Of a stretch of 64,000 nucleotides of DNA, positions 1-64,000 are shown in pieces. Every line of letters starts with the position of its first letter. The first letter of the stretch is position 1. Position numbers and translations under genes: made by a program. Below the pieces are notes generated by a model. It did no database searches. It saw only the letters and a program-made list of their open reading frames with translations, and was not told the DNA's origin. This DNA comes from Hyphomicrobium denitrificans ATCC 51888 (lineage in GTDB: Bacteria; Pseudomonadota; Alphaproteobacteria; Rhizobiales; Hyphomicrobiaceae), in NCBI RefSeq assembly GCF_000143145.1, contig NC_014313.1, positions 806,001-870,000 on the forward strand, in the 5' to 3' direction.

Positions 1-181
1 TCAAATTCTTCCGCAGTCTCTCAGCGAGGCTATCGAGGCACTCGATCAGAGCGAACTGTTTCGGAAGACGCTTGGCGGCGACTTCATCGACGAATTCGTG
101 TCGCTCAAGCGGGAGGAGTGGCTGGATTACCACCGGCACGTGTCCGATTGGGAAACACAGCGCTACCTCAGCTTCTTCTGA
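1..181 (+). CDS. gmaS: Gamma-glutamylmethylamide synthetase (glutamine synthetase family), 3' end only
   Basis: Only the last 59 codons are inside the window, ending LSFF-stop at 179-181. The sequence shows the C-terminal tail typical of type III/GlnT-like glutamine synthetases (DFIDEFVSLKREEW, then YHRHVSDWE). Family and context: the stop lies 29 bases before mgsA, and in N-methylglutamate-pathway methylotrophs this synthetase ligates methylamine to glutamate using ATP, giving gamma-glutamylmethylamide for MgsABC. It could instead be an ordinary GlnT; the mgsABC neighbours are the reason for preferring GmaS. The catalytic part is outside the window and cannot be judged. Confidence 0.7.
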   Translation, partial: QILPQSLSEAIEALDQSELFRKTLGGDFIDEFVSLKREEWLDYHRHVSDWETQRYLSFF

Positions 182-210
182 GGCGGCGTACACAGCAGGA
201 GAAAAATATC

Positions 211-1110
211 ATGTGCGGCATCGCCGGACTGTTTATCAAAAATCCAAAGCTCGAGCCGCAGCTCGGCGAGCTTCTCACGAAAATGACGTCAACGCTGTGC
301 AGCCGGGGTCCCGACTCGGCCGGCTTCGCGATCTACAGCGCGGGCCAGGATGGCAAGACGAAGCTTACCATCGCTGGGCCGTCGGCAGATTATGATATCG
401 CCACGGCTGCGGAAAAGCTGCGTGCGGCGGTCGCTCCGAAGGCGCCGACGGCCATTCACTATTCGCACGCTGTGCTAACTCTCACGGCCAACGAAGCACG
501 GCATGCGCGCGAGTGGCTTGAAGCCAATCTGCCGGATGTCAACGTCGTCAGCGAAGGCCACCGGCTCGAAATTTTCAAAGAGGTCGGATATCCCGACGAC
601 GTGGCCGCGCTGTTCGGCATTGGCGCGATGTCGGGCTCGCACGGCATTACGCATACCCGCATGGCGACTGAGTCGGCGGTGAGCACGGATGGTGCGCATC
701 CGTTTTCGACGGGCGCCGATCAATGCCTGGTGCATAACGGCTCGCTTTCCAATCACGCGAGTCTGCGGCGGCAGCTGCAGCGCGACGGCATAAAAATAAA
801 AACGCAGAACGATAGCGAGGTCGCGGCCGGCTATCTCACGAAGCAGATGCGCAGCGGGCAGACGCTCGAAGGCGCGCTCAAATCCAGCCTCGACGATCTC
901 GATGGGTTCTTCACATTCGTTGTCGGGACGGAAAAGGGATTCGGCGTTCTTCGCGATCCGATCGCGTGCAAACCGGCCGTAATGGCGGAAACCGACGACT
1001 ACGTCGCGTTCGCGTCCGAATACAAGAGCCTCGCGGGCCTTCCGGGAATATCCGGCGCCAAGGTTTGGGAGCCGAAGCCAGCCACCGTTTACTTCTGGGA
1101 GCGCAGCTAA
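211..1110 (+). CDS. mgsA: N-methylglutamate synthase subunit A, class II glutamine amidotransferase
   Basis: A 299-residue class II glutamine amidotransferase domain. The start is fixed by the family: ATG followed directly by the nucleophile Cys2 (MCGIAGLF), preceded by a purine-rich AGGAGAAA. Further amidotransferase signatures are RGPDSAGFA near residue 32, THTRMATES near 148 and the HNGSLSN segment near 175. In the N-methylglutamate pathway MgsA, MgsB and MgsC together form N-methylglutamate synthase, which transfers the methylamino group from gamma-glutamylmethylamide (or methylamine) to glutamate. The same three-part architecture occurs in GlxBCD-type proteins. The stop overlaps the next start by one base, so the genes are translationally coupled. 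Confidence 0.85.
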   Translation: MCGIAGLFIKNPKLEPQLGELLTKMTSTLCSRGPDSAGFAIYSAGQDGKTKLTIAGPSADYDIATAAEKLRAAVAPKAPTAIHYSHAVLTLTANEARHAREWLEANLPDVNVVSEGHRLEIFKEVGYPDDVAALFGIGAMSGSHGITHTRMATESAVSTDGAHPFSTGADQCLVHNGSLSNHASLRRQLQRDGIKIKTQNDSEVAAGYLTKQMRSGQTLEGALKSSLDDLDGFFTFVVGTEKGFGVLRDPIACKPAVMAETDDYVAFASEYKSLAGLPGISGAKVWEPKPATVYFWERS

Positions 1111-1799
1111 TGCCGAATATCGATCTTTCAAAAACGCGCGTCCGCGAACTCAACGCGGCGCTGCATCAGCTGAAGCCCGATACGAATGAAACGCTCTGGA
1201 CGATTACGAATCCCGGCGGCGAGCATTCGATTGCTGCGGGTGTCGACGCTGAAGTCACCATCAATATCCAGGGCAATGCCGGATACTACTGCGGCGGCAT
1301 GAACAAGCACGCGACGATTGTCGTTGATGGAAGCGCCGGGCAGGGTGTCGGCGAAAACATGATGTCGGGGCTCATTCACGTCAAAGGCGACGCGAGCCAG
1401 AGCGCGGGCGCCACGGGGCGCGGCGGACGTCTGATCGTCGATGGCAATGCGTCGGCGCGTTGCGGCATTTCGATGAAAGGCATCGACATCGTCGTCAAGG
1501 GCGACATCGGTCATCTTTCCGCGTTCATGGGTCAGAACGGACGCCTCGTCGTGTTCGGTGAAGCCGGAGAGGCTCTGGGCGACTCTCTCTATGAAGCGCG
1601 CATCTATGTGCGGGGGCCCGTCGCGAGCCTCGGTGCAGACTGCATCGAAAAGCAAATGCGCGACGAGCACAAAGCCGAACTGCACGAGCTCCTGAAGCTA
1701 TCAGGAGAGGCGTTCAAGGTGGATGTCGCGGAGTTCCGCCGCTACGGCTCCGCGCGCAAGCTCTACAACTTCAACATCGATAACGCGGGAGCGTACTGA
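1110..1799 (+). CDS. mgsB: N-methylglutamate synthase subunit B, GXGXG (glutamate synthase C-terminal-like) protein
   Basis: A 229-residue protein made mostly of the right-handed GXGXG beta-helix found at the C-terminus of GltB. The Gly-rich turns are clear: GNAGYYCGG, GSAGQGVGE, GATGRGGRL, GNASARCG and GEAGEALGD. It has no catalytic residues of its own and is expected to be a structural subunit joining the MgsA amidotransferase and the MgsC flavoprotein. ATG at 1110 overlaps the TAA of mgsA (TAATG), and its TGA overlaps the ATG of mgsC (ATGA). This tight coupling fits a stoichiometric three-subunit enzyme. A GlxC name would fit equally on sequence; the gmaS-like upstream gene favours Mgs. 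Confidence 0.85.
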   Translation: MPNIDLSKTRVRELNAALHQLKPDTNETLWTITNPGGEHSIAAGVDAEVTINIQGNAGYYCGGMNKHATIVVDGSAGQGVGENMMSGLIHVKGDASQSAGATGRGGRLIVDGNASARCGISMKGIDIVVKGDIGHLSAFMGQNGRLVVFGEAGEALGDSLYEARIYVRGPVASLGADCIEKQMRDEHKAELHELLKLSGEAFKVDVAEFRRYGSARKLYNFNIDNAGAY

Positions 1800-3130
1800 T
1801 GACCCAGCATGAACGGTCTTGGCCAACCACGACTCCGCGTCCGTCGGCGACCTTCGATGATTACACGCTGTCGGAAATCCGACGCGCGGCTGCAACGGGT
1901 ATCTATGATATCCGCGGCGGCGGGTCGAAGCGGAAGCTCCCGAATTTCGACGATCTGCTTCTTCTCGGCGCATCGATGTCGCGCTATCCGCTGGAAGGAT
2001 ATCGCGAGAAATGCGGAACGGAAGTCGTGCTCGGCAATCGCTTTGCGAAGAAGCCGCTGAAGCTTTCAATTCCGATCACGATTGCCGGGATGAGCTTCGG
2101 TTCGCTGTCGGCCAACACCAAGGAAGCGCTCGGACGCGGCGCCTCGGCAGCGGGTACGTCGACCACGACGGGCGACGGCGGCATGACGCCGGAAGAGCGT
2201 GGGCAGTCGAAATATCTCGTCTATCAATATCTGCCGTCGCGCTACGGCATGAACCCGGACGATCTTCGAAAAGCCGATGCGATCGAGATCGTGATCGGGC
2301 AGGGTGCGAAGCCCGGCGGCGGCGGTATGCTGCTCGGGCAGAAGATTTCCGACCGTGTCGCGGAAATGCGTCAGCTTCCGAAGGGCATCGATCAGCGCTC
2401 CGCATGCCGGCATCCGGACTGGACGGGTGCGGATGATCTCGAGATCAAGATTCAGGAGCTGCGTGAAATCACCGATTGGGAGAAACCGATTTATCTGAAG
2501 GTCGGTGCGAGCCGCCCTTACTTCGACGTCAACCTTGCAGTGAAAGCCGGTGCCGACGTTATCGTGCTCGACGGCATGCAGGGCGGCACGGCGGCGACGC
2601 AAGAGGTGTTCATCGAGCACGTCGGCATTCCGCTGCTCTCGGCGATCCCGCCTGCGGTGAAGGCGCTGCAGGATCTCGGCATGCATCGCAAGGTGCAGTT
2701 GATCGTCTCTGGAGGCATCAGAACTGGTGCCGACGTGGCGAAGGCGCTGGCGCTCGGCGCTGATGCAGTTGCAGTCGGCACGGCCGCGCTTGTCGCGCTC
2801 GGCGACAACGATCCCAAATGGGACAAGGAATACGAGAAGCTCGGCACGCGCGCCGGTTGCTACGACGACTGGCACGAGGGGAAAGATCCGGCGGGCATCA
2901 CGACGCAAACACCGGAGCTGACCGAGCGGCTCGATCCGGTGGCGGCCGGACGTCGCCTCGCAAACTATCTCAAGGTCTTGACGCTCGAAGCGCAAACGCT
3001 GGCGCGTGCGTGTGGCAAGAACCACCTGCATAATCTTGAGCCCGAAGATCTCGTGGCTCTCACGCTGGAAGCAGCGGCAATGGCTCGTGTCCCATTGGCC
3101 GGAACTTCCTGGGTCCCAGGAGCGAGGTGA
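1799..3130 (+). CDS. mgsC: N-methylglutamate synthase subunit C, FMN-binding glutamate synthase domain
   Basis: A 443-residue FMN-binding TIM barrel of the GltB central-domain family. Visible signatures are AGMSFGSLS near residue 99, the GAKPGGGG loop near 170, VLDGMQGGTAATQ near 256 and the phosphate-binding VSGGIRTGADVAKALALGADAV near 304-325. It should carry out the flavin-dependent transfer step of N-methylglutamate formation in the cytoplasm. Where GltB-type proteins usually have a cysteine cluster for [3Fe-4S], this protein reads AGCYDDWHEGKDPAGITTQ with a single Cys, so an iron-sulfur centre is doubtful. It is the last gene of the operon and is followed by a stem-loop terminator. Confidence 0.85.
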   Translation: MTQHERSWPTTTPRPSATFDDYTLSEIRRAAATGIYDIRGGGSKRKLPNFDDLLLLGASMSRYPLEGYREKCGTEVVLGNRFAKKPLKLSIPITIAGMSFGSLSANTKEALGRGASAAGTSTTTGDGGMTPEERGQSKYLVYQYLPSRYGMNPDDLRKADAIEIVIGQGAKPGGGGMLLGQKISDRVAEMRQLPKGIDQRSACRHPDWTGADDLEIKIQELREITDWEKPIYLKVGASRPYFDVNLAVKAGADVIVLDGMQGGTAATQEVFIEHVGIPLLSAIPPAVKALQDLGMHRKVQLIVSGGIRTGADVAKALALGADAVAVGTAALVALGDNDPKWDKEYEKLGTRAGCYDDWHEGKDPAGITTQTPELTERLDPVAAGRRLANYLKVLTLEAQTLARACGKNHLHNLEPEDLVALTLEAAAMARVPLAGTSWVPGAR

Positions 3131-3154
3131 CCGTTTCGCCGGTTACCTCCACTT

Positions 3155-3183
3155 GCCGGAGGCGTCACAGCCTCCGGCCTTTT
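3155..3183 (+). terminator. Rho-independent terminator after mgsC
   Basis: A 9-bp perfect stem GCCGGAGGC / GCCTCCGGC with a 6-base loop, followed by CTTTT, 25 bases after the mgsC stop. It lies in the convergent gap with the XRE-cupin gene. Confidence 0.75.
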
Positions 3184-3196
3184 CGTATGCCCGGCC

Positions 3197-3853
3197 TCAC
3201 GTATTATAGAAAATGATCGCCAAAAATCTTATGCGGTCATCGAGAAGCTTTTCGGGGCCGTGCACGACGTCGCCCGAGAACGTAAACGCGTCGCCAGGCT
3301 CGACGAGATAGGTTCTATCTCCGAAGCGGTATTCCATTCGCCCCTGAAGCATGTAGATGAATTCTGTCCCCGGATGCGAGAAGCGCGGGTAGGATTCACT
3401 TTTCTTGTCCATCTCGATGAAGAACGGCTCGAAAAGCTTCCGCGGTCCTCGATCGTAAGCCAGCAGCCGGTAGGTGTGGCCGAATTTCGTTCCGACGCGC
3501 ACGACTTCCATCTGCTCGGCGCGTTTGACGAGCTGAGCGCTTCCGCGCTGCGTGTCCGTTTCCTTGAAGAGATCGCCGAGGCCGATGCCGACCGCCGCGC
3601 AGAGGCGTTCCAGTGCATCGAGGCTGGCCATCGCCATACCGTTTTCTATACGGCTCAGCATCGCGCTCGATAGTCCTGCGCCGGCGCTGAGGTCGGCGAG
3701 AGTCAGATTTGCTTCCGCGCGACGGCGCTTGATGACCGCTCCGATGCGGCTCTCGAGCGGAAGGTTGGCGAAATCTCTGTTGTCCGCCAAATCCGGCGTA
3801 GGCTTGCGCGCTGCGGGCCGTCGGATTTTCCGCAGCGCCTTCTCTTTGCTCAT
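3197..3853 (-). CDS. XRE-family transcriptional regulator with C-terminal cupin domain
   Basis: A 218-residue regulator. Residues about 35-95 form a helix-turn-helix of the XRE/Cro type (IKRRRAEANLTLADLSAGAGL, then SRIENG). Residues about 140-215 form a single cupin barrel with the pattern HPGTEFIYMLQGRMEY and PGDAFTFSGDVVHGPE. Such XRE-cupin proteins typically sense a small metabolite and control neighbouring amine or amino-acid catabolic genes. The gene lies between mgsABC and the divergent permease gene, so it is the obvious candidate for controlling one or both. The ligand cannot be told from the sequence. The N-terminal 30 residues are basic and unconserved-looking. Confidence 0.8.
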   Translation of the reverse strand: MSKEKALRKIRRPAARKPTPDLADNRDFANLPLESRIGAVIKRRRAEANLTLADLSAGAGLSSAMLSRIENGMAMASLDALERLCAAVGIGLGDLFKETDTQRGSAQLVKRAEQMEVVRVGTKFGHTYRLLAYDRGPRKLFEPFFIEMDKKSESYPRFSHPGTEFIYMLQGRMEYRFGDRTYLVEPGDAFTFSGDVVHGPEKLLDDRIRFLAIIFYNT

Positions 3854-4089
3854 GTCTTGCTGATGTCCCCGTGTTTTCCATCAGCCTAATACGACTGCAG
3901 TCCTAGCGCAATTTTTGTGCAGTGCGGGCCTTGACTAGCTCACGAAAAGGACAATGCTGCTTTGCATCTGATACAAAAGTTTATAATGCATATAATGCAA
4001 ATGACTTGCGTAGTATGCAATTTTATGAATTCATCGCTCCTCATAAATTCTAAGCCGAAATTGGCATTTGTTCCGTAGGAGGAGCATCG
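3854..4089. promoter_or_regulatory. AT-rich divergent promoter region with ATAATGCA repeats
   Basis: This 236-base gap between the XRE-cupin gene and the permease is much more AT-rich than its surroundings from about 3960 to 4060. It contains a direct repeat ATAATGCA-TATAATGCA at about 3981-4000, flanked by TTTGCATC on the left and TATGCAATT on the right. The repeated (A)ATGCA element could be the operator for the divergent XRE protein. A ribosome-binding site AGGAGG at 4077-4082 precedes the permease ATG. No convincing -35/-10 pair was seen. Confidence 0.4.
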
Positions 4090-5844
4090 ATGACGATGAT
4101 TAGCGAGACGAGGGCGGCGGCTATGTCTTCTGCCCCCGAGCAAGGAGACGGACTTCATCGGGCGATAGATTGGAAAGGTGCATTTTGGATTGCGAGCGGC
4201 GTGCCGGCCCTCGTGATGATTTCAATCGGCGGTATGGGTGCAGCGGCCGGCAAGCTCGCGTTTGTCGTATGGACCATTTCGGTTCTGATGGGATTTTTAC
4301 AAGCCTATAGTTACGCAGAAATCGCAGGTCTTTTCGCGAATAAGTCGGGTGGCGCCGCCGTTTACGGCGCAGCGGCGTGGCTTCGCTACAGCAAGCTCAT
4401 CGCGCCATTGTCGGTGTGGTGTAACTGGTATGCGTGGACACCGGTTCTCTCCCTCGGGTGTACGATCGCGGCAGGTTATATTTTGAATGCGATCGCGCCG
4501 ATTCCGACATTCACGGCCACTTCTCCGGAAGTCGTTTCATGGCTTCATGCCGCGGCCAATGCGGCGGCGATCGACGGTAAGTCGGTCGAGGAAGCGGCCA
4601 AGATCGCGATTGCTGCCGTCACGCAAGTCCACACGCCGGCGCTTCGCAGTTTGACCCTTTTGAACTTTTCGTTCTTCGGCGTCGTCAACGTCGAAATCGG
4701 TTCGACGTTCTTCATCGGCGCGGCTCTGATGCTGATGGCATTCGCCATTCAGCACCGTGGCATTTTCGGAACCGCTCGCGTGCAGATGTGGATCGGCTTG
4801 CTGGTGGTCGTGCCGATGCTGATCGTCGGCCTCGTTCCTTTTTTCAACGGCAGCGTCCACTCGGAGAATTACTTCCCGCTCGTTCCGCCAGTTGGTGACT
4901 GGAGCAACGGGGGATGGACGCAATTCCTCGGTGCGCTGTTCATTGCAGGCTGGTCGACGTACGCGTTCGAAACAGCCGTTTGCTACACGCGTGAATTCAA
5001 GAACCCGGCCGTCGATACGAAAAAATCGATCGTTCGCGCCGGTCTTCTTTGCGTCGTGCTTTATTCGCTCGTCGCTGCGACCTTCCAAGGCTATCTCGGG
5101 CTTGAAGGCATGACGGCGCCGGGCATTGTCGACGGCACGGGCGTGGCGGCGGCGATGGGTCAGATGGTCGGCACGGGATCGACCTTCGTCACGCATCTCC
5201 TCGAGATGATGATGGTGCTGGCGCTGATCCTCGCGATCATGATGGCGATGGCTGGTTCATCGCGCACGCTCTATCAGGGCGGCGTCGACGGCTGGCTTCC
5301 GAAATACCTCGGCCACGTCAACGAGCACGGCGCGCCGACGAAGGCGATGTGGACCGACCTTGTTTTCAATCTCGGTCTGTTGTCGTTCGCGTCATCGGAC
5401 ACCAATGCGTACTACTTCATTCTTGCGATCTCGAACGTCGGCTACATGCTGTTCATCTTCTTGAACTTGCAGTCGGTCTGGATCCACCGCATCGACAGCC
5501 CGAACATTCCGCGTCCGTATCGCACGCCGAATTGGCTCGTGGCCGTCAACGTTGTGCTTGGCTTCTTCAACCTGCTGCTGATGGGTGCGGGCGCCAAGGT
5601 CTGGGGAAATCCGAACTCGCTTTGGTACGGGATCGGCTTCGCGCTTCTGATCCTTCCGGTGTTCTTCTACCGGCATTATGTTCAGGACAAAGGCAGATTC
5701 CCTGATCACATGCTCCAGGATCTCGATCTCAAGAGCCAGGACCTCGGCGAACGCCGCGCGGGCATGCTGCCCTACCTCGCACTTGCGCTCGGCGTCGCAG
5801 TGATATTGTTCGGTCACTATTACTTCCAGCTCCCGCCTGCGTAA
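4090..5844 (+). CDS. APC-superfamily amino acid/amine permease
   Basis: A 584-residue integral membrane protein of the amino acid-polyamine-organocation type with about 12 hydrophobic segments. The first helix region has the typical unwound Gly motif (IASGVPALVMISIGGMGAAAG, around residues 35-55), and a YAEIAGLF motif follows in TM2. It is longer than the usual 450-500 residues because of a polar, Ala-rich loop at about 145-190 and a long cytoplasmic tail. ATG 4090 is 7 bases after AGGAGG; a second in-frame ATG lies at 4096. Its place next to mgsABC and an XRE-cupin regulator suggests uptake of methylamine, a methylated amino acid or another amine; the substrate is inference. Confidence 0.8.
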   Translation: MTMISETRAAAMSSAPEQGDGLHRAIDWKGAFWIASGVPALVMISIGGMGAAAGKLAFVVWTISVLMGFLQAYSYAEIAGLFANKSGGAAVYGAAAWLRYSKLIAPLSVWCNWYAWTPVLSLGCTIAAGYILNAIAPIPTFTATSPEVVSWLHAAANAAAIDGKSVEEAAKIAIAAVTQVHTPALRSLTLLNFSFFGVVNVEIGSTFFIGAALMLMAFAIQHRGIFGTARVQMWIGLLVVVPMLIVGLVPFFNGSVHSENYFPLVPPVGDWSNGGWTQFLGALFIAGWSTYAFETAVCYTREFKNPAVDTKKSIVRAGLLCVVLYSLVAATFQGYLGLEGMTAPGIVDGTGVAAAMGQMVGTGSTFVTHLLEMMMVLALILAIMMAMAGSSRTLYQGGVDGWLPKYLGHVNEHGAPTKAMWTDLVFNLGLLSFASSDTNAYYFILAISNVGYMLFIFLNLQSVWIHRIDSPNIPRPYRTPNWLVAVNVVLGFFNLLLMGAGAKVWGNPNSLWYGIGFALLILPVFFYRHYVQDKGRFPDHMLQDLDLKSQDLGERRAGMLPYLALALGVAVILFGHYYFQLPPA

Positions 5845-5850
5845 CCTAAG

Positions 5851-5882
5851 ATCCGCGCGAGGCAACTCGCGCGGATTTTTCT
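5851..5882 (+). terminator. Rho-independent terminator after the permease
   Basis: A perfect 11-bp stem ATCCGCGCGAG / CTCGCGCGGAT with loop GCAA, followed by TTTTTCTT, 7 bases after the permease stop. One of the strongest terminators in the window. Confidence 0.9.
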
Positions 5883-6200
5883 TCGGGTGGCGAGGGCATT
5901 TTTTATTCGTTTATGAAGTGCAGCGTCCGTTATCGCATGCATGCTCTTTGGTGAAATCGAACGTACTTTTTCTTCGTTCGAGCACAGTCCGGAAATTCAT
6001 ACGCTCGTCCGGCTGCCAGCTTTGCCCTTCGTCGAGAAATGCAACTCTGCGGTCCCGCTCATGGCGATGTCGCTCTTTTTCGTATGCGAGATGAGCTTGG
6101 CGGTGCGCTCGTCGCACGCTTCTGCGACACGGGCGAGAATGATGCCTATGTTGCGCGGTTGATAGGTTCTTGGCGATCGAACGGAGCACTTCGCTCCGCC
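5883..6200. other. 318-base gap without a convincing gene
   Basis: No open frame here looks like a protein with a start and ribosome-binding site. On the minus strand one frame (about 6195 to 5995) reads protein-like, with IGIILARVAEACDERTAKL and SDIAMSGTAELHFS, but has no start codon and ends after about 67 codons, so it may be a decayed gene end. A small hairpin CGGAGC-GAAGT-GCTCCG at 6182-6198 lies just after the stop of the minus-strand gene ending at 6201 and could be its weak terminator (only two T follow). Confidence 0.4.
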
Positions 6201-7067
6201 CTAAGGGTGCATTTTCGCCGGCGACAGACCGTAGTTTGCGAATATGCTCGCGAGCTCTCCGGACTTTCGCAGCTTATCGAGAATTCTGTTCGCCTCTTCG
6301 GCCATCGCTGAATCTGATCGGCGAAATCCGATACCCATGAAATAGCCGTCGCCATTGTTGACAATAGAACCATGAGCTTGCGTGAAAGCCGCGTTTGGAT
6401 GCCGCTTCAGATACCAACCAAGCCCGATATTCGTCACGAAGCCAACATCGACCTCGCCGGAAGTGACAGCATCAAGTACCTCGCCGTCGCGCGTCCGGGC
6501 CACCGAGATGTCAACTGGCCGTTTGAGTAGCGCAGCATGGGGCATCGATCCGCTTTGCACCGCTACACGCAGATGGTCCATATCCTCGATTTTCGATATC
6601 GAGCGACCGGGCTTGGTGACCGCCAGCCACTCGATCCAAAGGATAGGCTCGGTCTTTTTCAGTGGGCTGTCGTCATTCGGAAGGATGCCCACCCCCATGA
6701 AGGCATCACACTCCACATATGCCGCCTGATAGCGCATTTCGATCCACGAGAACTCGACATCGACGGCGAGTTCGCGGCCTAGAGCGCGAGCAAGATCGAC
6801 TTGAAGTCCAGCGGGTTTGCTACCAAGGCCATCGGCAAACGGCATTGAATCCGGATTGGCGCAAACCGTCATCAGGCCGCGCTTTTTCATTTGCGCGAGT
6901 GTAACTGCGTCGGCATGCCCAACCGACGCGATCAACACCATCAGGAATGCGGTTAGCGCCCGCCCTGCTAAAGATGCGATGCCAAATATATCAGTTGTTC
7001 GAATCGCACTCCGGCAGAGTCCTGAGGCTTCGGATATACGCAACGAGTTGCCAGCGTGCCTTTTCAT
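6201..7067 (-). CDS. XoxJ/MoxJ-like periplasmic substrate-binding protein
   Basis: A periplasmic solute-binding fold (SBP family 3-like). Features include a hydrophobic export segment (ALTAFLMVLIASVGHADA), then RGLMTVCANPDSMPFAD, LQVDLARALGRELAV, a DVGFVTNIGLGWYL hinge segment and a C-terminal helix ILDKLRKSGELASIFANYGL. It is the third gene of an order PQQ dehydrogenase, cytochrome c, binding protein, the order of xoxF-xoxG-xoxJ, where J proteins are thought to assist maturation of the dehydrogenase rather than transport. The start is uncertain: the ATG chosen overlaps the cytochrome gene by 77 bases, the ATG at 6941 would leave a very short signal peptide, and ATG 7097 would overlap more. 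Confidence 0.75.
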   Translation of the reverse strand: MKRHAGNSLRISEASGLCRSAIRTTDIFGIASLAGRALTAFLMVLIASVGHADAVTLAQMKKRGLMTVCANPDSMPFADGLGSKPAGLQVDLARALGRELAVDVEFSWIEMRYQAAYVECDAFMGVGILPNDDSPLKKTEPILWIEWLAVTKPGRSISKIEDMDHLRVAVQSGSMPHAALLKRPVDISVARTRDGEVLDAVTSGEVDVGFVTNIGLGWYLKRHPNAAFTQAHGSIVNNGDGYFMGIGFRRSDSAMAEEANRILDKLRKSGELASIFANYGLSPAKMHP

Positions 7068-7407
7068 CGAAGGTATCCTTCCACGGCGGCATGACATTTG
7101 CGCCGTTAATACGGCCGTTAGTGATGGTTTCGAAGATGTAATCGGGCTTCATGTCCCGGCACTGTAGTGCCCTGGCGCTGCCGCCACTTCCTTTGCTGCC
7201 GTGGCAGTAGACGCAATTCTGATAGAATGTGGCTTCCCCCGTCTTGATTGCTGCAGGATCGCCGAGGGCGGCCTCGCCGCCGCCGTTGGCAGTACCTGCC
7301 GCGGCCATGACAGACGCCATCATCGCGAATAGGGTGATGATGGCCGAGACACCGCAGGCGATAATCACTTGTGCCTTGTAACTCAGCACAAAATCTTTCT
7401 TGATCAC
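6991..7407 (-). CDS. Small c-type cytochrome, XoxG-like partner of the PQQ dehydrogenase
   Basis: A 138-residue exported monoheme cytochrome c. A hydrophobic N-terminal segment (VIIACGVSAIITLFAMMASVMAAAG) acts as signal or anchor. The heme motif is CVYCH at about residue 66, and a Met ligand is likely in NVMPPWKDTF near 114. C-terminal YIRSLRTLPEC is typical of class I cytochromes. It lies 75 bases after the PQQ dehydrogenase gene on the same strand, so it is the probable electron acceptor from PQQ in the periplasm. Short XoxG-type cytochromes are usual partners of lanthanide-dependent dehydrogenases. Confidence 0.85.
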   Translation of the reverse strand: MIKKDFVLSYKAQVIIACGVSAIITLFAMMASVMAAAGTANGGGEAALGDPAAIKTGEATFYQNCVYCHGSKGSGGSARALQCRDMKPDYIFETITNGRINGANVMPPWKDTFDEKARWQLVAYIRSLRTLPECDSNN

Positions 7408-7482
7408 GTTGAGCTCCCTGGAAGCAGGTCGTTACGGACGGCTATCAGCAGTCGCGATAGCCGTCCGTACGCGGAGTTTAGT

Positions 7483-9162
7483 TTACTCGAGCGTCAGCGC
7501 AATAAGTGCGGCACCGCCAGGGAGACCTTTGATCTTCGGGAAAGCGCTGGCCATGAAGCCGGGAGCGTGCGATCCGAGCCCACTCGGCACAAGGATATAC
7601 TGCTTGCCGCCAGCCGCGTAGCTCACAGGGCCCGAGCGAATTCCTGAGCCCGTATTGAAGTTCCACAGCTCTTTGCCCGTTTCAGCGTCGTAGGCGTGAA
7701 AAACGCCTCTGACGTCGCCGTTGAAAACGAGACCGCCGGCCGTGGACAGAACACTTCCAAGTCCTGGCATTTCATAGTCCACCGACCATTTGACTTTGCC
7801 GGTAATCGGATCGCGCGCATCGAGCCGTGCCGAAGCCTTATCGCCCGGGGGCGGCACGGCCTCAAGCTTCGATACGCCCAGGTAAAGACCTGCAAGTCCT
7901 ACCTTGTCGATCTCCTGCGGAGAGGAGTTGATCGTATTGCAAACCTCCATCGCATTTGTGTACCAGAGCCCAGTCTTCGGGCTGTATGAAGCGGCATTCC
8001 AGCTGCGGACACCGAGCAGGTATGGGCACATGACCCGCTCTTCTCCGACCTTCGGCTCATAGCGATCTTTGATCTCTCCGGTCTTTGGATCGATTCCCGA
8101 TGTCCAGTTGATATGTTTCGCGAGCGGCCAGATGTTGAACGGCTTGCCCGTCGCCTTATCGAGCACGAAGACGTAGCCGCCTTTGTTGAGGTGGACGAGG
8201 AGATCTTTGCCGTCGTGCTTGATTGACATAATTTCGTAGGCGGAATCGTAATCCCACGTATCGTGCGGCACTTCTTGATAATGCCACTTGAGATTTCCGG
8301 TCTTACCTTCGATGGCCAGGATCGTCGCGGAATAAAGGTTGTCGCCGACACGACCGTCAGGGAAGAAGTCGGGAGCCGCGTTGCTGGTGCCGATTAGGAT
8401 GGTATCGGTCTTGGCATCATAGACGCCAGGCATCCAGGCGCCGCCGCCGCCGACCTTGCCGCTGTCGCCGGGCCAGCTTTTGGGATCGTCTTTAATTGTG
8501 TTGAAGGTCCACGCAGGCTCGCCAGTCAGAGCATTAACGGCAAAGATTTTGCCGGCCTGCGGTTGGTCTCCACCGGTCGTTCCGCCGTAGAGGATGTCGC
8601 CAGCCAACTGCGGCGGCGATGAGAACAGACATCCATAGCAGGTCTTCAGATCGGTGATCTGACGTTCCCACACGACCTTTCCGGTCTTTTGGTCAAGGGC
8701 GATGTAGCGTCCGTCGAGAGAGCCCAAATACACCATGCCGTGGCCGACGGTGACGCCACGAGTCGCGGCGACGTAGAACACCTTGGTTACGATGGGATCG
8801 AGTTCGGGTTTGTAGTGCCAAAGGGTCTTGCCGGTCTCGCCGTCGACGGCGAAGACATTGTTATTGGCGCCGACGTAGTAGACGATGCCATCGATCACGA
8901 TGGGCGTTGCCTGCAGGCCCATCTGAATGTCGCCAGGCTGATGAATCCAGGCCACCTTCAACTTTTTGACATTGCCGGTGTTGATCTGATCGAGCGGGCT
9001 GTAGCGCCACGCGTCGTCGGTGCGATAATATTTCGGCCAATCGTTTGGAGAGTCTTCAGCGAAACTTGGCTGTGGAACCATCGTGGTCGTCAGAGCCGCG
9101 AACGCCGCGGCGGCCATTATTGGAAATGTTATGCGTGAGCGCTTGCGTCGACTGACTGCCAT
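7483..9162 (-). CDS. PQQ-dependent alcohol dehydrogenase 1, lanthanide-type active site
   Basis: A 559-residue periplasmic quinoprotein: signal peptide to about residue 35 (cleavage near PSFA-ED), then an eight-bladed propeller with repeated W-motifs (GKTLWHY, GKVVWER, GEPAWTF, GKELWNF). The active site reads PHDTWDYDSAYE: catalytic Asp304 plus Asp306, the extra Asp that marks lanthanide-dependent XoxF/PedH-type enzymes. Asn261 matches the metal Asn; Asp199 stands where Glu is usual. The adjacent-Cys pair that forms the ring over PQQ is absent (VFYVAATRG at about 128-136); a separate CYGC lies at 175-178. The start at 9162 has AGGGGAG upstream; an earlier in-frame ATG (9243) is excluded because a sigma54 promoter lies between them. 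Alcohol or diol substrate is likely; methanol cannot be assumed. Confidence 0.88.
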   Translation of the reverse strand: MAVSRRKRSRITFPIMAAAAFAALTTTMVPQPSFAEDSPNDWPKYYRTDDAWRYSPLDQINTGNVKKLKVAWIHQPGDIQMGLQATPIVIDGIVYYVGANNNVFAVDGETGKTLWHYKPELDPIVTKVFYVAATRGVTVGHGMVYLGSLDGRYIALDQKTGKVVWERQITDLKTCYGCLFSSPPQLAGDILYGGTTGGDQPQAGKIFAVNALTGEPAWTFNTIKDDPKSWPGDSGKVGGGGAWMPGVYDAKTDTILIGTSNAAPDFFPDGRVGDNLYSATILAIEGKTGNLKWHYQEVPHDTWDYDSAYEIMSIKHDGKDLLVHLNKGGYVFVLDKATGKPFNIWPLAKHINWTSGIDPKTGEIKDRYEPKVGEERVMCPYLLGVRSWNAASYSPKTGLWYTNAMEVCNTINSSPQEIDKVGLAGLYLGVSKLEAVPPPGDKASARLDARDPITGKVKWSVDYEMPGLGSVLSTAGGLVFNGDVRGVFHAYDAETGKELWNFNTGSGIRSGPVSYAAGGKQYILVPSGLGSHAPGFMASAFPKIKGLPGGAALIALTLE

Positions 9163-9220
9163 TGTCTTCTCCCCTGATTTGCTCGTTTTCTTGTTGAGCC
9201 CGTTACCGAGCCGCCGTGCC

Positions 9221-9236
9221 CGCAAGTTGCGTGCCA
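9221..9236 (-). promoter_or_regulatory. Sigma54 (-24/-12) promoter for PQQ dehydrogenase 1
   Basis: Read on the minus strand the element is TGGCAC-GCAAC-TTGC, a full match to TGGCAC-N5-TTGC with canonical GG-to-GC spacing of 12. The predicted start of transcription is near 9210, 48 bases before the ATG at 9162. It lies downstream of the alternative start at 9243, which decides the shorter protein. Confidence 0.8.
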
Positions 9237-9377
9237 TGATCAAAGTCTTTGATTCTCATTGACTTGCGATACGCCACGACCGGTGTGATAGGGGCGCCGC
9301 GCCACACGTGATGCGCACGAAAAGCGGCTTGGCCGCCTGGTTTGCATCGTGGAACGGGTGGTCATGATCCCTCACGA

Positions 9378-9397
9378 GTTGCGCCGAACCACGCAAC
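9378..9397. promoter_or_regulatory. Putative AcoR-type upstream activating sequence (shared operator)
   Basis: Inverted repeat GTTGCG-N8-CGCAAC between the divergent PQQ dehydrogenase 1 and acoA promoters: 77 bases upstream of the acoA -24 element and about 140 from the other. An identical half-site pair with the same 8-base spacer occurs at 24487-24506 before PQQ dehydrogenase 2. Binding by AcoR is inferred from position and recurrence. Confidence 0.65.
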
Positions 9398-9474
9398 ACT
9401 CTGATCGCCACAGGTGTAGCGTTCCGCGCCCAGCCGGATACCTCAAATGGCCTGATATCCTTGGCTTTTCGTAA

Positions 9475-9490
9475 CGGCACGACAATTGCT
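9475..9490 (+). promoter_or_regulatory. Sigma54 (-24/-12) promoter for acoABC
   Basis: CGGCACG-ACAA-TTGCT matches the TGGCACG-N4-TTGCW consensus in all but the first base, with correct GG/GC spacing. Transcription would begin near 9501, 26 bases before acoA. The acoA ribosome site GGGAGGA lies at 9518-9524. Confidence 0.8.
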
Positions 9491-9526
9491 GATAAGCGAA
9501 CAATTAAATAATCTCAGGGAGGATCA

Positions 9527-10492
9527 ATGCAGCACAGTCGAGAATTCCTGCTCGATTGCTATCGGAGCATGGTGACAATCCGCGCGTTCGAAGAGCGCGT
9601 GCATGATGAATTTGCCGCCGGCAAAATTCCAGGCTTCGTTCATCTCTACGCAGGAGAGGAAGCCTCCGCAGTCGGCATCTGCTCGCATCTCGATAATCGC
9701 GACGCGATTGCCTCAACCCATCGTGGTCATGGTCACTGCATCGCCAAGGGGTGTGATGTTGGTGAGATGATGAAGGAGATCTACGGCAAGCGGGGCGGAT
9801 CTTGCGGTGGCAAGGGCGGCTCGATGCATATCGCCGATCTTTCAAAAGGCATGCTCGGTGCCAATGGCATCGTCGGCGGGGGGCCGCCGCTCGTTTGCGG
9901 TGCTGCATTGACGGCAAAATACCTCAAGACAGGCGGAGTGGCCGTCGCCTTCGGCGGCGATGGCGCTTCGAACCAGGGTACGACGCTCGAATCTTTCAAT
10001 CTCGCCAAGGTGTGGGATTTGCCCGTCGTCTTCGTCGTCGAGGACAACGGCTATGCCGAGGCAACGTCAAGCTCCTGGTCGGTCGCCGGATCGCAACTTG
10101 GTCGGGCCGCTGGATTTGGAATGCCTGGCGTTCAGGTTGACGGCACGGACTTCTTCGCCGTTCACGATGCTGCACGTACGGCGATCGAGCGGGCTCGCAA
10201 CGGTGGCGGTCCGTCGCTGCTGCACGTGAAGCTGATGCGCATCTTCGGACACTTCGAAGGCGACGCGATGACCTATCGCGCCGAAGGAGAAGTGAAAAAG
10301 CTGCGTGAAGATCACGACTGTTTGAAAATTTTCCGCAGGAGGGTCACGGAAGCGAGCCTCCTCGATGATTCTACCCTCGATGCGATCGAGGCGAACGTCG
10401 CACGCTCGATCGACGAAGCTGTCTCGGCAGCAGAAGCTGATTTGCCGCCCAGCGAGGCCGATCTGCTCACTGATGTCTACGTCCGGTATTGA
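9527..10492 (+). CDS. acoA: Acetoin dehydrogenase E1 component, alpha subunit
   Basis: A 321-residue TPP-dependent E1 alpha subunit. The TPP-binding motif runs from GGDGASNQG to VEDNGYAEA, about residues 143-175, and AGEEASAVG and HRGHGHCIAKG are also typical of the E1 alpha family. With AcoB it cleaves acetoin, passing the acetyl group to the lipoyl arm of AcoC and releasing acetaldehyde. It is the first gene of acoABC, 12 bases before acoB, behind a sigma54 promoter. Pyruvate dehydrogenase E1 alpha is the alternative; the hydrolase-fold AcoC and the nearby acoR make acetoin dehydrogenase the better call. Confidence 0.88.
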   Translation: MQHSREFLLDCYRSMVTIRAFEERVHDEFAAGKIPGFVHLYAGEEASAVGICSHLDNRDAIASTHRGHGHCIAKGCDVGEMMKEIYGKRGGSCGGKGGSMHIADLSKGMLGANGIVGGGPPLVCGAALTAKYLKTGGVAVAFGGDGASNQGTTLESFNLAKVWDLPVVFVVEDNGYAEATSSSWSVAGSQLGRAAGFGMPGVQVDGTDFFAVHDAARTAIERARNGGGPSLLHVKLMRIFGHFEGDAMTYRAEGEVKKLREDHDCLKIFRRRVTEASLLDDSTLDAIEANVARSIDEAVSAAEADLPPSEADLLTDVYVRY

Positions 10493-10504
10493 GGGGAAAC
10501 GCGA

Positions 10505-11521
10505 ATGCCAAAGAAAACATACAGACAAGTAATCAATGAAGCGATTGCGAGTGAAATGCGGCGTGACAGCCGCGTGGTCGCCATCGGCACGGACATCGCG
10601 GGCGGCAAAGGATCGCCCGGAGAAGAAGATGCGTGGGGCGGCGTGCTCGGCGTAACGAAGGGGCTTTATGGGGAGTTCGGACCGGAGCGAGTCCTCGATA
10701 CGCCGATCACCGAAAGCGCCTTCATAGGAGCATCGGTTGGCGCGGCAGCCACCGGGCTTCGGCCGGTTGCCGAACTGATGTTCGTCGACTTCATGGGCGT
10801 CTGCTTTGACCAGATTTTCAATCAGGCCGCAAAATTCCGCTATATGTTCGGTGGCAAGGCGGTAACGCCAATCGTCATCCGCACGATGTACGGTGGCGGC
10901 TTCCGGGCCGCATCTCAGCACAGCCAGTGCCTGTATCCACTTTTCACTCACATACCCGGCCTCAAGGTCGTTATTCCGTCATCACCCTATGAAGCCAAGG
11001 GCCTGCTGATCGAAGCGATCCGCGACAACGATCCGGTCATATTCTTTGAGCACAAGGTTCTTTACGACATCGAAGAAGATGTGCCGGATGAGGCCTATAC
11101 GATCCCATTCGGCGAAGCGAACATCACGCGTGAGGGGCGGGATGTGACGGTCGTTGCCTTTGGCCGTATGGTCAGCTTTGCCAATACCGCCGCGGATGAA
11201 CTCAAACGCGAGGGTATTTCGGTGACTGTCATCGATCCGCGTACAACCTCGCCGCTTGATACGGAGACAATCCTCGAAAGTGTTTCCGCGACCGGGCGCC
11301 TTGTGGTCGTAGACGAAGCACATCCACGTTGCTCGATGGCTGCCGATATTGCGCGTCTCGTTGCTGAAGAGGGGTTCAAAGACCTGAGGGCACCGATCCG
11401 CACGGTGACGCCGCCGCATACGCCCGTGCCGTTCTCGCCGACGCTCGAGGACATCTATATCCCGAGCGTTGCAAGAATAAAGGACGTTGTGCGCTCGATC
11501 GCGGCGAAGGTGTCGGCATGA
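10505..11521 (+). CDS. acoB: Acetoin dehydrogenase E1 component, beta subunit
   Basis: A 338-residue E1 beta subunit of the 2-oxoacid/acetoin dehydrogenase family. Signatures are ALxSEMRRDSRVVAIGTDIAGGKG-like N-terminus, RVLDTPITESAFIGASVGAA near residue 60, and a C-terminal transketolase-like domain (VTVIDPRTTSPLDTETI near 240). It pairs with AcoA to form the TPP-containing acetoin-cleaving heterotetramer. The last four bases overlap the start of acoC (ATGA), so B and C are translationally coupled. Confidence 0.88.
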   Translation: MPKKTYRQVINEAIASEMRRDSRVVAIGTDIAGGKGSPGEEDAWGGVLGVTKGLYGEFGPERVLDTPITESAFIGASVGAAATGLRPVAELMFVDFMGVCFDQIFNQAAKFRYMFGGKAVTPIVIRTMYGGGFRAASQHSQCLYPLFTHIPGLKVVIPSSPYEAKGLLIEAIRDNDPVIFFEHKVLYDIEEDVPDEAYTIPFGEANITREGRDVTVVAFGRMVSFANTAADELKREGISVTVIDPRTTSPLDTETILESVSATGRLVVVDEAHPRCSMAADIARLVAEEGFKDLRAPIRTVTPPHTPVPFSPTLEDIYIPSVARIKDVVRSIAAKVSA

Positions 11522-12645
11522 GCGACATTCAACCGATTGTCATGCCGAAATGGGGACTAGCCATGGCGGAGGGCACGCTCGTCGGCTGGTCCGTCGGCGA
11601 GGGCTCCGACATTCAAAAAGGCGACGAAATAGCAGAAATCGAAACGACGAAAATCACGAACGTGTTCGAGAGTCCGGTTTCCGGCGTTTTGCGGCGCCAG
11701 ATCACGAAAGGCGGCGAAATTGTTCCTGTGGGAGCGCTGTTGGCCGTGCTGGCGCCATCGACGGTTAGTGATGCCGAGATCGATGCCTTCATTGGAGCTT
11801 TTGTCGTCGAAAGCGCAGACGACAACGGCTCCAAAGTCGTCGAGCGCGAGGCTCATTTGGACGGCCGCAACATTTTCTACAAGTTTAGTGGAAGTGCGGA
11901 GGACGGCATTCCTGCCGTCCTCATCCACGGCTTTGGAGGGGATGCGGACAATTGGCTCTTCAATATCGAGTCTCTTTCGGCATCCCGGCCCGTCTATGCA
12001 CTCGATCTGCCTGGCCACGGCAAATCGACCAAGACAGTCGTAAAGGGAGATCTCGATGAATTGGCTGATGCCGTCATCGCGGTCCTCGACGATGCCGGAG
12101 TCGCGAAGGCACATCTTGTCGGTCACTCGCTTGGCGGCGCCGTCGCCTTCAAGGTGCTCGACAAGGCCCCAACCCGCGTAGCGTCGGTCGCCGGCGTTGC
12201 GCCTGCCGGGCTCGGCGAGGGGGTCAATGACGCCTATATTCGAGGTTTTATCTCCGCCGAGAAGCGAAAGGATGTGAAATCCGCATTGCAAATGCTAGTC
12301 GCGGATCCCGAACAGGTATCGGCGACGATGATCGAAGGTATCCAGCGCTACAAGAGACTCGAAGGGGTTAAGGAAGCCATCGAAACCATCGCCGCAAAGA
12401 CGATGCCGCAAGGACGGCAAGCCGTCTCGTTCCGCAGTTTGGTGGAGAAGACCGACAAGCCCGTGCTGGTCGTTTGGGGCGAAAAGGACGCCATCATCGA
12501 TCCGCGACATTCCGAAGGCGTGGCGAGTACGGTGTCTGTCGTTCGCCTGCCGTCGGTTGGCCATATGCCCCACTTGGAAGCGGCCAAGACGTTCAATGCG
12601 CAGGTAGCCAAACATTTCGAAAATGCGGAGGCTAAGTCGCGCTAA
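11518..12645 (+). CDS. acoC: Acetoin dehydrogenase E2, lipoyl domain fused to alpha/beta hydrolase
   Basis: A 375-residue protein. Residues 1-80 are a lipoyl domain with the modified lysine in EIETTKITNVFES (Lys near 44). After a short linker, residues about 125-370 form an alpha/beta-hydrolase fold with nucleophile motif GHSLGG near 203 and a C-terminal VGHMPHLE His. This lipoyl-hydrolase arrangement, without the classical E2 catalytic core and E3-binding domain, is characteristic of AcoC and separates this cluster from pyruvate dehydrogenase. It transfers the acetyl group to CoA. The operon ends here with a strong terminator. Confidence 0.88.
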   Translation: MSDIQPIVMPKWGLAMAEGTLVGWSVGEGSDIQKGDEIAEIETTKITNVFESPVSGVLRRQITKGGEIVPVGALLAVLAPSTVSDAEIDAFIGAFVVESADDNGSKVVEREAHLDGRNIFYKFSGSAEDGIPAVLIHGFGGDADNWLFNIESLSASRPVYALDLPGHGKSTKTVVKGDLDELADAVIAVLDDAGVAKAHLVGHSLGGAVAFKVLDKAPTRVASVAGVAPAGLGEGVNDAYIRGFISAEKRKDVKSALQMLVADPEQVSATMIEGIQRYKRLEGVKEAIETIAAKTMPQGRQAVSFRSLVEKTDKPVLVVWGEKDAIIDPRHSEGVASTVSVVRLPSVGHMPHLEAAKTFNAQVAKHFENAEAKSR

Positions 12646-12660
12646 GACTCTAGCAGTAGC

Positions 12661-12707
12661 AAAGCGGTCGCGAGGGTTTCCTAAAGATCCTTCGCGACCG
12701 CTTTTTT
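12661..12707 (+). terminator. Terminator after acoC (bidirectional with acoR)
   Basis: Long stem AAGCGGTCGCGA / TCGCGACCGCTT followed by TTTT, 15 bases after the acoC stop. The opposite strand also has an A/T flank, so it may serve the convergent acoR too. Confidence 0.85.
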
Positions 12708-12723
12708 GATTCCAGTTCTTTTT

Positions 12724-14661
12724 CTATTCCACGCACTGGTTCGGTGCGACGATGCCGAAACGCTTCATGCGGCGATGGATCGTCGTCCGGTCGACATTGA
12801 GATCTCGAGCTACTTGCGTGACGTTCCAATGACGCCGTGCGAGGTGCGTGCGCAAGGAAGCGGCTTCAGAATCGACAGGGCTGTCATCGGTCTGCGATCT
12901 CTCCATAGGGCGCATGGAAATGCCAAGCACCGAGCTTGGGAGATCATCGATAGACACAACCCCCTTGCTGCAGACGGCCAGCGCGAAATCGAGAACGTTC
13001 TTCAACTCTCGAACATTGCCTGGCCAACGGTACCGGTAAAGGGCGCTTGCCGCTTCGGGGGTCAAGACCGGTGGTGCAGTTGGACAACGCAGCCTGATCA
13101 AGCGTTCGATGAGCCATTCGATGTCCGACCTGTCCCGGAGCGCTGGAAGGATCAGTTCGAATCCGTTCAAGCGGTAATATAGATCTTCGCGGAATTGTCC
13201 GGTCTTGATCATCGCGGTGAGATTGCGGTGAGTTGCGGCAATGACGCGAACGTCGAGCTTAATCGGCCGCGTCGCACCGACAGGGATGATTTCACGCTCC
13301 GCCAGAACACGCAGCAGGCGGGTTTGCAGCATGAGCGGCATGTCTCCGATCTCGTCGAGAAACAGCGTGCCACCATTGGCTTGTGCAACTAAGCCTTGTT
13401 TTCCCTTGGATTGAGCGCCGGTGAAAGCTCCGGCCTCGTAGCCAAAAAGCTCGCTTTCAATCAGGCTCTCCGGGAAGGCAGCGCAATTGATTGCGACGAA
13501 CTCTTTGTGAGACCGGGCGCTCGAGTCGTGGACCGCTCTGGCGAAATATTCCTTGCCGGTGCCAGTCTCACCTTGAATGAGCAGACTGATGGGCGCATCG
13601 GCGAGTTTTGCGGCGCGTTCCAGTACAGTGACAACGGCCGGATCGCCCTTGGTGAAGTTCGCAAGCGGTTCCGGCATCTTTGGCATCGACGTGCTGGCAG
13701 GTCCTCTGACGCTGACGGTCGGAGGAATGGCTTGCAGAAAGAGAATGGTGCCACTGTGCTTTAATTTTATCGTCGCCCGTGGGTGAGACAAGCGCGCGAA
13801 GTTGCCTAGTTTTTCGAGCGTACAATCGAATACATCCTCGAAGGCGCGCCCTTTGAGGTCCCCGCCTTTGACTGGAGCGAGACCAAACTCATGCCGAAGC
13901 AATAAGGCTGTCCGGTTATTGAAACCCGTTATCAACCCATCCTCGTCGAGGGCGAGCACATATTCCGGGTCAACGCAGAGGAATTCTGGTGAGCTCGAGA
14001 ACTTCAGTATCCAGTTGCGGTTGAAGTGATTGAACAGCGTCGCATTCTCAACCTGATGCGCGCAATGGGTGACAAGAGCGAGAGCAAGATGCTGGCTCTG
14101 CTTTTCCTCGGGCGAGCGAAGCGCGGAAATATCGAGAACTGCCGCTATCTGTCCTTGCGGGTCGAAGATCGGAACGGCCGTACAGGTGAGATTGATATGG
14201 TTCGCGCTGAAGTGGTCGCCCTGATGGACGATCAATCCTTTGCCATTTGCGATGCAAGTGCCGACACCATTGGTACCAGCCAAGCTTTCGCTCCATTCCG
14301 CACCGAGGTACAAGCCCGCATGCCGTAGTTCAGTCTCGAAAGCGGGGTCGCCGATGAAGTCGATCGTTATCCCTTGCGCATCGGTGAGGAGGATCGTGTA
14401 ACCGAGACCAGCGATCTGCCGATGGAGCGTTTCGAGTCCAAACCGCGCTGTGCGTAGGATGTCCTCCATGCGCTGCTGGCGCTCCCTGAGCTGCGCGCTT
14501 GTGTGGACGTAGACTTCAGGTGCCGTGACGGGATTAAGTTGATGCTCCTGAATGCAACGCCGCCAGGAATCGGTAATGATTGAATCATAGTTGGTTGTGT
14601 CGCCTTCCGTTGCCTTGATGACGTCGGCGACGTGCGCATTGCGGTTGTTTTGGCCAATCAT
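12724..14661 (-). CDS. acoR: Sigma54-dependent acetoin catabolism regulator AcoR
   Basis: A 645-residue enhancer-binding protein. An N-terminal GAF-like sensor (about 60-220) is followed by a PAS-like segment, then an AAA+ domain with Walker A GETGTGKE, the sigma54-contact loop GAFTGA, and Walker B GGTLFLDEIGD. A C-terminal Fis-type helix-turn-helix carries HWNVTQVARDLNVDRTTIHRRM. AcoR proteins activate acetoin genes from sigma54 promoters in response to acetoin. Here it is convergent with acoABC and downstream of thiG. ATG 14661 is preferred; a GTG at 14724 would add 21 residues and includes a tandem repeat. Its predicted targets are the -24/-12 promoters at 9221, 9475 and 24387. Confidence 0.88.
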   Translation of the reverse strand: MIGQNNRNAHVADVIKATEGDTTNYDSIITDSWRRCIQEHQLNPVTAPEVYVHTSAQLRERQQRMEDILRTARFGLETLHRQIAGLGYTILLTDAQGITIDFIGDPAFETELRHAGLYLGAEWSESLAGTNGVGTCIANGKGLIVHQGDHFSANHINLTCTAVPIFDPQGQIAAVLDISALRSPEEKQSQHLALALVTHCAHQVENATLFNHFNRNWILKFSSSPEFLCVDPEYVLALDEDGLITGFNNRTALLLRHEFGLAPVKGGDLKGRAFEDVFDCTLEKLGNFARLSHPRATIKLKHSGTILFLQAIPPTVSVRGPASTSMPKMPEPLANFTKGDPAVVTVLERAAKLADAPISLLIQGETGTGKEYFARAVHDSSARSHKEFVAINCAAFPESLIESELFGYEAGAFTGAQSKGKQGLVAQANGGTLFLDEIGDMPLMLQTRLLRVLAEREIIPVGATRPIKLDVRVIAATHRNLTAMIKTGQFREDLYYRLNGFELILPALRDRSDIEWLIERLIRLRCPTAPPVLTPEAASALYRYRWPGNVRELKNVLDFALAVCSKGVVSIDDLPSSVLGISMRPMERSQTDDSPVDSEAASLRTHLARRHWNVTQVARDLNVDRTTIHRRMKRFGIVAPNQCVE

Positions 14662-14675
14662 TGGGCGTTTCCGTT

Positions 14676-14701
14676 GATCTCTTGCTTGGATCTCTTGCTT
14701 G
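14676..14701. repeat. Tandem 13-bp repeat upstream of acoR
   Basis: GATCTCTTGCTTG occurs twice head to tail without a gap, between the GTG (14724) and ATG (14661) start candidates of acoR. A recent duplication is likely, and being 13 bases (not a multiple of three) a change of copy number would break the longer reading frame. This favours the ATG start. Confidence 0.7.
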
Positions 14702-14834
14702 TGCGGGTTAATCGCAACTGGCACTGCACGGATTATTGATGATGGGCAAGTTCAGTCAACTTAATCTTGTGAGCACTTGATCGACATCTCGCAATCGCGA
14801 AGATGAGTTGAAGGGTCAGCCGACCTAATCTTGT

Positions 14835-15608
14835 TTAATCAAGGATGGGTTTTCCGGCGATCGGTGTCGATGGGGAGGCCATGTCGCGTGGAGGCAACGC
14901 CCCAGCCAAATAACCTAGCCTTCCGGATACCACGGCTTTTGAGAACGCTTCGGCCATCATGACTGGATCGGCCGCTTTCGCGACGGCGGTGTTCAAGAGG
15001 ATGCCGTCGCACCCCAACTCCATCGCTTGGGCGGCATGCGAAGGTACGCCAAGGCCAGCATCGACAATGATTGGCACGTCGGGAAAATGCGAACGTAATG
15101 TCCTCAGGCCGTAGACATTGTTCAGTCCGCGAGCTGATCCGATCGGCGCGCCCCACGGCATGAGCACGCGGCATCCAGCTGCGAGCAAACGGTCCGCGAC
15201 GCGGAGGTCTTCCGTCATGTATGGAAAAACTTTGAAACCCTCGTTTGAAAGGATCCGCGCCGCTTCGACCAGTCCAAAAACGTCCGGCTGCAACGTGTCG
15301 TCGTCTCCGATCACCTCAAGTTTAATCCAGTCCGTCTGGAACAGCTCGCGCGCCATTTGGGCAGTCGTAACCGCCTCTTTAACGCTATGACAGCCGGCCG
15401 TATTGGGCAGGAGAGGGCGCTTCAATCCTTCGAGGAATTTCCAGAATCGTTGCGACGTGCCGCTGCCGCCTGCCGTCTCACGCCGCAGCGAAACCGTCAC
15501 GACGGATGCATCCGCAGCTGCTATGGCCTCCGCCATGATCGCAGGGGAGGGATAGAGCGCCGTGCCAAGCATAAGCCTCGTTGGCAGTTCGACATCATAG
15601 AGGACCAT
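14835..15608 (-). CDS. thiG: Thiazole synthase ThiG
   Basis: A 257-residue (beta/alpha)8 enzyme that assembles the thiamine thiazole phosphate from deoxyxylulose phosphate, dehydroglycine and ThiS-thiocarboxylate. Signatures are [12 protein letters not shown] at the start, LPNTAGC near residue 68, [16 protein letters not shown] near 93, [12 protein letters not shown] near 150, and [19 protein letters not shown] near 178. The Lys of WIKLEV is the Schiff-base lysine of the family. It starts 3 bases after thiS and is upstream of acoR on the same strand. Finding it inside an acetoin gene cluster suggests TPP supply to AcoAB. Confidence 0.92.
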
Positions 15609-15611
15609 TGT

Positions 15612-15809
15612 TCACCCGCCCTGACGCGCTGTGACGATCTCGATCGCATCGCCCTGTCTGAGGATCTCCTTGTGGCGCTGTACAGCCGTGACGAACTTGC
15701 CGTTCAATGCGGTCGCGATCGACGAGGGGTTGTGCCCTCGCTCTTCGACGAGTTCCAAAAGCGTTGCTGCATTGGTCGCGAAGGATGTGCCGTTAATGAC
15801 GACCAGCAT
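15612..15809 (-). CDS. thiS: Sulfur carrier protein ThiS
   Basis: A 65-residue ubiquitin-like protein ending in the required Gly-Gly (TARQGG), which is thiocarboxylated and donates sulfur to ThiG. The N-terminus MLVVINGTSF and the ALNGKFV segment are typical. The stop is 3 bases before the thiG start. The oxidase gene thiO and thiE, often adjacent in Hyphomicrobiales thi operons, are not present here. Confidence 0.9.
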   Translation of the reverse strand: MLVVINGTSFATNAATLLELVEERGHNPSSIATALNGKFVTAVQRHKEILRQGDAIEIVTARQGG

Positions 15810-16054
15810 GATGCGCTTCCCCGGCCGAACGGCCTATTTTTGCAAGTAGCTTTGAGATCGTTGCGCGATCAGTCGCCGGTCATCCTCGCTTGCAGGATGG
15901 ATTGGCAGCGTCAGGGTCGGCGTCGCCGAAATCATTGCATCGGGCATCGACAAGACTATCGCACCGGGGCAGGTGGGCCGCTGATTGCGGTCGTCTTTTG
16001 CCGTCGCAGCATCAAGCGCGTTGCCACCCGTGGACATCTGTATGTCGCTCCACG
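15810..16054 (-). other. 245-base gap between E3 and thiS; weak 67-codon frame
   Basis: A frame at 15834-16037 (minus) starts with ATG and has 67 codons, ending SQSYLQK. Its composition is not clearly protein-like apart from the last third, and there is no recognised domain. It may be a decayed remnant of a gene once lying between the E3 gene and thiS. No promoter or terminator was recognised. Confidence 0.25.
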
Positions 16055-17521
16055 TTACAAATGCAGCGCCGCCATATCCGCTGAGAGTGCGCTCTCGAAT
16101 ATGGCCTCGGACAAGGTCGGATGCGGGAAGACGGTGTGCCGGAAATTGTCCACGGTGGCATTCATCTCGAGCGCCATGGCGAACGTGCCGATGAGTTCGG
16201 TTACCTCGCCGCCGATGAGCTGAGCTCCAAGGAGTCGCTTTGTGTTCGCGTCAAATACCGTTTTGACGAGGCCTTCGGTTTCGCCGATAGCGATGGCTTT
16301 GCCGTTTGCGCGAAACGGGAAGCGTCCAACGAGTATCTCGGTTTCAGATTTCCGCGCCTGCGCTTCCGTGATGCCCACGCTGGCGATTTGCGGATGACAA
16401 AAAATGCACGACGGGATTTTTGTGTTGTCCAACGGGCTGACCGGTAACCCCTTGATTGCCTCAACACAGATCACGCCTTGATGCTCTGCCTTGTGGGCCA
16501 GCATTGGCGGTCCGGCGACATCGCCAATCGCGTAGATGCCAGGAATATTCGTCCGACCGACGTTGTCGACTTTGATGTATCCTGGCCCATCTTCGAGAGC
16601 CACCGCGAGATCGCTGAGACCGAGCCCCGACGTGTTGGCGACGACCCCAACGGCGGAAATCAGGCGCTCTGCTTTCAGCGTTGAGCGGTCGCCTGCAAGC
16701 GTCTCGATGGTAAGGGAGACTTCGTCGGTTGAAGTCGCTTCTGCTCCGACGACCTTGACGCCGGTGAGGATATTCATGCCCTGCTTCTGAAATTGCCGGC
16801 GCGCGATCTGTGCAATCTCCGCATCCTCCATCGGAAGGATCTGGTGCAGCGCTTCGATCAGGGTAACGTTAGCTCCGAGGGTCCGGTAAATACTCGCAAA
16901 CTCGACCCCGATTGCTCCCGACCCGACCACGATGACCGATCGTGGGAGTTCCGGTGGCACCATCGCCTCGCAATAGGTCCAGATGCGCTTACCATCCGGA
17001 GTGAGTCCCGGCAGCACTCGAGGCTGTGCTCCGGTCGCGATAATGATGTGCTTCGCCCGATACCGGCCGGCCGCGAGGACCCCTTTTGGCGGTGCATGCT
17101 GAGGCTGCCGCGGCGAGTGACTTGGAGGGCGAACGGTGACTTCTCCGTATCCGGCGCCGGGCGCGCTTTCGATTGCCGCCTCTCCCCAGATGATCGCAAT
17201 GTTGTTTTTGGCGAGCAGATAGTCGACGCCGCCATTGAGCTGCTTCGATACCGTCCGCGAGCGCGTGACGATGCGCTGTAGATCTGGCTCGGGAGTACCG
17301 CTGCGTAGTCCGAATTCAGCGGCTCCGCGCCCGTGCTTCAGAATCTCCGCGGACCGCAGTAGCGCCTTTGATGGGATGCAACCCCAGTTAAGACAGATGC
17401 CACCCAGATGTTCTCTTTCGACGATGGCAGTTTTGAACCCGAGCTGAGCAGCGCGGATTGCTGTTACGTACCCGCCTGGGCCTGATCCAATGACTAGGAT
17501 ATCGAAAGTCGTGTCTGTCAT
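16055..17521 (-). CDS. lpdA: Dihydrolipoamide dehydrogenase (E3 of the acetoin dehydrogenase complex)
   Basis: A 488-residue flavoprotein disulfide reductase. FAD motif GSGPGGYVTAIRAAQLG at residues 10-26, redox-active GGICLNWGCIPSK at about 40-53, NAD-binding VVGSGAIGVEFASIYRTLGA, second FAD segment GIYAIGDVAG, and the C-terminal His/Glu pair in HTVFPHPTLSE. It reoxidises the lipoyl groups of AcoC with NAD+. An insert rich in Pro/His/Ser at about 125-150 (RPPSHSPRQPQHAPP) resembles the one in other alphaproteobacterial E3s. ATG 17521 (MTDTTFDIL) fits the family start; ATG 17533 is equally possible. First gene of a likely lpdA-thiS-thiG-acoR unit. Confidence 0.88.
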   Translation of the reverse strand: MTDTTFDILVIGSGPGGYVTAIRAAQLGFKTAIVEREHLGGICLNWGCIPSKALLRSAEILKHGRGAAEFGLRSGTPEPDLQRIVTRSRTVSKQLNGGVDYLLAKNNIAIIWGEAAIESAPGAGYGEVTVRPPSHSPRQPQHAPPKGVLAAGRYRAKHIIIATGAQPRVLPGLTPDGKRIWTYCEAMVPPELPRSVIVVGSGAIGVEFASIYRTLGANVTLIEALHQILPMEDAEIAQIARRQFQKQGMNILTGVKVVGAEATSTDEVSLTIETLAGDRSTLKAERLISAVGVVANTSGLGLSDLAVALEDGPGYIKVDNVGRTNIPGIYAIGDVAGPPMLAHKAEHQGVICVEAIKGLPVSPLDNTKIPSCIFCHPQIASVGITEAQARKSETEILVGRFPFRANGKAIAIGETEGLVKTVFDANTKRLLGAQLIGGEVTELIGTFAMALEMNATVDNFRHTVFPHPTLSEAIFESALSADMAALHL

Positions 17522-17667
17522 GCGGGTGATCATTCCGTGTATTGGCCGATGAATGATGTCATCGGGTTCGCTGCTCGCGATGTCGTCCTCTTGCAACGCT
17601 GTTAAAAAGATGACGGCGACGCGCTCCCTGGAACGGGAGATCAGGTCGCGCGCCGCCCTCAAGTTTT

Positions 17668-17755
17668 CCCCGGATGAACCTGGAGTATCATCCGGGGATC
17701 AGAGATCGACGCACACTGGCTCAAGTGAACGCCGAACCAATGTGCGCGATCTCAG
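17668..17755. repeat. Two inverted repeats upstream of lpdA
   Basis: CCCCGGATGA / TCATCCGGGG (17668-17677 and 17688-17697, 10-base loop) is followed by GAGATCG-A-CGCACA / TGTGCG-CGATCTC (about 17702-17715 and 17743-17755). Neither is followed by a T-tract on either strand, so a simple terminator for the porin is not obvious; they could be part of the lpdA leader or protein-binding sites. Confidence 0.5.
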
Positions 17756-17882
17756 TATGAGTATGCGAAGATGATCAAAGCAGCAGATGCGAATGCGCGT
17801 CGCCAGACACTTCGATCATTTTCTCATACCAGCGTGAACACGATGCTTCCCTTAAACGCTACCGACGCGAGTGACTTGAAAC

Positions 17883-19259
17883 TCAGAAGAAGACGGCTCC
17901 ACCGAGTGCGAAGATGTGAAGGTGTTTCATGTCTTCATTGCCATGGACACCGTCTGCCACGAAGTCGACGTCCGCTCCGTAGTTCTTGTATTTCAGCCAG
18001 AACGCTGCTGATGCAGCGTCGATTTCCTGCACGATGCCGAAACCAAAGCGGTCGAACGTCGAACCCGTCGCTTTGACGTTGTTCGGCCCGGCTGCTCCGC
18101 ATGCCGTATCGATTTTGCCACCCGTTCCTGCGAAGCCATCGCAGACGTCGGTGACGCCGCTAAACACGGCACCGCCAAGAAGTCCCGAGAACATGTCGTT
18201 GTCGTTGCCGTACTCACCGTAGAAGACAGTGGCGCCGAGCTTGTTGAGGCTGGCGCGCACGCCGCCCTTTACATAGAGCTGATCAGTTGGCTTGTAGTCG
18301 CCTTCCGGGTTCTCGTGACCATAGTAGATGCTCCCGAAGAGTCCCGTCGGCTTATGCAACGCCGCAAAACTCGCCTGCGCATAATAGTCCGGCGTAATCG
18401 CATTAATGCGGTGAGCCGTGTTGCGCGCGAAGCCGGCGCCGAACGCCGTCGTCCAGGTCGGCCCATCGTAGTTATGTCTGATAGCAAAATCGTAGTAGTA
18501 AGCTTCGCCATACGACGTCGAAAGCATGAAGCCATTGATAGTCGGCGAGTCATAGCGGATATTGTTCGTTCGATCGCCGCCGCAGTCGGCGAAGATGCCT
18601 ACGCCCGTCGTGTAGCACGTTGCGAGGTCGCCCCATCTGGCCTTCGCTCGTGTCCTGGATCCATTCGGGACGAGTTGAAAGTTCTGGCCGTCGAAGTCGA
18701 CGAGGTTCGCCGCGAATATGCTGCCGGCACCCGAAACGTCGACCCAGACATCGTCCGTTGCCTGGCTCTGCCGTCCGACCGAAACGCGGCCCAAGCGTTC
18801 GCTCTTGACCCACCAATAGGAGTTCAGCGTATCGGGTGGTCCTTCCCCACCGTCGGGGTTATGGGCATCCTGAACGAAACCATTTGCCCCGACGACGTCG
18901 ATCCTCAAACTGTAGCCCGCAGACCATTCGCTGTTGATCTTTGCACTTCCATCAAAGTGAAGGCGGTTGCCGAGATCGTTCAAGCTGGTGCCGACATAGG
19001 CATCTGTCTTCAGCCCATCGCTCCAGCCCATCACCTGCTCCGTGACCCAGCCGGAGATCGTCAGGGAAACCTTTCGATTTCCCTTGGTGGCGGTGGTCGC
19101 TTCGAGTTCAGCGATCCGCTGCTCGAGGTCGGCGCAGCAATCGCCTCCCAGATCGGCGGCTTGGACGCTCATGGAAAATGCGGACGTGCAGGCAAATAGG
19201 GCGGCGCCGAAGAGATAGGGCAGGCCTATTTTTTTTGTTATGCTGTCATTTTTGATCAT
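17883..19259 (-). CDS. Outer-membrane porin, alphaproteobacterial type
   Basis: A 458-residue exported protein: Sec signal peptide (LFGAALFACTSAFSMSVQA-AD), a short coiled coil (CCADLEQRIAELEATTA), then a 16-strand-type beta-barrel of the Omp2b/porin family (SLTISGWVTEQVMGWSDG, LGRVSVGRQSQATDDV, HIFALGGAVFF) ending in the C-terminal Phe required for BamA insertion. It lies beside the acetoin/alcohol genes, and a sigma54-like element 250 bases upstream suggests it belongs to the same response and lets small organic substrates in. Four extra Cys in the loops could form disulfides. The pore substrate is not predictable. Confidence 0.85.
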   Translation of the reverse strand: MIKNDSITKKIGLPYLFGAALFACTSAFSMSVQAADLGGDCCADLEQRIAELEATTATKGNRKVSLTISGWVTEQVMGWSDGLKTDAYVGTSLNDLGNRLHFDGSAKINSEWSAGYSLRIDVVGANGFVQDAHNPDGGEGPPDTLNSYWWVKSERLGRVSVGRQSQATDDVWVDVSGAGSIFAANLVDFDGQNFQLVPNGSRTRAKARWGDLATCYTTGVGIFADCGGDRTNNIRYDSPTINGFMLSTSYGEAYYYDFAIRHNYDGPTWTTAFGAGFARNTAHRINAITPDYYAQASFAALHKPTGLFGSIYYGHENPEGDYKPTDQLYVKGGVRASLNKLGATVFYGEYGNDNDMFSGLLGGAVFSGVTDVCDGFAGTGGKIDTACGAAGPNNVKATGSTFDRFGFGIVQEIDAASAAFWLKYKNYGADVDFVADGVHGNEDMKHLHIFALGGAVFF

Positions 19260-19506
19260 TTAAAATTCCCCCAAGTGCGCCCCGATTGCGAATGGGCCGC
19301 GTAAGTTCCTTATCTTCTTGCTCACGCAACACATGCTCTACGGCTTTCCCAACTGAAATCCGTTCGTACACGAACTAGATCGAAAGACGGCAATTACCCC
19401 GAATGCTCCGTCGATCCCGAGTAGCTCGATGGCTCCGAATTCCCGGATGAATCAAATGCTCAGAGCAAAACGCATCGATGCGATCCGAAAGTTCGCTTCG
19501 GGTGGG

Positions 19507-19522
19507 AGCAATCGGCATGCCA
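19507..19522 (-). promoter_or_regulatory. Sigma54-like promoter for the porin
   Basis: Minus strand TGGCATG-CCGA-TTGCT: one mismatch to TGGCACG-N4-TTGCW with correct spacing. Transcription would start near 19496, giving a 5' leader of about 237 bases before the porin ATG at 19259. The long leader lowers confidence. Confidence 0.5.
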
Positions 19523-19832
19523 ATACGGTGGGTACTTTAGTTGTGTACGTGGCTTTGCTCGCCGATCCGGGCACGCGCTGCACGTTCGAGATCATCTATC
19601 TCGTTGAAAACAAGCGCTTGTAGGGTCGCGGCAGACTACGGCTCGGCTTGCGCCTCAGGTAAGTCGCTATGTGCCTGTGTTTTTTGAGATACAGAAAGTG
19701 ACACCTGAGGAAACTGTGCGTGTAGAGACGAACCCTCGCATGAGAGATATTTGTCTTGCTGAGCGCCACAGGCGATGCAACGGATCGCAACTCTAGTGGA
19801 TGGACACGATCGAGCCGCGTCATGTCCATGCG

Positions 19833-19855
19833 TGCAACACCTGTTGAATGCAACA
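19833..19855. promoter_or_regulatory. CAACA/TGTTG inverted repeats, possible activator site for thiC
   Basis: TGCAACA-CC-TGTTG overlaps TGTTG-AATG-CAACA. The 2-base spacing CAACA-N2-TGTTG is the same as in the GCGCAACA-AG-TGTTGCGC element at 24499-24516. It lies 100 bases upstream of the -24/-12-like element at 19955. Weaker match to the GTTGCG-N8-CGCAAC operators. Confidence 0.35.
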
Positions 19856-19954
19856 GCTGTCGCACGCCTCGTTGTGCTCGGAAATCAAAGTGAATGGCGA
19901 CTTCGCGCGAGGGGAAAACAAAGCCGCTCCTGCCGCCAACCTATGAGGAAATCT

Positions 19955-21984
<2,030 letters not shown>

Positions 21985-22008
21985 GTGACGCCAAAAGACT
22001 CGTTGATT

Positions 22009-22070
22009 AGCGCATCCTTCAGCCCATCCCGTGGGGGGCGGCTTATGGGTTGGGGATGCGCTTCTTCTTT
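22009..22070 (+). terminator. Stem-loop terminator after thiC, overlapping the end of the convergent cytochrome gene
   Basis: AGCGCATCC / GGATGCGCT (9 bp) with inner pairing GCCCAT / ATGGGT, followed by TCTTCTTT. The 3' arm also encodes the last residues of the convergent cytochrome c. Confidence 0.6.
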
Positions 22071-22483
22071 CCCTTCTGGAGGGCTTGAGTCCGAGCTTCG
22101 GCACGCAGGTAGGCCATGACCTCCCAAATTTCATCTGTGGTCAACGTGCCTTCGAAGCTTCCCATGATCGTGCCCGGGCGGCCGCCGAGAATGACGCCAA
22201 AGATGATCTCGTCATCGGCTCCACCATTTGGTCTGAACATGCCTTTGACCAGATTTGGCGCCCGCGCACCCATGCCATTGGCTCCATGGCAAAAGAGACA
22301 CGTATTGCTGTAGATGCTCTTCCCTTTCTCGATCGCATCAGGCTTGCCTTCGAAGGGATTGATGCCTGTCTGCGTCGTGGTGGTCGCTGACGTTTCCGAA
22401 TCTTCGGCATTAGCGTGGAAAGCGACGGCTGCGATTGCCAGTACGGCGGCAGCGCATGCAAGAACCTTCGGCGCAAAAACCAT
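22043..22483 (-). CDS. c-type cytochrome, partner of PQQ dehydrogenase 2
   Basis: A 146-residue exported monoheme cytochrome c. Signal peptide ACAAAVLAIAAVAFHANA-ED, heme motif CLFCH at about residue 62, a Met ligand in PGTIMGSFEG near 106, and a basic C-terminal tail (KGKKKRIPNP). It is 85 bases downstream of the PQQ dehydrogenase 2 gene on the same strand and is its probable electron acceptor. It is different in sequence from the cytochrome of the first operon, so the two dehydrogenases seem to have separate partners. Confidence 0.85.
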   Translation of the reverse strand: MVFAPKVLACAAAVLAIAAVAFHANAEDSETSATTTTQTGINPFEGKPDAIEKGKSIYSNTCLFCHGANGMGARAPNLVKGMFRPNGGADDEIIFGVILGGRPGTIMGSFEGTLTTDEIWEVMAYLRAEARTQALQKGKKKRIPNP

Positions 22484-22568
22484 CTGTATGCTCCCAAATA
22501 GAAAAACAATTTATGCCGGCCGGAGATCGTCCGGCCGGCAACGGTCATTTGTCATGCCTGGAAGCTGA

Positions 22569-24302
22569 CTATTTCTTCTTGTGCAGAGCGAAGACGAACA
22601 TGCTGCCACCCTGCTGACGAGTCTTCAGCCAGTCGCCGTAGACGAGTGGCCAGATGCTCCCGCCGCCCGGACCGGCGAGGATCGCGACGTACTGCGTATC
22701 GCCAACCATGAAAGTCGTCGGATTGGAGTGGATACCAGTCCCCACATTGAACTCCCAAAGAGTTTCACCTGTGTCGTCCTTGATGGCGCGGAATACACCT
22801 TCCGCATCGCCGTTGAAGATCAGGCCGCCAGCGGTTGATAGGATGCCCCCCGTCGCTGGTGTATTCTGACGCCGCGCCCATGCGAGTTCCCCGGTCGTCG
22901 CGTCGAACGCCTTCACATACCCACCGCCCGGATTCAGTTTGAGCACGTCCGTTGCGAGATACCATTCGCCCGGTTTGAACTCCTGCTTCTTGGCGGCAAG
23001 ATCCATCGACATGTCACGGCCAGGCACGTATACGAAGCCCGTCCGTTTGCTATAGGAAGCGGGAACCCATTCCTTGCCTCCGTCGAGCACCGGCGCGATA
23101 TCCTTGGTCACCTTGCCGTATGTCGGTACTTTCTCCGGGTCGACGATAGGACGGCAATTTTCGCCCCAGCTTTTGACCCAGTTCACGCGGGACATAGGCA
23201 CCACCCAGTTGCATTTGTAGGTGCTGCGGTCGATTGAGTAGAGATGCCCGTTACGATCAGCGTGCACCCAGACCTTGCGGCCCTCTTTGTCCGTGATCAC
23301 GATAGCTTCGTTGGTGCCATCGTAGTCGTACGTGTCGTGCGGCGTGTACTGAAAGTGCCCCTTGATCTCGCCGGTCTTGATGTCGATAGCGATTGTTGAT
23401 GCTGTGTAGAGGTTGTCGCCGGGTCGAACGCTGCCGTCGAAATCAGGCACTGGGTTTCCAACACCCCAAAGAAGCAGCCCGGTCTCTTTATCAAAGGATC
23501 CTGGCAGCCACGGTGTGCCGCCTGCCGTCTTCCAAGATCCGTTGCCCCACGTCTTGGCGATATCTTCCTTGCCGGTGACCGGCACGGTATAGGTTTTCCA
23601 AGCAGGCGCTCCCGTTTCGGCATCAACTGCATAGATCGTACCCGCGTTGGCGCCGACATCCCCTCCCGAGTTTCCAATCATAATCTTCCCATCGGCCACA
23701 ACGGGCATCGAGGTGAAGATTTCGCCGGTCTTGTAGTCGCCGAGCTTTTGATCCCAAACGACTTCGCCGGTGTCATTGTCCAGCGCAATCAGATGTGTGT
23801 CTAATGTCGCGAGATAGACTTTGTCCTCGTATGCGATGACACCGCGGTTCACGTCGCCACAGCACAGCTTCGGACCGAGATCAGCCGGAAGCGGGTGGTC
23901 GTAACGCCAAAGCTCCCTGCCGGTTGCTCCGTCGATTGCAAAAACCTTGTTCTGGCTCGACGACACATAGAGACGACCATTGACGGCTGTGACCTGCGAA
24001 TCCTGCGCGCCGATAACACCGAACGAAAGGCTCCATTTGGCTACGAGGTCGCCGACGTTGTTCGCGGTGATCTGGTTGAGCGGCGAATAGCGCGTGCTTT
24101 CGTAGTCGCGTCCGTACATCAGCCAGTTATTGGGATCCTTATCTGCATTGAGCAGCATATCCTCGGTGACGTAATACTGGACATGCTTGCCTTCGAGTGT
24201 CTTGACGCCCAGATCAGATAATGCCGGTCCGGCGCCGAGTGCCAGTGTCAGTGCCAGAGTAAACACTGACGCGCCAGCTCCAAGGACGTGACAACCCTTC
24301 AT
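22569..24302 (-). CDS. PQQ-dependent alcohol dehydrogenase 2, lanthanide-type active site
   Basis: A 577-residue periplasmic quinoprotein with signal peptide (LALTLALGAGPALS-D) and propeller W-motifs (GRELWRY, GEVVWDQ, GAPAWKT, GELAWAR, GETLWEF). Adjacent Cys147-Cys148 (KLCCGDVNRG) give the ring-forming disulfide. Active site PHDTYDYDGTNE: catalytic Asp326 and Asp328, the second being the lanthanide-associated Asp. Asn283 matches the metal Asn; Asp215 of GNSGGD replaces the usual Glu. ATG 24302 follows GGGAGGAATTTG; a TTG codon lies just before it. A sigma54 promoter and activator-like repeats precede it, the same arrangement as acoA, so it probably oxidises an alcohol or diol feeding acetoin/acetaldehyde metabolism. 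Confidence 0.88.
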   Translation of the reverse strand: MKGCHVLGAGASVFTLALTLALGAGPALSDLGVKTLEGKHVQYYVTEDMLLNADKDPNNWLMYGRDYESTRYSPLNQITANNVGDLVAKWSLSFGVIGAQDSQVTAVNGRLYVSSSQNKVFAIDGATGRELWRYDHPLPADLGPKLCCGDVNRGVIAYEDKVYLATLDTHLIALDNDTGEVVWDQKLGDYKTGEIFTSMPVVADGKIMIGNSGGDVGANAGTIYAVDAETGAPAWKTYTVPVTGKEDIAKTWGNGSWKTAGGTPWLPGSFDKETGLLLWGVGNPVPDFDGSVRPGDNLYTASTIAIDIKTGEIKGHFQYTPHDTYDYDGTNEAIVITDKEGRKVWVHADRNGHLYSIDRSTYKCNWVVPMSRVNWVKSWGENCRPIVDPEKVPTYGKVTKDIAPVLDGGKEWVPASYSKRTGFVYVPGRDMSMDLAAKKQEFKPGEWYLATDVLKLNPGGGYVKAFDATTGELAWARRQNTPATGGILSTAGGLIFNGDAEGVFRAIKDDTGETLWEFNVGTGIHSNPTTFMVGDTQYVAILAGPGGGSIWPLVYGDWLKTRQQGGSMFVFALHKKK

Positions 24303-24386
24303 CAAATTCCTCCCAGTTTATTTTATGCATTACGCGAGTTTCCTGCATCGCCGGCGAGGCAGGCGTGCAGATTGATTGGGAAGAAG

Positions 24387-24402
24387 CGCAAGGAATGTGC
24401 CA
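24387..24402 (-). promoter_or_regulatory. Sigma54 (-24/-12) promoter for PQQ dehydrogenase 2
   Basis: Minus strand TGGCAC-ATTCC-TTGCG: full match to TGGCAC-N5-TTGC with canonical spacing. Transcription would start near 24376, 74 bases before the ATG. Confidence 0.8.
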
Positions 24403-24486
24403 GATTATTTCATAACTAAATGTCGTAATTTTACCGATGATATAGGCGGCTTTTTACATTTGCGGTTCGACACGGACGCACCAACT

Positions 24487-24520
24487 GTTGCGCTAGCTCG
24501 CGCAACAAGTGTTGCGCAAT
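24487..24520. promoter_or_regulatory. Putative AcoR-type activating sequence, double inverted repeat
   Basis: GTTGCG-N8-CGCAAC at 24487-24506 (extended TGTTGCGC-N6-GCGCAACA), immediately followed by GTTGCG at 24511-24516, which makes a second repeat GCGCAACA-AG-TGTTGCGC. It lies 84 bases upstream of the -24 element, nearly the same geometry as the operator before acoA (9378-9397). Confidence 0.65.
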
Positions 24521-24635
24521 AACGCTCTGAAAATCCGATGCCAATCATGCTCAAGCGCGCTGCAACGTATGCGCCCTTGAGGTCTCTCTGAGAGTCCACT
24601 ATCGAATGCGGTGAATTCATTCGGAGGAAATCAGC

Positions 24636-25349
24636 ATGGCGCCGTTATCCGGAAAGAAAGCATTGGTTCTCGGTGGCAGCCGAGGCATCGGTGCGGCAAT
24701 AGTAGAGCGCCTCGTAAGTGACGGTGCCGATACTCAGTTCACTTATGTGTTCCAGAAGGACGCCGCTCAGGCGCTGGCGACGCGCACGGGAACGAAAGCC
24801 GATCAGCTCGATAGTGCGGATATCAAACAGGTGACCGAGTTCATCGACACGTTCGATCGCCTCGATATTCTCGTCATCAATGCCGGCATTGCGCTTTTTG
24901 GAGATGCGCGCGATCTCGATCCAAACGATGTCGACCGAATGATCGATATCAACATTCGTAGCCCCTATCACGCGGCGGTCGCGGGCGCTCGAAAAATGAA
25001 GAACGGCGGTCGCATCGTTGTGATTGGATCGGTCAACGGAGACCGGACGCCGTTTCCAGGGTTAGCGGCTTACACGATGACGAAGGCAGCTGTGCAGGGA
25101 ATGGTGCGCGGCTTGGCGCGGGATTTTGCTCCTTCGGGCATCACCGTCAACAATGTGCAGCCGGGTCCGGTCGACACGGATCTCAATCCGGCGGATGGTC
25201 CGATGAAGGAGCAGATGCACTCTCCGATGGCGATCAAGCGGCACGCGACGCCAGCTGAAGTTGCGGCAATGGTTGCCTATCTCGTCGGTCCCGAAGCCAG
25301 CATTGTCACTGGAGCGCAGCACACGATCGATGGCGGGTTTGGGGCCTGA
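24636..25349 (+). CDS. Short-chain dehydrogenase/reductase, BdcA-like
   Basis: A 237-residue classical SDR. Cofactor motif GGSRGIG near residue 13, NAG near 86, catalytic Ser in VIGSVNG near 132 and the YxxxK pair (AYTMTKAA) near 146, and a C-terminal DGGFGA. The substrate is unknown; the closest family by appearance is E. coli BdcA/YjgI. Ribosome site CGGAGGAAA lies 7 bases before ATG 24636. It is divergent from PQQ dehydrogenase 2 across a 330-base regulatory region, so it could respond to the same activator and reduce or oxidise an aldehyde/ketone, but that is inference. Confidence 0.8.
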   Translation: MAPLSGKKALVLGGSRGIGAAIVERLVSDGADTQFTYVFQKDAAQALATRTGTKADQLDSADIKQVTEFIDTFDRLDILVINAGIALFGDARDLDPNDVDRMIDINIRSPYHAAVAGARKMKNGGRIVVIGSVNGDRTPFPGLAAYTMTKAAVQGMVRGLARDFAPSGITVNNVQPGPVDTDLNPADGPMKEQMHSPMAIKRHATPAEVAAMVAYLVGPEASIVTGAQHTIDGGFGA

Positions 25350-25444
25350 GGTCGCGTCAACAACGGGCTAGTCCTTTTGCCTTGGTCGAGGGCATTCAGG
25401 CTTAGCTCTTAATTTCTCGCCTTTTTTGTAAGCCGGGTCATGCG

Positions 25445-25467
25445 GCGACGGCAGTCGATGCCGTCGC
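25445..25467. terminator. Hairpin in the convergent gap between SDR and RND genes
   Basis: Perfect 9-bp stem GCGACGGCA / TGCCGTCGC with loop GTCGA, 8 bases after the end of the RND gene; no T-tract, so termination is only suggested. Confidence 0.4.
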
Positions 25468-25474
25468 GCAATTC

Positions 25475-28400
25475 CTACGGCAGGCTTCCAGATCCAGGGG
25501 AATATTCCGGTTCCATCGCGGCGCGTGGCGCCGAACTTACGGTAGTTCCATCACGATGATCCTGTTCGGGCCGTTTGGTCTTCAGGACGCCAAGAACAAA
25601 AACAAAGAACGCGGGCACGAAGATGATGGCAAGGATCGTCGCCGAGATCATGCCGCCAAGAACACCTGTTCCGATCGCGTTCTGGCTCGCGGCGCTTGGG
25701 CCCACCGCGATGGCGAGAGGGACGACGCCGAGCGCGAAGGCGAGCGACGTCATGATGATTGGACGTAGCCGTATCCGCGCCGCCTCGACGGCAGCTTCGC
25801 GAAGCGATTTGCCCTGAGCATAGTAGTCTTTCGCAAACTCCACGATCAGGATGGCGTTCTTTGCCGACAGGCCGATGATCGCGATGAGGCCGACCTTGAA
25901 ATAGAGATCGTTGGGCATCCCTCTCAGCATAACCGCGGCCACGGAGCCGATCACTCCCAGCGGAACGACGAGAATAACCGCGAGAGGAATTGACCAGCTC
26001 TCATAGAGACCCGCGAGCAGCAGGAATACGAAGAGAATGCTGAGCGCCAGAAGGAATGGTGCCTGTGCGCCGGACTTGATCTCTTCAAGCGATTGTCCGG
26101 TCCACTCGAATGCGAATCCCTTCGGCAGCTGGTACGCGAGGCGTTCCATCTCCGCGATCGCCGCGCCTGAGGAATGTCCCGGAGCCGACGCGCCCGATAT
26201 GCGCACCGACGGATAGCCATTGTAGCCGACGATCTGCGCGGCGCCTTTTTGCCATTCGACCGTTGCGAAGGACGACAATGGAACCATACCGCCGTTCGCG
26301 TTGCGAACATTGAGCTTCAATAGATCTTCGGCCTGCAATCGGCTTCGATCCTTCGCCTGCACCACCACGCGCTGCATTCGACCGTCGTTCGGGTAGTCGT
26401 TGATATAGGAAGATCCGAGGTTTGCGGTGATCGTGTTGTTGATGTCCGCGAAAGTCACACCGAACGTGTTGGCCTTCTTGCGATCGATAACCAGGATGAT
26501 CTGCGCGGCATCCGGCATTCCTTCTGCGCGAATGCCGGTAATAATGCCGCTTGCTGAAGCCTTCTCGATCAGTTCTCCCGCCGCCTTGTTAAGTGCATCC
26601 TGACCTAGGCCGCCGCGGTCTTGCAAACGGAATGAAAAGCCGTTGGTGGTGCCGAAGCCTTCGATCGGCGGCGGCGAGAGCGCAAACGTCGTCGCATCCT
26701 TGAGCGCGAAGAGCTGCATGTTGACCCGGTTCGCAATTTCCTGGGCGGAGTTTCCGGCCCCGCGTTCCGACCAGTCCTTCAATGTCGGAAACACTAAGGC
26801 TGCGTTCGGCCCATTGCCGGAGAAACTGAAGCCCTGGACGGAGAAGACGTTATCGACGGCCGGCTCGCCTTTGAAGACGGCCTCGATCTTTTCAAGGGAC
26901 GCGATGGTTCTGTTCTGACTGGCCTCGGGCGGCCCCTGCACGTCGACAATGATGTACCCCTGATCCTCATCGGGAACGAACGCGCTTGGCAGATTGAAAA
27001 ACAGATATCCGAGCCCGGCGAGGAGCGCGAGGTAGACGACCATCATCCGCCCCGCGCGTTTGACGAGTCCGGCTATGCGTTCCGAATATCCCGACGTCAT
27101 TCGATCGAAGGTTCGGTTGAACCAGCCGCCAAGGCCCTTCTTCTCGTGATGCCCATGCGGGATCGGCTTGAGGAGCGTTGCGCAGAGCGCAGGCGTCAAC
27201 GACAAAGCCAAAAACGCCGAGAACAGGATCGAGACGACCATCGTCAGGCTGAACTGCCGATAGATGATCCCCGTCGAACCGGGGAAGAATGCCATCGGGA
27301 TGAAGACGGACGCGAGGACCAGCGTGATGCCGAGAATGGCGCCCGTGATCTGGCCCATCGCTTTCCGTGTTGCGTCTTTTGGCGACAACCCTTCTTCCGC
27401 CATGATGCGCTCGACGTTTTCGACGACCACAATGGCGTCGTCGACAAGAATGCCGATGGCAAGCACCATCGCGAACATGGTCAGGACGTTGATCGAAAAG
27501 CCCGCAGCATACATGACCGCGAGCGTACCGAGCAGGGCCACGGGCACCACGAGCGTCGGGATGAGCGTGTAGCGGAAGCTCTGCAGAAAAACGAACATGA
27601 CGATAAAGACGAGAACAATCGCTTCGACCAGCGTGTGCAGAACTTTTTCGATCGACGCCGAGACGAAGGGGCTGGTGTCATAGGGTATCGAATAGGCGAC
27701 GCCTTGCGGAAAGAAGCGGGAAAGCTCCTCCATCTTGGCCTTAATGGCCTTGGCCGTCGCAACCGCATTTCCGGATGTCGAAAGCTGAATACCGACGGCA
27801 GCGCTTGGCTGGCCATCCAGTCGGCCGGCAAAGCTGTAGGTTTCGGCACCGACCTCGACGCGCGCGACGTCATGCAGGCGAACCGTCGATCCGTCCGGGT
27901 TGGCGCGGAGAATGATCTCGCCGAATTCCTTCGTGTCGCTCAGCTGTCCTTTGACGAGAACGGTGGCAGTCAGATCCTGGGTGATCGGATTGGGAGCAGC
28001 GCCGATCTGCCCTGCTGCGACTTGGGCGTTTTGCGCCAGGATCGCGTCGCTGACATCCGAGGCGGTGATGTTGTAACCGACCATCTTGTCCGGATCGATC
28101 CACACACGCATGGCGCGCTGCGCCGAGAAGAGCTGGGCGCGGCCGACGCCGTCAATGCGCCGGAGTTCGCCCAGGACGTTGCGGCTTAAATAGTCGCCGA
28201 GCGCGATCTCGTCCGTCTTTCCATCCGTCGATGTGAGCGCGATGAATAGTAGGAAGCCCGTGCTCGCTTCTTCAACCGTAATGCCTTGCGCGGTTACAGC
28301 GCGCGGAAGGCGCGGCTCTACACGCCGCAACTTGTTCTGAACGTCTATAGAGGCCTGGTCGATGTCGCTTCCAGGTTTAAAGGTGGCCGTAATAGTGATC

Positions 28401-28660
28401 GCGCCCGAGGTATCGGACGTCGATTCAAAGTAGACGAGCTGATCGACACCATTCAGCTCTTCCTCGATCTGTCGCGTGACGCCCTGGTAGATCTCCTGCG
28501 GCGAAGCGCCGGGATAAAGCGTCGAGATCATAACCTGGGGCGGCGCAACCTTGGGATATTGCGAAATCGGCAGAAAGGGCAGGGCGATCAGGCCCGCGAT
28601 CGCGATGAAGAACGCGAACACCCACGCCAGCACGGGCCGGCCAATGAAGAACTGAGCCAT
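25475..28660 (-). CDS. RND efflux transporter, HAE1 family (AcrB/MexB-like)
   Basis: A 1061-residue inner-membrane proton-driven multidrug exporter. TM1 begins FIGRPVLAWVFAFFIAIAGLIAL, the second porter-loop signature is YPGASPQEI, the proton-relay Asp pair in TM4 is LVDDAIVVVENVERIM near residue 407, and the C-half repeats the 12-TM design (SAKNAILIVEFAKD near 940). Substrate-range cannot be read from sequence. It starts 8 bases after the periplasmic adaptor gene on the same strand. No outer-membrane channel (TolC/OprM) gene is adjacent, so a channel encoded elsewhere must be used. Confidence 0.92.
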   Translation of the reverse strand: MAQFFIGRPVLAWVFAFFIAIAGLIALPFLPISQYPKVAPPQVMISTLYPGASPQEIYQGVTRQIEEELNGVDQLVYFESTSDTSGAITITATFKPGSDIDQASIDVQNKLRRVEPRLPRAVTAQGITVEEASTGFLLFIALTSTDGKTDEIALGDYLSRNVLGELRRIDGVGRAQLFSAQRAMRVWIDPDKMVGYNITASDVSDAILAQNAQVAAGQIGAAPNPITQDLTATVLVKGQLSDTKEFGEIILRANPDGSTVRLHDVARVEVGAETYSFAGRLDGQPSAAVGIQLSTSGNAVATAKAIKAKMEELSRFFPQGVAYSIPYDTSPFVSASIEKVLHTLVEAIVLVFIVMFVFLQSFRYTLIPTLVVPVALLGTLAVMYAAGFSINVLTMFAMVLAIGILVDDAIVVVENVERIMAEEGLSPKDATRKAMGQITGAILGITLVLASVFIPMAFFPGSTGIIYRQFSLTMVVSILFSAFLALSLTPALCATLLKPIPHGHHEKKGLGGWFNRTFDRMTSGYSERIAGLVKRAGRMMVVYLALLAGLGYLFFNLPSAFVPDEDQGYIIVDVQGPPEASQNRTIASLEKIEAVFKGEPAVDNVFSVQGFSFSGNGPNAALVFPTLKDWSERGAGNSAQEIANRVNMQLFALKDATTFALSPPPIEGFGTTNGFSFRLQDRGGLGQDALNKAAGELIEKASASGIITGIRAEGMPDAAQIILVIDRKKANTFGVTFADINNTITANLGSSYINDYPNDGRMQRVVVQAKDRSRLQAEDLLKLNVRNANGGMVPLSSFATVEWQKGAAQIVGYNGYPSVRISGASAPGHSSGAAIAEMERLAYQLPKGFAFEWTGQSLEEIKSGAQAPFLLALSILFVFLLLAGLYESWSIPLAVILVVPLGVIGSVAAVMLRGMPNDLYFKVGLIAIIGLSAKNAILIVEFAKDYYAQGKSLREAAVEAARIRLRPIIMTSLAFALGVVPLAIAVGPSAASQNAIGTGVLGGMISATILAIIFVPAFFVFVLGVLKTKRPEQDHRDGTTVSSAPRAAMEPEYSPGSGSLP

Positions 28661-28668
28661 CGAGGCGC

Positions 28669-29880
28669 CTATCTGATTGCTTGCGTTGCCGCTTTGTCTG
28701 CCGGTCGCGTGTTCTCTGCCGGTTTCCAGATCTCGACGGTAACTTTCCCGCCCGGTTGTGCCTTCTGCACGCCGTCGACGATAATTTGCTCGCCGCTCTT
28801 GAGACCCGTTTCGACAACCCAGTCAGAGCCGAACGTTTGTCCGAGCGTTATATCGCGCGCCTCGACCGTCCCGTCGGTCGCGACAACGTAGACTTGAGCT
28901 TTGCCATCCTGAGCGCGAAGAACGGCTCGTTGCGGAACAGTGATCGCTCCATCCCGAACGGCCTGCTCGATACGGATACGGACATATAGGCCCGGCAGAA
29001 GGTCGCTTTTCGGATTTGGAAATTCGGCGCGCAGGGTGACCTGCCCGGTCATGGCGTCGACGCTTGCGCTCGAAAACAGCAGTCTTCCCGGCTGCGCATA
29101 GATCGTGCCGTCATCGAAGACGAGTTCGACGCGAGCTTGACCCGGCGCTGGGCTTGCGAGCTTGCCATCCGCAACAGCGCGCTTCAGCGCGAGCAACTCG
29201 GCGGACGACTGCGTGAAATCCGCATAGACGGGATCGATCTGCTGAATGAGAGCAAGCTTCTGGTTGGCGTCCAGTGTCGTCACCAGCGCGCCTTCGGTGA
29301 CAAGAGCTCCGCCGATGATGCCCGTGATCGGAGCACGAACTTCGGTATATCCAAGATTGATCCGCGCTTCTTCCAACGCGGCTTCGGCGAGCGCGACATC
29401 TGCATCCGACTGCGCGAGATTTGCGGCTGCCGTGTCGTAGCTGGCACCGCTCGCAACGTCGCGCGCCCGCAATTCCTTTTGACGATCGTATTGCTGCTTG
29501 GCATTGGCCTGAAGGGCTTTTGCTCTCTGCAGCGTGGCCTCGGCGCTTGTTACCCGCACCCGAAAGAGGTCGGGATCGATGCGGTAGAGAACATCGCCCT
29601 TTTTAACGAACGTACCCTGCTCGAATACCCGTTCTTGCAGAATTCCGGTGACCTGCGCCCGCACTTCTGCAACGCGCGTCGCTGCAATGCGGCCTGGGAG
29701 TTCGCTCATCACTGGAACGGGATGTGCGGCAAGCTTGAGCACCGATACCGCCGGCGGCGGCGTCGCGCCTCCCTCTTGAGCATAAGCCGGTCCCACCGCT
29801 AGAACAGCAAGTGAGAGTCCACCGAGACATGCTGCGCGCCATCGAACAGGGCGAGCAAGAATTTCGCGAACGGTCAACAT
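28669..29880 (-). CDS. RND efflux periplasmic adaptor (membrane fusion protein, AcrA-like)
   Basis: A 403-residue periplasmic adaptor. Signal peptide ends near AYA-QEGG, followed by the lipoyl-like half-motif PGRIAATRVAEVRAQVTGIL, a helical hairpin of about residues 100-175 (LQRAKALQANAKQQYDRQKEL), second half-motif YTEVRAPITGIIGGALVTEGALV, and a beta-barrel and membrane-proximal domain. It lacks the lipobox Cys of AcrA, so it is probably anchored only by its N-terminus or free. It is the first gene of the efflux operon, divergent from a TetR regulator. Confidence 0.9.
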   Translation of the reverse strand: MLTVREILARPVRWRAACLGGLSLAVLAVGPAYAQEGGATPPPAVSVLKLAAHPVPVMSELPGRIAATRVAEVRAQVTGILQERVFEQGTFVKKGDVLYRIDPDLFRVRVTSAEATLQRAKALQANAKQQYDRQKELRARDVASGASYDTAAANLAQSDADVALAEAALEEARINLGYTEVRAPITGIIGGALVTEGALVTTLDANQKLALIQQIDPVYADFTQSSAELLALKRAVADGKLASPAPGQARVELVFDDGTIYAQPGRLLFSSASVDAMTGQVTLRAEFPNPKSDLLPGLYVRIRIEQAVRDGAITVPQRAVLRAQDGKAQVYVVATDGTVEARDITLGQTFGSDWVVETGLKSGEQIIVDGVQKAQPGGKVTVEIWKPAENTRPADKAATQAIR

Positions 29881-29960
29881 ATTGAAGGCCTTTGAAGTCC
29901 TGGGTTCTAAGCGGATTTGCTTACAATGAGCAGGTTGGCAAAGAAGGAACTCTTGATGGA

Positions 29961-29983
29961 GATGACGTCATCCGCGTGACGTC
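29961..29983. promoter_or_regulatory. TGACGTC repeats, candidate regulator site upstream of the efflux operon
   Basis: A perfect 12-base palindrome GATGACGTCATC (29961-29972) is followed after 3 bases by a second GTGACGTC (29976-29983). It lies 80-100 bases upstream of the adaptor start in the divergent gap. Confidence 0.4.
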
Positions 29984-30082
29984 TTTCGATCGCGTCCGGA
30001 CGTCTGATGGGTGCGAAGACATCCTGGAAAACGAAAGTTTCATCATCTCCTAGTGGATTTACGTGGCAAAAACAATAAAGAT

Positions 30083-30096
30083 ACCATCCAGACGGT
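30083..30096. promoter_or_regulatory. Imperfect palindrome, candidate TetR operator
   Basis: ACCATCCAGACGGT is an imperfect palindrome (ACC-TC...GA-GGT) 68 bases upstream of the TetR gene, of the kind found before AcrR-family controlled RND operons. Confidence 0.35.
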
Positions 30097-30163
30097 TTTT
30101 TCAAGGGCGGCTGTGGATTCGCTCAGCCACGCGTGCGGCGCGGAAAGGAAGAGATAAACTCCT

Positions 30164-30766
30164 ATGAGCCTTGCTCACCGTAGAAAGAAGCGGCCGGTTG
30201 AAGTTCGTGGCCAGTTGCTCGACGTCGCAGCGAGGTTATGCGCGGAGGTTGGGATCGCGAATGCGACCCTTGATGCAATTTCGCAACGTGCCGGCGTCAG
30301 TAAGGGCGGGCTCCTGCACCATTTTCCGACAAAGCAGGCGTTGATCGTCGCGCTCGTCGACAAGCTTCTGGATGATCTTCTGGAGAGCATAGAGAGCTAC
30401 ATCGCTAAAGATCCCGACCCTGTCGGCCGCTTCACGCGCGCATACTTGTTGACCTGTCTTGAAGGTCAAAACAATGCAGATGCAGAGCACTGGAATACGC
30501 TGGGGATCATGCTCGCTACCGAGACTGCGATGCGCACGCGGTGGGTTAAGTGGTTTTCGAAGCAGATGAGGCAGCACGGCAATTCAGACGACACGATCGG
30601 CTGCCTGATCGTAAGAATGGCAGCCGATGGATTCTGGTTTTCAAAAACAGTCGGTATCACGAGCGTCCCATCGCGGCAGAAAAACGAGTTTGTTGAGCAG
30701 CTGGATCGTATGACTCGCAGTGGGAGTGATCGTTTGCGCGTGCACGCGCAGCGCAGGTCTCGGTAA
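30164..30766 (+). CDS. TetR/AcrR-family regulator, likely repressor of the RND operon
   Basis: A 200-residue TetR-type protein. The HTH occupies about residues 15-62 (LLDVAARLCAEVGIANATLDAISQRAG, VSKGGLLHHFPTKQALI), followed by an all-helical ligand domain that ends with a basic tail (RVHAQRRSR). It is divergent from the RND adaptor/pump operon with 283 bases between, the usual place for the pump repressor. The inducing compound is unknown. The start is the first ATG, preceded by a purine-rich GGAAGAGATAAA. Confidence 0.82.
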   Translation: MSLAHRRKKRPVEVRGQLLDVAARLCAEVGIANATLDAISQRAGVSKGGLLHHFPTKQALIVALVDKLLDDLLESIESYIAKDPDPVGRFTRAYLLTCLEGQNNADAEHWNTLGIMLATETAMRTRWVKWFSKQMRQHGNSDDTIGCLIVRMAADGFWFSKTVGITSVPSRQKNEFVEQLDRMTRSGSDRLRVHAQRRSR

Positions 30767-30948
30767 TTACCGTGCCTGCCGTCACGGCGGCCTGACGGAG
30801 CTTGGCGGCGCGGATGCGACGGAGCAGGGCATGATGGTGTTCACACCCGAGTTTTGCGTGCTTCGCCGTTGCAAGCGATAGTTCGCTTTGCCGAGTTTGC
30901 GGACCTTTGATCGTACGTTCAGCCAGCCCGAAACGCATCGTCGGTATG

Positions 30949-31332
30949 CTAGCCGGCACGATCATCAACGACGAACGTCAGCGCGTTGGCTGCACCCGAC
31001 TGGGTGAAGGCAACCTGGTTGGCATTGCCGTTCCCTACGGTGGCGCCGGCGATCTCGTTGAAGTTGCCGACCTGCAGGGTGACGAAGCTGTTGTTGCTAC
31101 CGGAAATCAGCGGACGATTGCCGGACTGAGCCACCTGATTGCCGTAGCCGATCTGCTGGGTGCTCCAGAGATTGTGCTCGCCCTCGATGCGCACTTGCGT
31201 GTTGTTGGCATTGCCCGTCTGCGCGACGCTGACGGAGTTGTAATTGGCGTTGCAGACAACGCCATTGCAGCGAACACTGACGCGGATGCAGCAGAGCTTG
31301 CTGGCACCGCCAATTGTTTTTCGAGTCGCTTC
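30949..31332 (-). pseudogene. Curlin-repeat (CsgA/B-like) protein, 5' end not resolved
   Basis: The minus-strand frame contains at least four curlin-type repeats with the S-x4-Q-x-G-x2-N pattern: NSVSVAQTGNANN, LWSTQQIGYGNQ, NSFVTLQVGNFNE and NQVAFTQSGAANA. It is followed by a stop at 30949. The frame is open up to a stop at 31333-31335, but there is no ATG/GTG/TTG in the first part and no signal peptide, which an exported curli subunit needs. Only a GTG at 31194 would start inside the repeats. Upstream bases could encode the missing start in another frame, so a frameshift (decay or sequencing error) is likely. No csg assembly genes are nearby. Confidence 0.55.
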
Positions 31333-31509
31333 TCAAACCGCTTCGCGCACGAGGCACGGATCATCAGTTTGGCAATGAGGGCAGTGATGCCGAGGAAGGA
31401 ACGGCATCCTGCGCTGCGAGAAGATGCCGTCCTTTTCCTATGCGTCGAGGTCTGTGTTCGCACGCCGATACATCGCGCGTGAATGAGCCTCACGGTGTCG
31501 CAAAGGCAG

Positions 31510-32757
31510 CTATGCCGTGTAGGCGTGGACGTCGTGAACGATAATCCCTGATCCGGGCGGCGGCATTTCAAGCCAGTGGCGCTGCTTCAGCGAGCGGCGC
31601 GTATCTTCGAATCCGGATTGCCAATGCTCGCGCATCGATGTGCCGGAAAAATCATAGTCCTTGGCGTGACCCTCATAAGCTTTCTGCTGATAGATCATGT
31701 GCAGGATCGTGATTTCGGGTGATTTGCTCAGCTCATCTCTGAGATGGATCTGCTCCGCGCTCAGTTCGCTTTCCGGGATTTTGCAGAGCGCCTTGTAGAG
31801 ATGGCTCTTCCACTGCTTTGTGCGACGGAAGACGTCGGTGTTATGCCGCGTGCGCGAGGAATACATGATGTCCTTGTGCCTGCCGAGCACACTTTCCATA
31901 TCGCGTGGCAATTCTCCGCGGGCACTGAACAAATCGACCTGAAAAACGAGCGTGTTGAGTTTGTCCTCGTTGTCGAGCACGTGCTGCAAAGGCGTATTGG
32001 AAACGATGCCGCCGTCCCAATAGTAGTCGGTGCCGATCTTGATCATCGGCAATGCGGGCGGGAGCGCGCCAGACGCCATGATGTGCTCTGGAACGATCTC
32101 TTCCTGATAGTTGTCGAAATAGATGAAATTTCCGCTGAGAACATTCACCGCGCCGACGGCAAACCGCATGGAACGGTCGTTTATCATTGAAAAGTCGGCG
32201 AGGTCGCGGAGTGTTTCCTTCAGCGGATCGGAATTGTAGAAGCTCGTCGCGGTCATCGCGCCGGTAGGGCTCAGCCAGGGATTGACGGAATGCGGCTGGA
32301 AGAAGCCGGGCAACCCCATCGTCATCGTCATCATCGAACTCGTGGCGTTTCGCATCTGGCGATAGACATCGCCATCGGGCGTATAGTGCCAGACCTTGCG
32401 CTCGGTGATGCGATGCCAGAACTCTCTAAGCTTCTCGAGCCGGCGCGCGCGTGAGTTTCCGGCAATGATCGCGGCGTTGATGGCTCCAATCGAAACTCCG
32501 GCAATCCAATCCGGCTCGATACCTTCTTCGTGCAATGCCTCGTAGACACCAGCCTGGTATGCTCCAAGCGCGCCGCCGCCCTGAAAGATGAGCGCAATGC
32601 GGTCACACCGTTCCGGACGCCAGCCCGTGGCTGATCGCGGATGGCGCGTGTTTGCGGACGGCTTCTCGCCGGGCGACGCCGCATCAACGACGGTGTCTTC
32701 ATCCGGCCACGACGATTTTGCGTGAATGCCGTTCGATCCATTGAGGTTCGTCGTCAT
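31510..32757 (-). CDS. Patatin-like phospholipase family protein (DUF3734-type)
   Basis: A 415-residue cytoplasmic patatin hydrolase. Oxyanion motif GGGALGAYQAG near residue 59, nucleophile GVSIG near 86, and catalytic Asp in DGG near 240 (YYWDGGIVSNTPL), forming the Ser-Asp dyad. The C-terminal 120 residues (KSHLYKALCKIPESEL and ILHMIYQQKAYEGHAKDYDFS) match the extension often called DUF3734. It is divergent from 3-hydroxybutyrate dehydrogenase and acetoacetate decarboxylase genes. Similar trios occur in other Hyphomicrobiales, suggesting a role in polyhydroxybutyrate or lipid turnover; a depolymerase function is possible but not shown. Confidence 0.82.
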   Translation of the reverse strand: MTTNLNGSNGIHAKSSWPDEDTVVDAASPGEKPSANTRHPRSATGWRPERCDRIALIFQGGGALGAYQAGVYEALHEEGIEPDWIAGVSIGAINAAIIAGNSRARRLEKLREFWHRITERKVWHYTPDGDVYRQMRNATSSMMTMTMGLPGFFQPHSVNPWLSPTGAMTATSFYNSDPLKETLRDLADFSMINDRSMRFAVGAVNVLSGNFIYFDNYQEEIVPEHIMASGALPPALPMIKIGTDYYWDGGIVSNTPLQHVLDNEDKLNTLVFQVDLFSARGELPRDMESVLGRHKDIMYSSRTRHNTDVFRRTKQWKSHLYKALCKIPESELSAEQIHLRDELSKSPEITILHMIYQQKAYEGHAKDYDFSGTSMREHWQSGFEDTRRSLKQRHWLEMPPPGSGIIVHDVHAYTA

Positions 32758-32889
32758 TGGATGCCTTTGAGTAAAAAAGCCCGCGTGAGCGCGAGGATTT
32801 CTGACGGCCAGAACATTGCGCCACTTTCGTGGGGTTAGATTACAGGCGTACGACGGGCCTTGGTCACACGGGTGTTAAGGGCCGGTGTC

Positions 32890-33756
32890 ATGGCAATCCA
32901 TCTCGACACCCAACCCAGGGAGAGCCGCGTGGACGCCATCGCAAATCCTTCATCGAGTTTTCCGGAAAGAGCGTCATCGCAGCAGCGCAATGCCATCGTC
33001 ACGGGGTCGACGAGCGGTATTGGACTTGCGATTGCCCGCGGACTCGCAGGCTCAGGCGTAAATGTCGTTATCAATGGCTTCGGGGATGCCGCAGCCGTCG
33101 AAGCGGAACGCGCCGCGATTGAATCCGAATTCAACGTCAAATGTCTCTATTCGCCGGCCGACATGTCGTGCCCGACGCAGATCGCGGATATGGTGCGCAA
33201 CGCTGAAAGCGATCTCGGATCGGTTGATATTCTCGTCAACAACGCAGGCGTACAGTTCGTGTCGCCGATCGAAGACTTCCCGATCGAGAAGTGGAAACAA
33301 ATCATCGACATCGATCTTTCGGCTGCGTTTCACGCCATGCGCGCTGCTATTCCCGGAATGAAAACGCGGAAATGGGGCCGCATCATCAGTACCGCTTCAG
33401 CCCACTCGCTCGTCGCGTCGCCGTTCAAGGCCGCGTATGTCGCCGCCAAGCACGGCGTCGCGGGGCTGACTAAGACAGCCGCACTCGAGCTTGCGACGTT
33501 CGGTGTGACCGTCAATTGCGTTTCTCCAGGTTACGTCTGGACGCCGCTTGTCGAGAAACAAATTCCTGCGACGATGGAAGCCCGCCATCTCTCGCGTGAA
33601 GAAGTGATTCATGACGTTTTGCTCGAAGCGCAGCCGACAAAGCAGTTCGTGACCGTCGATCAGGTCGCGGCTCTTGTCCTATTTCTCTGCACCGATGCGG
33701 CGGCATCCATCACTGGCGCCGACATTCCGATCGATGGCGGATGGACCGCGCACTAG
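32890..33756 (+). CDS. bdhA: 3-hydroxybutyrate dehydrogenase (SDR family)
   Basis: A 288-residue SDR. After a 28-residue polar N-terminus comes VTGSTSGIGLAIARGLA, NNAGVQFV near 120, catalytic Ser in ISTASAHSLVAS near 165, and YVAAKHG near 182. The C-terminal region ADIPIDGGW and the SPGYVWTPLVEKQIP segment are characteristic of D-3-hydroxybutyrate dehydrogenase. It interconverts 3-hydroxybutyrate and acetoacetate with NAD(H) in PHB use. ATG 32890 is preferred over a TTG at 32860. The next gene, acetoacetate decarboxylase, would consume its product. Confidence 0.85.
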   Translation: MAIHLDTQPRESRVDAIANPSSSFPERASSQQRNAIVTGSTSGIGLAIARGLAGSGVNVVINGFGDAAAVEAERAAIESEFNVKCLYSPADMSCPTQIADMVRNAESDLGSVDILVNNAGVQFVSPIEDFPIEKWKQIIDIDLSAAFHAMRAAIPGMKTRKWGRIISTASAHSLVASPFKAAYVAAKHGVAGLTKTAALELATFGVTVNCVSPGYVWTPLVEKQIPATMEARHLSREEVIHDVLLEAQPTKQFVTVDQVAALVLFLCTDAAASITGADIPIDGGWTAH

Positions 33757-33811
33757 CACGGTCTTTCGTCTGCCTAGCGAATGCCTGGCGAAAAACGGCT
33801 GAACCAAGCAA

Positions 33812-34573
33812 ATGGAGCGATGCGTGCGCGCCGATCAAATTCTTGAGCTGCCTTCAATGCCACTTGCCGGGCCGAGCTACCCCGACGGTCCTTACCGGTT
33901 CGTCGATCGCGAATACATGGTCATCACCTACGAGACGGATGCCGATCTGATCCGCGAGCAGTTGCCGGAGCCGCTGTCGCCTGTCGGCCAGCCCCTGGTT
34001 CACTATGAGTGGATCAAGATGCCCGATAGCTCCGGATTCGGGACGTACACGGAATCCGGCATAGTCATTCCATGCCGGTTCGGGGACGAAGAGGTCAACT
34101 TTGTTGCGCAGATGTACCTGGACGATGATCCCCCCATTGCGGCGGGGCGCGAAATCTGGGGCTTTCCGAAGAAGTATGCGCATCCCAAGCTTGAGGTCGT
34201 CAAAGATACGCTGACGGGCACACTGGAATATTCAGGCCAGCTCGTCGCGATGGGGACGATGGGCTACAAGCACGAGAAGATGTCGGGCAACGGCGAGCGC
34301 ACAATGGCGACCTTGTCCAAGACACAAGTCAATTTGAAGCTCATTCCGGGTGTTGATGGTAAGCCAGGCATCTGCCAGCTTGTCGGCTACAATCTCACGG
34401 ACATTACCGTCAAGGGATCGTGGCTTGGGCCGGGACGGCTGCATCTGGTTCCGCACGTCAACGCGCCGGTCGCGGATTTGCCCGTGCGGAAGATCGTCGG
34501 TGCACACCATTTCATCGCAGATCTCACGCTTCCTTACGGACGTGTTCTGCACGACTATCTGGCCTCCAAATAA
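33812..34573 (+). CDS. adc: Acetoacetate decarboxylase
   Basis: A 253-residue Adc-family protein. The Schiff-base lysine lies in AAGREIWGFPKKYAHP (near residue 117), with EP(L)SPVGQPLVHYEW and VGAHHFIADLTLP also typical. It converts acetoacetate to acetone and CO2. The gene follows bdhA with 55 bases between, so together they would turn 3-hydroxybutyrate into acetone. The start is ATG 33812; a GTG four codons later is possible. The absence of any adjacent acetoacetyl-CoA transferase here means the flow into the pathway is through free 3-hydroxybutyrate/acetoacetate. Confidence 0.88.
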   Translation: MERCVRADQILELPSMPLAGPSYPDGPYRFVDREYMVITYETDADLIREQLPEPLSPVGQPLVHYEWIKMPDSSGFGTYTESGIVIPCRFGDEEVNFVAQMYLDDDPPIAAGREIWGFPKKYAHPKLEVVKDTLTGTLEYSGQLVAMGTMGYKHEKMSGNGERTMATLSKTQVNLKLIPGVDGKPGICQLVGYNLTDITVKGSWLGPGRLHLVPHVNAPVADLPVRKIVGAHHFIADLTLPYGRVLHDYLASK

Positions 34574-34642
34574 TCCCGCGAACGGTGTCGAGGCGCGCTT
34601 GCGGGTCGCGAGCACTTTTTTCGCTGATTGACGATAGGGTTG

Positions 34643-35074
34643 TCAGGAACGAGGCTGGTTGGCGCAATCGCCGACGCGCTTGCCGCTTTGACGCTCCGTC
34701 ATCGTCATGTTCTTGCCGCCCATTTTCATGTTGAAAGCTCCATCAAATCGCTCGCGATAGAGTTTGAACTTTGCCGAAGCAACAGCTTGGTTGTGACCCT
34801 CGCAAATGAGGTCGAAGGTGAGTTCACCGGCACTTTCCTTGATGTTCTGCGCTGGACAGCGGACCAGGGGATTATTCTCACTCAGCACGACGATGCCATG
34901 CGTACCTGTTTCGGTGATGCAGACCTTCGCGGCCCTCTGTACGTTCATGTCCTCAACGTGCGGCAGCTCCAGCGGCATCTGCACCTCGTATTCGCCCGAC
35001 TGTAAATTGCTGTCTTGGTCAGCCAGCGCTCCGGTGGGCGTGACGAGAAGGGCCAAAAGAAGACGTGTTCGCAT
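34643..35074 (-). CDS. DUF3617-type exported protein
   Basis: A 143-residue periplasmic protein: signal peptide MRTRLLLALLVTPTGALA-DQ, then a small beta-rich domain of the DUF3617 type (LQSGEYEVQMPLELP, RAAKVCITETG, NIKESAGELTFDLICEGHNQ). The function of the family is unknown. An even number of Cys (four in the mature part) suggests disulfides. Start ATG 35074 gives a clean signal peptide. It is convergent with adc. No further context clue. Confidence 0.75.
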   Translation of the reverse strand: MRTRLLLALLVTPTGALADQDSNLQSGEYEVQMPLELPHVEDMNVQRAAKVCITETGTHGIVVLSENNPLVRCPAQNIKESAGELTFDLICEGHNQAVASAKFKLYRERFDGAFNMKMGGKNMTMTERQSGKRVGDCANQPRS

Positions 35075-35323
35075 TGGGCACCCATTTGTTGAAGCTAGAC
35101 GATTAGAGCACCCGGACCGAGCGGCTGCGCTCCGTTTCTTGCTGTCGAATTCGTGCTGGCGCTTGGGCGTGAGAGCAAAAAAAATCGGAGTGTGGTTTGT
35201 ACCTGCTGAAAGCACACGCTCCGTCATGGCCGTAGAGTGTCTCGGAAGATGTCACTAGCGCGAAAGCGAATGGCGTGAAGGGCAGGGCATCATATCGATA
35301 CAACTGCCCACGGCATTATCGTT

Positions 35324-35338
35324 CCAGACTGTGTCTGG
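35324..35338. terminator. Small hairpin after the TetR gene
   Basis: Perfect 6-bp stem CCAGAC-TGT-GTCTGG just past the stop of the minus-strand TetR gene; no T-tract, weak evidence. Confidence 0.3.
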
Positions 35339-35345
35339 CGCCGGC

Positions 35346-35888
35346 TTAGCGTTTCTTCAGCAAGCGTTCGAAGACGCTCTCGACGTCGTCGAGAAATGCA
35401 CTCCATTCCCCATTTTCGTCTATGCCGGAAATGCGCAGCATGAACAGTCCCTCAACTGCCAATAGCGCAACCCGCGCCGCCTGTGCGTCTTCCGCCGACG
35501 CGCTCAGGCGCTTGAACATGGACCGGTACCATTCCCGAGTTTCCGGCACGTTTTCCGGATTCTGGATGTAGGCGATCATCAGCCCAGCCATCTTGGCGTT
35601 CATCGCCGCCTGCGAACTTCGCATGACCTTGATGTACCTGCGCAAGAGATCGGCGGGCGAAAGCTCATCGATCTCTCCGAGCAATTCTTCGAACTTCTGC
35701 GTCCATCGATCGACCAGCGCGCGGACCAGATCATCCTTCGATGAGAACGAATACTGGACCCCGCCCTTCGATATGCCCGCTGCTTTGGCAAGGGCATCGA
35801 TGGTCAGCGCAGCTGCACCTTCGCCGCGAACGAGGCCTTCCGCGATTTCGAGCAAGCCTTCACGCGTGATGGTCGGTTTTCTACCCAG
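35346..35888 (-). CDS. TetR-family repressor of the divergent MFS exporter; CTG start
   Basis: A 180-residue TetR regulator with HTH LTIDALAKAAGISKGGVQYSFSSKDDLVRAL near residues 30-60. No ATG gives a complete family N-terminus: the frame from 35888 reads (CTG)GRKPTITREGLLEIAEG, which matches TetR N-termini, and the CTG is 7 bases after AAGGAG. A TTG at 35855 is the alternative and would cut off 11 residues of the first helix. The gene is 81 bases from the divergent exporter, with a 20-bp perfect palindrome between them, which is the probable operator. Confidence 0.8.
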   Translation of the reverse strand: MGRKPTITREGLLEIAEGLVRGEGAAALTIDALAKAAGISKGGVQYSFSSKDDLVRALVDRWTQKFEELLGEIDELSPADLLRRYIKVMRSSQAAMNAKMAGLMIAYIQNPENVPETREWYRSMFKRLSASAEDAQAARVALLAVEGLFMLRISGIDENGEWSAFLDDVESVFERLLKKR

Positions 35889-35918
35889 ATCGTCACTCCT
35901 TCACAGTCTGGCCCATTG

Positions 35919-35938
35919 AAATACATACGTATGTATTT
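35919..35938. promoter_or_regulatory. 20-bp perfect palindrome, TetR operator
   Basis: AAATACATACGTATGTATTT is a perfect 20-base palindrome centred in the 80-base gap between divergent TetR and MFS genes. Position and symmetry make it the expected TetR binding site controlling both genes. Confidence 0.8.
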
Positions 35939-35968
35939 ATATCAGGGAATGCAATGTTCATCAGGTGA

Positions 35969-37492
35969 ATGATGTCGTCCGTGTCTCTTCCGGCCAACCG
36001 CTGGTTTGTCCTTGTCGCAGTCACGCTGGCCTTTCTCCCGGCGGTTATCGACATGACGATCTTGCATGTCGCCGTCCCGACCCTGACGCAATCGCTGAAT
36101 GCGTCGGGCACCGAAGTGCTGTGGATCATCGACATCTATCCGTTGCTGATGGCGGGGCTTCTCGTGCCGATGGGCACGCTCGCGGACCGGGTTGGTAACC
36201 GCAAGATCCTGCTCATCGGCCTTGTCATCTTCGGCGTCGCGTCTGCGTGGGCCGCCTTTGCGCAAAGCGCCGCCATGCTGATCGCCGCGCGCGTCCTGCT
36301 GGCGCTCGGCGGCTCAATGATCATGCCCTGCGTTCTCGGCCTCATCCGCAAGACCTTCGAAGACGAGGGTGAGCGCGCCATGGCGCTCGGGCTCTGGGGC
36401 ATGGTCGGCGCAGCGGGGGCGGCGGTCGGTCCGCTGGTTGGCGGCGCTCTTCTGGAGCACTTCTGGTGGGGCTCCGTTTTTCTGATCAACGTACCGATCA
36501 TGTTCGTTGTGGCGCCGGCCTGCTATTTCCTGCTGCCGCGCAGCGAGCAGACGACGCCCGGCAAATGGGCGATCGGGCAGGCCCTGTTGCTGATCGCAGG
36601 CATGATATCGCTTGTGTACGGCATCAAGGCCGGGTTCGGCGGCAAGCAACCTGTGACGATCGTCATCCTCGTCGTTGCGTTCGGAATTGCCGCTCTGACG
36701 CTGTTCGCGCGCAAGCAATTGCACTCGTCCGAGCCTATGCTCGACCTCTCCCTGCTGTCTCATCCGGCGATCGTTGCCGGCGTGATCATGGCTGTCGTTG
36801 CATCAGGTGCGTTGGCCGGCGTCGAACTGACGCTCGCGCAGGAACTGCAATATGTGCTGAGCAAGACGCCGTTGCAGGCCGGCATCTTCATGATCCCCAT
36901 CATGGCGGCGGCGGCAGTGGGCGGCCCTGTCGCGGGCTATCTTTCCAATCGGTTCGGATTGCGGCTGGTCGCCACGCTTTCGCTCGCGATCTCGGCCGTC
37001 GCATTGGTGAGTCTCGCACACAGCGATTTCCATGATCCTGGCATCCTAGTGCCTTTCGCGCTTGCCGTTCTCGGGCTCACGCTCGGCATCGGACTGACGG
37101 CCTCATCAATCGCCATCATGGGCTCTGTTGATGCGAGTAAGGGCGGTGCGGCAGGCTCTCTGGAGGCGACGGGTTACGAGCTTGGCACCGGTCTCGGCAT
37201 CACCCTATTCGGCGTCGTCACGTCGGCCGTGTTCAGCCGTGCCATCGAACTGCCAGCGCACTTGGCAAAGGATTTGGCCGAACAGGCGTCCAAAACGATC
37301 GGCGACACCTTCATCGTCGCTGGCCTAGTTGCGGGTGAGCAAGGCGCGGCATTGATCGAGGCAGGCAAGGTCGCCTTCTCTCAGGCGCATGCAGTGCTGT
37401 TGATGACGGCCGCCGGAGTGATCGCGATGCTGGCGGTCGTGGTGTTCTTCACCCTTGCCGGGTATCGCAATTCTTCCCGTGTACATCATTGA
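35969..37492 (+). CDS. MFS drug exporter, DHA2 (14-TM, SmvA/QacA-like) family
   Basis: A 507-residue 14-TM major-facilitator exporter. TM1 has FLPAVIDMTILHVAVPTL (the DHA2 motif with Asp), TM2 LWIIDIYPLLMAG, loop GTLADRVGNRKILLIG, and TM5 motif C GLWGMVGAAGAAVGPLVGG. It expels cationic or amphiphilic drugs, e.g. quaternary ammonium compounds, using the proton gradient. It is divergent from its TetR regulator. Two in-frame ATGs (35969 and 35972) are equally good starts. Confidence 0.9.
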   Translation: MMSSVSLPANRWFVLVAVTLAFLPAVIDMTILHVAVPTLTQSLNASGTEVLWIIDIYPLLMAGLLVPMGTLADRVGNRKILLIGLVIFGVASAWAAFAQSAAMLIAARVLLALGGSMIMPCVLGLIRKTFEDEGERAMALGLWGMVGAAGAAVGPLVGGALLEHFWWGSVFLINVPIMFVVAPACYFLLPRSEQTTPGKWAIGQALLLIAGMISLVYGIKAGFGGKQPVTIVILVVAFGIAALTLFARKQLHSSEPMLDLSLLSHPAIVAGVIMAVVASGALAGVELTLAQELQYVLSKTPLQAGIFMIPIMAAAAVGGPVAGYLSNRFGLRLVATLSLAISAVALVSLAHSDFHDPGILVPFALAVLGLTLGIGLTASSIAIMGSVDASKGGAAGSLEATGYELGTGLGITLFGVVTSAVFSRAIELPAHLAKDLAEQASKTIGDTFIVAGLVAGEQGAALIEAGKVAFSQAHAVLLMTAAGVIAMLAVVVFFTLAGYRNSSRVHH

Positions 37493-37657
37493 TCGCGCTT
37501 CGAAGAGTGGCTGACATGCCGATCATCAAGATCGAACGCTGATCCCGACGCCTTTCGAGGAGGGCGATGCCGAAGACCTCTTTATAGGCGTTGCGTCGAA
37601 AAGCGGACATCGAGGATCAACACGCCCGCTTTCCGTTGCCGTCACTTCGGCTTCATC

Positions 37658-38782
37658 TTACTCCCAACTCAATGCGCCGCCGTTCTGGTATTCGATGACG
37701 CGCGTTTCGAAGAAGTTCTTTTCCTTCTTGAGGTCCATCGCCTCGGACATCCACGGGAAGGGGTTCTCGCGATCCTTGAACACAGGCGTAAGACCAAGCT
37801 GCGCACAGCGGCGGTTGGCGATGAACTCCATGTACTGCTCGGTCAGGCCGGGGTTCAGTCCCAATAGCCCCGTCGGCATCGTATCGCGGCCGTAGGCGGC
37901 TTCGAGCTGCGCGGCATCCCGCAGCATTCCGCGTACCTCATCCTGAAATGCCTTGGACCAGAGATGCGCATTCTCTGCCTTGATCTGATTGATGACGTCG
38001 ATGCCGAAGTTCAAATGAATGCTCTCGTCGCGCAGGATGTATTGATACTGCTCGGCGATACCGACCATCTTGTTGCGCCGGCCAAGCGAGAGGATCTGTG
38101 CGAAGCCCGTGTAGAACCACATGCCTTCGAACACGACGTAGAAGGCGATGAGATCGCGAAGGAATGCCTGATCGGTTTCCTTGGTTCCAGTCTTGAAGGA
38201 AGGATCGTCGAGGTGCTTGGTGTAGGCGAGCGCCCAAGCCGCTTTGTCGGTGATCGACGGCACCTCGCGATACATATTGAAAAGCTCGCCTTCATCAAGG
38301 CCGAGACTTTCAACGATGTATTGGAAGGTGTGCGTGTGCACGGCCTCTTCGAACGCTTGCCGAAGCAAGTATTGCCGACATTCCGGATTTGTCAGATTCC
38401 GATAGATGGCGAGAACGATGTTGTTGGCAACGAGCGACTCTGAGGCTGCAAAGAAGCCGAGGTTGCGCTTGATCATGCGCCGTTCTTCTTCCGTCAGGCC
38501 GTCTTTCGATTTCCAGAGTGCGATGTCGGCCTGCATCGAAACTTCTGTCGGCATCCAATGATTGTTGCAGCCAGCCAGGTATTTCTCCCAGGCCCAGCGA
38601 TATTTGAGCGGCAGAAGCTGATTGACGTCGGCGCGGGCGTTGATCATGGCCTTGTCGTCGACGCGCACGCGTCCACCGTTGCGATCGATGTTGCCGAGGC
38701 CCGTCGCGTCCTCGGGAACGATAGCGGGTGCGGGCTTGCGAGCCGATGGCAGGTGAGCGGCTGGTTCTGACCAGTCGAGCAT
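37658..38782 (-). CDS. nrdB: Ribonucleotide reductase class I beta subunit, class Ic-like
   Basis: A 374-residue NrdB. By counting from the family spacing, metal ligands are Glu115 ([10 protein letters not shown]), Glu146 and His149 (EEAVHTHTF), with later Glu and Glu-x2-His in VVFEGMWF and [10 protein letters not shown]. The residue four after His149, the radical Tyr in ordinary class Ia, is Phe153. The first ligand is Glu rather than Asp. Both are the marks of class Ic enzymes (Chlamydia trachomatis type) with a Mn/Fe cofactor and no tyrosyl radical. The C-terminal tail [10 protein letters not shown] contains a Tyr for the transfer path. It lies 28 bases after nrdA on the minus strand. Confidence 0.9.
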
Positions 38783-38810
38783 GAACTATCTCCGTTTCGA
38801 TGAATTGAAA

Positions 38811-41681
38811 TTATTGGCAAGCTTCGCAGGTCGGATCGTCGATCAGGCAAGCTTTGCCGGCCATCGCCTCGATGTTTTCCGGTGCTGAGTGATGCACAGA
38901 ACTCGACACGGCGTTTAGCTTGCCGTCGGTTCCCTTGAGCGTCGATTTCTCGACGTGCGTCGCCGATTGCGACCTCAGATAGTATGTCGTCTTGAGGCCA
39001 CGCTCCCACGCCAAGCGGTACAGCGCATCGAGCTTTCGGCCATTCGGCGCCGCGATGTAGAGATTGAGCGACTGGCCTTGGTCGATCCATTTCTGGCGGC
39101 GCGCCGCGGCATCGACCAGCCAATGCGCGTCGATTTCGAAGGCGGTTGCGTAGAGCGCCTTCAGGTCTTCGGGAATGCGATCGATGGCGCCGAGCGATCC
39201 GTCGAAATACTTGAGATCCGAAATCATAACTTCGTCCCAGAGCCCGCGCGCTTTCAAATCGCGCACGAGGAAGGGATTAACGACAGTGAAGTCGCCGGAC
39301 ATGTTCGACTTGACGTAGAGATTCCGGAATGCCGGTTCGATCGACTGCGCGACACCGCAGATATTGGAGATCGTTGCCGTCGGAGCGATGGCCATTGTGT
39401 TCGAATTGCGCATTCCGGTCGTGCGTACGCGATCTCGAAGGCCGTCCCAGTCGAGTGTCGATGATGTGTCGAGACGAAGGTCTGTGCCACGCGCAGATTT
39501 CAATAGCTCGATCGAGTCGATCGGCAGGATGCCCTGGCTCCAGAGTGATCCGTCGAACGACGGATAGCGCCCACGCTCCGCCGCGAGATCGACGGAAGCG
39601 GAGATCGCGTGGAAGCTGATCGCTTCCATGCTCGTGTCGGCAAACGCAACGGCTTCCTCCGAGCCGTAGTTTATGCGCAGCGCCTGCAGCGCATCTTGGA
39701 AACCCATTAAGCCCATGCCGACGGGGCGATGACGCAAATTCGAGCGCCGCGCTTCCGGGATCGTGTAAAAGTTAATGTCGATGACGTTGTCGAGCATGCG
39801 CATCGCTGTTTTGACGGTGCGTTCAAGCTTATCGAAATCAACGCCGTCGTTCGTGACGTGAGCCACCAGATTGATCGAACCCAGATTGCAGACGGCCACT
39901 TCGTCGTTCGACGTGTTGAGTGTGATTTCCGCGCAAAGATTGGAGGAATGAACGATCCCGCAATGCTGCTGCGGCGAACGCAGATTGCACGGGTCCTTGA
40001 AGGTGATCCACGGATGACCGGTCTCGAACAGCATCGTCAGCATGCGGCGCCAAAGATCAACCGCGCGCACGCGACGGGCGACCTTCATTTCCATCCGCTC
40101 GGCTTTTTCCTCGTAAGCTTCGTAGCGCTCAGCGAAGGCCGTGCCGTAAAGATCGTGCAGATCCGGCGTTTCATCAGGCGAGAACAATGTCCATTGGCCG
40201 TCCTCGGCAACGCGCTGCATGAACAGGTCCGGAATCCAATGCGCCGTGTTCATGTCGTGCGTGCGTCGACGGTCGTCGCCGGCATTCTTGCGCAGGTCGA
40301 GGAATTCCTCGATGTCGATGTGCCATGTCTCAAGATAGGCACAGACGGCGCCTTTGCGCTTGCCGCCCTGATTGACGGCGATCGCCGTGTCGTTGGCAAC
40401 TTTCAGGAACGGCACGACGCCCTGGCTCTCGCCGTTGGTTCCTTTGATGTGGGCGCCAAGACCACGGACGCGCGTCCAATCGTTGCCAAGGCCGCCCGAA
40501 TATTTCGCGAGCAGGGCGTTGTCCTTGATCGACTTGAAGATGCCGTCGAGGTCGTCGGGGACGGTCGTCAGGAAGCACGATGAAAGTTGCGGCCGTGGCG
40601 TTCCAGCATTGAATAGCGTCGGCGTCGAACACATGAAATCGAATGTCGAAATAAGATCATAAAATTCGATTGCCTTGGCTTCGCGATCGATCTCGCGCAG
40701 TGCCAGACCCATTGCGACGCGCATGAAGAAGGCTTGCGGCAATTCAAAGCGAATGCCGTGCGTCTGCAGAAAATAACGATCATAAAGCGTCTGCAACCCG
40801 AGATACTGGAAGATACCGTCGCGCTCGGGCTTCAGCGCGCCGCCAAGCCGGTCGAGATCGAAGCGAGCGAGTTCCGGATCGAGCAGATCGGCGACGATGC
40901 CCTTCGCGATGAAGGCGCGGAAATACTCGGGATAGCGCTCGCCCATCTCGGATTGGCGCGCTTCGTCGGTGCGGCCGGCGACGAAAGACAACGCTTCGCG
41001 GCGTAGCTTGTCCATCAGCAGGCGCGCAGTGACGAAAGTATAGTTGGGTTCCGTTTCGATGAGCGTGCGGGCGGCAAGAACCGGTGCATCGGCGAGTTCG
41101 TCGCGCGTTATTCCATCGTAAAGATTGCGCTGCGTTTCGCTTAGAATGGCTTCGGCCGAAACGTCTGCGAGGCCGGCGCACGACTCCTCGATCAGCTTGC
41201 GAAGGCGCGCGGCATCGAGCGGCGCGAGGCTTCCGTCCTTGGACTTGACGCTGATTGACGGCATCGTGGGAATGGGTGCCGCAGTTTCGGCGGCGCGTTC
41301 ACGCTTGCGCTCCTCGCGATAGAGAACATAAGCGCGCGCCACTTTATGATGCTCACCGCGCATTAGCGCGAGTTCGACCTGATCCTGAATTTCCTCGATG
41401 TGAAACGTGCGCTCCTGCACGCCGCGCCGGGTCAGTGCCACAACGATTTGCGATGTCAGCCCATCGACGGTCTCGTGCACGCGCCGCGAGGCCGCCGCTC
41501 GTCCGCCTTCGACGGCAAGAAATGCTTTCGTCAGAGCGACCGAGATTTTGCTGGCATCGAACGGCGTGACGCTGCCATTGCGGCGGATGACCTGAAACAC
41601 AGGGTCGACCGTCGCTTTGGGAATGCCGGTGCTCGAGGATTCGTAGTGTTGGGAAGGTCGTGCTTCTAGTGTGATAGACAT
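38811..41681 (-). CDS. nrdA: Ribonucleoside-diphosphate reductase alpha subunit
   Basis: A 956-residue NrdA with two N-terminal ATP-cone domains (about 28-125, IRRNGSVTPFDASKISVALTKAF, and about 140-235, VKSKDGSLAPLDAARLRKLI). Catalytic signatures: FMCSTPTLFNAGTPRPQLSSCFL for the first Cys, HSSNLCAEITL with active-site Cys and Glu, and a C-terminal redox pair CEAC at the end. ATG 41681 (MSITLEARPS) is chosen; an upstream ATG at 41729 would add 16 residues without a ribosome site. Reduces NDPs for DNA synthesis with NrdB. It is preceded by a cobalamin riboswitch. Confidence 0.93.
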   Translation of the reverse strand: MSITLEARPSQHYESSSTGIPKATVDPVFQVIRRNGSVTPFDASKISVALTKAFLAVEGGRAAASRRVHETVDGLTSQIVVALTRRGVQERTFHIEEIQDQVELALMRGEHHKVARAYVLYREERKRERAAETAAPIPTMPSISVKSKDGSLAPLDAARLRKLIEESCAGLADVSAEAILSETQRNLYDGITRDELADAPVLAARTLIETEPNYTFVTARLLMDKLRREALSFVAGRTDEARQSEMGERYPEYFRAFIAKGIVADLLDPELARFDLDRLGGALKPERDGIFQYLGLQTLYDRYFLQTHGIRFELPQAFFMRVAMGLALREIDREAKAIEFYDLISTFDFMCSTPTLFNAGTPRPQLSSCFLTTVPDDLDGIFKSIKDNALLAKYSGGLGNDWTRVRGLGAHIKGTNGESQGVVPFLKVANDTAIAVNQGGKRKGAVCAYLETWHIDIEEFLDLRKNAGDDRRRTHDMNTAHWIPDLFMQRVAEDGQWTLFSPDETPDLHDLYGTAFAERYEAYEEKAERMEMKVARRVRAVDLWRRMLTMLFETGHPWITFKDPCNLRSPQQHCGIVHSSNLCAEITLNTSNDEVAVCNLGSINLVAHVTNDGVDFDKLERTVKTAMRMLDNVIDINFYTIPEARRSNLRHRPVGMGLMGFQDALQALRINYGSEEAVAFADTSMEAISFHAISASVDLAAERGRYPSFDGSLWSQGILPIDSIELLKSARGTDLRLDTSSTLDWDGLRDRVRTTGMRNSNTMAIAPTATISNICGVAQSIEPAFRNLYVKSNMSGDFTVVNPFLVRDLKARGLWDEVMISDLKYFDGSLGAIDRIPEDLKALYATAFEIDAHWLVDAAARRQKWIDQGQSLNLYIAAPNGRKLDALYRLAWERGLKTTYYLRSQSATHVEKSTLKGTDGKLNAVSSSVHHSAPENIEAMAGKACLIDDPTCEACQ

Positions 41682-41780
41682 CGGCAAACCCCTGTATGAA
41701 AGGGGGCTTGGGCCGCATGGGACGCGCATTCAATCCGCGTGCGACGGCACGTGGAACGAACCAATCCATCGGGACACCCC

Positions 41781-41990
41781 GCCCGCGGAGGAAAAACATC
41801 GTCGCGGGCAGGTCTCCTGACTCGCGGGTCGTTGTTTCCTGTCTCGCCTTCCCGACGCTTGCTGCATCAGTGGCCTATTCGACAGGAAACTCGCCGCTCA
41901 CAGTTGCGGGGGCAGTCCCGGCATTGCATCTCGACGATGCGCACCGGGTTCCCTCTTAGCGCTGAGCGATGAAACTCAGCGACCCATGAC
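41781..41990 (-). promoter_or_regulatory. Cobalamin (B12) riboswitch upstream of nrdA
   Basis: On the minus strand the aptamer core is present: AAGAGGGAACCCGGTG, GCCGGGACTGCCCCCGCAACTGTGAGCGG, and the 3' box GTCAGGAGACCTGCC (near 41805-41825). The pairing GGGTCG / CGACCC closes the outer region. Directly downstream GCCCGCG / CGCGGGC (41781-41809) overlaps the 3' box and may be the alternative (expression-platform) hairpin. The expected effect is that B12 turns off this B12-independent reductase, as known for class I nrd operons in some bacteria. No other B12 gene is next to it. Confidence 0.9.
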
Positions 41991-42037
41991 GAAGTCATAA
42001 GGCTCTGATTCTCGTGGAGCCTCAATATCTAGCTCAA

Positions 42038-42055
42038 TGTATTCGCCTGAATACA
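42038..42055. promoter_or_regulatory. Perfect inverted repeat in the nrdA promoter region
   Basis: TGTATTC-GCCT-GAATACA, 7-4-7, about 50 bases upstream of the riboswitch on the minus strand. It is not the ACACWATATATWGTGT type of NrdR box. It could be an operator or part of the citrate synthase upstream end. Confidence 0.4.
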
Positions 42056-42092
42056 AACTCTTGTGAGTTGTTGTGGGTAGTGTGTGGATTGT

Positions 42093-43280
42093 TCACGCGG
42101 CGTGCTGGCAGACGCGGGTCTGATCACGTTCCGAAATCGGGATCAACGGCGTACTGTCCGGCCCGATATAATTGGCTGTCGGGCGAATGATCTTGTTGTC
42201 CTGACGCTGTTCGATGACGTGTGCGCTCCAGCCTGCGATCCGCGCCATCGCGAAGAGCGGCGTAAACATAGAAGCCGGAATGCCGAGAAGATCGTAGAGC
42301 ACGGCCGTGTACCAATCGACGTTGGCGAACATGCCTTTCGAGTCCGCCATCGCAGTCTCGATGGCTTCGGCAACCGAAAGAACTCCGGAGCCCTCGAACC
42401 GATTAGCAAGTCCGTGTGCAAGTGTCCGCAGGATGTCCGTGCGAGGATCGCTTACGCGATAAACGGGATGCCCGAAGCCCATCACGACTTCCTTGTTCGC
42501 GATGCGCGCACGAATGTCGGATGCGGCCTGCGCGGCGTTTCGGTAGCGCACGATCACGTCGTAGGCTGCCTGGTTGGCGCCGCCGTGCTTTGTGCCGCGG
42601 AGCGCGCCAACTGCGCCGATCACTGCGGAATAAAAATCCGATCCTGTTGCGGCGATTGATCGTGCGGTGAATGTAGAGGCGTTGAATTCATGCTCGGCAT
42701 AAAGGACGAGCGAGGCTTGGAGCACGCGGACTTGCTCCGCATCTGGCGCGGACCCGTGAAGCAAATGGAGGAACTGTCCGGCAACGGTGTCCTCTCCGGT
42801 GTCGAGGCTGATCCTCTGACCGTTGTTGGCGTAGTGGTACCAATAGAGCAGCATCGAGCCCGAGGATGCGATCAGGCGATCGGCGATTTCACGCGTGCCA
42901 TGGATATTGTGGTCGCTTGCTTCGGGGAGAGCGCAGCCGAGCGCCGAAATCCCGCTGCGCAGAACATCCATCGGATGCGCGGCTGCCGGCAGCGCTTCGA
43001 GCACGCGCCGCACGGTTATAGGAAGGACGCGCAAACCGGCGAACTTGCGGCGGTAGGCGGCCAGTTCCTCGGCGGTTGGTAGCGCGCCGTGAATGAGAAG
43101 ATAAGCAACTTCTTCGAACGTGCAGCCTTCGGCAAGGTCACGAATGTCGTATCCGCGATAACGCAAGTTGTCGCCGCCGGGAATGACTGAGCAGATCGCC
43201 GTGCTGCCGGCAACGACTCCGGAAAGAACGACGGATTTCTTTCCGGCAGACCTTTCGAGGGTTGCGAGATCGTGAACCAT
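42093..43280 (-). CDS. Citrate synthase family, probably 2-methylcitrate synthase
   Basis: A 395-residue citrate synthase fold. Catalytic His in [12 protein letters not shown] near residue 207, second His in [13 protein letters not shown] near 240, and [13 protein letters not shown] near 285 with Arg. It lacks the 430-residue length and N-terminal domain of the hexameric TCA citrate synthase, and the spacing is closer to PrpC (2-methylcitrate synthase). ATG 43280 is used because GAGGA lies 8 bases upstream; ATG 43292 has none. Either oxaloacetate plus acetyl-CoA or propionyl-CoA is condensed. No prpB/prpD is adjacent, so a methylcitrate cycle role is inferred only from sequence. Confidence 0.82.
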
Positions 43281-43632
43281 TGATGTCCTCATGAAGTGAA
43301 GATTTGCAATCGCCGCGCGCCATTGTGCTGGCGCTTGTTTCGCCATGCGCAAAGTATCAAGCCCCGCGAGCGTCATGCGAAAGCGCTGAAAATGCGAAGC
43401 TTTGCGAAGCCTCGCATGTGAATTGGCGAATGCGGATGGAGCGGCGCACGTTTGAGGCAGCGCGATCTTGAAGCACGCCGAGCTTTCGCACCTGACGTAA
43501 ATGCATTCTCTGTTGGCTATCGCGCAGACCTGCTTTGCGCTGAAGCCGCTGTGGTCTCGCGACTAGCAGCGAGACATCGCTCCAACTGATACCGTTGATA
43601 ATAGGAGGTCGCCTATTCTTTTTGTTGGACAC

Positions 43633-44616
43633 TTAGAGGTTCATGTTCATCGGCGCCGGGAGGTAGCGGAAGCCTTCTCCCTGTTTCACGAAGTGACCGT
43701 AACCGGGCCACGCGAAATGGTAGGCCAGGATTGGAATGCGATTTTCGGCGAGAAACGACAACATCTTCAGTCGCGTCTTCACTGCTTGCTTGGAATCCGT
43801 GTCGTATAGGAATTCCATGCGTGGGTTCGCAATCAGCAGTACGGAGTGATGCGAGACGTCGCCGACGAAGAAGAACGATTGACCATTCGATTGCACGTTG
43901 AACATGGTGTGCCCGAGCGTGTGGCCGGGGGCAGAAACCGCGGTGATGCCGGGCAGAAATTCCTGGTCGTCCTTGAAAAATATCATTCTGTCTCGCACCG
44001 GCAAAAGGTTCTTGCGGGCGTGAATCACGAATGCCTTCTTCCAAGGCGAGTCCATGTGCTTTTCGTCCGTCCAGTAACTGAAATCGGCTTGGCTTATGTA
44101 GACCTGAGCGTTCGGGTAGAGGAGCGCGCCACTTTCATCGACGATCCCGCCGATGTGGTCGATATGACCGTGCGAAATGACAACGGCATCAATGTCTTCT
44201 CGCTTGATGCCCGCTTCTGCGAGATTTTTTGCGAGCAGACCACCCTTCGGACCGAACATCTTCGATGACCCAAGTCCGGTGTCGAACAAAACCGTCTTTC
44301 CGTTGTTGTTGACGACGAACGAGTTGAGTTCGATGTTCATATCCGACGGGCTCATAAAATTGTCCGTCAGTTCTCTGCGCACCTCTTCCTTGGGGACTCC
44401 GAGAAACGAGTTCGATGGGTCGCCGAGCATCTGCCAGCCATCGGATACGACCGTGACTTCCGCATCGCCCATGTTGAACCGGTACCAGTAAGGTGCTTGC
44501 ACGCCGAGTTTAGGAGATTTTGCAAATGCCGGGCCGTTGAAGTTGCTCAAACCGAGTCCAATGCCCGCGCCCGCTCCTAATGCGATGGCACCTCGCCGTG
44601 AAAGCCCTTCAGACAT
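43633..44616 (-). CDS. Exported metallo-beta-lactamase-fold hydrolase (Tat signal)
   Basis: A 327-residue protein with a Tat-type signal (SRRGAIALGAGAGIGLG) and an MBL fold: Zn motif SHGHIDHIGG near residue 165, His in PGHTLGHTMF near 237, and Asp/His in FVGDVSHHS near 256. Likely a periplasmic hydrolase or quorum-quencher/lactonase-type enzyme, substrate unknown. ATG 44616 with upstream GGAG is preferred to a GTG at 44637. It is divergent from a LysR regulator with an inverted repeat between them, so it is probably regulated by it. Confidence 0.82.
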   Translation of the reverse strand: MSEGLSRRGAIALGAGAGIGLGLSNFNGPAFAKSPKLGVQAPYWYRFNMGDAEVTVVSDGWQMLGDPSNSFLGVPKEEVRRELTDNFMSPSDMNIELNSFVVNNNGKTVLFDTGLGSSKMFGPKGGLLAKNLAEAGIKREDIDAVVISHGHIDHIGGIVDESGALLYPNAQVYISQADFSYWTDEKHMDSPWKKAFVIHARKNLLPVRDRMIFFKDDQEFLPGITAVSAPGHTLGHTMFNVQSNGQSFFFVGDVSHHSVLLIANPRMEFLYDTDSKQAVKTRLKMLSFLAENRIPILAYHFAWPGYGHFVKQGEGFRYLPAPMNMNL

Positions 44617-44708
44617 CGCGCCTATCTCCGTCCTCACCGTTTTGCCGCTAACTGCGCCGTCGCGGCTAGGAAATGGCGGGAAATAGCGATAATGTCCAAG
44701 ACCGATTT

Positions 44709-44725
44709 CCTATAGTGATCATAGG
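44709..44725. promoter_or_regulatory. LysR-type operator between MBL hydrolase and LysR genes
   Basis: CCTAT-AGTGATC-ATAGG, an inverted repeat containing the T-N11-A motif (TATAGTGATCATA), 9 bases before the LysR ATG in the divergent gap. Consistent with autoregulation and control of the MBL gene. Confidence 0.6.
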
Positions 44726-44734
44726 TGTTCGGTT

Positions 44735-45622
44735 ATGCTTATCCGGCAAGCCCATTACCTGCTGGCAGTGGCGGACCACGGTAATTTCACGCGCGCGGCG
44801 TCGGCGCTGCGCATTTCTCAGCCGGCACTGTCCCAAAGAATTCTCGATCTCGAAGCTCAGCTCGGCGCGCAGCTTTTCGATAGGTCGGGACGCACCGTAA
44901 AGCCGACGGACGAGGGCCGGACTTATATTGAGCATGTCAGGCGTGCGCTTCGCGAAATTCAAGCTGGAGAACGCGCGATGCAGGACATCGCCGGCGCGCT
45001 TAGCGGAACGTTACGTGTCGCCTTTCTCCCTCTGTTTACGACCCATCTCGTTGGCCCGCTGATGCAGGAATTCTACAAGCGGCATCCTCGCGTCTCGGTG
45101 ACGATCGACATTCTGGCTCAGGCGGAGCTTGAGGCAGCGCTGGTCGAGGACAGCATCGACGTGGGGCTGGCGTTCAGCGATGTTGATAGCGATGAAATCG
45201 AGGTGGAAAGGATACAAGACGACGAGCTTTGCCTGGTCGTCGGTAAACGGCACCCCATGTACTGCATGGACAAAGTGCGAGTGCCGCAACTTAAGCACGC
45301 TGATTTGGCGCTCCTCAGTCAGGCATTCATCACCCGAGCGCCGATCGATCGCTATTTTCGCACCAACAAAGTGCGGCCCAGGATTGCGATCGAGGCGAAT
45401 TCGGCCGACTCAATCATCGCTATCGTAAGAGGCGCGCCGATCGCGACCGTTATGCCCTCGGCGACTGCCCGGCAGCTCCCGGGACTTAAAGCAATTCCGC
45501 TCGTGCCCTCAGCTGGGATTTGGACGCTATCGGTCCTTCAGCGCAAGGACGCTTATCGTAGCGCTGCCTCCAAGGCCCTTATCACTATAGTGAAGCAGAG
45601 ACGAAGCGACGCCAGACTTTAG
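44735..45622 (+). CDS. LysR-family transcriptional regulator
   Basis: A 295-residue LysR regulator. N-terminal winged HTH (YLLAVADHGNFTRAASALRISQPALSQRILDLEAQLGAQLFDRSGR), then a type 2 periplasmic-binding-like effector domain (LSGTLRVAFLPLFTTHLVGPLM near residue 90, IDVGLAFSDV near 145). It is of the CynR/CbbR-like group that often controls the divergent gene. The regulated gene here is most likely the MBL hydrolase; the co-inducer is unknown. A palindrome TCACTATAGTGA lies inside its 3' end at 45582-45593. Confidence 0.85.
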   Translation: MLIRQAHYLLAVADHGNFTRAASALRISQPALSQRILDLEAQLGAQLFDRSGRTVKPTDEGRTYIEHVRRALREIQAGERAMQDIAGALSGTLRVAFLPLFTTHLVGPLMQEFYKRHPRVSVTIDILAQAELEAALVEDSIDVGLAFSDVDSDEIEVERIQDDELCLVVGKRHPMYCMDKVRVPQLKHADLALLSQAFITRAPIDRYFRTNKVRPRIAIEANSADSIIAIVRGAPIATVMPSATARQLPGLKAIPLVPSAGIWTLSVLQRKDAYRSAASKALITIVKQRRSDARL

Positions 45623-45682
45623 TGGCTAAGGACATCTGCAACTGGCCCGTTGCGTCGTTGCGATGATGGAGGCTATCGGATC

Positions 45683-45799
45683 ATGACGGTCTTCGGAAGC
45701 CGGTCGCCAGCGACAGATGTGAAATGGCTCGACGATTACAAGCGCCTTCGCGTGTTTGATGAGCAGCTGAAGAAGAGACGCGAGGTCCCGAAGGCGTGA
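45683..45799 (+). CDS. Hypothetical 38-residue protein
   Basis: ATG at 45683 with GGAGG 11 bases before it starts a 38-codon frame rich in charged residues (DVKWLDDYKRLRVFDEQLKKRRE), stopping at 45797-45799. It looks more like protein than the other frames of this 300-base gap but is short, and no family is recognised. It could be a small protein or the end of a decayed gene. The rest of the gap (45623-45682 and 45800-45925) holds nothing else I can support. Confidence 0.3.
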   Translation: MTVFGSRSPATDVKWLDDYKRLRVFDEQLKKRREVPKA

Positions 45800-45925
45800 T
45801 GGAGTAAGCGCGAGTCATCCATCAATATTGGCTCTCAGAGACGCACGCGGCCCAGATTGCACTGGTAGCGCAAGAGGGTTCCCTCGTTAGCAAGTGAGTA
45901 TAGTGGAGAAGCAGCGGCTGACCCT

Positions 45926-46411
45926 TTATTTACGCGGATCGTCGTCAGGATTGACGTACTTAATGTTCCACGGACCTGTCGCGGTGAGAAGAACGACGCT
46001 CTCATCCTCGTTCCACAGGTAGTGGGCGTGGCTGGCAGGCAATGTGAAGCTGCCGCCGACGCCGATGTTGTCGCCCTTCTTCCGATCTAGCTTTTCTCCC
46101 ATACCATTCCAGACCGTGCCTTTGAGTACGGTGACGACCTCGGCAAAGGGGTGAGTATGGGCGGGGATCTCATAGTTTGCGGGGAACTTGAGATAGGCCA
46201 TGAAGACGCCGGGCTTGCCGGGATCGCCGATCACGAGCGCGCTCTTGGCACCGCGGGGGAGGAGCGGCTCATCTTTCCATGCGATGCTATCGAGCTTGAA
46301 ATTTTCCATCTTGTCGGTGGCCAACCGGGAGATTTGATCGTTTTGAGCCAACGCGTAATTGGATAGCACTGCGAGAACCAAGCTCGCCAACCCCGCCACC
46401 AGAACCCTCAT
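45926..46411 (-). CDS. Exported cupin-domain protein
   Basis: A 161-residue secreted cupin: signal peptide VAGLASLVLAVLSNYALA-QN, then a single cupin with the metal motif PAHTHPFAEVVTVLKGTVWNG near residue 82-103 and the second motif VGGSFTLPASHAHYLW near 118. It may be a metal-dependent enzyme or a binding protein; function unknown. ATG 46411 is preferred (GAGGAG 6 bases upstream) over ATG 46417. It lies on the minus strand between a LysR unit and a two-component system; no clear partner. Confidence 0.78.
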   Translation of the reverse strand: MRVLVAGLASLVLAVLSNYALAQNDQISRLATDKMENFKLDSIAWKDEPLLPRGAKSALVIGDPGKPGVFMAYLKFPANYEIPAHTHPFAEVVTVLKGTVWNGMGEKLDRKKGDNIGVGGSFTLPASHAHYLWNEDESVVLLTATGPWNIKYVNPDDDPRK

Positions 46412-46549
46412 GCTCATCTCCTCGTCCTCAGTGCGACCTGCCGCACGGCCGGTGCATAGAATTCGAGTGGGGTTCTCATGGCAACGGTGATTTGCCTGCT
46501 AATGCTTGGGAAAACTGCCCGTCCTAGCGAGTTCAAGGATCACATCACA

Positions 46550-47197
46550 TTACGAAATGGGTGGCATCGCCAGACCTTGCCTCAGGCAGTAGTAGACAAG
46601 TTCGATGTCCGTTCGCACTCCCAGCTTCGACTTGATGGCGTAATGATAATTGGCAACGGTCTTCGGACTGAGGTTGAAAGCTTGGGCGATTTCGTCGGTC
46701 GTTTTCTCATCTAGAATCATGCGCAGAATTTCGAACTCCCGTGGGGATAGAGTTTCGAGCGCAGTGTCCTCGTTGAACAGCCGGCTGGCTGCGATCGCGC
46801 TGTTAATTTCTGCGCAGAGTGCGGGACGTCCCGAGAACACAGTGCGGATGGCGCTGATCAGAACGTCAGGCGGACTGCTTTTGGTCACGTAACCTTGCGC
46901 ACCGGCTTTGAATGCTTGTTCGGCATAGGATGCGTTCGCGTGCATCGTGAACATGAGAATTCGTGCCGCGGCATCGTAGAGACGGAGCTGACGCACGAGA
47001 TCGATGCCGCCTCTTCCGGGCATCGAGATGTCGACGACGGTGACGTCCGGCGTAAGATTTTTATACGACTGATAGGCGGACGCGGCATCGCCCGCCTCGC
47101 CAACAACATCGATTCCGTCCTGGCTTTCGATCAGACGCCGATATCCTTGCCGCACAACGGCGTGGTCATCAACGAGGAGAACACGGATCTTCTCCAT
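46550..47197 (-). CDS. NarL/FixJ-family response regulator
   Basis: A 215-residue response regulator. Receiver domain with phospho-Asp in DVTVVDISMPGRGG near residue 56 and Lys in GYVTKSS near 105; LuxR-type HTH at 150-210 (LSPREFEILRMILDEKTTDEIAQAFNLSPKTVANYHYAIKSKL). It starts 2 bases after the upstream histidine kinase gene, so they form one operon. The kinase is next to a DUF2380 gene of the kind often found near methanol/PQQ dehydrogenases, and MxaB/MxbM-type regulators are of this family, but the target genes cannot be told. Confidence 0.88.
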   Translation of the reverse strand: MEKIRVLLVDDHAVVRQGYRRLIESQDGIDVVGEAGDAASAYQSYKNLTPDVTVVDISMPGRGGIDLVRQLRLYDAAARILMFTMHANASYAEQAFKAGAQGYVTKSSPPDVLISAIRTVFSGRPALCAEINSAIAASRLFNEDTALETLSPREFEILRMILDEKTTDEIAQAFNLSPKTVANYHYAIKSKLGVRTDIELVYYCLRQGLAMPPIS

Positions 47198-47199
47198 CG

Positions 47200-48564
47200 T
47201 CAGGTTCTCGGCCGGGCTAGAAATTCAACACGCAAGCCAAAGCCGCCCGAGGGTTTGGGACCGGCGGCAAACCGTCCGCTCAATGCGAGAACGCGTTCGC
47301 GCATGCCGATCATGCCCCAGCCGCCGAATGTGCTCGTATTTTGCGAGGGCCGCCCGCAACCGTCGTCATCGACCGAGACTTCGATTTTATCGGTTCCGGA
47401 TTCGTTGAACTTGTGAAGCATCACTTTCACGTTCAAAGCGTGGGCATGCCGCGCGGCATTGTTCAATGCTTCCTGGATAATGCGGTAAACATGAGCGCTT
47501 GCTTCGGAGCTCAAGTCTTCAAGGTTGCCGTTCGTTTCCAGTGTATAATGCGTGCCGCCCTGGGCGAGACTATTATACTTCTCAACCAAATTTCGCAGAC
47601 TCTCGATAAGCCCAAGATCGTCGATTTCGGGAGGGCGCAAGTACGTGAGCGTCTTTCGCAGGGAGATCATCAGCTTCGAGGTCATGGTCTCGAGCTCGGT
47701 CGCGTCTTGCGTCGCGGAAGGATCTTTGCGGTTGACCTTGCTGCGGACACAGGCCGCAACGGCGTTTATGCCGCTCAGCTGTTGCGCAACGTCGTCGTGA
47801 AGCTCTCGTGCGATATGCAGTCTTTCCTGTTCTTGTGCGTCTACGAGCTTGCGCGCCAATTCGGCTCTATCGGCTGTGGCTTTGGAAAGGTCACGCGATA
47901 ATGCGTTAAAGACCTCGCTGATCCGATTGAGTTCGGCGAGTTGAAATGCCGGCAACCGGCATTCGAGTTCGCCCTGGGCCAAGCGATTGAGGCCGCCGAG
48001 GATTTCCTTGGTCGGCGCCAAGGCGCGATCAATGACCCAGTATGTTACGATGCAAAGCGTTGCGATAAGAGCTGCAGATAGACCGAGCATTGGAGCTATC
48101 GTTGTCCAGGCCTGGTTTGCGGTCGCGACAGGCTCGGAACTGCTCACGACGGTTCCGTGAAGCTTTCCCCGGTATGATATTGGGTAAGACGCAGATGCTT
48201 TCGCATCGAGAAACATGCGGTGCGCCGAGAGAAACCAATCCGGGGCCGTGATCGCCGCTGCGTTCACGCCTTGACAGCTAGACCTCAAAATCGAGGCGTT
48301 GACGTCGAGAAATCTGATGCACTGCCCTGGCTGCAGAACGAACGACGTCACCATATCCCAATCGGGAAATCTCAGGGGTGTATCTATGGCTGTTCCGATG
48401 CGGACCAATTGAAGGTCAAGCTGGCGGCCGACGGAATCCGCGAGTCGTTCGTTCTGGTGCTTTACTTTGTTGGCAGTCGCGACAACCGTGAAAGCCGAAC
48501 CTGCAATAAAGCAAGCCAATGCGACGAGCACGATGCGGCGCACCAATAGCCATTTGAGATCCAT
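47200..48564 (-). CDS. Sensor histidine kinase, HisKA_3 (NarX/UhpB-like) type
   Basis: A 454-residue membrane kinase. TM1 (LLVRRIVLVALACFIAGSAFTVV) and TM2 (LGLSAALIATLCIVTYWVI near residue 175) enclose a periplasmic sensor domain of about 140 residues with CQGVNAAAI. A HAMP segment follows, then HisKA_3 with phospho-His in RLHIARELHDDVAQQLSG near 245 and an HATPase with GGWGMIGMRERV. ATG 48564 is used because GGAG lies upstream; an ATG at 48651 would place a long non-membrane leader before TM1. Operon partner of the response regulator; divergent from the DUF2380 gene. Confidence 0.88.
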   Translation of the reverse strand: MDLKWLLVRRIVLVALACFIAGSAFTVVATANKVKHQNERLADSVGRQLDLQLVRIGTAIDTPLRFPDWDMVTSFVLQPGQCIRFLDVNASILRSSCQGVNAAAITAPDWFLSAHRMFLDAKASASYPISYRGKLHGTVVSSSEPVATANQAWTTIAPMLGLSAALIATLCIVTYWVIDRALAPTKEILGGLNRLAQGELECRLPAFQLAELNRISEVFNALSRDLSKATADRAELARKLVDAQEQERLHIARELHDDVAQQLSGINAVAACVRSKVNRKDPSATQDATELETMTSKLMISLRKTLTYLRPPEIDDLGLIESLRNLVEKYNSLAQGGTHYTLETNGNLEDLSSEASAHVYRIIQEALNNAARHAHALNVKVMLHKFNESGTDKIEVSVDDDGCGRPSQNTSTFGGWGMIGMRERVLALSGRFAAGPKPSGGFGLRVEFLARPRT

Positions 48565-48739
48565 AGCCACGGGCTCCTTAGGAGTCCAATGGTTAGGGCA
48601 ACGAGGCGCAGGTGGGAAGAAAGCACGGCGAAGATCGTGTGAAATGCCCAAGGAAAGTCGGGCGAACCGCCGTTGCGCAATTTTACGATAGCTTGCCAGT
48701 ATTGGCCATACGCTATTTGGCGATACTTTCCTTCAACCC

Positions 48740-49321
48740 ATGCGAACGGATAGCATCATGTTTGACCGTACGCTTCAATCCGCACGCGCCGAAGCGCTTC
48801 GTCGGGTTATGTCGAGTCTTTGCGCGATGGCAATCGCTGGGCTCATCACGGCCGTAATTTTCGCAGGGGTCGCCTATGCGGAGCCGCAACGCATCGCATT
48901 GCTGGGCGTCCACTTCCAGAATGACAACGAGGGCTATGAGCCGACGACCGACGCCGAGAAAAATCGTTTGAATATGATTTCGACGGCTTTCAAAGAACAG
49001 CTCGAAGCTTCCGGCAAGTATGCCTTCGTCCCTGTTCCAGCCTCTGAGCAGCAAAAGATCGATGCCGGACAGCTTATCGGCGCTTGCGGTGGCTGTGAAT
49101 TTGATTACGGGCGCGATCTCAATGTCGAGCACGTCGCCTGGATTCGTGTGCAGAAAATCTCGAATCTCATTCTCAACATCAACGTCTATATGGCGGACGT
49201 CGCGAAGCGGAAAGTGACGTTCATTCACAGCGTCGATCTCAGGAACAACACGGATGAATCCTGGATGCGGGGCCTCAATTATCTCGTTCAGAACTATCTT
49301 CTGCCCGGCGCGCAGGGCTGA
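48740..49321 (+). CDS. DUF2380/DUF3280-type exported protein
   Basis: A 193-residue protein with a membrane-spanning signal segment (AMAIAGLITAVIFAGVAYA-EPQ). Mature part: RIALLGVHFQND, NRLNMISTAFKEQLEASGKYAFV, and CGGCEFDYGRDLNVEHVAWIRVQKISNLILNINVYMADV. Such DUF2380 proteins are repeatedly found beside PQQ methanol dehydrogenase genes and two-component systems in methylotrophs; function unknown. The start could also be ATG 48758 or 48809, which leave the signal peptide intact. Divergent from the histidine kinase. Confidence 0.72.
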   Translation: MRTDSIMFDRTLQSARAEALRRVMSSLCAMAIAGLITAVIFAGVAYAEPQRIALLGVHFQNDNEGYEPTTDAEKNRLNMISTAFKEQLEASGKYAFVPVPASEQQKIDAGQLIGACGGCEFDYGRDLNVEHVAWIRVQKISNLILNINVYMADVAKRKVTFIHSVDLRNNTDESWMRGLNYLVQNYLLPGAQG

Positions 49322-49567
49322 GATTACTTGTGCTTGAGATCTGGTCGCGGTGGTCCAGCATCATGTGCGCCTCTCTTTCGGCGAGGGCTGCCGACATGGC
49401 GACACGCGGCGTCGGCCATCTCCGCTTTGCGGTAGGTGCCAATCTCGGCCGTGCTACTTCCGGGCGTCGGAGCGAGCAACGCTCGTCCAATTGAGCGGAT
49501 TTGACTTTCTTCAGCAGGATTGCCTTCATAGAATTTAGCTAGAAGCAATTGGCATCGCTGAATCGGG

Positions 49568-50632
49568 ATGGCCACAATGAGACGTTCGGTCACGACCTGC
49601 ACTGCCGTCCTCATGTCCGCGGGCGTGATGGTATCTTCCGCGGCCTACGCCTGCACGCGCTTCGTCTACCACGGCGCCAACGATGAGGTGATCACGGCGC
49701 GTTCCATGGACTGGAAGACCGATGTCGGGACCAATATTTGGGTGTTCCCGCGTGGCTTGAGGCGGTCTGGAGAAGCGGGACCAAATTCGATCCAATGGAC
49801 GTCGAAATACGGCAGCGTTATCGCCTCGGGTTATGATATCTCGACGACCGATGGCATGAACGAGGCCGGGCTTGTCGCCAATGTGCTGTGGCTGGTCGAA
49901 TCCTCCTACCCGAAATACGACGGTAGGATGCCTGGTCTATCGATCGCCGCCTGGGCGCAATATGTCCTCGACAATTTCGCCACCGTGGATGAAGCCGTCG
50001 ATGCGCTGGCAAAGGAACCCTACACTATCGTCACGGACAACGTGCCCGGGGATAACAAGCTCGCCACTTTGCATCTCTCGCTCTCGGATGCCGGCGGCGA
50101 CAGCGCGATCATCGAGTATATCGATGGCAAGCAGGTCATTCATCACAGCCGCGACTATCAGGTGATGACCAATTCCCCCACCTATGAAAAGCAGCTCGCC
50201 CTGAATGAATACTGGAAAGAGATCGGCGGCACCGTCATGCTGCCCGGCACAAATCGCGCGTCGGATCGTTTTGCGCGCGCCGCCTTCTATGTGAATGCAA
50301 TTCCGAAGAGCGAGGATCCGGTCGAGGCTATCGCCAGCGCCTTCAGCGTAATCCGCAATGTCTCCGTTCCGTTCGGCATCTCGACGCCTGACCAGCCTAA
50401 TATATCCTCGACGCGCTGGCGGACGGTCGCCGATCAGAAGAGCAAGCTCTACTTTTTTGAATCAGTGCTCACGCCAAATATCTTCTGGGTCGATCTGACG
50501 AAACTGAACTTCTCCGAAGAAACCGGCAAGGTGATGAAACTCGACCTCGGTCCCAACCAGACGCACATTTACGCTGGCGTGGCCAACGGTCAATTCAAGG
50601 AAACCGAACCTTTCAAGTTCCTGGGGCTCTAA
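49568..50632 (+). CDS. Linear-amide C-N hydrolase, choloylglycine hydrolase (Ntn) family
   Basis: A 354-residue Ntn hydrolase. The signal peptide (SAGVMVSSAAYA) is followed directly by the catalytic Cys29 (CTRFVYHG), as expected after signal cleavage. Further family residues: TARSMDWKTD near 45, GMNEAGLVANVLWL near 97, MTNSPTYEKQL near 199, and a conserved Arg near 244. Members hydrolyse linear amides such as bile salts, penicillin V or N-acyl-homoserine lactones. Being exported, it acts in the periplasm. The substrate is not known. Convergent with the chemoreceptor-like gene. Confidence 0.82.
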   Translation: MATMRRSVTTCTAVLMSAGVMVSSAAYACTRFVYHGANDEVITARSMDWKTDVGTNIWVFPRGLRRSGEAGPNSIQWTSKYGSVIASGYDISTTDGMNEAGLVANVLWLVESSYPKYDGRMPGLSIAAWAQYVLDNFATVDEAVDALAKEPYTIVTDNVPGDNKLATLHLSLSDAGGDSAIIEYIDGKQVIHHSRDYQVMTNSPTYEKQLALNEYWKEIGGTVMLPGTNRASDRFARAAFYVNAIPKSEDPVEAIASAFSVIRNVSVPFGISTPDQPNISSTRWRTVADQKSKLYFFESVLTPNIFWVDLTKLNFSEETGKVMKLDLGPNQTHIYAGVANGQFKETEPFKFLGL

Positions 50633-50869
50633 GCCAAGGAGCGGAAGGTCGTCGCATCGGCGATGCTTTTCTTTATGGGCAGTGGCGAAGGCATATCCGG
50701 CGAGCGGCCTTTTGTTCGTGGAGACGCGAAACTCCGTCGAATGCGTGGTTTCTAGCCGGCGTTACGAGATGCGAACTGGTCGATCGGGGAATGTGGTAGC
50801 GTCTGCGTCACCCGCGAGGTTCGGAATGGGCTCCGGAGTGAGAGAGGATGACGCTTTGGCGGTTTCGCC

Positions 50870-52375
50870 TCAAGGCTTCAGACCCATGCGAAATCCACCC
50901 CAGTGCCGTCCGCGAATGATAATCGGTGCCGAAATATCTTTCATTAGCGCATGCTGACCGCCGCCCATGTCTCGACGGTAAGTTTGTAGCAGGAAGGGCT
51001 GCGTGTTGCGTCCCGCGCGAAGCCCGGTTCGGTCGTTAAAGATCCTGCGGTTGCGCGAGTTCGCGGCATTCCAGGACGGATCGGAACCCTGTGGCTTCGA
51101 ATACGCAAGATTGTGAGTCGGCAGATAGCCATTGCGATCGACGGCCGCACAAAATGCAATCCGGCTCGAACTCGCCAAAACTTGTTCCTGAATCGCAGGG
51201 AGAACGCGATCCGTGTAGTCCATGAAGCGCGTTGCCACCTGCTGCGGGTTTGTGCCCGGAATTGGCTTATATTGCTCGTCGAAGAGAGCGTCCTGGGTAA
51301 TCTCGCCTTTGTCCAGGCCTCGTTCAAAAACTGCTTTTATTTCGGCGGCGGCTTTTTGGCAGGTCAAGATGAGGGCGCCGTCTTTCGTCTCAAACCCCGC
51401 CTGTGCGATGAACAACATCAGGTCTTCGCTGATGGTTAGGATGTTCTCAGACCGCTCCCGCGTCTTGCCAAGTTGAGTGCCGGCGGTTCCAACAACTTTC
51501 ACCAGATCGCTGACCCGCTCGCTGACCTGTCGAGAATTCGTGGCATTGCTGTGGACAGGATCACCCAGATCCTCGATACCGCTGGTCAATTGTTGGACGC
51601 TGCTGACCAGTGACTGGATTTGCTGCGTCGAGCCCTTCGCGGTGTTCGAAGCCTCGATGGCAGATTGTGCCCACTCGGAATTGTGACGCGCGACTGCGAG
51701 CATTTGATCGAGTGTTTCTTGCAATGCCTGGAGGTTCGCCCTGTTCTCGAGAGAGAACTTACGAACCTGATTTGCGAGGGCCTTGATCGACTGGGCAATC
51801 ACCGCAAAGCCGCGACCCGCTTCGCTGGCCCGCGCTGCCTCGACTCCGGCGTTGATTGCGATCATCTGGGTTTCCATCGAGATCGATTCGATCGCGGCGC
51901 TTGCCTCTTGCACTTTTGCGATTGTATCGCGTGCTTGTTCAGCGGAGCGCGTGATGCCAATTATGCCCTCGCCGAGAGCCTGCATATTATCTATGGCAGT
52001 CGCGAGAGTATCGGATACCTGCTCCGAACTCTTACTGAGGACGTGCCGCGTCTGATCGGCTGTGGTCTTCAGCTCGCCCATCGCCGTCCTGATCCGGTTA
52101 TTGGTCTCAGTGCTGCGATCGACCGAGTCGACGACGTTTTCGAGCGTCTCGCGAAGGTGGTTGTTAAGGCCGGCGAGATCTTCGACAATCCCGGCGATAT
52201 CAGCGATCTCAAGTCCAAGACGCCCAGCCCTATCGCCGATCTCACTCGCACGGGGCACCGCGGCGGTGCTCGCATCCTGGGGATCGAGCGTGGACCAGGT
52301 CGGAGTTTTTGCACGGTCGAATTGAGACACCGGCGAAAGTCCTTTCGCTGCGGATTGAGGGCTTGGGCCCGCCAC
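50870..52375 (-). CDS. Soluble methyl-accepting chemotaxis-like protein with C-terminal cache-like domain
   Basis: A 501-residue protein starting at GTG 52375, without any membrane segment. The middle part is a long coiled coil containing a shortened MCP signalling tip (METQMIAINAGVEAARASEAGRGFAVIAQSIKALA). The last 130 residues form a domain with DRNGYLPTHNLAYSKP and RDMGGGQHALMKDISAPI-RGRHWGGFR, known from some soluble receptors as a PAS/cache-like sensor. It could report a cytoplasmic signal to a chemotaxis or Che-like system. No che genes are in the window. Confidence 0.75.
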   Translation of the reverse strand: MAGPSPQSAAKGLSPVSQFDRAKTPTWSTLDPQDASTAAVPRASEIGDRAGRLGLEIADIAGIVEDLAGLNNHLRETLENVVDSVDRSTETNNRIRTAMGELKTTADQTRHVLSKSSEQVSDTLATAIDNMQALGEGIIGITRSAEQARDTIAKVQEASAAIESISMETQMIAINAGVEAARASEAGRGFAVIAQSIKALANQVRKFSLENRANLQALQETLDQMLAVARHNSEWAQSAIEASNTAKGSTQQIQSLVSSVQQLTSGIEDLGDPVHSNATNSRQVSERVSDLVKVVGTAGTQLGKTRERSENILTISEDLMLFIAQAGFETKDGALILTCQKAAAEIKAVFERGLDKGEITQDALFDEQYKPIPGTNPQQVATRFMDYTDRVLPAIQEQVLASSSRIAFCAAVDRNGYLPTHNLAYSKPQGSDPSWNAANSRNRRIFNDRTGLRAGRNTQPFLLQTYRRDMGGGQHALMKDISAPIIIRGRHWGGFRMGLKP

Positions 52376-52498
52376 AATTCAGCGGCCCGCGCGTCTTCTA
52401 TCGGCTTACGAGGTGCGCACAACGGCCGATTCGCACCCGTTATGCGTCGGTGAACTAGCGGATTTGCAGTGCGCTGCGTATTGGCACAAAGGGCAATT

Positions 52499-52843
52499 CT
52501 AAGGACTTAGCGATGCCACGTCATAGGGCGTTGCCGTCAGAAGTGCGCGTCGATGATCGGCGACAATTGCCGCGACATCGTCCGGTACGACGAGAAGAAA
52601 GCTCCGTGTGGCCCCCAATTTCAGACATTGCCCGACCGCTGCGAGAGTAGGTAGCGCATGTTTCTGAATATGCGTGCTCTCAAACAAAATGCCGAACCAA
52701 ACGGGCCTGCACAATTGCCGGCTTTTGACGCTGAGCGGACCTAACAGCGCGCATTTGTAACTTGGAACGGCTGAATTCCTGACCGGCGGTTTTGTTTCGG
52801 CTAGGACACGAGGCGGGCGGCCACGTACGCCGCTACGAAGCAT
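52499..52843 (-). CDS. Hypothetical protein downstream of PiT
   Basis: A frame of up to 114 residues whose last 85 look protein-like (WFGILFESTHIQKHALPTLAAVGQCLKLGATRSFLLVVPDDVAAIVADHR). The start is unclear: ATG 52843 would overlap the PiT gene by 43 bases, and the only codons after the PiT stop that could initiate are poor (CTG). It may be a small conserved protein or a partial gene. No family recognised. Confidence 0.4.
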   Translation of the reverse strand: MLRSGVRGRPPRVLAETKPPVRNSAVPSYKCALLGPLSVKSRQLCRPVWFGILFESTHIQKHALPTLAAVGQCLKLGATRSFLLVVPDDVAAIVADHRRALLTATPYDVASLSP

Positions 52844-53784
52844 ACGGGAAAGGTAATTATCCAGGCGAGCACGATCCGGAGAAGAACAGCCCACCGAACA
52901 TCAGAAGTCCGGCGGCTCGCAGCAGCTCCTGCGATGGCACTCGTGATCGTGTGGGTCGTCGACAGCGGAACTCCAAACCCCGACGCGCCGAAAATCGTCA
53001 TACCAGCGGCAGCCTGAGCTGCAAAACCTTGCCAACTTTGCAGCCGCGTCATGCGCCACCCAATGGTGCGGATGATCCGCCAGCCGCCCGCCGACGTTCC
53101 CGCCGCCATCGTCAAGGCGCACACGACGATCACCCACCACGGTATCGTGAACGTGGCGGCCGCACCGCCTATGAGCAATGTCGTCGCAAACACGCCCATG
53201 AACTTTTGTCCGTCGTTCAATCCGTGATTGAAGGCAAGAAAGCAGGCGGCAGCAACAGAAAGCCTATCGAAGGTCCTTTTAGCAGGGCCGGGCTTGGCGC
53301 CGCCGGCGATGCTCACGGTGATAGCTCCAATGGCATAAGCGACAAGCCCGCCAAGAACGATCGACATCACCATGCCGATAATGACCTTTTCCCACCCCGA
53401 CCATTGCAGTGCCGACCAGCCTCCTCCTGCGTACGCCGCACCGGCAAGGCCGGCAAGGAGTGCGTGCGACTTGCTCACGGGAAGTCCGGCGCGGGCCGCG
53501 AATGTTCCCCACGCGATAATACTCAGCATTGCTGCTGTAATGGAATGAAGCGTCAGCGCATTTGGCTCTACTATGCCCTTGCCGACGGTCGCAGCGACGG
53601 CCGTTCCAGACATCGCCCCGGCGGTATTCATGATCACCGCCATAACGATAGCTGCGCGCGGTGACATCACCCCTGTGGCGACGACCGTTGCAATTACGTT
53701 TGGCGCGTCTGTCCAGCCGTTCACGAACTCGGCGGCAAGGATAGTTGCGAGAGCTACGACGAGCGCAATCGAAATCACGCTCAT
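52801..53784 (-). CDS. pit: PiT-family inorganic phosphate transporter
   Basis: A 327-residue membrane protein with the two duplicated PiT motifs: EFVNGWTDAPNVIATVVATG near residue 19-38 and FNHGLNDGQKFMGV near 195-208. Also the PLSTTHT motif near 280. About 9-10 TM helices. Imports phosphate (as metal phosphate) with the proton gradient. Its start overlaps the DUF47 gene by four bases (ATGA), making a coupled DUF47-PiT pair, the standard arrangement. In many bacteria the DUF47 protein modulates PiT. Confidence 0.9.
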   Translation of the reverse strand: MSVISIALVVALATILAAEFVNGWTDAPNVIATVVATGVMSPRAAIVMAVIMNTAGAMSGTAVAATVGKGIVEPNALTLHSITAAMLSIIAWGTFAARAGLPVSKSHALLAGLAGAAYAGGGWSALQWSGWEKVIIGMVMSIVLGGLVAYAIGAITVSIAGGAKPGPAKRTFDRLSVAAACFLAFNHGLNDGQKFMGVFATTLLIGGAAATFTIPWWVIVVCALTMAAGTSAGGWRIIRTIGWRMTRLQSWQGFAAQAAAGMTIFGASGFGVPLSTTHTITSAIAGAAASRRTSDVRWAVLLRIVLAWIITFPVCFVAAYVAARLVS

Positions 53785-54425
53785 GCCTCCTTGCGGATCA
53801 GGGAGACAATCAACTTACCGCAACGTTTCGCGTCGTCGGTTATTTGTTCAAGCATCGAATAAAGCTTCTCGAGGGCGATGAACTCGAGCGTGTTTGCTTC
53901 CATTGTCGAGAACTCGTCCACGAGATTCCGTTCTGCCCGCGCGATGATTTTATCGGCATTGGCTTCTGCGTCGTTGATGGCTTTGGCACCTTCGCGAGCG
54001 CGATTTAGTGACATCGGTCCTGTGTTGACCGCACTAACGAGATCGCGCAGGGCCCGGATTGCGCTCTCAGCCGCAACAACGAGCTCCTCCGCTTCGGGTC
54101 GCAACACTCTCAGATATCGCTTGTAGATATCAACGTGCGTGGCCGCACCCCGCATGCCATCAATCACATCATCAAGAGCATCTGTCAGGCGCAGTGCATC
54201 GGGCGTGTCGAAGCGCATGATGAAGGCATTGTCGAGCAGTTCGTGAATCGCATCGACGATCTTATCGGCACTCTTTTCAAACGACACTATCCCCGGCAAA
54301 TCCTGGCCATGGGTTTGGCGGAAATGGGCCGCGCATGCGACTCCAACATCTGCCAAATCAAGAAGGTGCTTTCCAAAGGCCTTATTGGGACTATCGCCCA
54401 ACAGCCGAGCAATTGCATTGGCCAC
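53781..54425 (-). CDS. DUF47 (PhoU-like) family protein
   Basis: A 214-residue all-helical protein of the DUF47/TIGR00153 family, distantly related to PhoU. Characteristic segments are SADKIVDAIHELLDNAFIMRFDTPDALRLTDALDDVIDGM and ALEKLYSMLEQITDDAKRCGKLI. It is translationally coupled to the PiT transporter and likely regulates it. No Pho box (CTGTCAT repeats) was recognised upstream. Confidence 0.85.
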   Translation of the reverse strand: MANAIARLLGDSPNKAFGKHLLDLADVGVACAAHFRQTHGQDLPGIVSFEKSADKIVDAIHELLDNAFIMRFDTPDALRLTDALDDVIDGMRGAATHVDIYKRYLRVLRPEAEELVVAAESAIRALRDLVSAVNTGPMSLNRAREGAKAINDAEANADKIIARAERNLVDEFSTMEANTLEFIALEKLYSMLEQITDDAKRCGKLIVSLIRKEA

Positions 54426-54825
54426 CGATAACTCCTCGAAACGATTCCGCTCAGACTAATCTGGCAGGGTGCCACACGCCAACCTACGACAAATATTTCT
54501 TTGTGATTGCGCCGCTATTGTCGGAGGTTGGCAAGAAGGCCCGTCGGTACAAGCGATCTAATACGGATGTCCCCGATTCGCTCGTAACGTCTGCACTGAA
54601 CAGACTCAATTGGACCATTCCTGCCACCACGCTCGACGCTCGGTCCGACTAGCGGAAATCGCCGACATTGGCGTTCGCGCCTTGATGCCTTCGCGGCTCC
54701 GCGTACGCTTTCAGGCTAGGAGCTGGCGTATCAACCCCGTGCGACGAACCGGCGCTAGTGACCCTGAGCGGACGTTGGCAACACCCAGCGTTGCGCCGGT
54801 CGCATCGGCTGCGAGGAGTGGCGAG
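54426..54825. other. 400-base gap, no gene seen
   Basis: Upstream of the DUF47 gene. No protein-like frame, no tRNA and no clear promoter. Possible short inverted segments but nothing I can support. Confidence 0.5.
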
Positions 54826-54978
54826 ATGCTTATCTCAAAGTTGTCTCAGTTCCTCGCGGAGGTAGGCGCGAAGGGCTTCGTGAATGTCGAATATCGTCAT
54901 CGGTTGCTGTTGCTGGCGAAAGAAGCGGTCAAACGCGTCGGCGAGGACTTCCGTCTCCGCTTGCGCAGACCGGAATGA
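54826..54978 (+). CDS. Hypothetical 50-residue protein
   Basis: ATG 54826 is preceded by GAGGAG at a good 7-base spacing. The 50-residue product is amphipathic and basic (FLAEVGAKGFVNVEYRHRLLLLAKEAVKRVGEDFRLRLRR). Protein-like composition and a good ribosome site support a real small gene; no family recognised. The gap 54979-55145 before the tRNA holds no gene. Confidence 0.45.
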   Translation: MLISKLSQFLAEVGAKGFVNVEYRHRLLLLAKEAVKRVGEDFRLRLRRPE

Positions 54979-55145
54979 GGTCGTTCCGAGCGAGGGGGTG
55001 ACCTCACCCGAATGTGGTCGCGGTAGTCGGCGCCGATAAGTATAAATTCCTCGCTTGCGCGTGATGTGGGAGCAAGAGACTAGCCTTGGGTTCGATAAGT
55101 CGAACCGGGCCGAAGTCTCAAGACATTCAAGAGGCTAGCAAGCGG

Positions 55146-55219
55146 TGGCTGGGGGACTAGGATTCGAACCTAGACAGGCAGAGTCAGAGTCTGCAGTCCT
55201 ACCATTAGACGATCCCCCA
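55146..55219 (-). tRNA. tRNA-Gln (anticodon CTG)
   Basis: On the minus strand the cloverleaf is TGGGGGA acceptor, D-arm with CTAATGGTAG, anticodon stem GCAGA / TCTGC enclosing loop CTCTGAC (anticodon CTG), T-arm CTAGGTTCGAATCCTAG and TCCCCCA, discriminator G and encoded CCA. Reads codon CAG. Confidence 0.95.
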
Positions 55220-55492
55220 AAGCCGGGACCTGGCGAGCGCGGGGCGTCGCCGGAGCGGGGGTCATAGCAGCAGGTCCGGGCATCTGCAAGCGCGGGCACG
55301 CGATCCGCGATCTTTTGCCGGTCGACCGCTGCGCGCCGGGCAAAATCGGCGTTCATCCGGCGCATCGCCGCTCCGCGCTTTACGCACGGTCGTGACCTGC
55401 TACACTCTCGCCAACAGAGGTCCAGATGATTGGCCTGAAGAGCGCGGCGGCAGCATGTCAGCCGTCGTGATGCCAGGTCCTGGAGAGACAAT

Positions 55493-56752
55493 TTGAAACC
55501 AGATCACCCAGGCCCTGGCGCGCCACCTGGTGCCGAGCGTCTGTCGAAATCCGATGAATTCATCGGACATGGCGGGAGCGGAAGCGCGACGCCCGCCTCA
55601 GCAAATCAGCAAAATTCCGCGCAGCGAGCCGCAGTTCCGGACGTCACCGCACGCCGCGATTCTAGCGCGCGCGCTGGGAGCAGCTCCGGCGATCTTGCCG
55701 ATCCGATCTACGGTGCGCTCGACCTCGGGACCAACAACTGCCGCCTGCTGCTCGCGCGTCCGTCGCGCAGAGGATTTCGCGTCGTCGATGCGTTCTCGCG
55801 AATCATTCGGCTTGGGGAAGGCGTCAGCCTGTCCGGGCGGCTCTCCGATCAGGCGATGAGCCGGACGATGGAAGCGTTGAAAGTGTGCGCGGGAAAGCTG
55901 CAGCGGCACCGCGTGGGACGTGCGCGCATGGTTGCGACGCAAGCCTGTCGCGTCGCCGAGAACGGGCAGTCGTTCGTTGCGAACGTGCGGGACAATTTCG
56001 GCCTCGAGATCGAAGTTCTGACCTCGGAGATGGAAGCGCGGCTCGCGGTGGCGGGATGTGCAACGCTGATCGATCCCGAGGCCGAGTTCGTGCTGGTGTT
56101 CGACATCGGCGGTGGTTCGTCGGAAATCATTTGGCTCGACATGACGCGGTTCGGTTCGCGCCGCGACGTGCTGACCGGGCGTTACGATATCGACGATGCC
56201 ATCGTGGCTTGGGAGTCGCTTCCCGTCGGCGTGGTGACGCTTGCTGAACGGTTCGACGGGCGGACCGTGACGCCCGACAGCTTCGCCGCGATGTCCAATG
56301 CGGTGACCGAGCTGCTCGCGCCGTTCGAGGCGATGCATCGCTTTTGCGAACGCGTCGCGGGGCGGAAGGTGCATTTTCTCGGCACGTCCGGCACGGTGAC
56401 GACGATTGCGGGCGTGCTGCTCGATCTCGAACGCTACGATCGCAAACGCGTCGACGGTATCTGGCTCAACACTGAGCAGATCAACGATGTCACGTCGCGG
56501 CTGCTCAATCTGAGCTACGAGGATCGTATTCTCGAACCCTGCATCGGGCGGGAGCGTGCCGACCTCGTGCTTGCCGGCTGCGCCATTCTCGATGCCATTC
56601 TGAAGCTTTGGCCGGCCGAGCGCCTTCGGGTCGCCGATCGCGGATTGCGCGAAGGCATTTTGATGCGTCTCATGATGGAGGATGGCGTCTGGCGCACGGG
56701 CCGTCGCCGTCGTGGCCGCTCGCGACGATCAGGAAACAGGCCCAACCCATGA
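55493..56752 (+). CDS. ppx: Ppx/GppA exopolyphosphatase family phosphatase
   Basis: A 419-residue ASKHA-fold phosphatase. Phosphate-1 motif [16 protein letters not shown] near residue 75 and phosphate-2 [15 protein letters not shown] near 205. The first 70 residues are Pro/Ser/Gly-rich and low complexity. TTG 55493 is the start, with GGAGAGACA before it; an ATG-free stretch makes other starts unlikely. Hydrolyses polyphosphate or pppGpp. Its last four bases overlap the next start (ATGA with rlmE). Confidence 0.88.
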
Positions 56753-57477
56753 CGAACAATAAGAGTGGCGGAGGCAAGGGCCGGCAAAGCCTCAGCGGCG
56801 GGCAACGGCAATTGCATACGGCGGTCAAGACCGCGCGCAAGCGTTCGGTGTCGTCAGCGCGCTGGCTCGAACGGCAACTGAACGATCCTTATGTTGCCGC
56901 GTCGAAGCGCGAAGGGCTGAGATCGCGCGCGGCGTACAAACTTCGTGAGATCGACGCGCGCTACAATTTCCTGAAACCCGGACAGCGCGTCATCGATCTT
57001 GGGGCCGCGCCTGGCGGCTGGTCGCAGGTCGCGGCGGAAAGCGTCAAGTCGGTCGGCGGCAAAGGTCAGGTCGTCGCGATCGACTACTTGAGCTTCGAGC
57101 CGATCCCCGGCGTCGATATCATCGAAATGGATTTCACGGACCCGAATGCGGAAGATCTGCTGAAGTCGCGGCTGCGCGGCGGGAAGGCGGATGTCGTGCT
57201 GTCGGACATGGCGGCTCCGACCGTCGGGCACGCGAAGACGGATCATCTCCGGATCATGGGACTCGCCGAAGCGGCGGCGGCGTTCGCGGCGGATGTGCTG
57301 GAGCCCGGCGGCGTTTTCCTATGCAAGGTGTTCCAAGGCGGAACCGAGCGCGATCTGCTCGATATGTTGAAGCGTGACTTCAAGGTCGTCCGCCATGTGA
57401 AGCCGCCCGCGAGCCGCCAGGAAAGTTCCGAGCTTTACGTTCTGGCGACGGGCTTTCGCGGTTCTCAGGGCGACTGA
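56749..57477 (+). CDS. rlmE: 23S rRNA (uridine-2'-O)-methyltransferase RlmE
   Basis: A 242-residue FtsJ/RrmJ-type methyltransferase that modifies U2552 of 23S rRNA. SAM motif [14 protein letters not shown] near residue 86, [14 protein letters not shown] near 150 with catalytic Asp, and Lys in [10 protein letters not shown] near 194. The N-terminal 45 residues are a basic extension ([27 protein letters not shown]) usual in alphaproteobacteria. Start ATG 56749 overlaps the ppx stop; ppx-rlmE coupling is common. Confidence 0.93.
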
Positions 57478-57836
57478 GACGACCGCGCCAGGGCGACCTG
57501 ATCGTTCATCGTCATTGTCGCGGGCACGGCGACAGATGCTGCGAGCGTAACAGCCTTTGCGCAAGCGATGTCGTGACCCTGCGTGCGTGCCATCTCGTCG
57601 AAGTCGGCCGAGAGTTCGAGCAGGTCTTCCATCTGAAGCCTGGGCGTGCCGTGCCGGATCGCCAAGTGCGACTCGCAATTGCTCTCGGACCATGCGAGCG
57701 CCGCCACCGGATGCTGGCGATCTCCGCGCGACGGTTGCGTCGCAGGAAATGGGTCGATCGCAATAAAAGATGCGCAGAGAACGGCGAACCCGGCTCCAGC
57801 CAGGGGCAGGCCGATCATAGCTCTCGCGCCAACCAT
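57465..57836 (-). CDS. Hypothetical exported protein
   Basis: A 123-residue frame with a hydrophobic N-terminal segment ([26 protein letters not shown]) and a mature part with [22 protein letters not shown] and [41 protein letters not shown]. It overlaps the rlmE end by 13 bases on the opposite strand. Two ATGs (57836, 57818) are possible. Composition suggests a real secreted protein; no family recognised. Confidence 0.5.
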
Positions 57837-57959
57837 ATCTAATCCAAGAAGAAACTCATGGGGGCTTTCACCCCGTGCGAGAAAACTCGCAAATTTCGAC
57901 GACAGCCATGTGACGGTGGCCCCAATCCATTGGCCGCATTACTATTTGACGCGGTATAG

Positions 57960-59570
<1,611 letters not shown>

Positions 59571-59606
59571 GGGTATCGTTCCCGGCAATCTTCGGCGGAG
59601 GCATCG

Positions 59607-60029
59607 ATGACGGTCACGGATTTTCTACTGCCGGTGTTCGTTCAGGTCGCGCTGACGTTTGCGTTGCTGATCAGAACGGCGATCGGCCGTGTTTCGAGTT
59701 TCCGAAGCGGCGAAGTGAAGCCTGAGGACATCGCGCTCGGCGAACAAGGTTGGCCGAAGAAAGTCACGCAGTACGGCAATGCGTTCAAGAACCAGTTCGA
59801 ACTGCCGGTGCTGTTCTACGCGCTGATCGCGTTCATTCTCATCACCAGGGTTGGCGACTTTCTGCTGCTGGTTCTGGCGTGGATCTTCGTCGTCCTGCGC
59901 CTTATGCATGCCTACGTTCACACGACCGGCAATAACGTGCTTCTGCGCGGCCGTATCTACGGCGGCGGCCTGATCGTATTGCTGGCGATGTGGGTGATCT
60001 TCGCCGTCAGAATCCTGACCGGCGCCTAA
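59607..60029 (+). CDS. MAPEG-family membrane protein
   Basis: A 140-residue four-TM protein of the MAPEG (membrane-associated eicosanoid/glutathione metabolism) family. FVQVALTFALLIRTAIGRV, NQFELPVLFYALIAFILI with the conserved Glu/Asn region, and RLMHAYVHTTGNNVLLR. Possible glutathione transferase-like activity; the function in bacteria is mostly unknown. It sits between guaB and rsmB, 36 bases after guaB. Confidence 0.85.
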   Translation: MTVTDFLLPVFVQVALTFALLIRTAIGRVSSFRSGEVKPEDIALGEQGWPKKVTQYGNAFKNQFELPVLFYALIAFILITRVGDFLLLVLAWIFVVLRLMHAYVHTTGNNVLLRGRIYGGGLIVLLAMWVIFAVRILTGA

Positions 60030-60040
60030 AAGGAAATCAT

Positions 60041-61336
60041 ATGAGACCTGGAGCCCGCATCGCTGCGGCGATCGAGGTTCTGGAGGCGATCCTCAATCGT
60101 TACCAGCCCGTCGCCATGGCATTGACCGACTGGGGCAAGGCGCATCGCTTTGCCGGTTCGGGAGACCGCAACGCCATCGGAGGGCTCGTTTACGACGCCC
60201 TTCGCCGCCGCGCTTCACTGGCCTGGGCGCTGGGTGACGACGGTCCTCGCGCGCTTGCGATTGGGGCCGCGCCGCAGGCGCTCGGGATTTCGGCCGAGGC
60301 CGTCATCGCGGCCTGCGATGGCGCGGAACATTCGCCGCCGCCTTTGTCGGACGCCGAGCGTGCCGGTCTGACGCGCGATATGGCGGAGGCTCCGGACGCT
60401 GCGCGTGCCGACATCCCGGAATGGCTTTGGCCGTCGTTCTCGGCGCAGTTCGGTGGCAACGCTGTCGCCGAAGGCGAGGCGATGGCGCGGCGTGCGCCAG
60501 CCGATCTGCGCGTCAACACCCTGAAGTCGACGCAGGAAAAGGTTCTGAAGGCGCTGCTGCCGTTCGGCGCGGCGCCGTGCCCAGTCTCACCCATCGGCAT
60601 TCGTGTGCCGCCTCCGTCTGGGGCGCAGCGGACGCCGAACCTGCAGGCCGAGGCGGCTTTCCAAGCGGGATGGTTCGAGATCCAGGACGAGGGCTCGCAG
60701 ATCGCGGCGCTCTTGTCGGGAGCGGGTCCAAGGAAGCAAGTGCTCGACCTCTGCGCCGGGGCCGGCGGCAAAACGCTCGCGCTCGCGGCGCTGATGCAGA
60801 ACACCGGGCAGCTCTACGCCTATGATGCGGATCGCAACCAGCTGAAGCCGATCTTCGATCGCATCAAACGTGCGAACGTACGCAACGTGCAAGTTCTGAG
60901 AGCGGGCGACGAGACGGCACTGGCGGCGCTGGGTCCGCGGTTCGACGTCGTTTTAGCGGACGCGCCGTGCACCGGAACGGGAACGTGGCGCAGGCGTCCT
61001 GATGCCAAGTGGCGGTTGAAGCCGGAAGCGCTCGCAGCGCGTCAGGCCGAGCAGCGTTCGGTGCTGGCGCGGGCTGCGTCGCTTGTGAAACCGGGCGGGC
61101 AGATCGTTTATGTCACGTGCTCGATTTTGCCTGAGGAGAATGTCGAGCAGGTCGCGGCCTTCCTTGATGCGCATCGCGATTTTCGGATCGTGCCGACCGC
61201 GGACGCCTGGGCCGCAGCGGGCCTGGCTGGCGAAGTTCCGGTCTCGGCGGACGGCCGCTCCGACACGCTCCTGCTTTCGCCCGGCCGTCATGGAACGGAC
61301 GGCTTCTTCATCGCCGTGCTGGCACGCTCCGCTTAA
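60041..61336 (+). CDS. rsmB: 16S rRNA m5C967 methyltransferase RsmB
   Basis: A 431-residue NOL1/NOP2/Sun-type methyltransferase. Cofactor motif DLCAGAGGKTLALAALM near residue 237, catalytic motif ADAPCTGTGTWRRRPDAKW near 305 and the second Cys in YVTCSILPEEN near 357. ATG 60041 follows AAAAGGAAAT and is chosen over an earlier frame start within the MAPEG end. The N-terminal region resembles RsmB but is short; some alphaproteobacterial RsmB proteins are this size. Confidence 0.9.
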   Translation: MRPGARIAAAIEVLEAILNRYQPVAMALTDWGKAHRFAGSGDRNAIGGLVYDALRRRASLAWALGDDGPRALAIGAAPQALGISAEAVIAACDGAEHSPPPLSDAERAGLTRDMAEAPDAARADIPEWLWPSFSAQFGGNAVAEGEAMARRAPADLRVNTLKSTQEKVLKALLPFGAAPCPVSPIGIRVPPPSGAQRTPNLQAEAAFQAGWFEIQDEGSQIAALLSGAGPRKQVLDLCAGAGGKTLALAALMQNTGQLYAYDADRNQLKPIFDRIKRANVRNVQVLRAGDETALAALGPRFDVVLADAPCTGTGTWRRRPDAKWRLKPEALAARQAEQRSVLARAASLVKPGGQIVYVTCSILPEENVEQVAAFLDAHRDFRIVPTADAWAAAGLAGEVPVSADGRSDTLLLSPGRHGTDGFFIAVLARSA

Positions 61337-61364
61337 GCGAAGTTTCTGTGGATGGTGTTTGAGA

Positions 61365-61390
61365 CGTCTCGCGAGGTCAGTCGCGAGACG
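61365..61390. terminator. Hairpin after rsmB
   Basis: Perfect 10-bp stem CGTCTCGCGA / TCGCGAGACG with loop GGTCAG, 29 bases after the rsmB stop; lacks a T-tract. The remainder of the 300-base gap to 61640 holds no gene I can support. Confidence 0.45.
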
Positions 61391-61640
61391 GGGAACATCG
61401 CACGTGCGCCGACGTTCAAATTTTCCGGCGCTTTCATCGCCGAACAGAATTTGCAGAAACAAAAAGTGAGCAGTATTTGAGCACGCGTTTGCCTAGGTTT
61501 CGCCGTTGACATCGCACGAAGCGAAACTATGTGATGCGACGTTTGCCGTCAGGCTGTCGGCAAACCGAGGGATACCGGCCATGCTTTATTTCGAGCGCCA
61601 ATGGCGTACCCCGCTCGTTGCGGCCAATTGAGGTCAATGA

Positions 61641-62228
61641 ATGAGCGGTAGGGCACACTCCTTCCTCTCTCCGAAATGCGACGTTCATCCGATCCCGAAC
61701 CGAGGCGGCCATACGGTCGTCGCGCGGGAAGCTATCGCCAAGGGCGAACTGATCGTCGTGTGGAGCGGTACTCTCGTCACGGGCGAAGAGCTGAACGGCA
61801 TGCCGCCGACGGTGCGGCGCTATTCGCTGCAGGTCGAAGAGAACCAGTATCTCGTCTCGCTGTCCGACTGCGAGCCGCCGGATTACGTGAACCACAGCTG
61901 CAGTCCGAACGCGGGGCTTTCCGGGCAGATCGCGCTAGTGGCGATGCGTGACATCGGCGCTGGCGAAGAAATTACCTACGACTACGCGATGAGCGACGGC
62001 TCGCCTTATGACGAGTTCACGTGCTCGTGCGGATCGCCTCATTGTCGGGTTCAGGTCTCGGGTGAGGACTGGCGTCGGGTGGAACTCTGGCAGCGCTATG
62101 AAGGGTATTTCTCGCCCTACCTTCAGCGACGCATCATGGGGGCGCAGGTTCTAAGGGCGCTGGGCGTCAAGCGGCGACGTGCGAGCCGTAAATCGTCGCC
62201 GGGGGCGTCCACCGTTCCGGGCGGCTAA
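61641..62228 (+). CDS. SET-domain protein
   Basis: A 195-residue protein with a SET domain: GGHTVVAREAIAKGELIVVWSG at the start, YVNHSCSPNAGLSG near residue 82, GEEITYDYAMSDGSPYDEFTCSCGSPHCR near 112-140 including a post-SET Cys cluster. SET proteins are protein-lysine methyltransferases. Bacterial members of this compact type exist but targets are unknown. A basic tail ends the protein. It is convergent with a second, shorter SET protein gene. Confidence 0.88.
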   Translation: MSGRAHSFLSPKCDVHPIPNRGGHTVVAREAIAKGELIVVWSGTLVTGEELNGMPPTVRRYSLQVEENQYLVSLSDCEPPDYVNHSCSPNAGLSGQIALVAMRDIGAGEEITYDYAMSDGSPYDEFTCSCGSPHCRVQVSGEDWRRVELWQRYEGYFSPYLQRRIMGAQVLRALGVKRRRASRKSSPGASTVPGG

Positions 62229-62239
62229 CGGACAGCGTC

Positions 62240-62638
62240 CTAGCCGGGGATGCCGAGTTTCACGCCGACGTGGGCGTCGAACGTCCGGTAATCGCAGGTC
62301 AGTTCTTCGCCGGCCGCGATGTCGCGCGTGGCGACGTCGTAGCCCTCGATCGACCCGGCATCATGCACGCCCGCGGTGTTCGGATCGTCGGCATGATTCA
62401 TGAACCGGGCATTGTCCGCGCAAAGAACGAACAAGCCGCTCGCCGCGTCGAGATAGGCGTGGTCGAGAATGTTCGTCCGCGCCGGTTCGGGCAGATTGGA
62501 GATGTCGGCCCCGCTCAGGAGCCGGTCGTAGGCGGCCATGAAGCGCCAGGTCACAGTGCCCTTTTTGATGTCCTCGTCAGCGAACAGACCAATTCCGGCG
62601 ATGGGGCTCGGCGCAAGGCGAGTCTTGACCAGCAGCAT
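62240..62638 (-). CDS. Second SET-domain protein
   Basis: A 132-residue SET-like protein: LAPSPIAGIGLFADEDIKKGTVTWRF, ARFMNHADDPNTAG near residue 80, and AAGEELTCDYRTFD near 110. It keeps the N-H and D-Y core motifs but lacks the post-SET cysteines of its neighbour. Only 11 bases separate the stops of the two genes. Target unknown. Confidence 0.82.
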   Translation of the reverse strand: MLLVKTRLAPSPIAGIGLFADEDIKKGTVTWRFMAAYDRLLSGADISNLPEPARTNILDHAYLDAASGLFVLCADNARFMNHADDPNTAGVHDAGSIEGYDVATRDIAAGEELTCDYRTFDAHVGVKLGIPG

Positions 62639-62708
62639 GAAATAGGGTGCCTTCCAGCTTCAGACGGGGGCGGCTTCTTTAGCCGACGAGCAGATAGAGT
62701 GTAAGATT

Positions 62709-63158
62709 TTGACGAAGTTCCTATCGTTTTTGGTTTTCGCGGCGCTGGTGGTTGCCACCGCGTGGTCGGGTACGCACTTCCTGCCGGGAGAGTGGTACGC
62801 ATCTCTCAACAAGCCGGACTGGACGCCGCCCAACTGGGTGTTTCCGATCGCCTGGACCATTCTTTACGCCTTGATCGCGGTTGCGGGATGGCTGGTCTGG
62901 CAGGCCGTCGGGTGGTCTCCTGTTATCCTCATCTGGGGTGTCGGGCTGTTCTTCAACGGCTTCTGGTCGTACCTGATGTTCGGGCGCCACGATCCTCAGA
63001 TGGCGATGGCGTGTATGGCGCAGCTTTGGGTGACGATATTGGCGTTCATCGTGGCGGCGTGGGGCGTCGAGCGGCGGGCGAGCTACCTTTATTTACCGTA
63101 TCTCGCTTGGGTCACGTTTGCGGCGGCGCTGAATTTCGTGATCTGGCGGTTGAACTGA
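62709..63158 (+). CDS. tspO: TspO/MBR-family membrane protein
   Basis: A 149-residue five-TM tryptophan-rich sensory protein. LNKPDWTPPNWVFPIAWTILY near residue 33-53 is the family signature, followed by WLVWQAVGW, FFNGFWSYLMFG and a C-terminal LAWVTFAAALNFVIW. TTG 62709 is the start. Binds porphyrins in other bacteria; role here unknown. Confidence 0.88.
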   Translation: MTKFLSFLVFAALVVATAWSGTHFLPGEWYASLNKPDWTPPNWVFPIAWTILYALIAVAGWLVWQAVGWSPVILIWGVGLFFNGFWSYLMFGRHDPQMAMACMAQLWVTILAFIVAAWGVERRASYLYLPYLAWVTFAAALNFVIWRLN

Positions 63159-63285
63159 CCGGCGGGCGGGCGAAGTTCGGCTGCGGCTACCAGCGGTTTC
63201 GGGGTGTGGGTGCTGCTTTTGCGGCCGTTGCGGCGCCGCGCGTATTCGCGTAGGGGATGGCCTGAAATAAAGGGCCTCGCGAACT

Positions 63286-64000
63286 TTGACCGACAGCGTT
63301 CTCATCATCGATTTTGGCAGCCAGGTTACGCAGCTCATCGCGCGACGCGTGCGCGAGGGTGGCGTCTACTCGGAAATTCATCCCTTTCAGAACGCAGCCG
63401 AAGCGTTCGCCAAGCTCAAGCCGAAGGCCGTCATTCTATCCGGCGGACCGGCGTCGGTGACGGAGGGCGGGTCGCCGCGCGCGCCGGAGGCGGTGTTCGC
63501 GGCAGGCGTGCCGGTGCTCGGCATCTGCTACGGGCAGCAGACGATGGCGGAGCAGCTCGGCGGCAAGGTCGAGGCGGGACATCATCGCGAGTTCGGGCGG
63601 GCGTTTCTGTCGATCGACACGCCGAGCCCGCTGTTCGACGGCTTCTGGTCGCCGGGAACGAAACACCAAGTTTGGATGAGCCACGGCGATCGCGTCACGC
63701 GTCTGCCCGATGGCTTCGCGGTGATCGCGACGAGCGAGAACGCGCCGTATGCGGCGGTCGCGGACGAGGCGCGGCATTTCTATGCCGTGCAGTTTCACCC
63801 CGAGGTCGTGCACACGCCGGATGGCGCGAAGCTGATTTCGAATTTCGTCCATAAGATCGCGGGTCTGAAGTCCGACTGGACGATGGCCGCTTATCGCCGC
63901 TCGATGATCGACAAGGTGCGGGCGCAGGTCGGTAACGGGCGTGTGATTTGCGGTCTGTCGGGCGGCGTCGATAGCGCTGTCGCGGCCGTGCTCATACACG
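63286..64000 (+). CDS. guaA: GMP synthase (glutamine-hydrolysing), 5' part, cut by the window end
   Basis: Starts with TTG 63286 ([21 protein letters not shown]), the family N-terminus. Class I amidotransferase domain with nucleophile Cys in [15 protein letters not shown] near residue 83, His/Glu in [11 protein letters not shown] near 170, and the PP-loop [12 protein letters not shown] at the end of the window. Converts XMP to GMP with glutamine, continuing from guaB. The rest is outside the window. Confidence 0.93.

Follow-up and report, generated by a model that had tools for sequence, protein, structure and literature searches.

AcoR-activated σ54 operons for acetoin breakdown include acoABCL of Bacillus subtilis and acoXABC of Cupriavidus and Pseudomonas. 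The locus described here resembles them in its GAF-AAA+-Fis activator, its σ54 promoter and its acoABC target. Unlike in those operons, the genes under control here appear to extend to thiC, a porin-like gene and PQQ dehydrogenase genes in divergent orientation, and no acoX was noticed in the cluster. Control by σ54 is reportedly shared by a quinoprotein alcohol dehydrogenase of Azospirillum brasilense, going by the title of a 2017 study by Singh in J Bacteriol; that title names a LuxR-type regulator and no acetoin genes. According to the accessible sections of a study on Pseudomonas putida, PedE and PedH oxidise (2S,3S)-2,3-butanediol to acetoin, which acetoin dehydrogenase cleaves, and the aco operon (PP0553-PP0556) might, in its authors' view, be regulated by AcoR (PMC8427195). 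This route has in common with our cluster the sequence from PQQ dehydrogenase through acetoin to acetoin dehydrogenase, with acoR beside aco. As these sections describe it, however, pedE and pedH (PP2674, PP2679) are governed by a lanthanide switch, whereas here a PQQ dehydrogenase gene and acoABC share one intergenic region. BmoR of Thauera butanivorans is described in the accessible part of another paper as an alcohol-responsive σ54 activator with an inverted-repeat upstream site (PMC8899819). In this it is comparable to the AcoR proposed below; its target, an alkane monooxygenase promoter, is unlike our cluster. For Clostridiales, an AcoR-specific motif is reported to have been derived (PMC6615313). 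In the literature as partially surveyed, AcoR-σ54 acetoin operons and σ54 control of some alcohol dehydrogenases are already known. The same survey, whose partial coverage does not prove absence, showed neither a proteobacterial AcoR site of the form GCRACA-NN-TGTYGC nor a joint PQQ-aco-thiC regulon.

The window analysed is a stretch of 64,000 nucleotides from Hyphomicrobium denitrificans ATCC 51888, and the genome searched is one contig of 3,638,969 bases (3.64 Mb). The features of the cluster are collected in the table.

Table. Features of the PQQ-aco-thiC cluster (positions in the window; operator means GCRACA-NN-TGTYGC, with distances measured from the operator centre to the -24; L005, syntenic Hyphomicrobium locus; G013, genome of the same genus)
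Feature	Position	Strand	Sequence	Remarks
Periplasmic solute-binding protein	6201..7097	-		weak MoxJ-type quinoprotein-associated match, TIGR03871 below curated cut-off
Cytochrome c	6991..7407	-		PF13442
PQQ-dependent dehydrogenase 1 (PQQ1)	7483..9162	-		559 aa; has the DxD (lanthanide-type) Asp but no vicinal Cys pair
σ54 -24/-12 element of PQQ1	9221..9236	-	TGGCACGCAACTTGCG (9236-9221)	exact to TGGCAYRNNNNTTGC; L005 equivalent TGGCATGGAGCTTGCC
Putative operator	9301..9314		GCCACACGTGATGC	2 mismatches; 71 bp from PQQ1 -24
GTTGCG-N8-CGCAAC palindrome	9378..9397		GTTGCGCCGAACCACGCAAC	right arm overlaps conserved half-site GCAACA (9393-9398)
Putative operator	9407..9420		GCCACAGGTGTAGC	2 mismatches; 61 bp from acoA -24
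σ54 -24/-12 element of acoABC	9475..9490	+	CGGCACGACAATTGCT	L005 has CGGCACGGCAATTGCT; conserved run AACGGCACG
acoA, E1 alpha	9527..10492	+		PF00676 above cut-off; no NCBIfam model above cut-off
acoB, E1 beta	10505..11521	+
acoC, acetoin dehydrogenase E2	11518..12645	+		NF011457, 459 bits vs cut-off 307
acoR, GAF-AAA+(GAFTGA)-Fis-HTH activator	12724..14724	-
thiG	14835..15608	-
thiS	15618..15812	-
Dihydrolipoyl dehydrogenase (E3)	16055..17662	-		TIGR01350 match begins at residue 53
Porin-like protein, conserved	17883..19259	-		name by eye only; 85% identical in G013
σ54 -24/-12 element of porin-like gene	19507..19522	-	TGGCATGCCGATTGCT	G013 has TGGCATGCCCCTTGCT
Putative operator	19834..19847		GCAACACCTGTTGA	1 mismatch; 114 bp from thiC -24
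Putative operator	19850..19863		GCAACAGCTGTCGC	98 bp from thiC -24
σ54 -24/-12 element of thiC	19955..19970	+	TGGCGTAAGCCTTGCA	1 mismatch; G013 has TGGCGCAGGCCTTGCA
thiC	20053..21984	+
Cytochrome c	22043..22483	-
PQQ-dependent dehydrogenase 2 (PQQ2)	22569..24302	-		DxD and CC present
σ54 -24/-12 element of PQQ2	24387..24402	-	TGGCACATTCCTTGCG	G013 has TGGCACGACAATTGCT
Putative operator	24478..24491		GCACCAACTGTTGC	1 mismatch; 82 bp from PQQ2 -24
Putative operator	24502..24515		GCAACAAGTGTTGC	genome's only exact GCAACANNTGTTGC; 106 bp from PQQ2 -24; G013 GCGACAAGTGTTGC

PQQ1 contains the PQQ propeller PF01011 far above its cut-off. Against the methanol/ethanol family model TIGR03075 it scored 438 bits, below the cut-off of 480 bits. 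Its closest PDB entry is 6zcv, a quinoprotein ethanol dehydrogenase that we take to be PedH of P. putida. The second Asp of the metal site (DxD) marks lanthanide-dependent quinoprotein enzymes and was present in all 15 aligned PQQ rows. The vicinal Cys-Cys pair usual in such alcohol dehydrogenases was found in the alignment in all four PQQ2-type rows and in none of the 11 PQQ1-type rows. AcoABC is predicted to be an acetoin dehydrogenase complex, based on the AcoC equivalog NF011457. At E<=1e-40, acoC occurs in only two of 22 genomes of the genus, and the aco part was therefore probably acquired, or widely lost within the genus. The enhancer-binding protein with a GAFTGA motif that had been noted near the region is indeed encoded there, by acoR. 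It is the single match of its kind in the genome at E<=1e-80 and adjoins acoABC, as it does in L005, L089, L090 and L169. The E3 gene probably starts further in than annotated here, because its TIGR01350 match does not begin until residue 53. Beside the cluster lie a TMAO-permease-type transporter gene (4090-5844, above the NCBIfam cut-off) and a gene for a glutamate-synthase-domain protein (1799-3130), which suggests methylated-amine metabolism as the role of the genes at 1799-5844.

The divergent σ54 elements between PQQ1 and acoA were confirmed at the positions given in the table, and both contain the GG-N10-GC core as read from the sequence. The sequence-only reading had described two full-quality elements facing away from each other. 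Position and orientation hold for both; the quality was slightly overstated, because in the acoA element a C replaces the first T of TGGCAYRNNNNTTGC. Both elements are kept in L005, and the genome encodes one RpoN. The proposed start of PQQ1 at 9162 is also supported, since the ATG there follows AGGGGAG and the alternative TTG at 9243 sits upstream of the promoter. Counting against the regulon proposed below, a σ54 element was absent upstream of four of the 11 readable PQQ1-type genes, window included (L007, L010, L011 and L018; the upstream DNA of L008 is unreadable and lies outside the 11).

A rival explanation is that the -24/-12 elements match by chance alone, the genes having ordinary promoters. 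Loose matches are indeed no more common than expected. With up to two mismatches to TGGCACGNNNNTTGCW, 11 were found in the window vs 11.6 expected, and loose σ54 matches in the window thus mean nothing. In the whole genome, up to one mismatch to TGGCAYRNNNNTTGC gave 107 + 79 matches vs 119 + 127 for the reversed control, without global excess. The exact matches behave differently: of the four occurrences of TGGCAYRNNNNTTGC in the genome among the matches listed (exact first), three fall in the window, at 9236, 19522 and 24402, and they are conserved alongside operators in relatives. We therefore regard chance as extremely improbable.

We next consider the activator site. The GTTGCG-N8-CGCAAC repeat that the sequence-only reading had assigned to both promoters exists as described. 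It occurs in four exact copies in the genome, two of them upstream of σ54-type elements of PQQ dehydrogenase genes in the window (9378 and 24487) and the other two at loci L001 and L004, and it includes the conserved half-site GCAACA. The left arm, however, is not conserved in L005, where only the right arm is retained within ACGCAACA, and with spacers of N0-16 the palindrome was found 20 times in the genome vs 17 times for the control, which is not above chance. For these two reasons we rejected it as the main operator. In addition, the copy at 24487-24506 is made up of the facing arms of the operators at 24478-24491 and 24502-24515, and may therefore be a by-product of their spacing. With better conserved copies of another motif at hand, a single activator site shared by both promoters at 9378-9397 is very improbable. 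A scan with the half-site TTGCG proved too loose to be of use.

The motif GCRACA-NN-TGTYGC is the better putative operator. It was proposed from a block crowded with sites ~75-115 bp upstream of the PQQ2 -24, containing GCAACAAGTGTTGC, together with the PQQ2 orthologue in G013, where GCGACAAGTGTTGC lies ahead of the σ54 element TGGCACGACAATTGCT. The copies between PQQ1 and acoA, with two mismatches each, are marginal on their own (~4% of shuffles). In the alignment of this intergenic region with L005, 191 of 362 bases are identical (53%), and identical runs of at least nine bases occur only at 9298-9306, 9407-9421 and 9473-9481. These runs match one half, the left, of the operator at 9301-9314 (9 bp), the whole 9407-9420 operator (15 bp, the longest conserved intergenic run) and the acoA -24. 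In L005 the 9407-9420 copy recurs unchanged and equally far from its -24; the 9301-9314 copy has the equivalent GCCACAACTGCTGC there, likewise at an unaltered distance. Two operator pairs are thus aligned between window and L005, a number reached by none of 2000 column shuffles, two of which reached one pair. This pattern argues for two operators, one per promoter, and not for one shared repeat.

Throughout the 3.64 Mb, nine sites match GCAACANNTGTTGC with at most one mismatch. Four of them lie in the window, in two intergenic regions that carry σ54 elements: 19834 and 19850 in the region with the elements 19522/19955, 24478 and 24502 in the one with 24402. At least four of nine sites in 1.8% of the genome corresponds by simple arithmetic to P near 1e-5, with the reservation that two of the four helped to form the motif. 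The same operator and σ54 elements would likely extend the regulon to PQQ2, the porin-like gene and thiC. The porin-like protein had no Pfam or NCBIfam match. Its σ54 element and that of thiC, which ends 83 bp ahead of the thiC start, flank the operator pair 19834-19863. The distance from this pair to the porin-like -24, 319-335 bp, counts against its inclusion. In G013, in a stretch outside the earlier comparisons, the porin-like promoter is exact and the thiC promoter deviates at the same position as in the window; the tandem operator is retained with the same 16-bp spacing, and ~115 and ~131 bp separate its two centres from the -24 of thiC. On the minus strand, the porin-like gene is followed by thiS, thiG, E3 and acoR, which may possibly be switched on by read-through. 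No TPP riboswitch was detected in the window, L096 or L097 with Rfam at gathering scores. In the latter two loci, cofactor genes lie behind σ54 elements with operator, namely lipA in L096 and thiC and thiG in L097; at the edge of L096, the start of a thiC gene was identified by eye. A cobalamin riboswitch is located at 41790-42002 on the minus strand of the window.

On the far side of the strongest operator block, a short-chain dehydrogenase gene (24636-25349) is transcribed away from PQQ2; no σ54 element toward it was found at up to two mismatches. An RND pump gene (25475-28660) and its adaptor gene (28669-29880) adjoin a gene for a TetR-type regulator (30164-30766).

The 32 loci in which the link between operator and promoter was analyzed surround AcoR-like or PQQ genes. 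The operator lies 40-200 bp upstream of 12 of 59 σ54-type sites, a count to be read with the fact that the motif was shaped after viewing L087-L090, L093, L094 and L096-L099, which are included, and that only four of the 12 come from L127-L145, the loci fetched once the motif was fixed. For 179 permuted palindromes on the same 59 sites, the mean was 0.2 and the maximum 6, with the highest counts coming from near variants of the motif. The count omits the motif-forming window, L005/L146, L095, L085 and L086, as well as sites with less than 210 bp of DNA ahead of them. Counting against the link, a σ54 element without an operator within two mismatches was found in L099 and in both L087 regions, and in L090, an acoR-acoABC locus, the slice upstream of acoA lacks a σ54 element.

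Strict operator-promoter composites were found in eight of 150 relatives (10 sites), as against none and one for the reversed control in two scans. All eight genomes belong to the 29 that encode an AcoR-like activator at E<=1e-80 (hypergeometric P 8e-7, kinship ignored). Four of the eight (G000, G013, G057 and G068) were used in shaping the motif, and G115 had previously been seen; without the four motif-forming genomes, all four remaining fall among 25 of 146 (~7e-4 by hand). The 10 sites precede seven PQQ dehydrogenase genes, acoX followed by acoABC (G115) and two flavin-monooxygenase-like genes. The latter two directly follow acoR, and one of them was HMM-tested. Counting against the link, a strict composite is present in only eight of these 29 genomes; note that identity is only 33-47% for many of the AcoR-like proteins counted, whose functions may differ.

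A scan across the phylum gave composites in nine of 397 genomes, with one hit for the reversed control. Besides that of our own genome, the eight composites precede three PQQ dehydrogenase genes, one acoA (1.3 kb downstream), one short-chain dehydrogenase gene and, named by eye, one gene of the SnoaL/flavin-monooxygenase type, nifE and flgB. In G501, the operator lies ahead of acoA. An acoR-like gene is in the examined neighbourhood of five of the eight; the contig of G199 stops about 2.5 kb beyond the composite site. The nifE and flgB sites have no acoR near, and both look unrelated, which counts against the link. In G057 and G068, AcoAB-like E1 genes are divergent from another PQQ dehydrogenase gene, each with a σ54 element, and the operator GCGACATGCGTCGC or GCGACAATCGTCGC is 94 or 92 bp away from the -24 on the acoA side. 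A fusion of SnoaL and flavin-monooxygenase is encoded beside acoR, behind a composite, in three genomes (L092, HMM-tested; L091 and L160, by eye) and is a possible further AcoR target.

Co-occurrence of the composites with acoR-like genes suggests that AcoR binds these sites. The σ54 promoters could instead be driven by another activator, for example of the NtrC or NtrX type, with AcoR acting only on acoABC or elsewhere. The genome does contain four more genes with strong σ54-activation domains (E<=4e-51), and four weak matches. However, strict composites among the 150 relatives occur only where there is an AcoR-like activator, and those of the phylum scan often stand beside an acoR-like gene, including the acoR-acoABC loci L089 and L169. 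Control by another activator is thus very improbable.

Taken together, we consider it highly probable from these sequence comparisons that one σ54/AcoR regulon combines alcohol oxidation, acetoin-type cleavage and thiamine supply. Each of the divergent promoters would have its own AcoR-type enhancer site, GCRACA-NN-TGTYGC, upstream of the -24. The GAF domain of AcoR would sense a catabolite (acetoin, probably, or else a ketol or alcohol related to it), and the AcoR oligomer would bind the sites and remodel σ54-RNA polymerase at both promoters. As a result, PQQ1 with cytochrome c and the binding protein on one side, and acoABC on the other, would be switched on, and further pairs of this operator and promoter in the cluster would bring PQQ2, the porin-like gene and thiC under the same control. 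Such a regulon would oxidise an alcohol to acetoin, cleave acetoin and provide AcoAB with the thiamine diphosphate it requires. AcoR binding, inducer, substrate and transcription are what we infer in this model from the sequences, their conservation, their rarity in the genome and their co-occurrence with acoR-like genes. By analogy, 2,3-butanediol is the leading guess for the substrate, because PedE and PedH of P. putida convert the (2S,3S) form to acetoin according to the accessible sections of PMC8427195. The joint control of alcohol oxidation and acetoin cleavage that had been deduced from the sequence is partly supported: it is borne out by the conserved divergent σ54 elements, the adjoining acoR and a common activator logic, and it fails on the single-repeat site. 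The earlier interpretation recognised the right kind of control, chose the wrong main site and drew its scope too narrowly.

A variant compatible with the regulon reading is that PQQ1 and acoABC are co-regulated and serve separate pathways, PQQ1 acting on ethanol or a longer alcohol and AcoR sensing a common aldehyde or ketol. This would agree with two relatives of the order in which genes for ExaC-type acetaldehyde dehydrogenases (L136:7707-9221 and L137:7168-8685) lie behind exact operators and exact σ54 elements. It would also agree with L167 and L168, where PQQ dehydrogenase genes with operator adjoin an acoR-like gene and no acoABC match was found within 19.9 kb. Against it, G057, G068 and G071 each have clusters that contain both PQQ dehydrogenase genes and E1 genes of the AcoAB-like type. 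We hold this variant to be possible, if rather doubtful.

Returning to the single regulon of alcohol oxidation, acetoin-type cleavage and thiamine supply, the prediction is that in some relatives of Hyphomicrobium periplasmic PQQ-dependent alcohol oxidation, acetoin-type cleavage and thiamine supply form one switch. GCRACA-NN-TGTYGC provides a testable candidate operator for AcoR-like activators that can be recognised in other bacteria as well, and unannotated PQQ dehydrogenases could gain a regulator and a likely pathway from sequence alone. We lean slightly towards a wider view, in which this motif would be the enhancer site of AcoR-like activators across Pseudomonadota and would mark a transferable alcohol-to-ketol regulon, with thiC under a catabolic activator and not a TPP riboswitch. 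If true, this regulon would comprise PQQ dehydrogenases, acetoin-type dehydrogenases, acetaldehyde dehydrogenase and genes for the cofactors thiamine and lipoate. With thiC under such an activator, cofactor synthesis would thus be induced together with the enzyme that consumes the cofactor.
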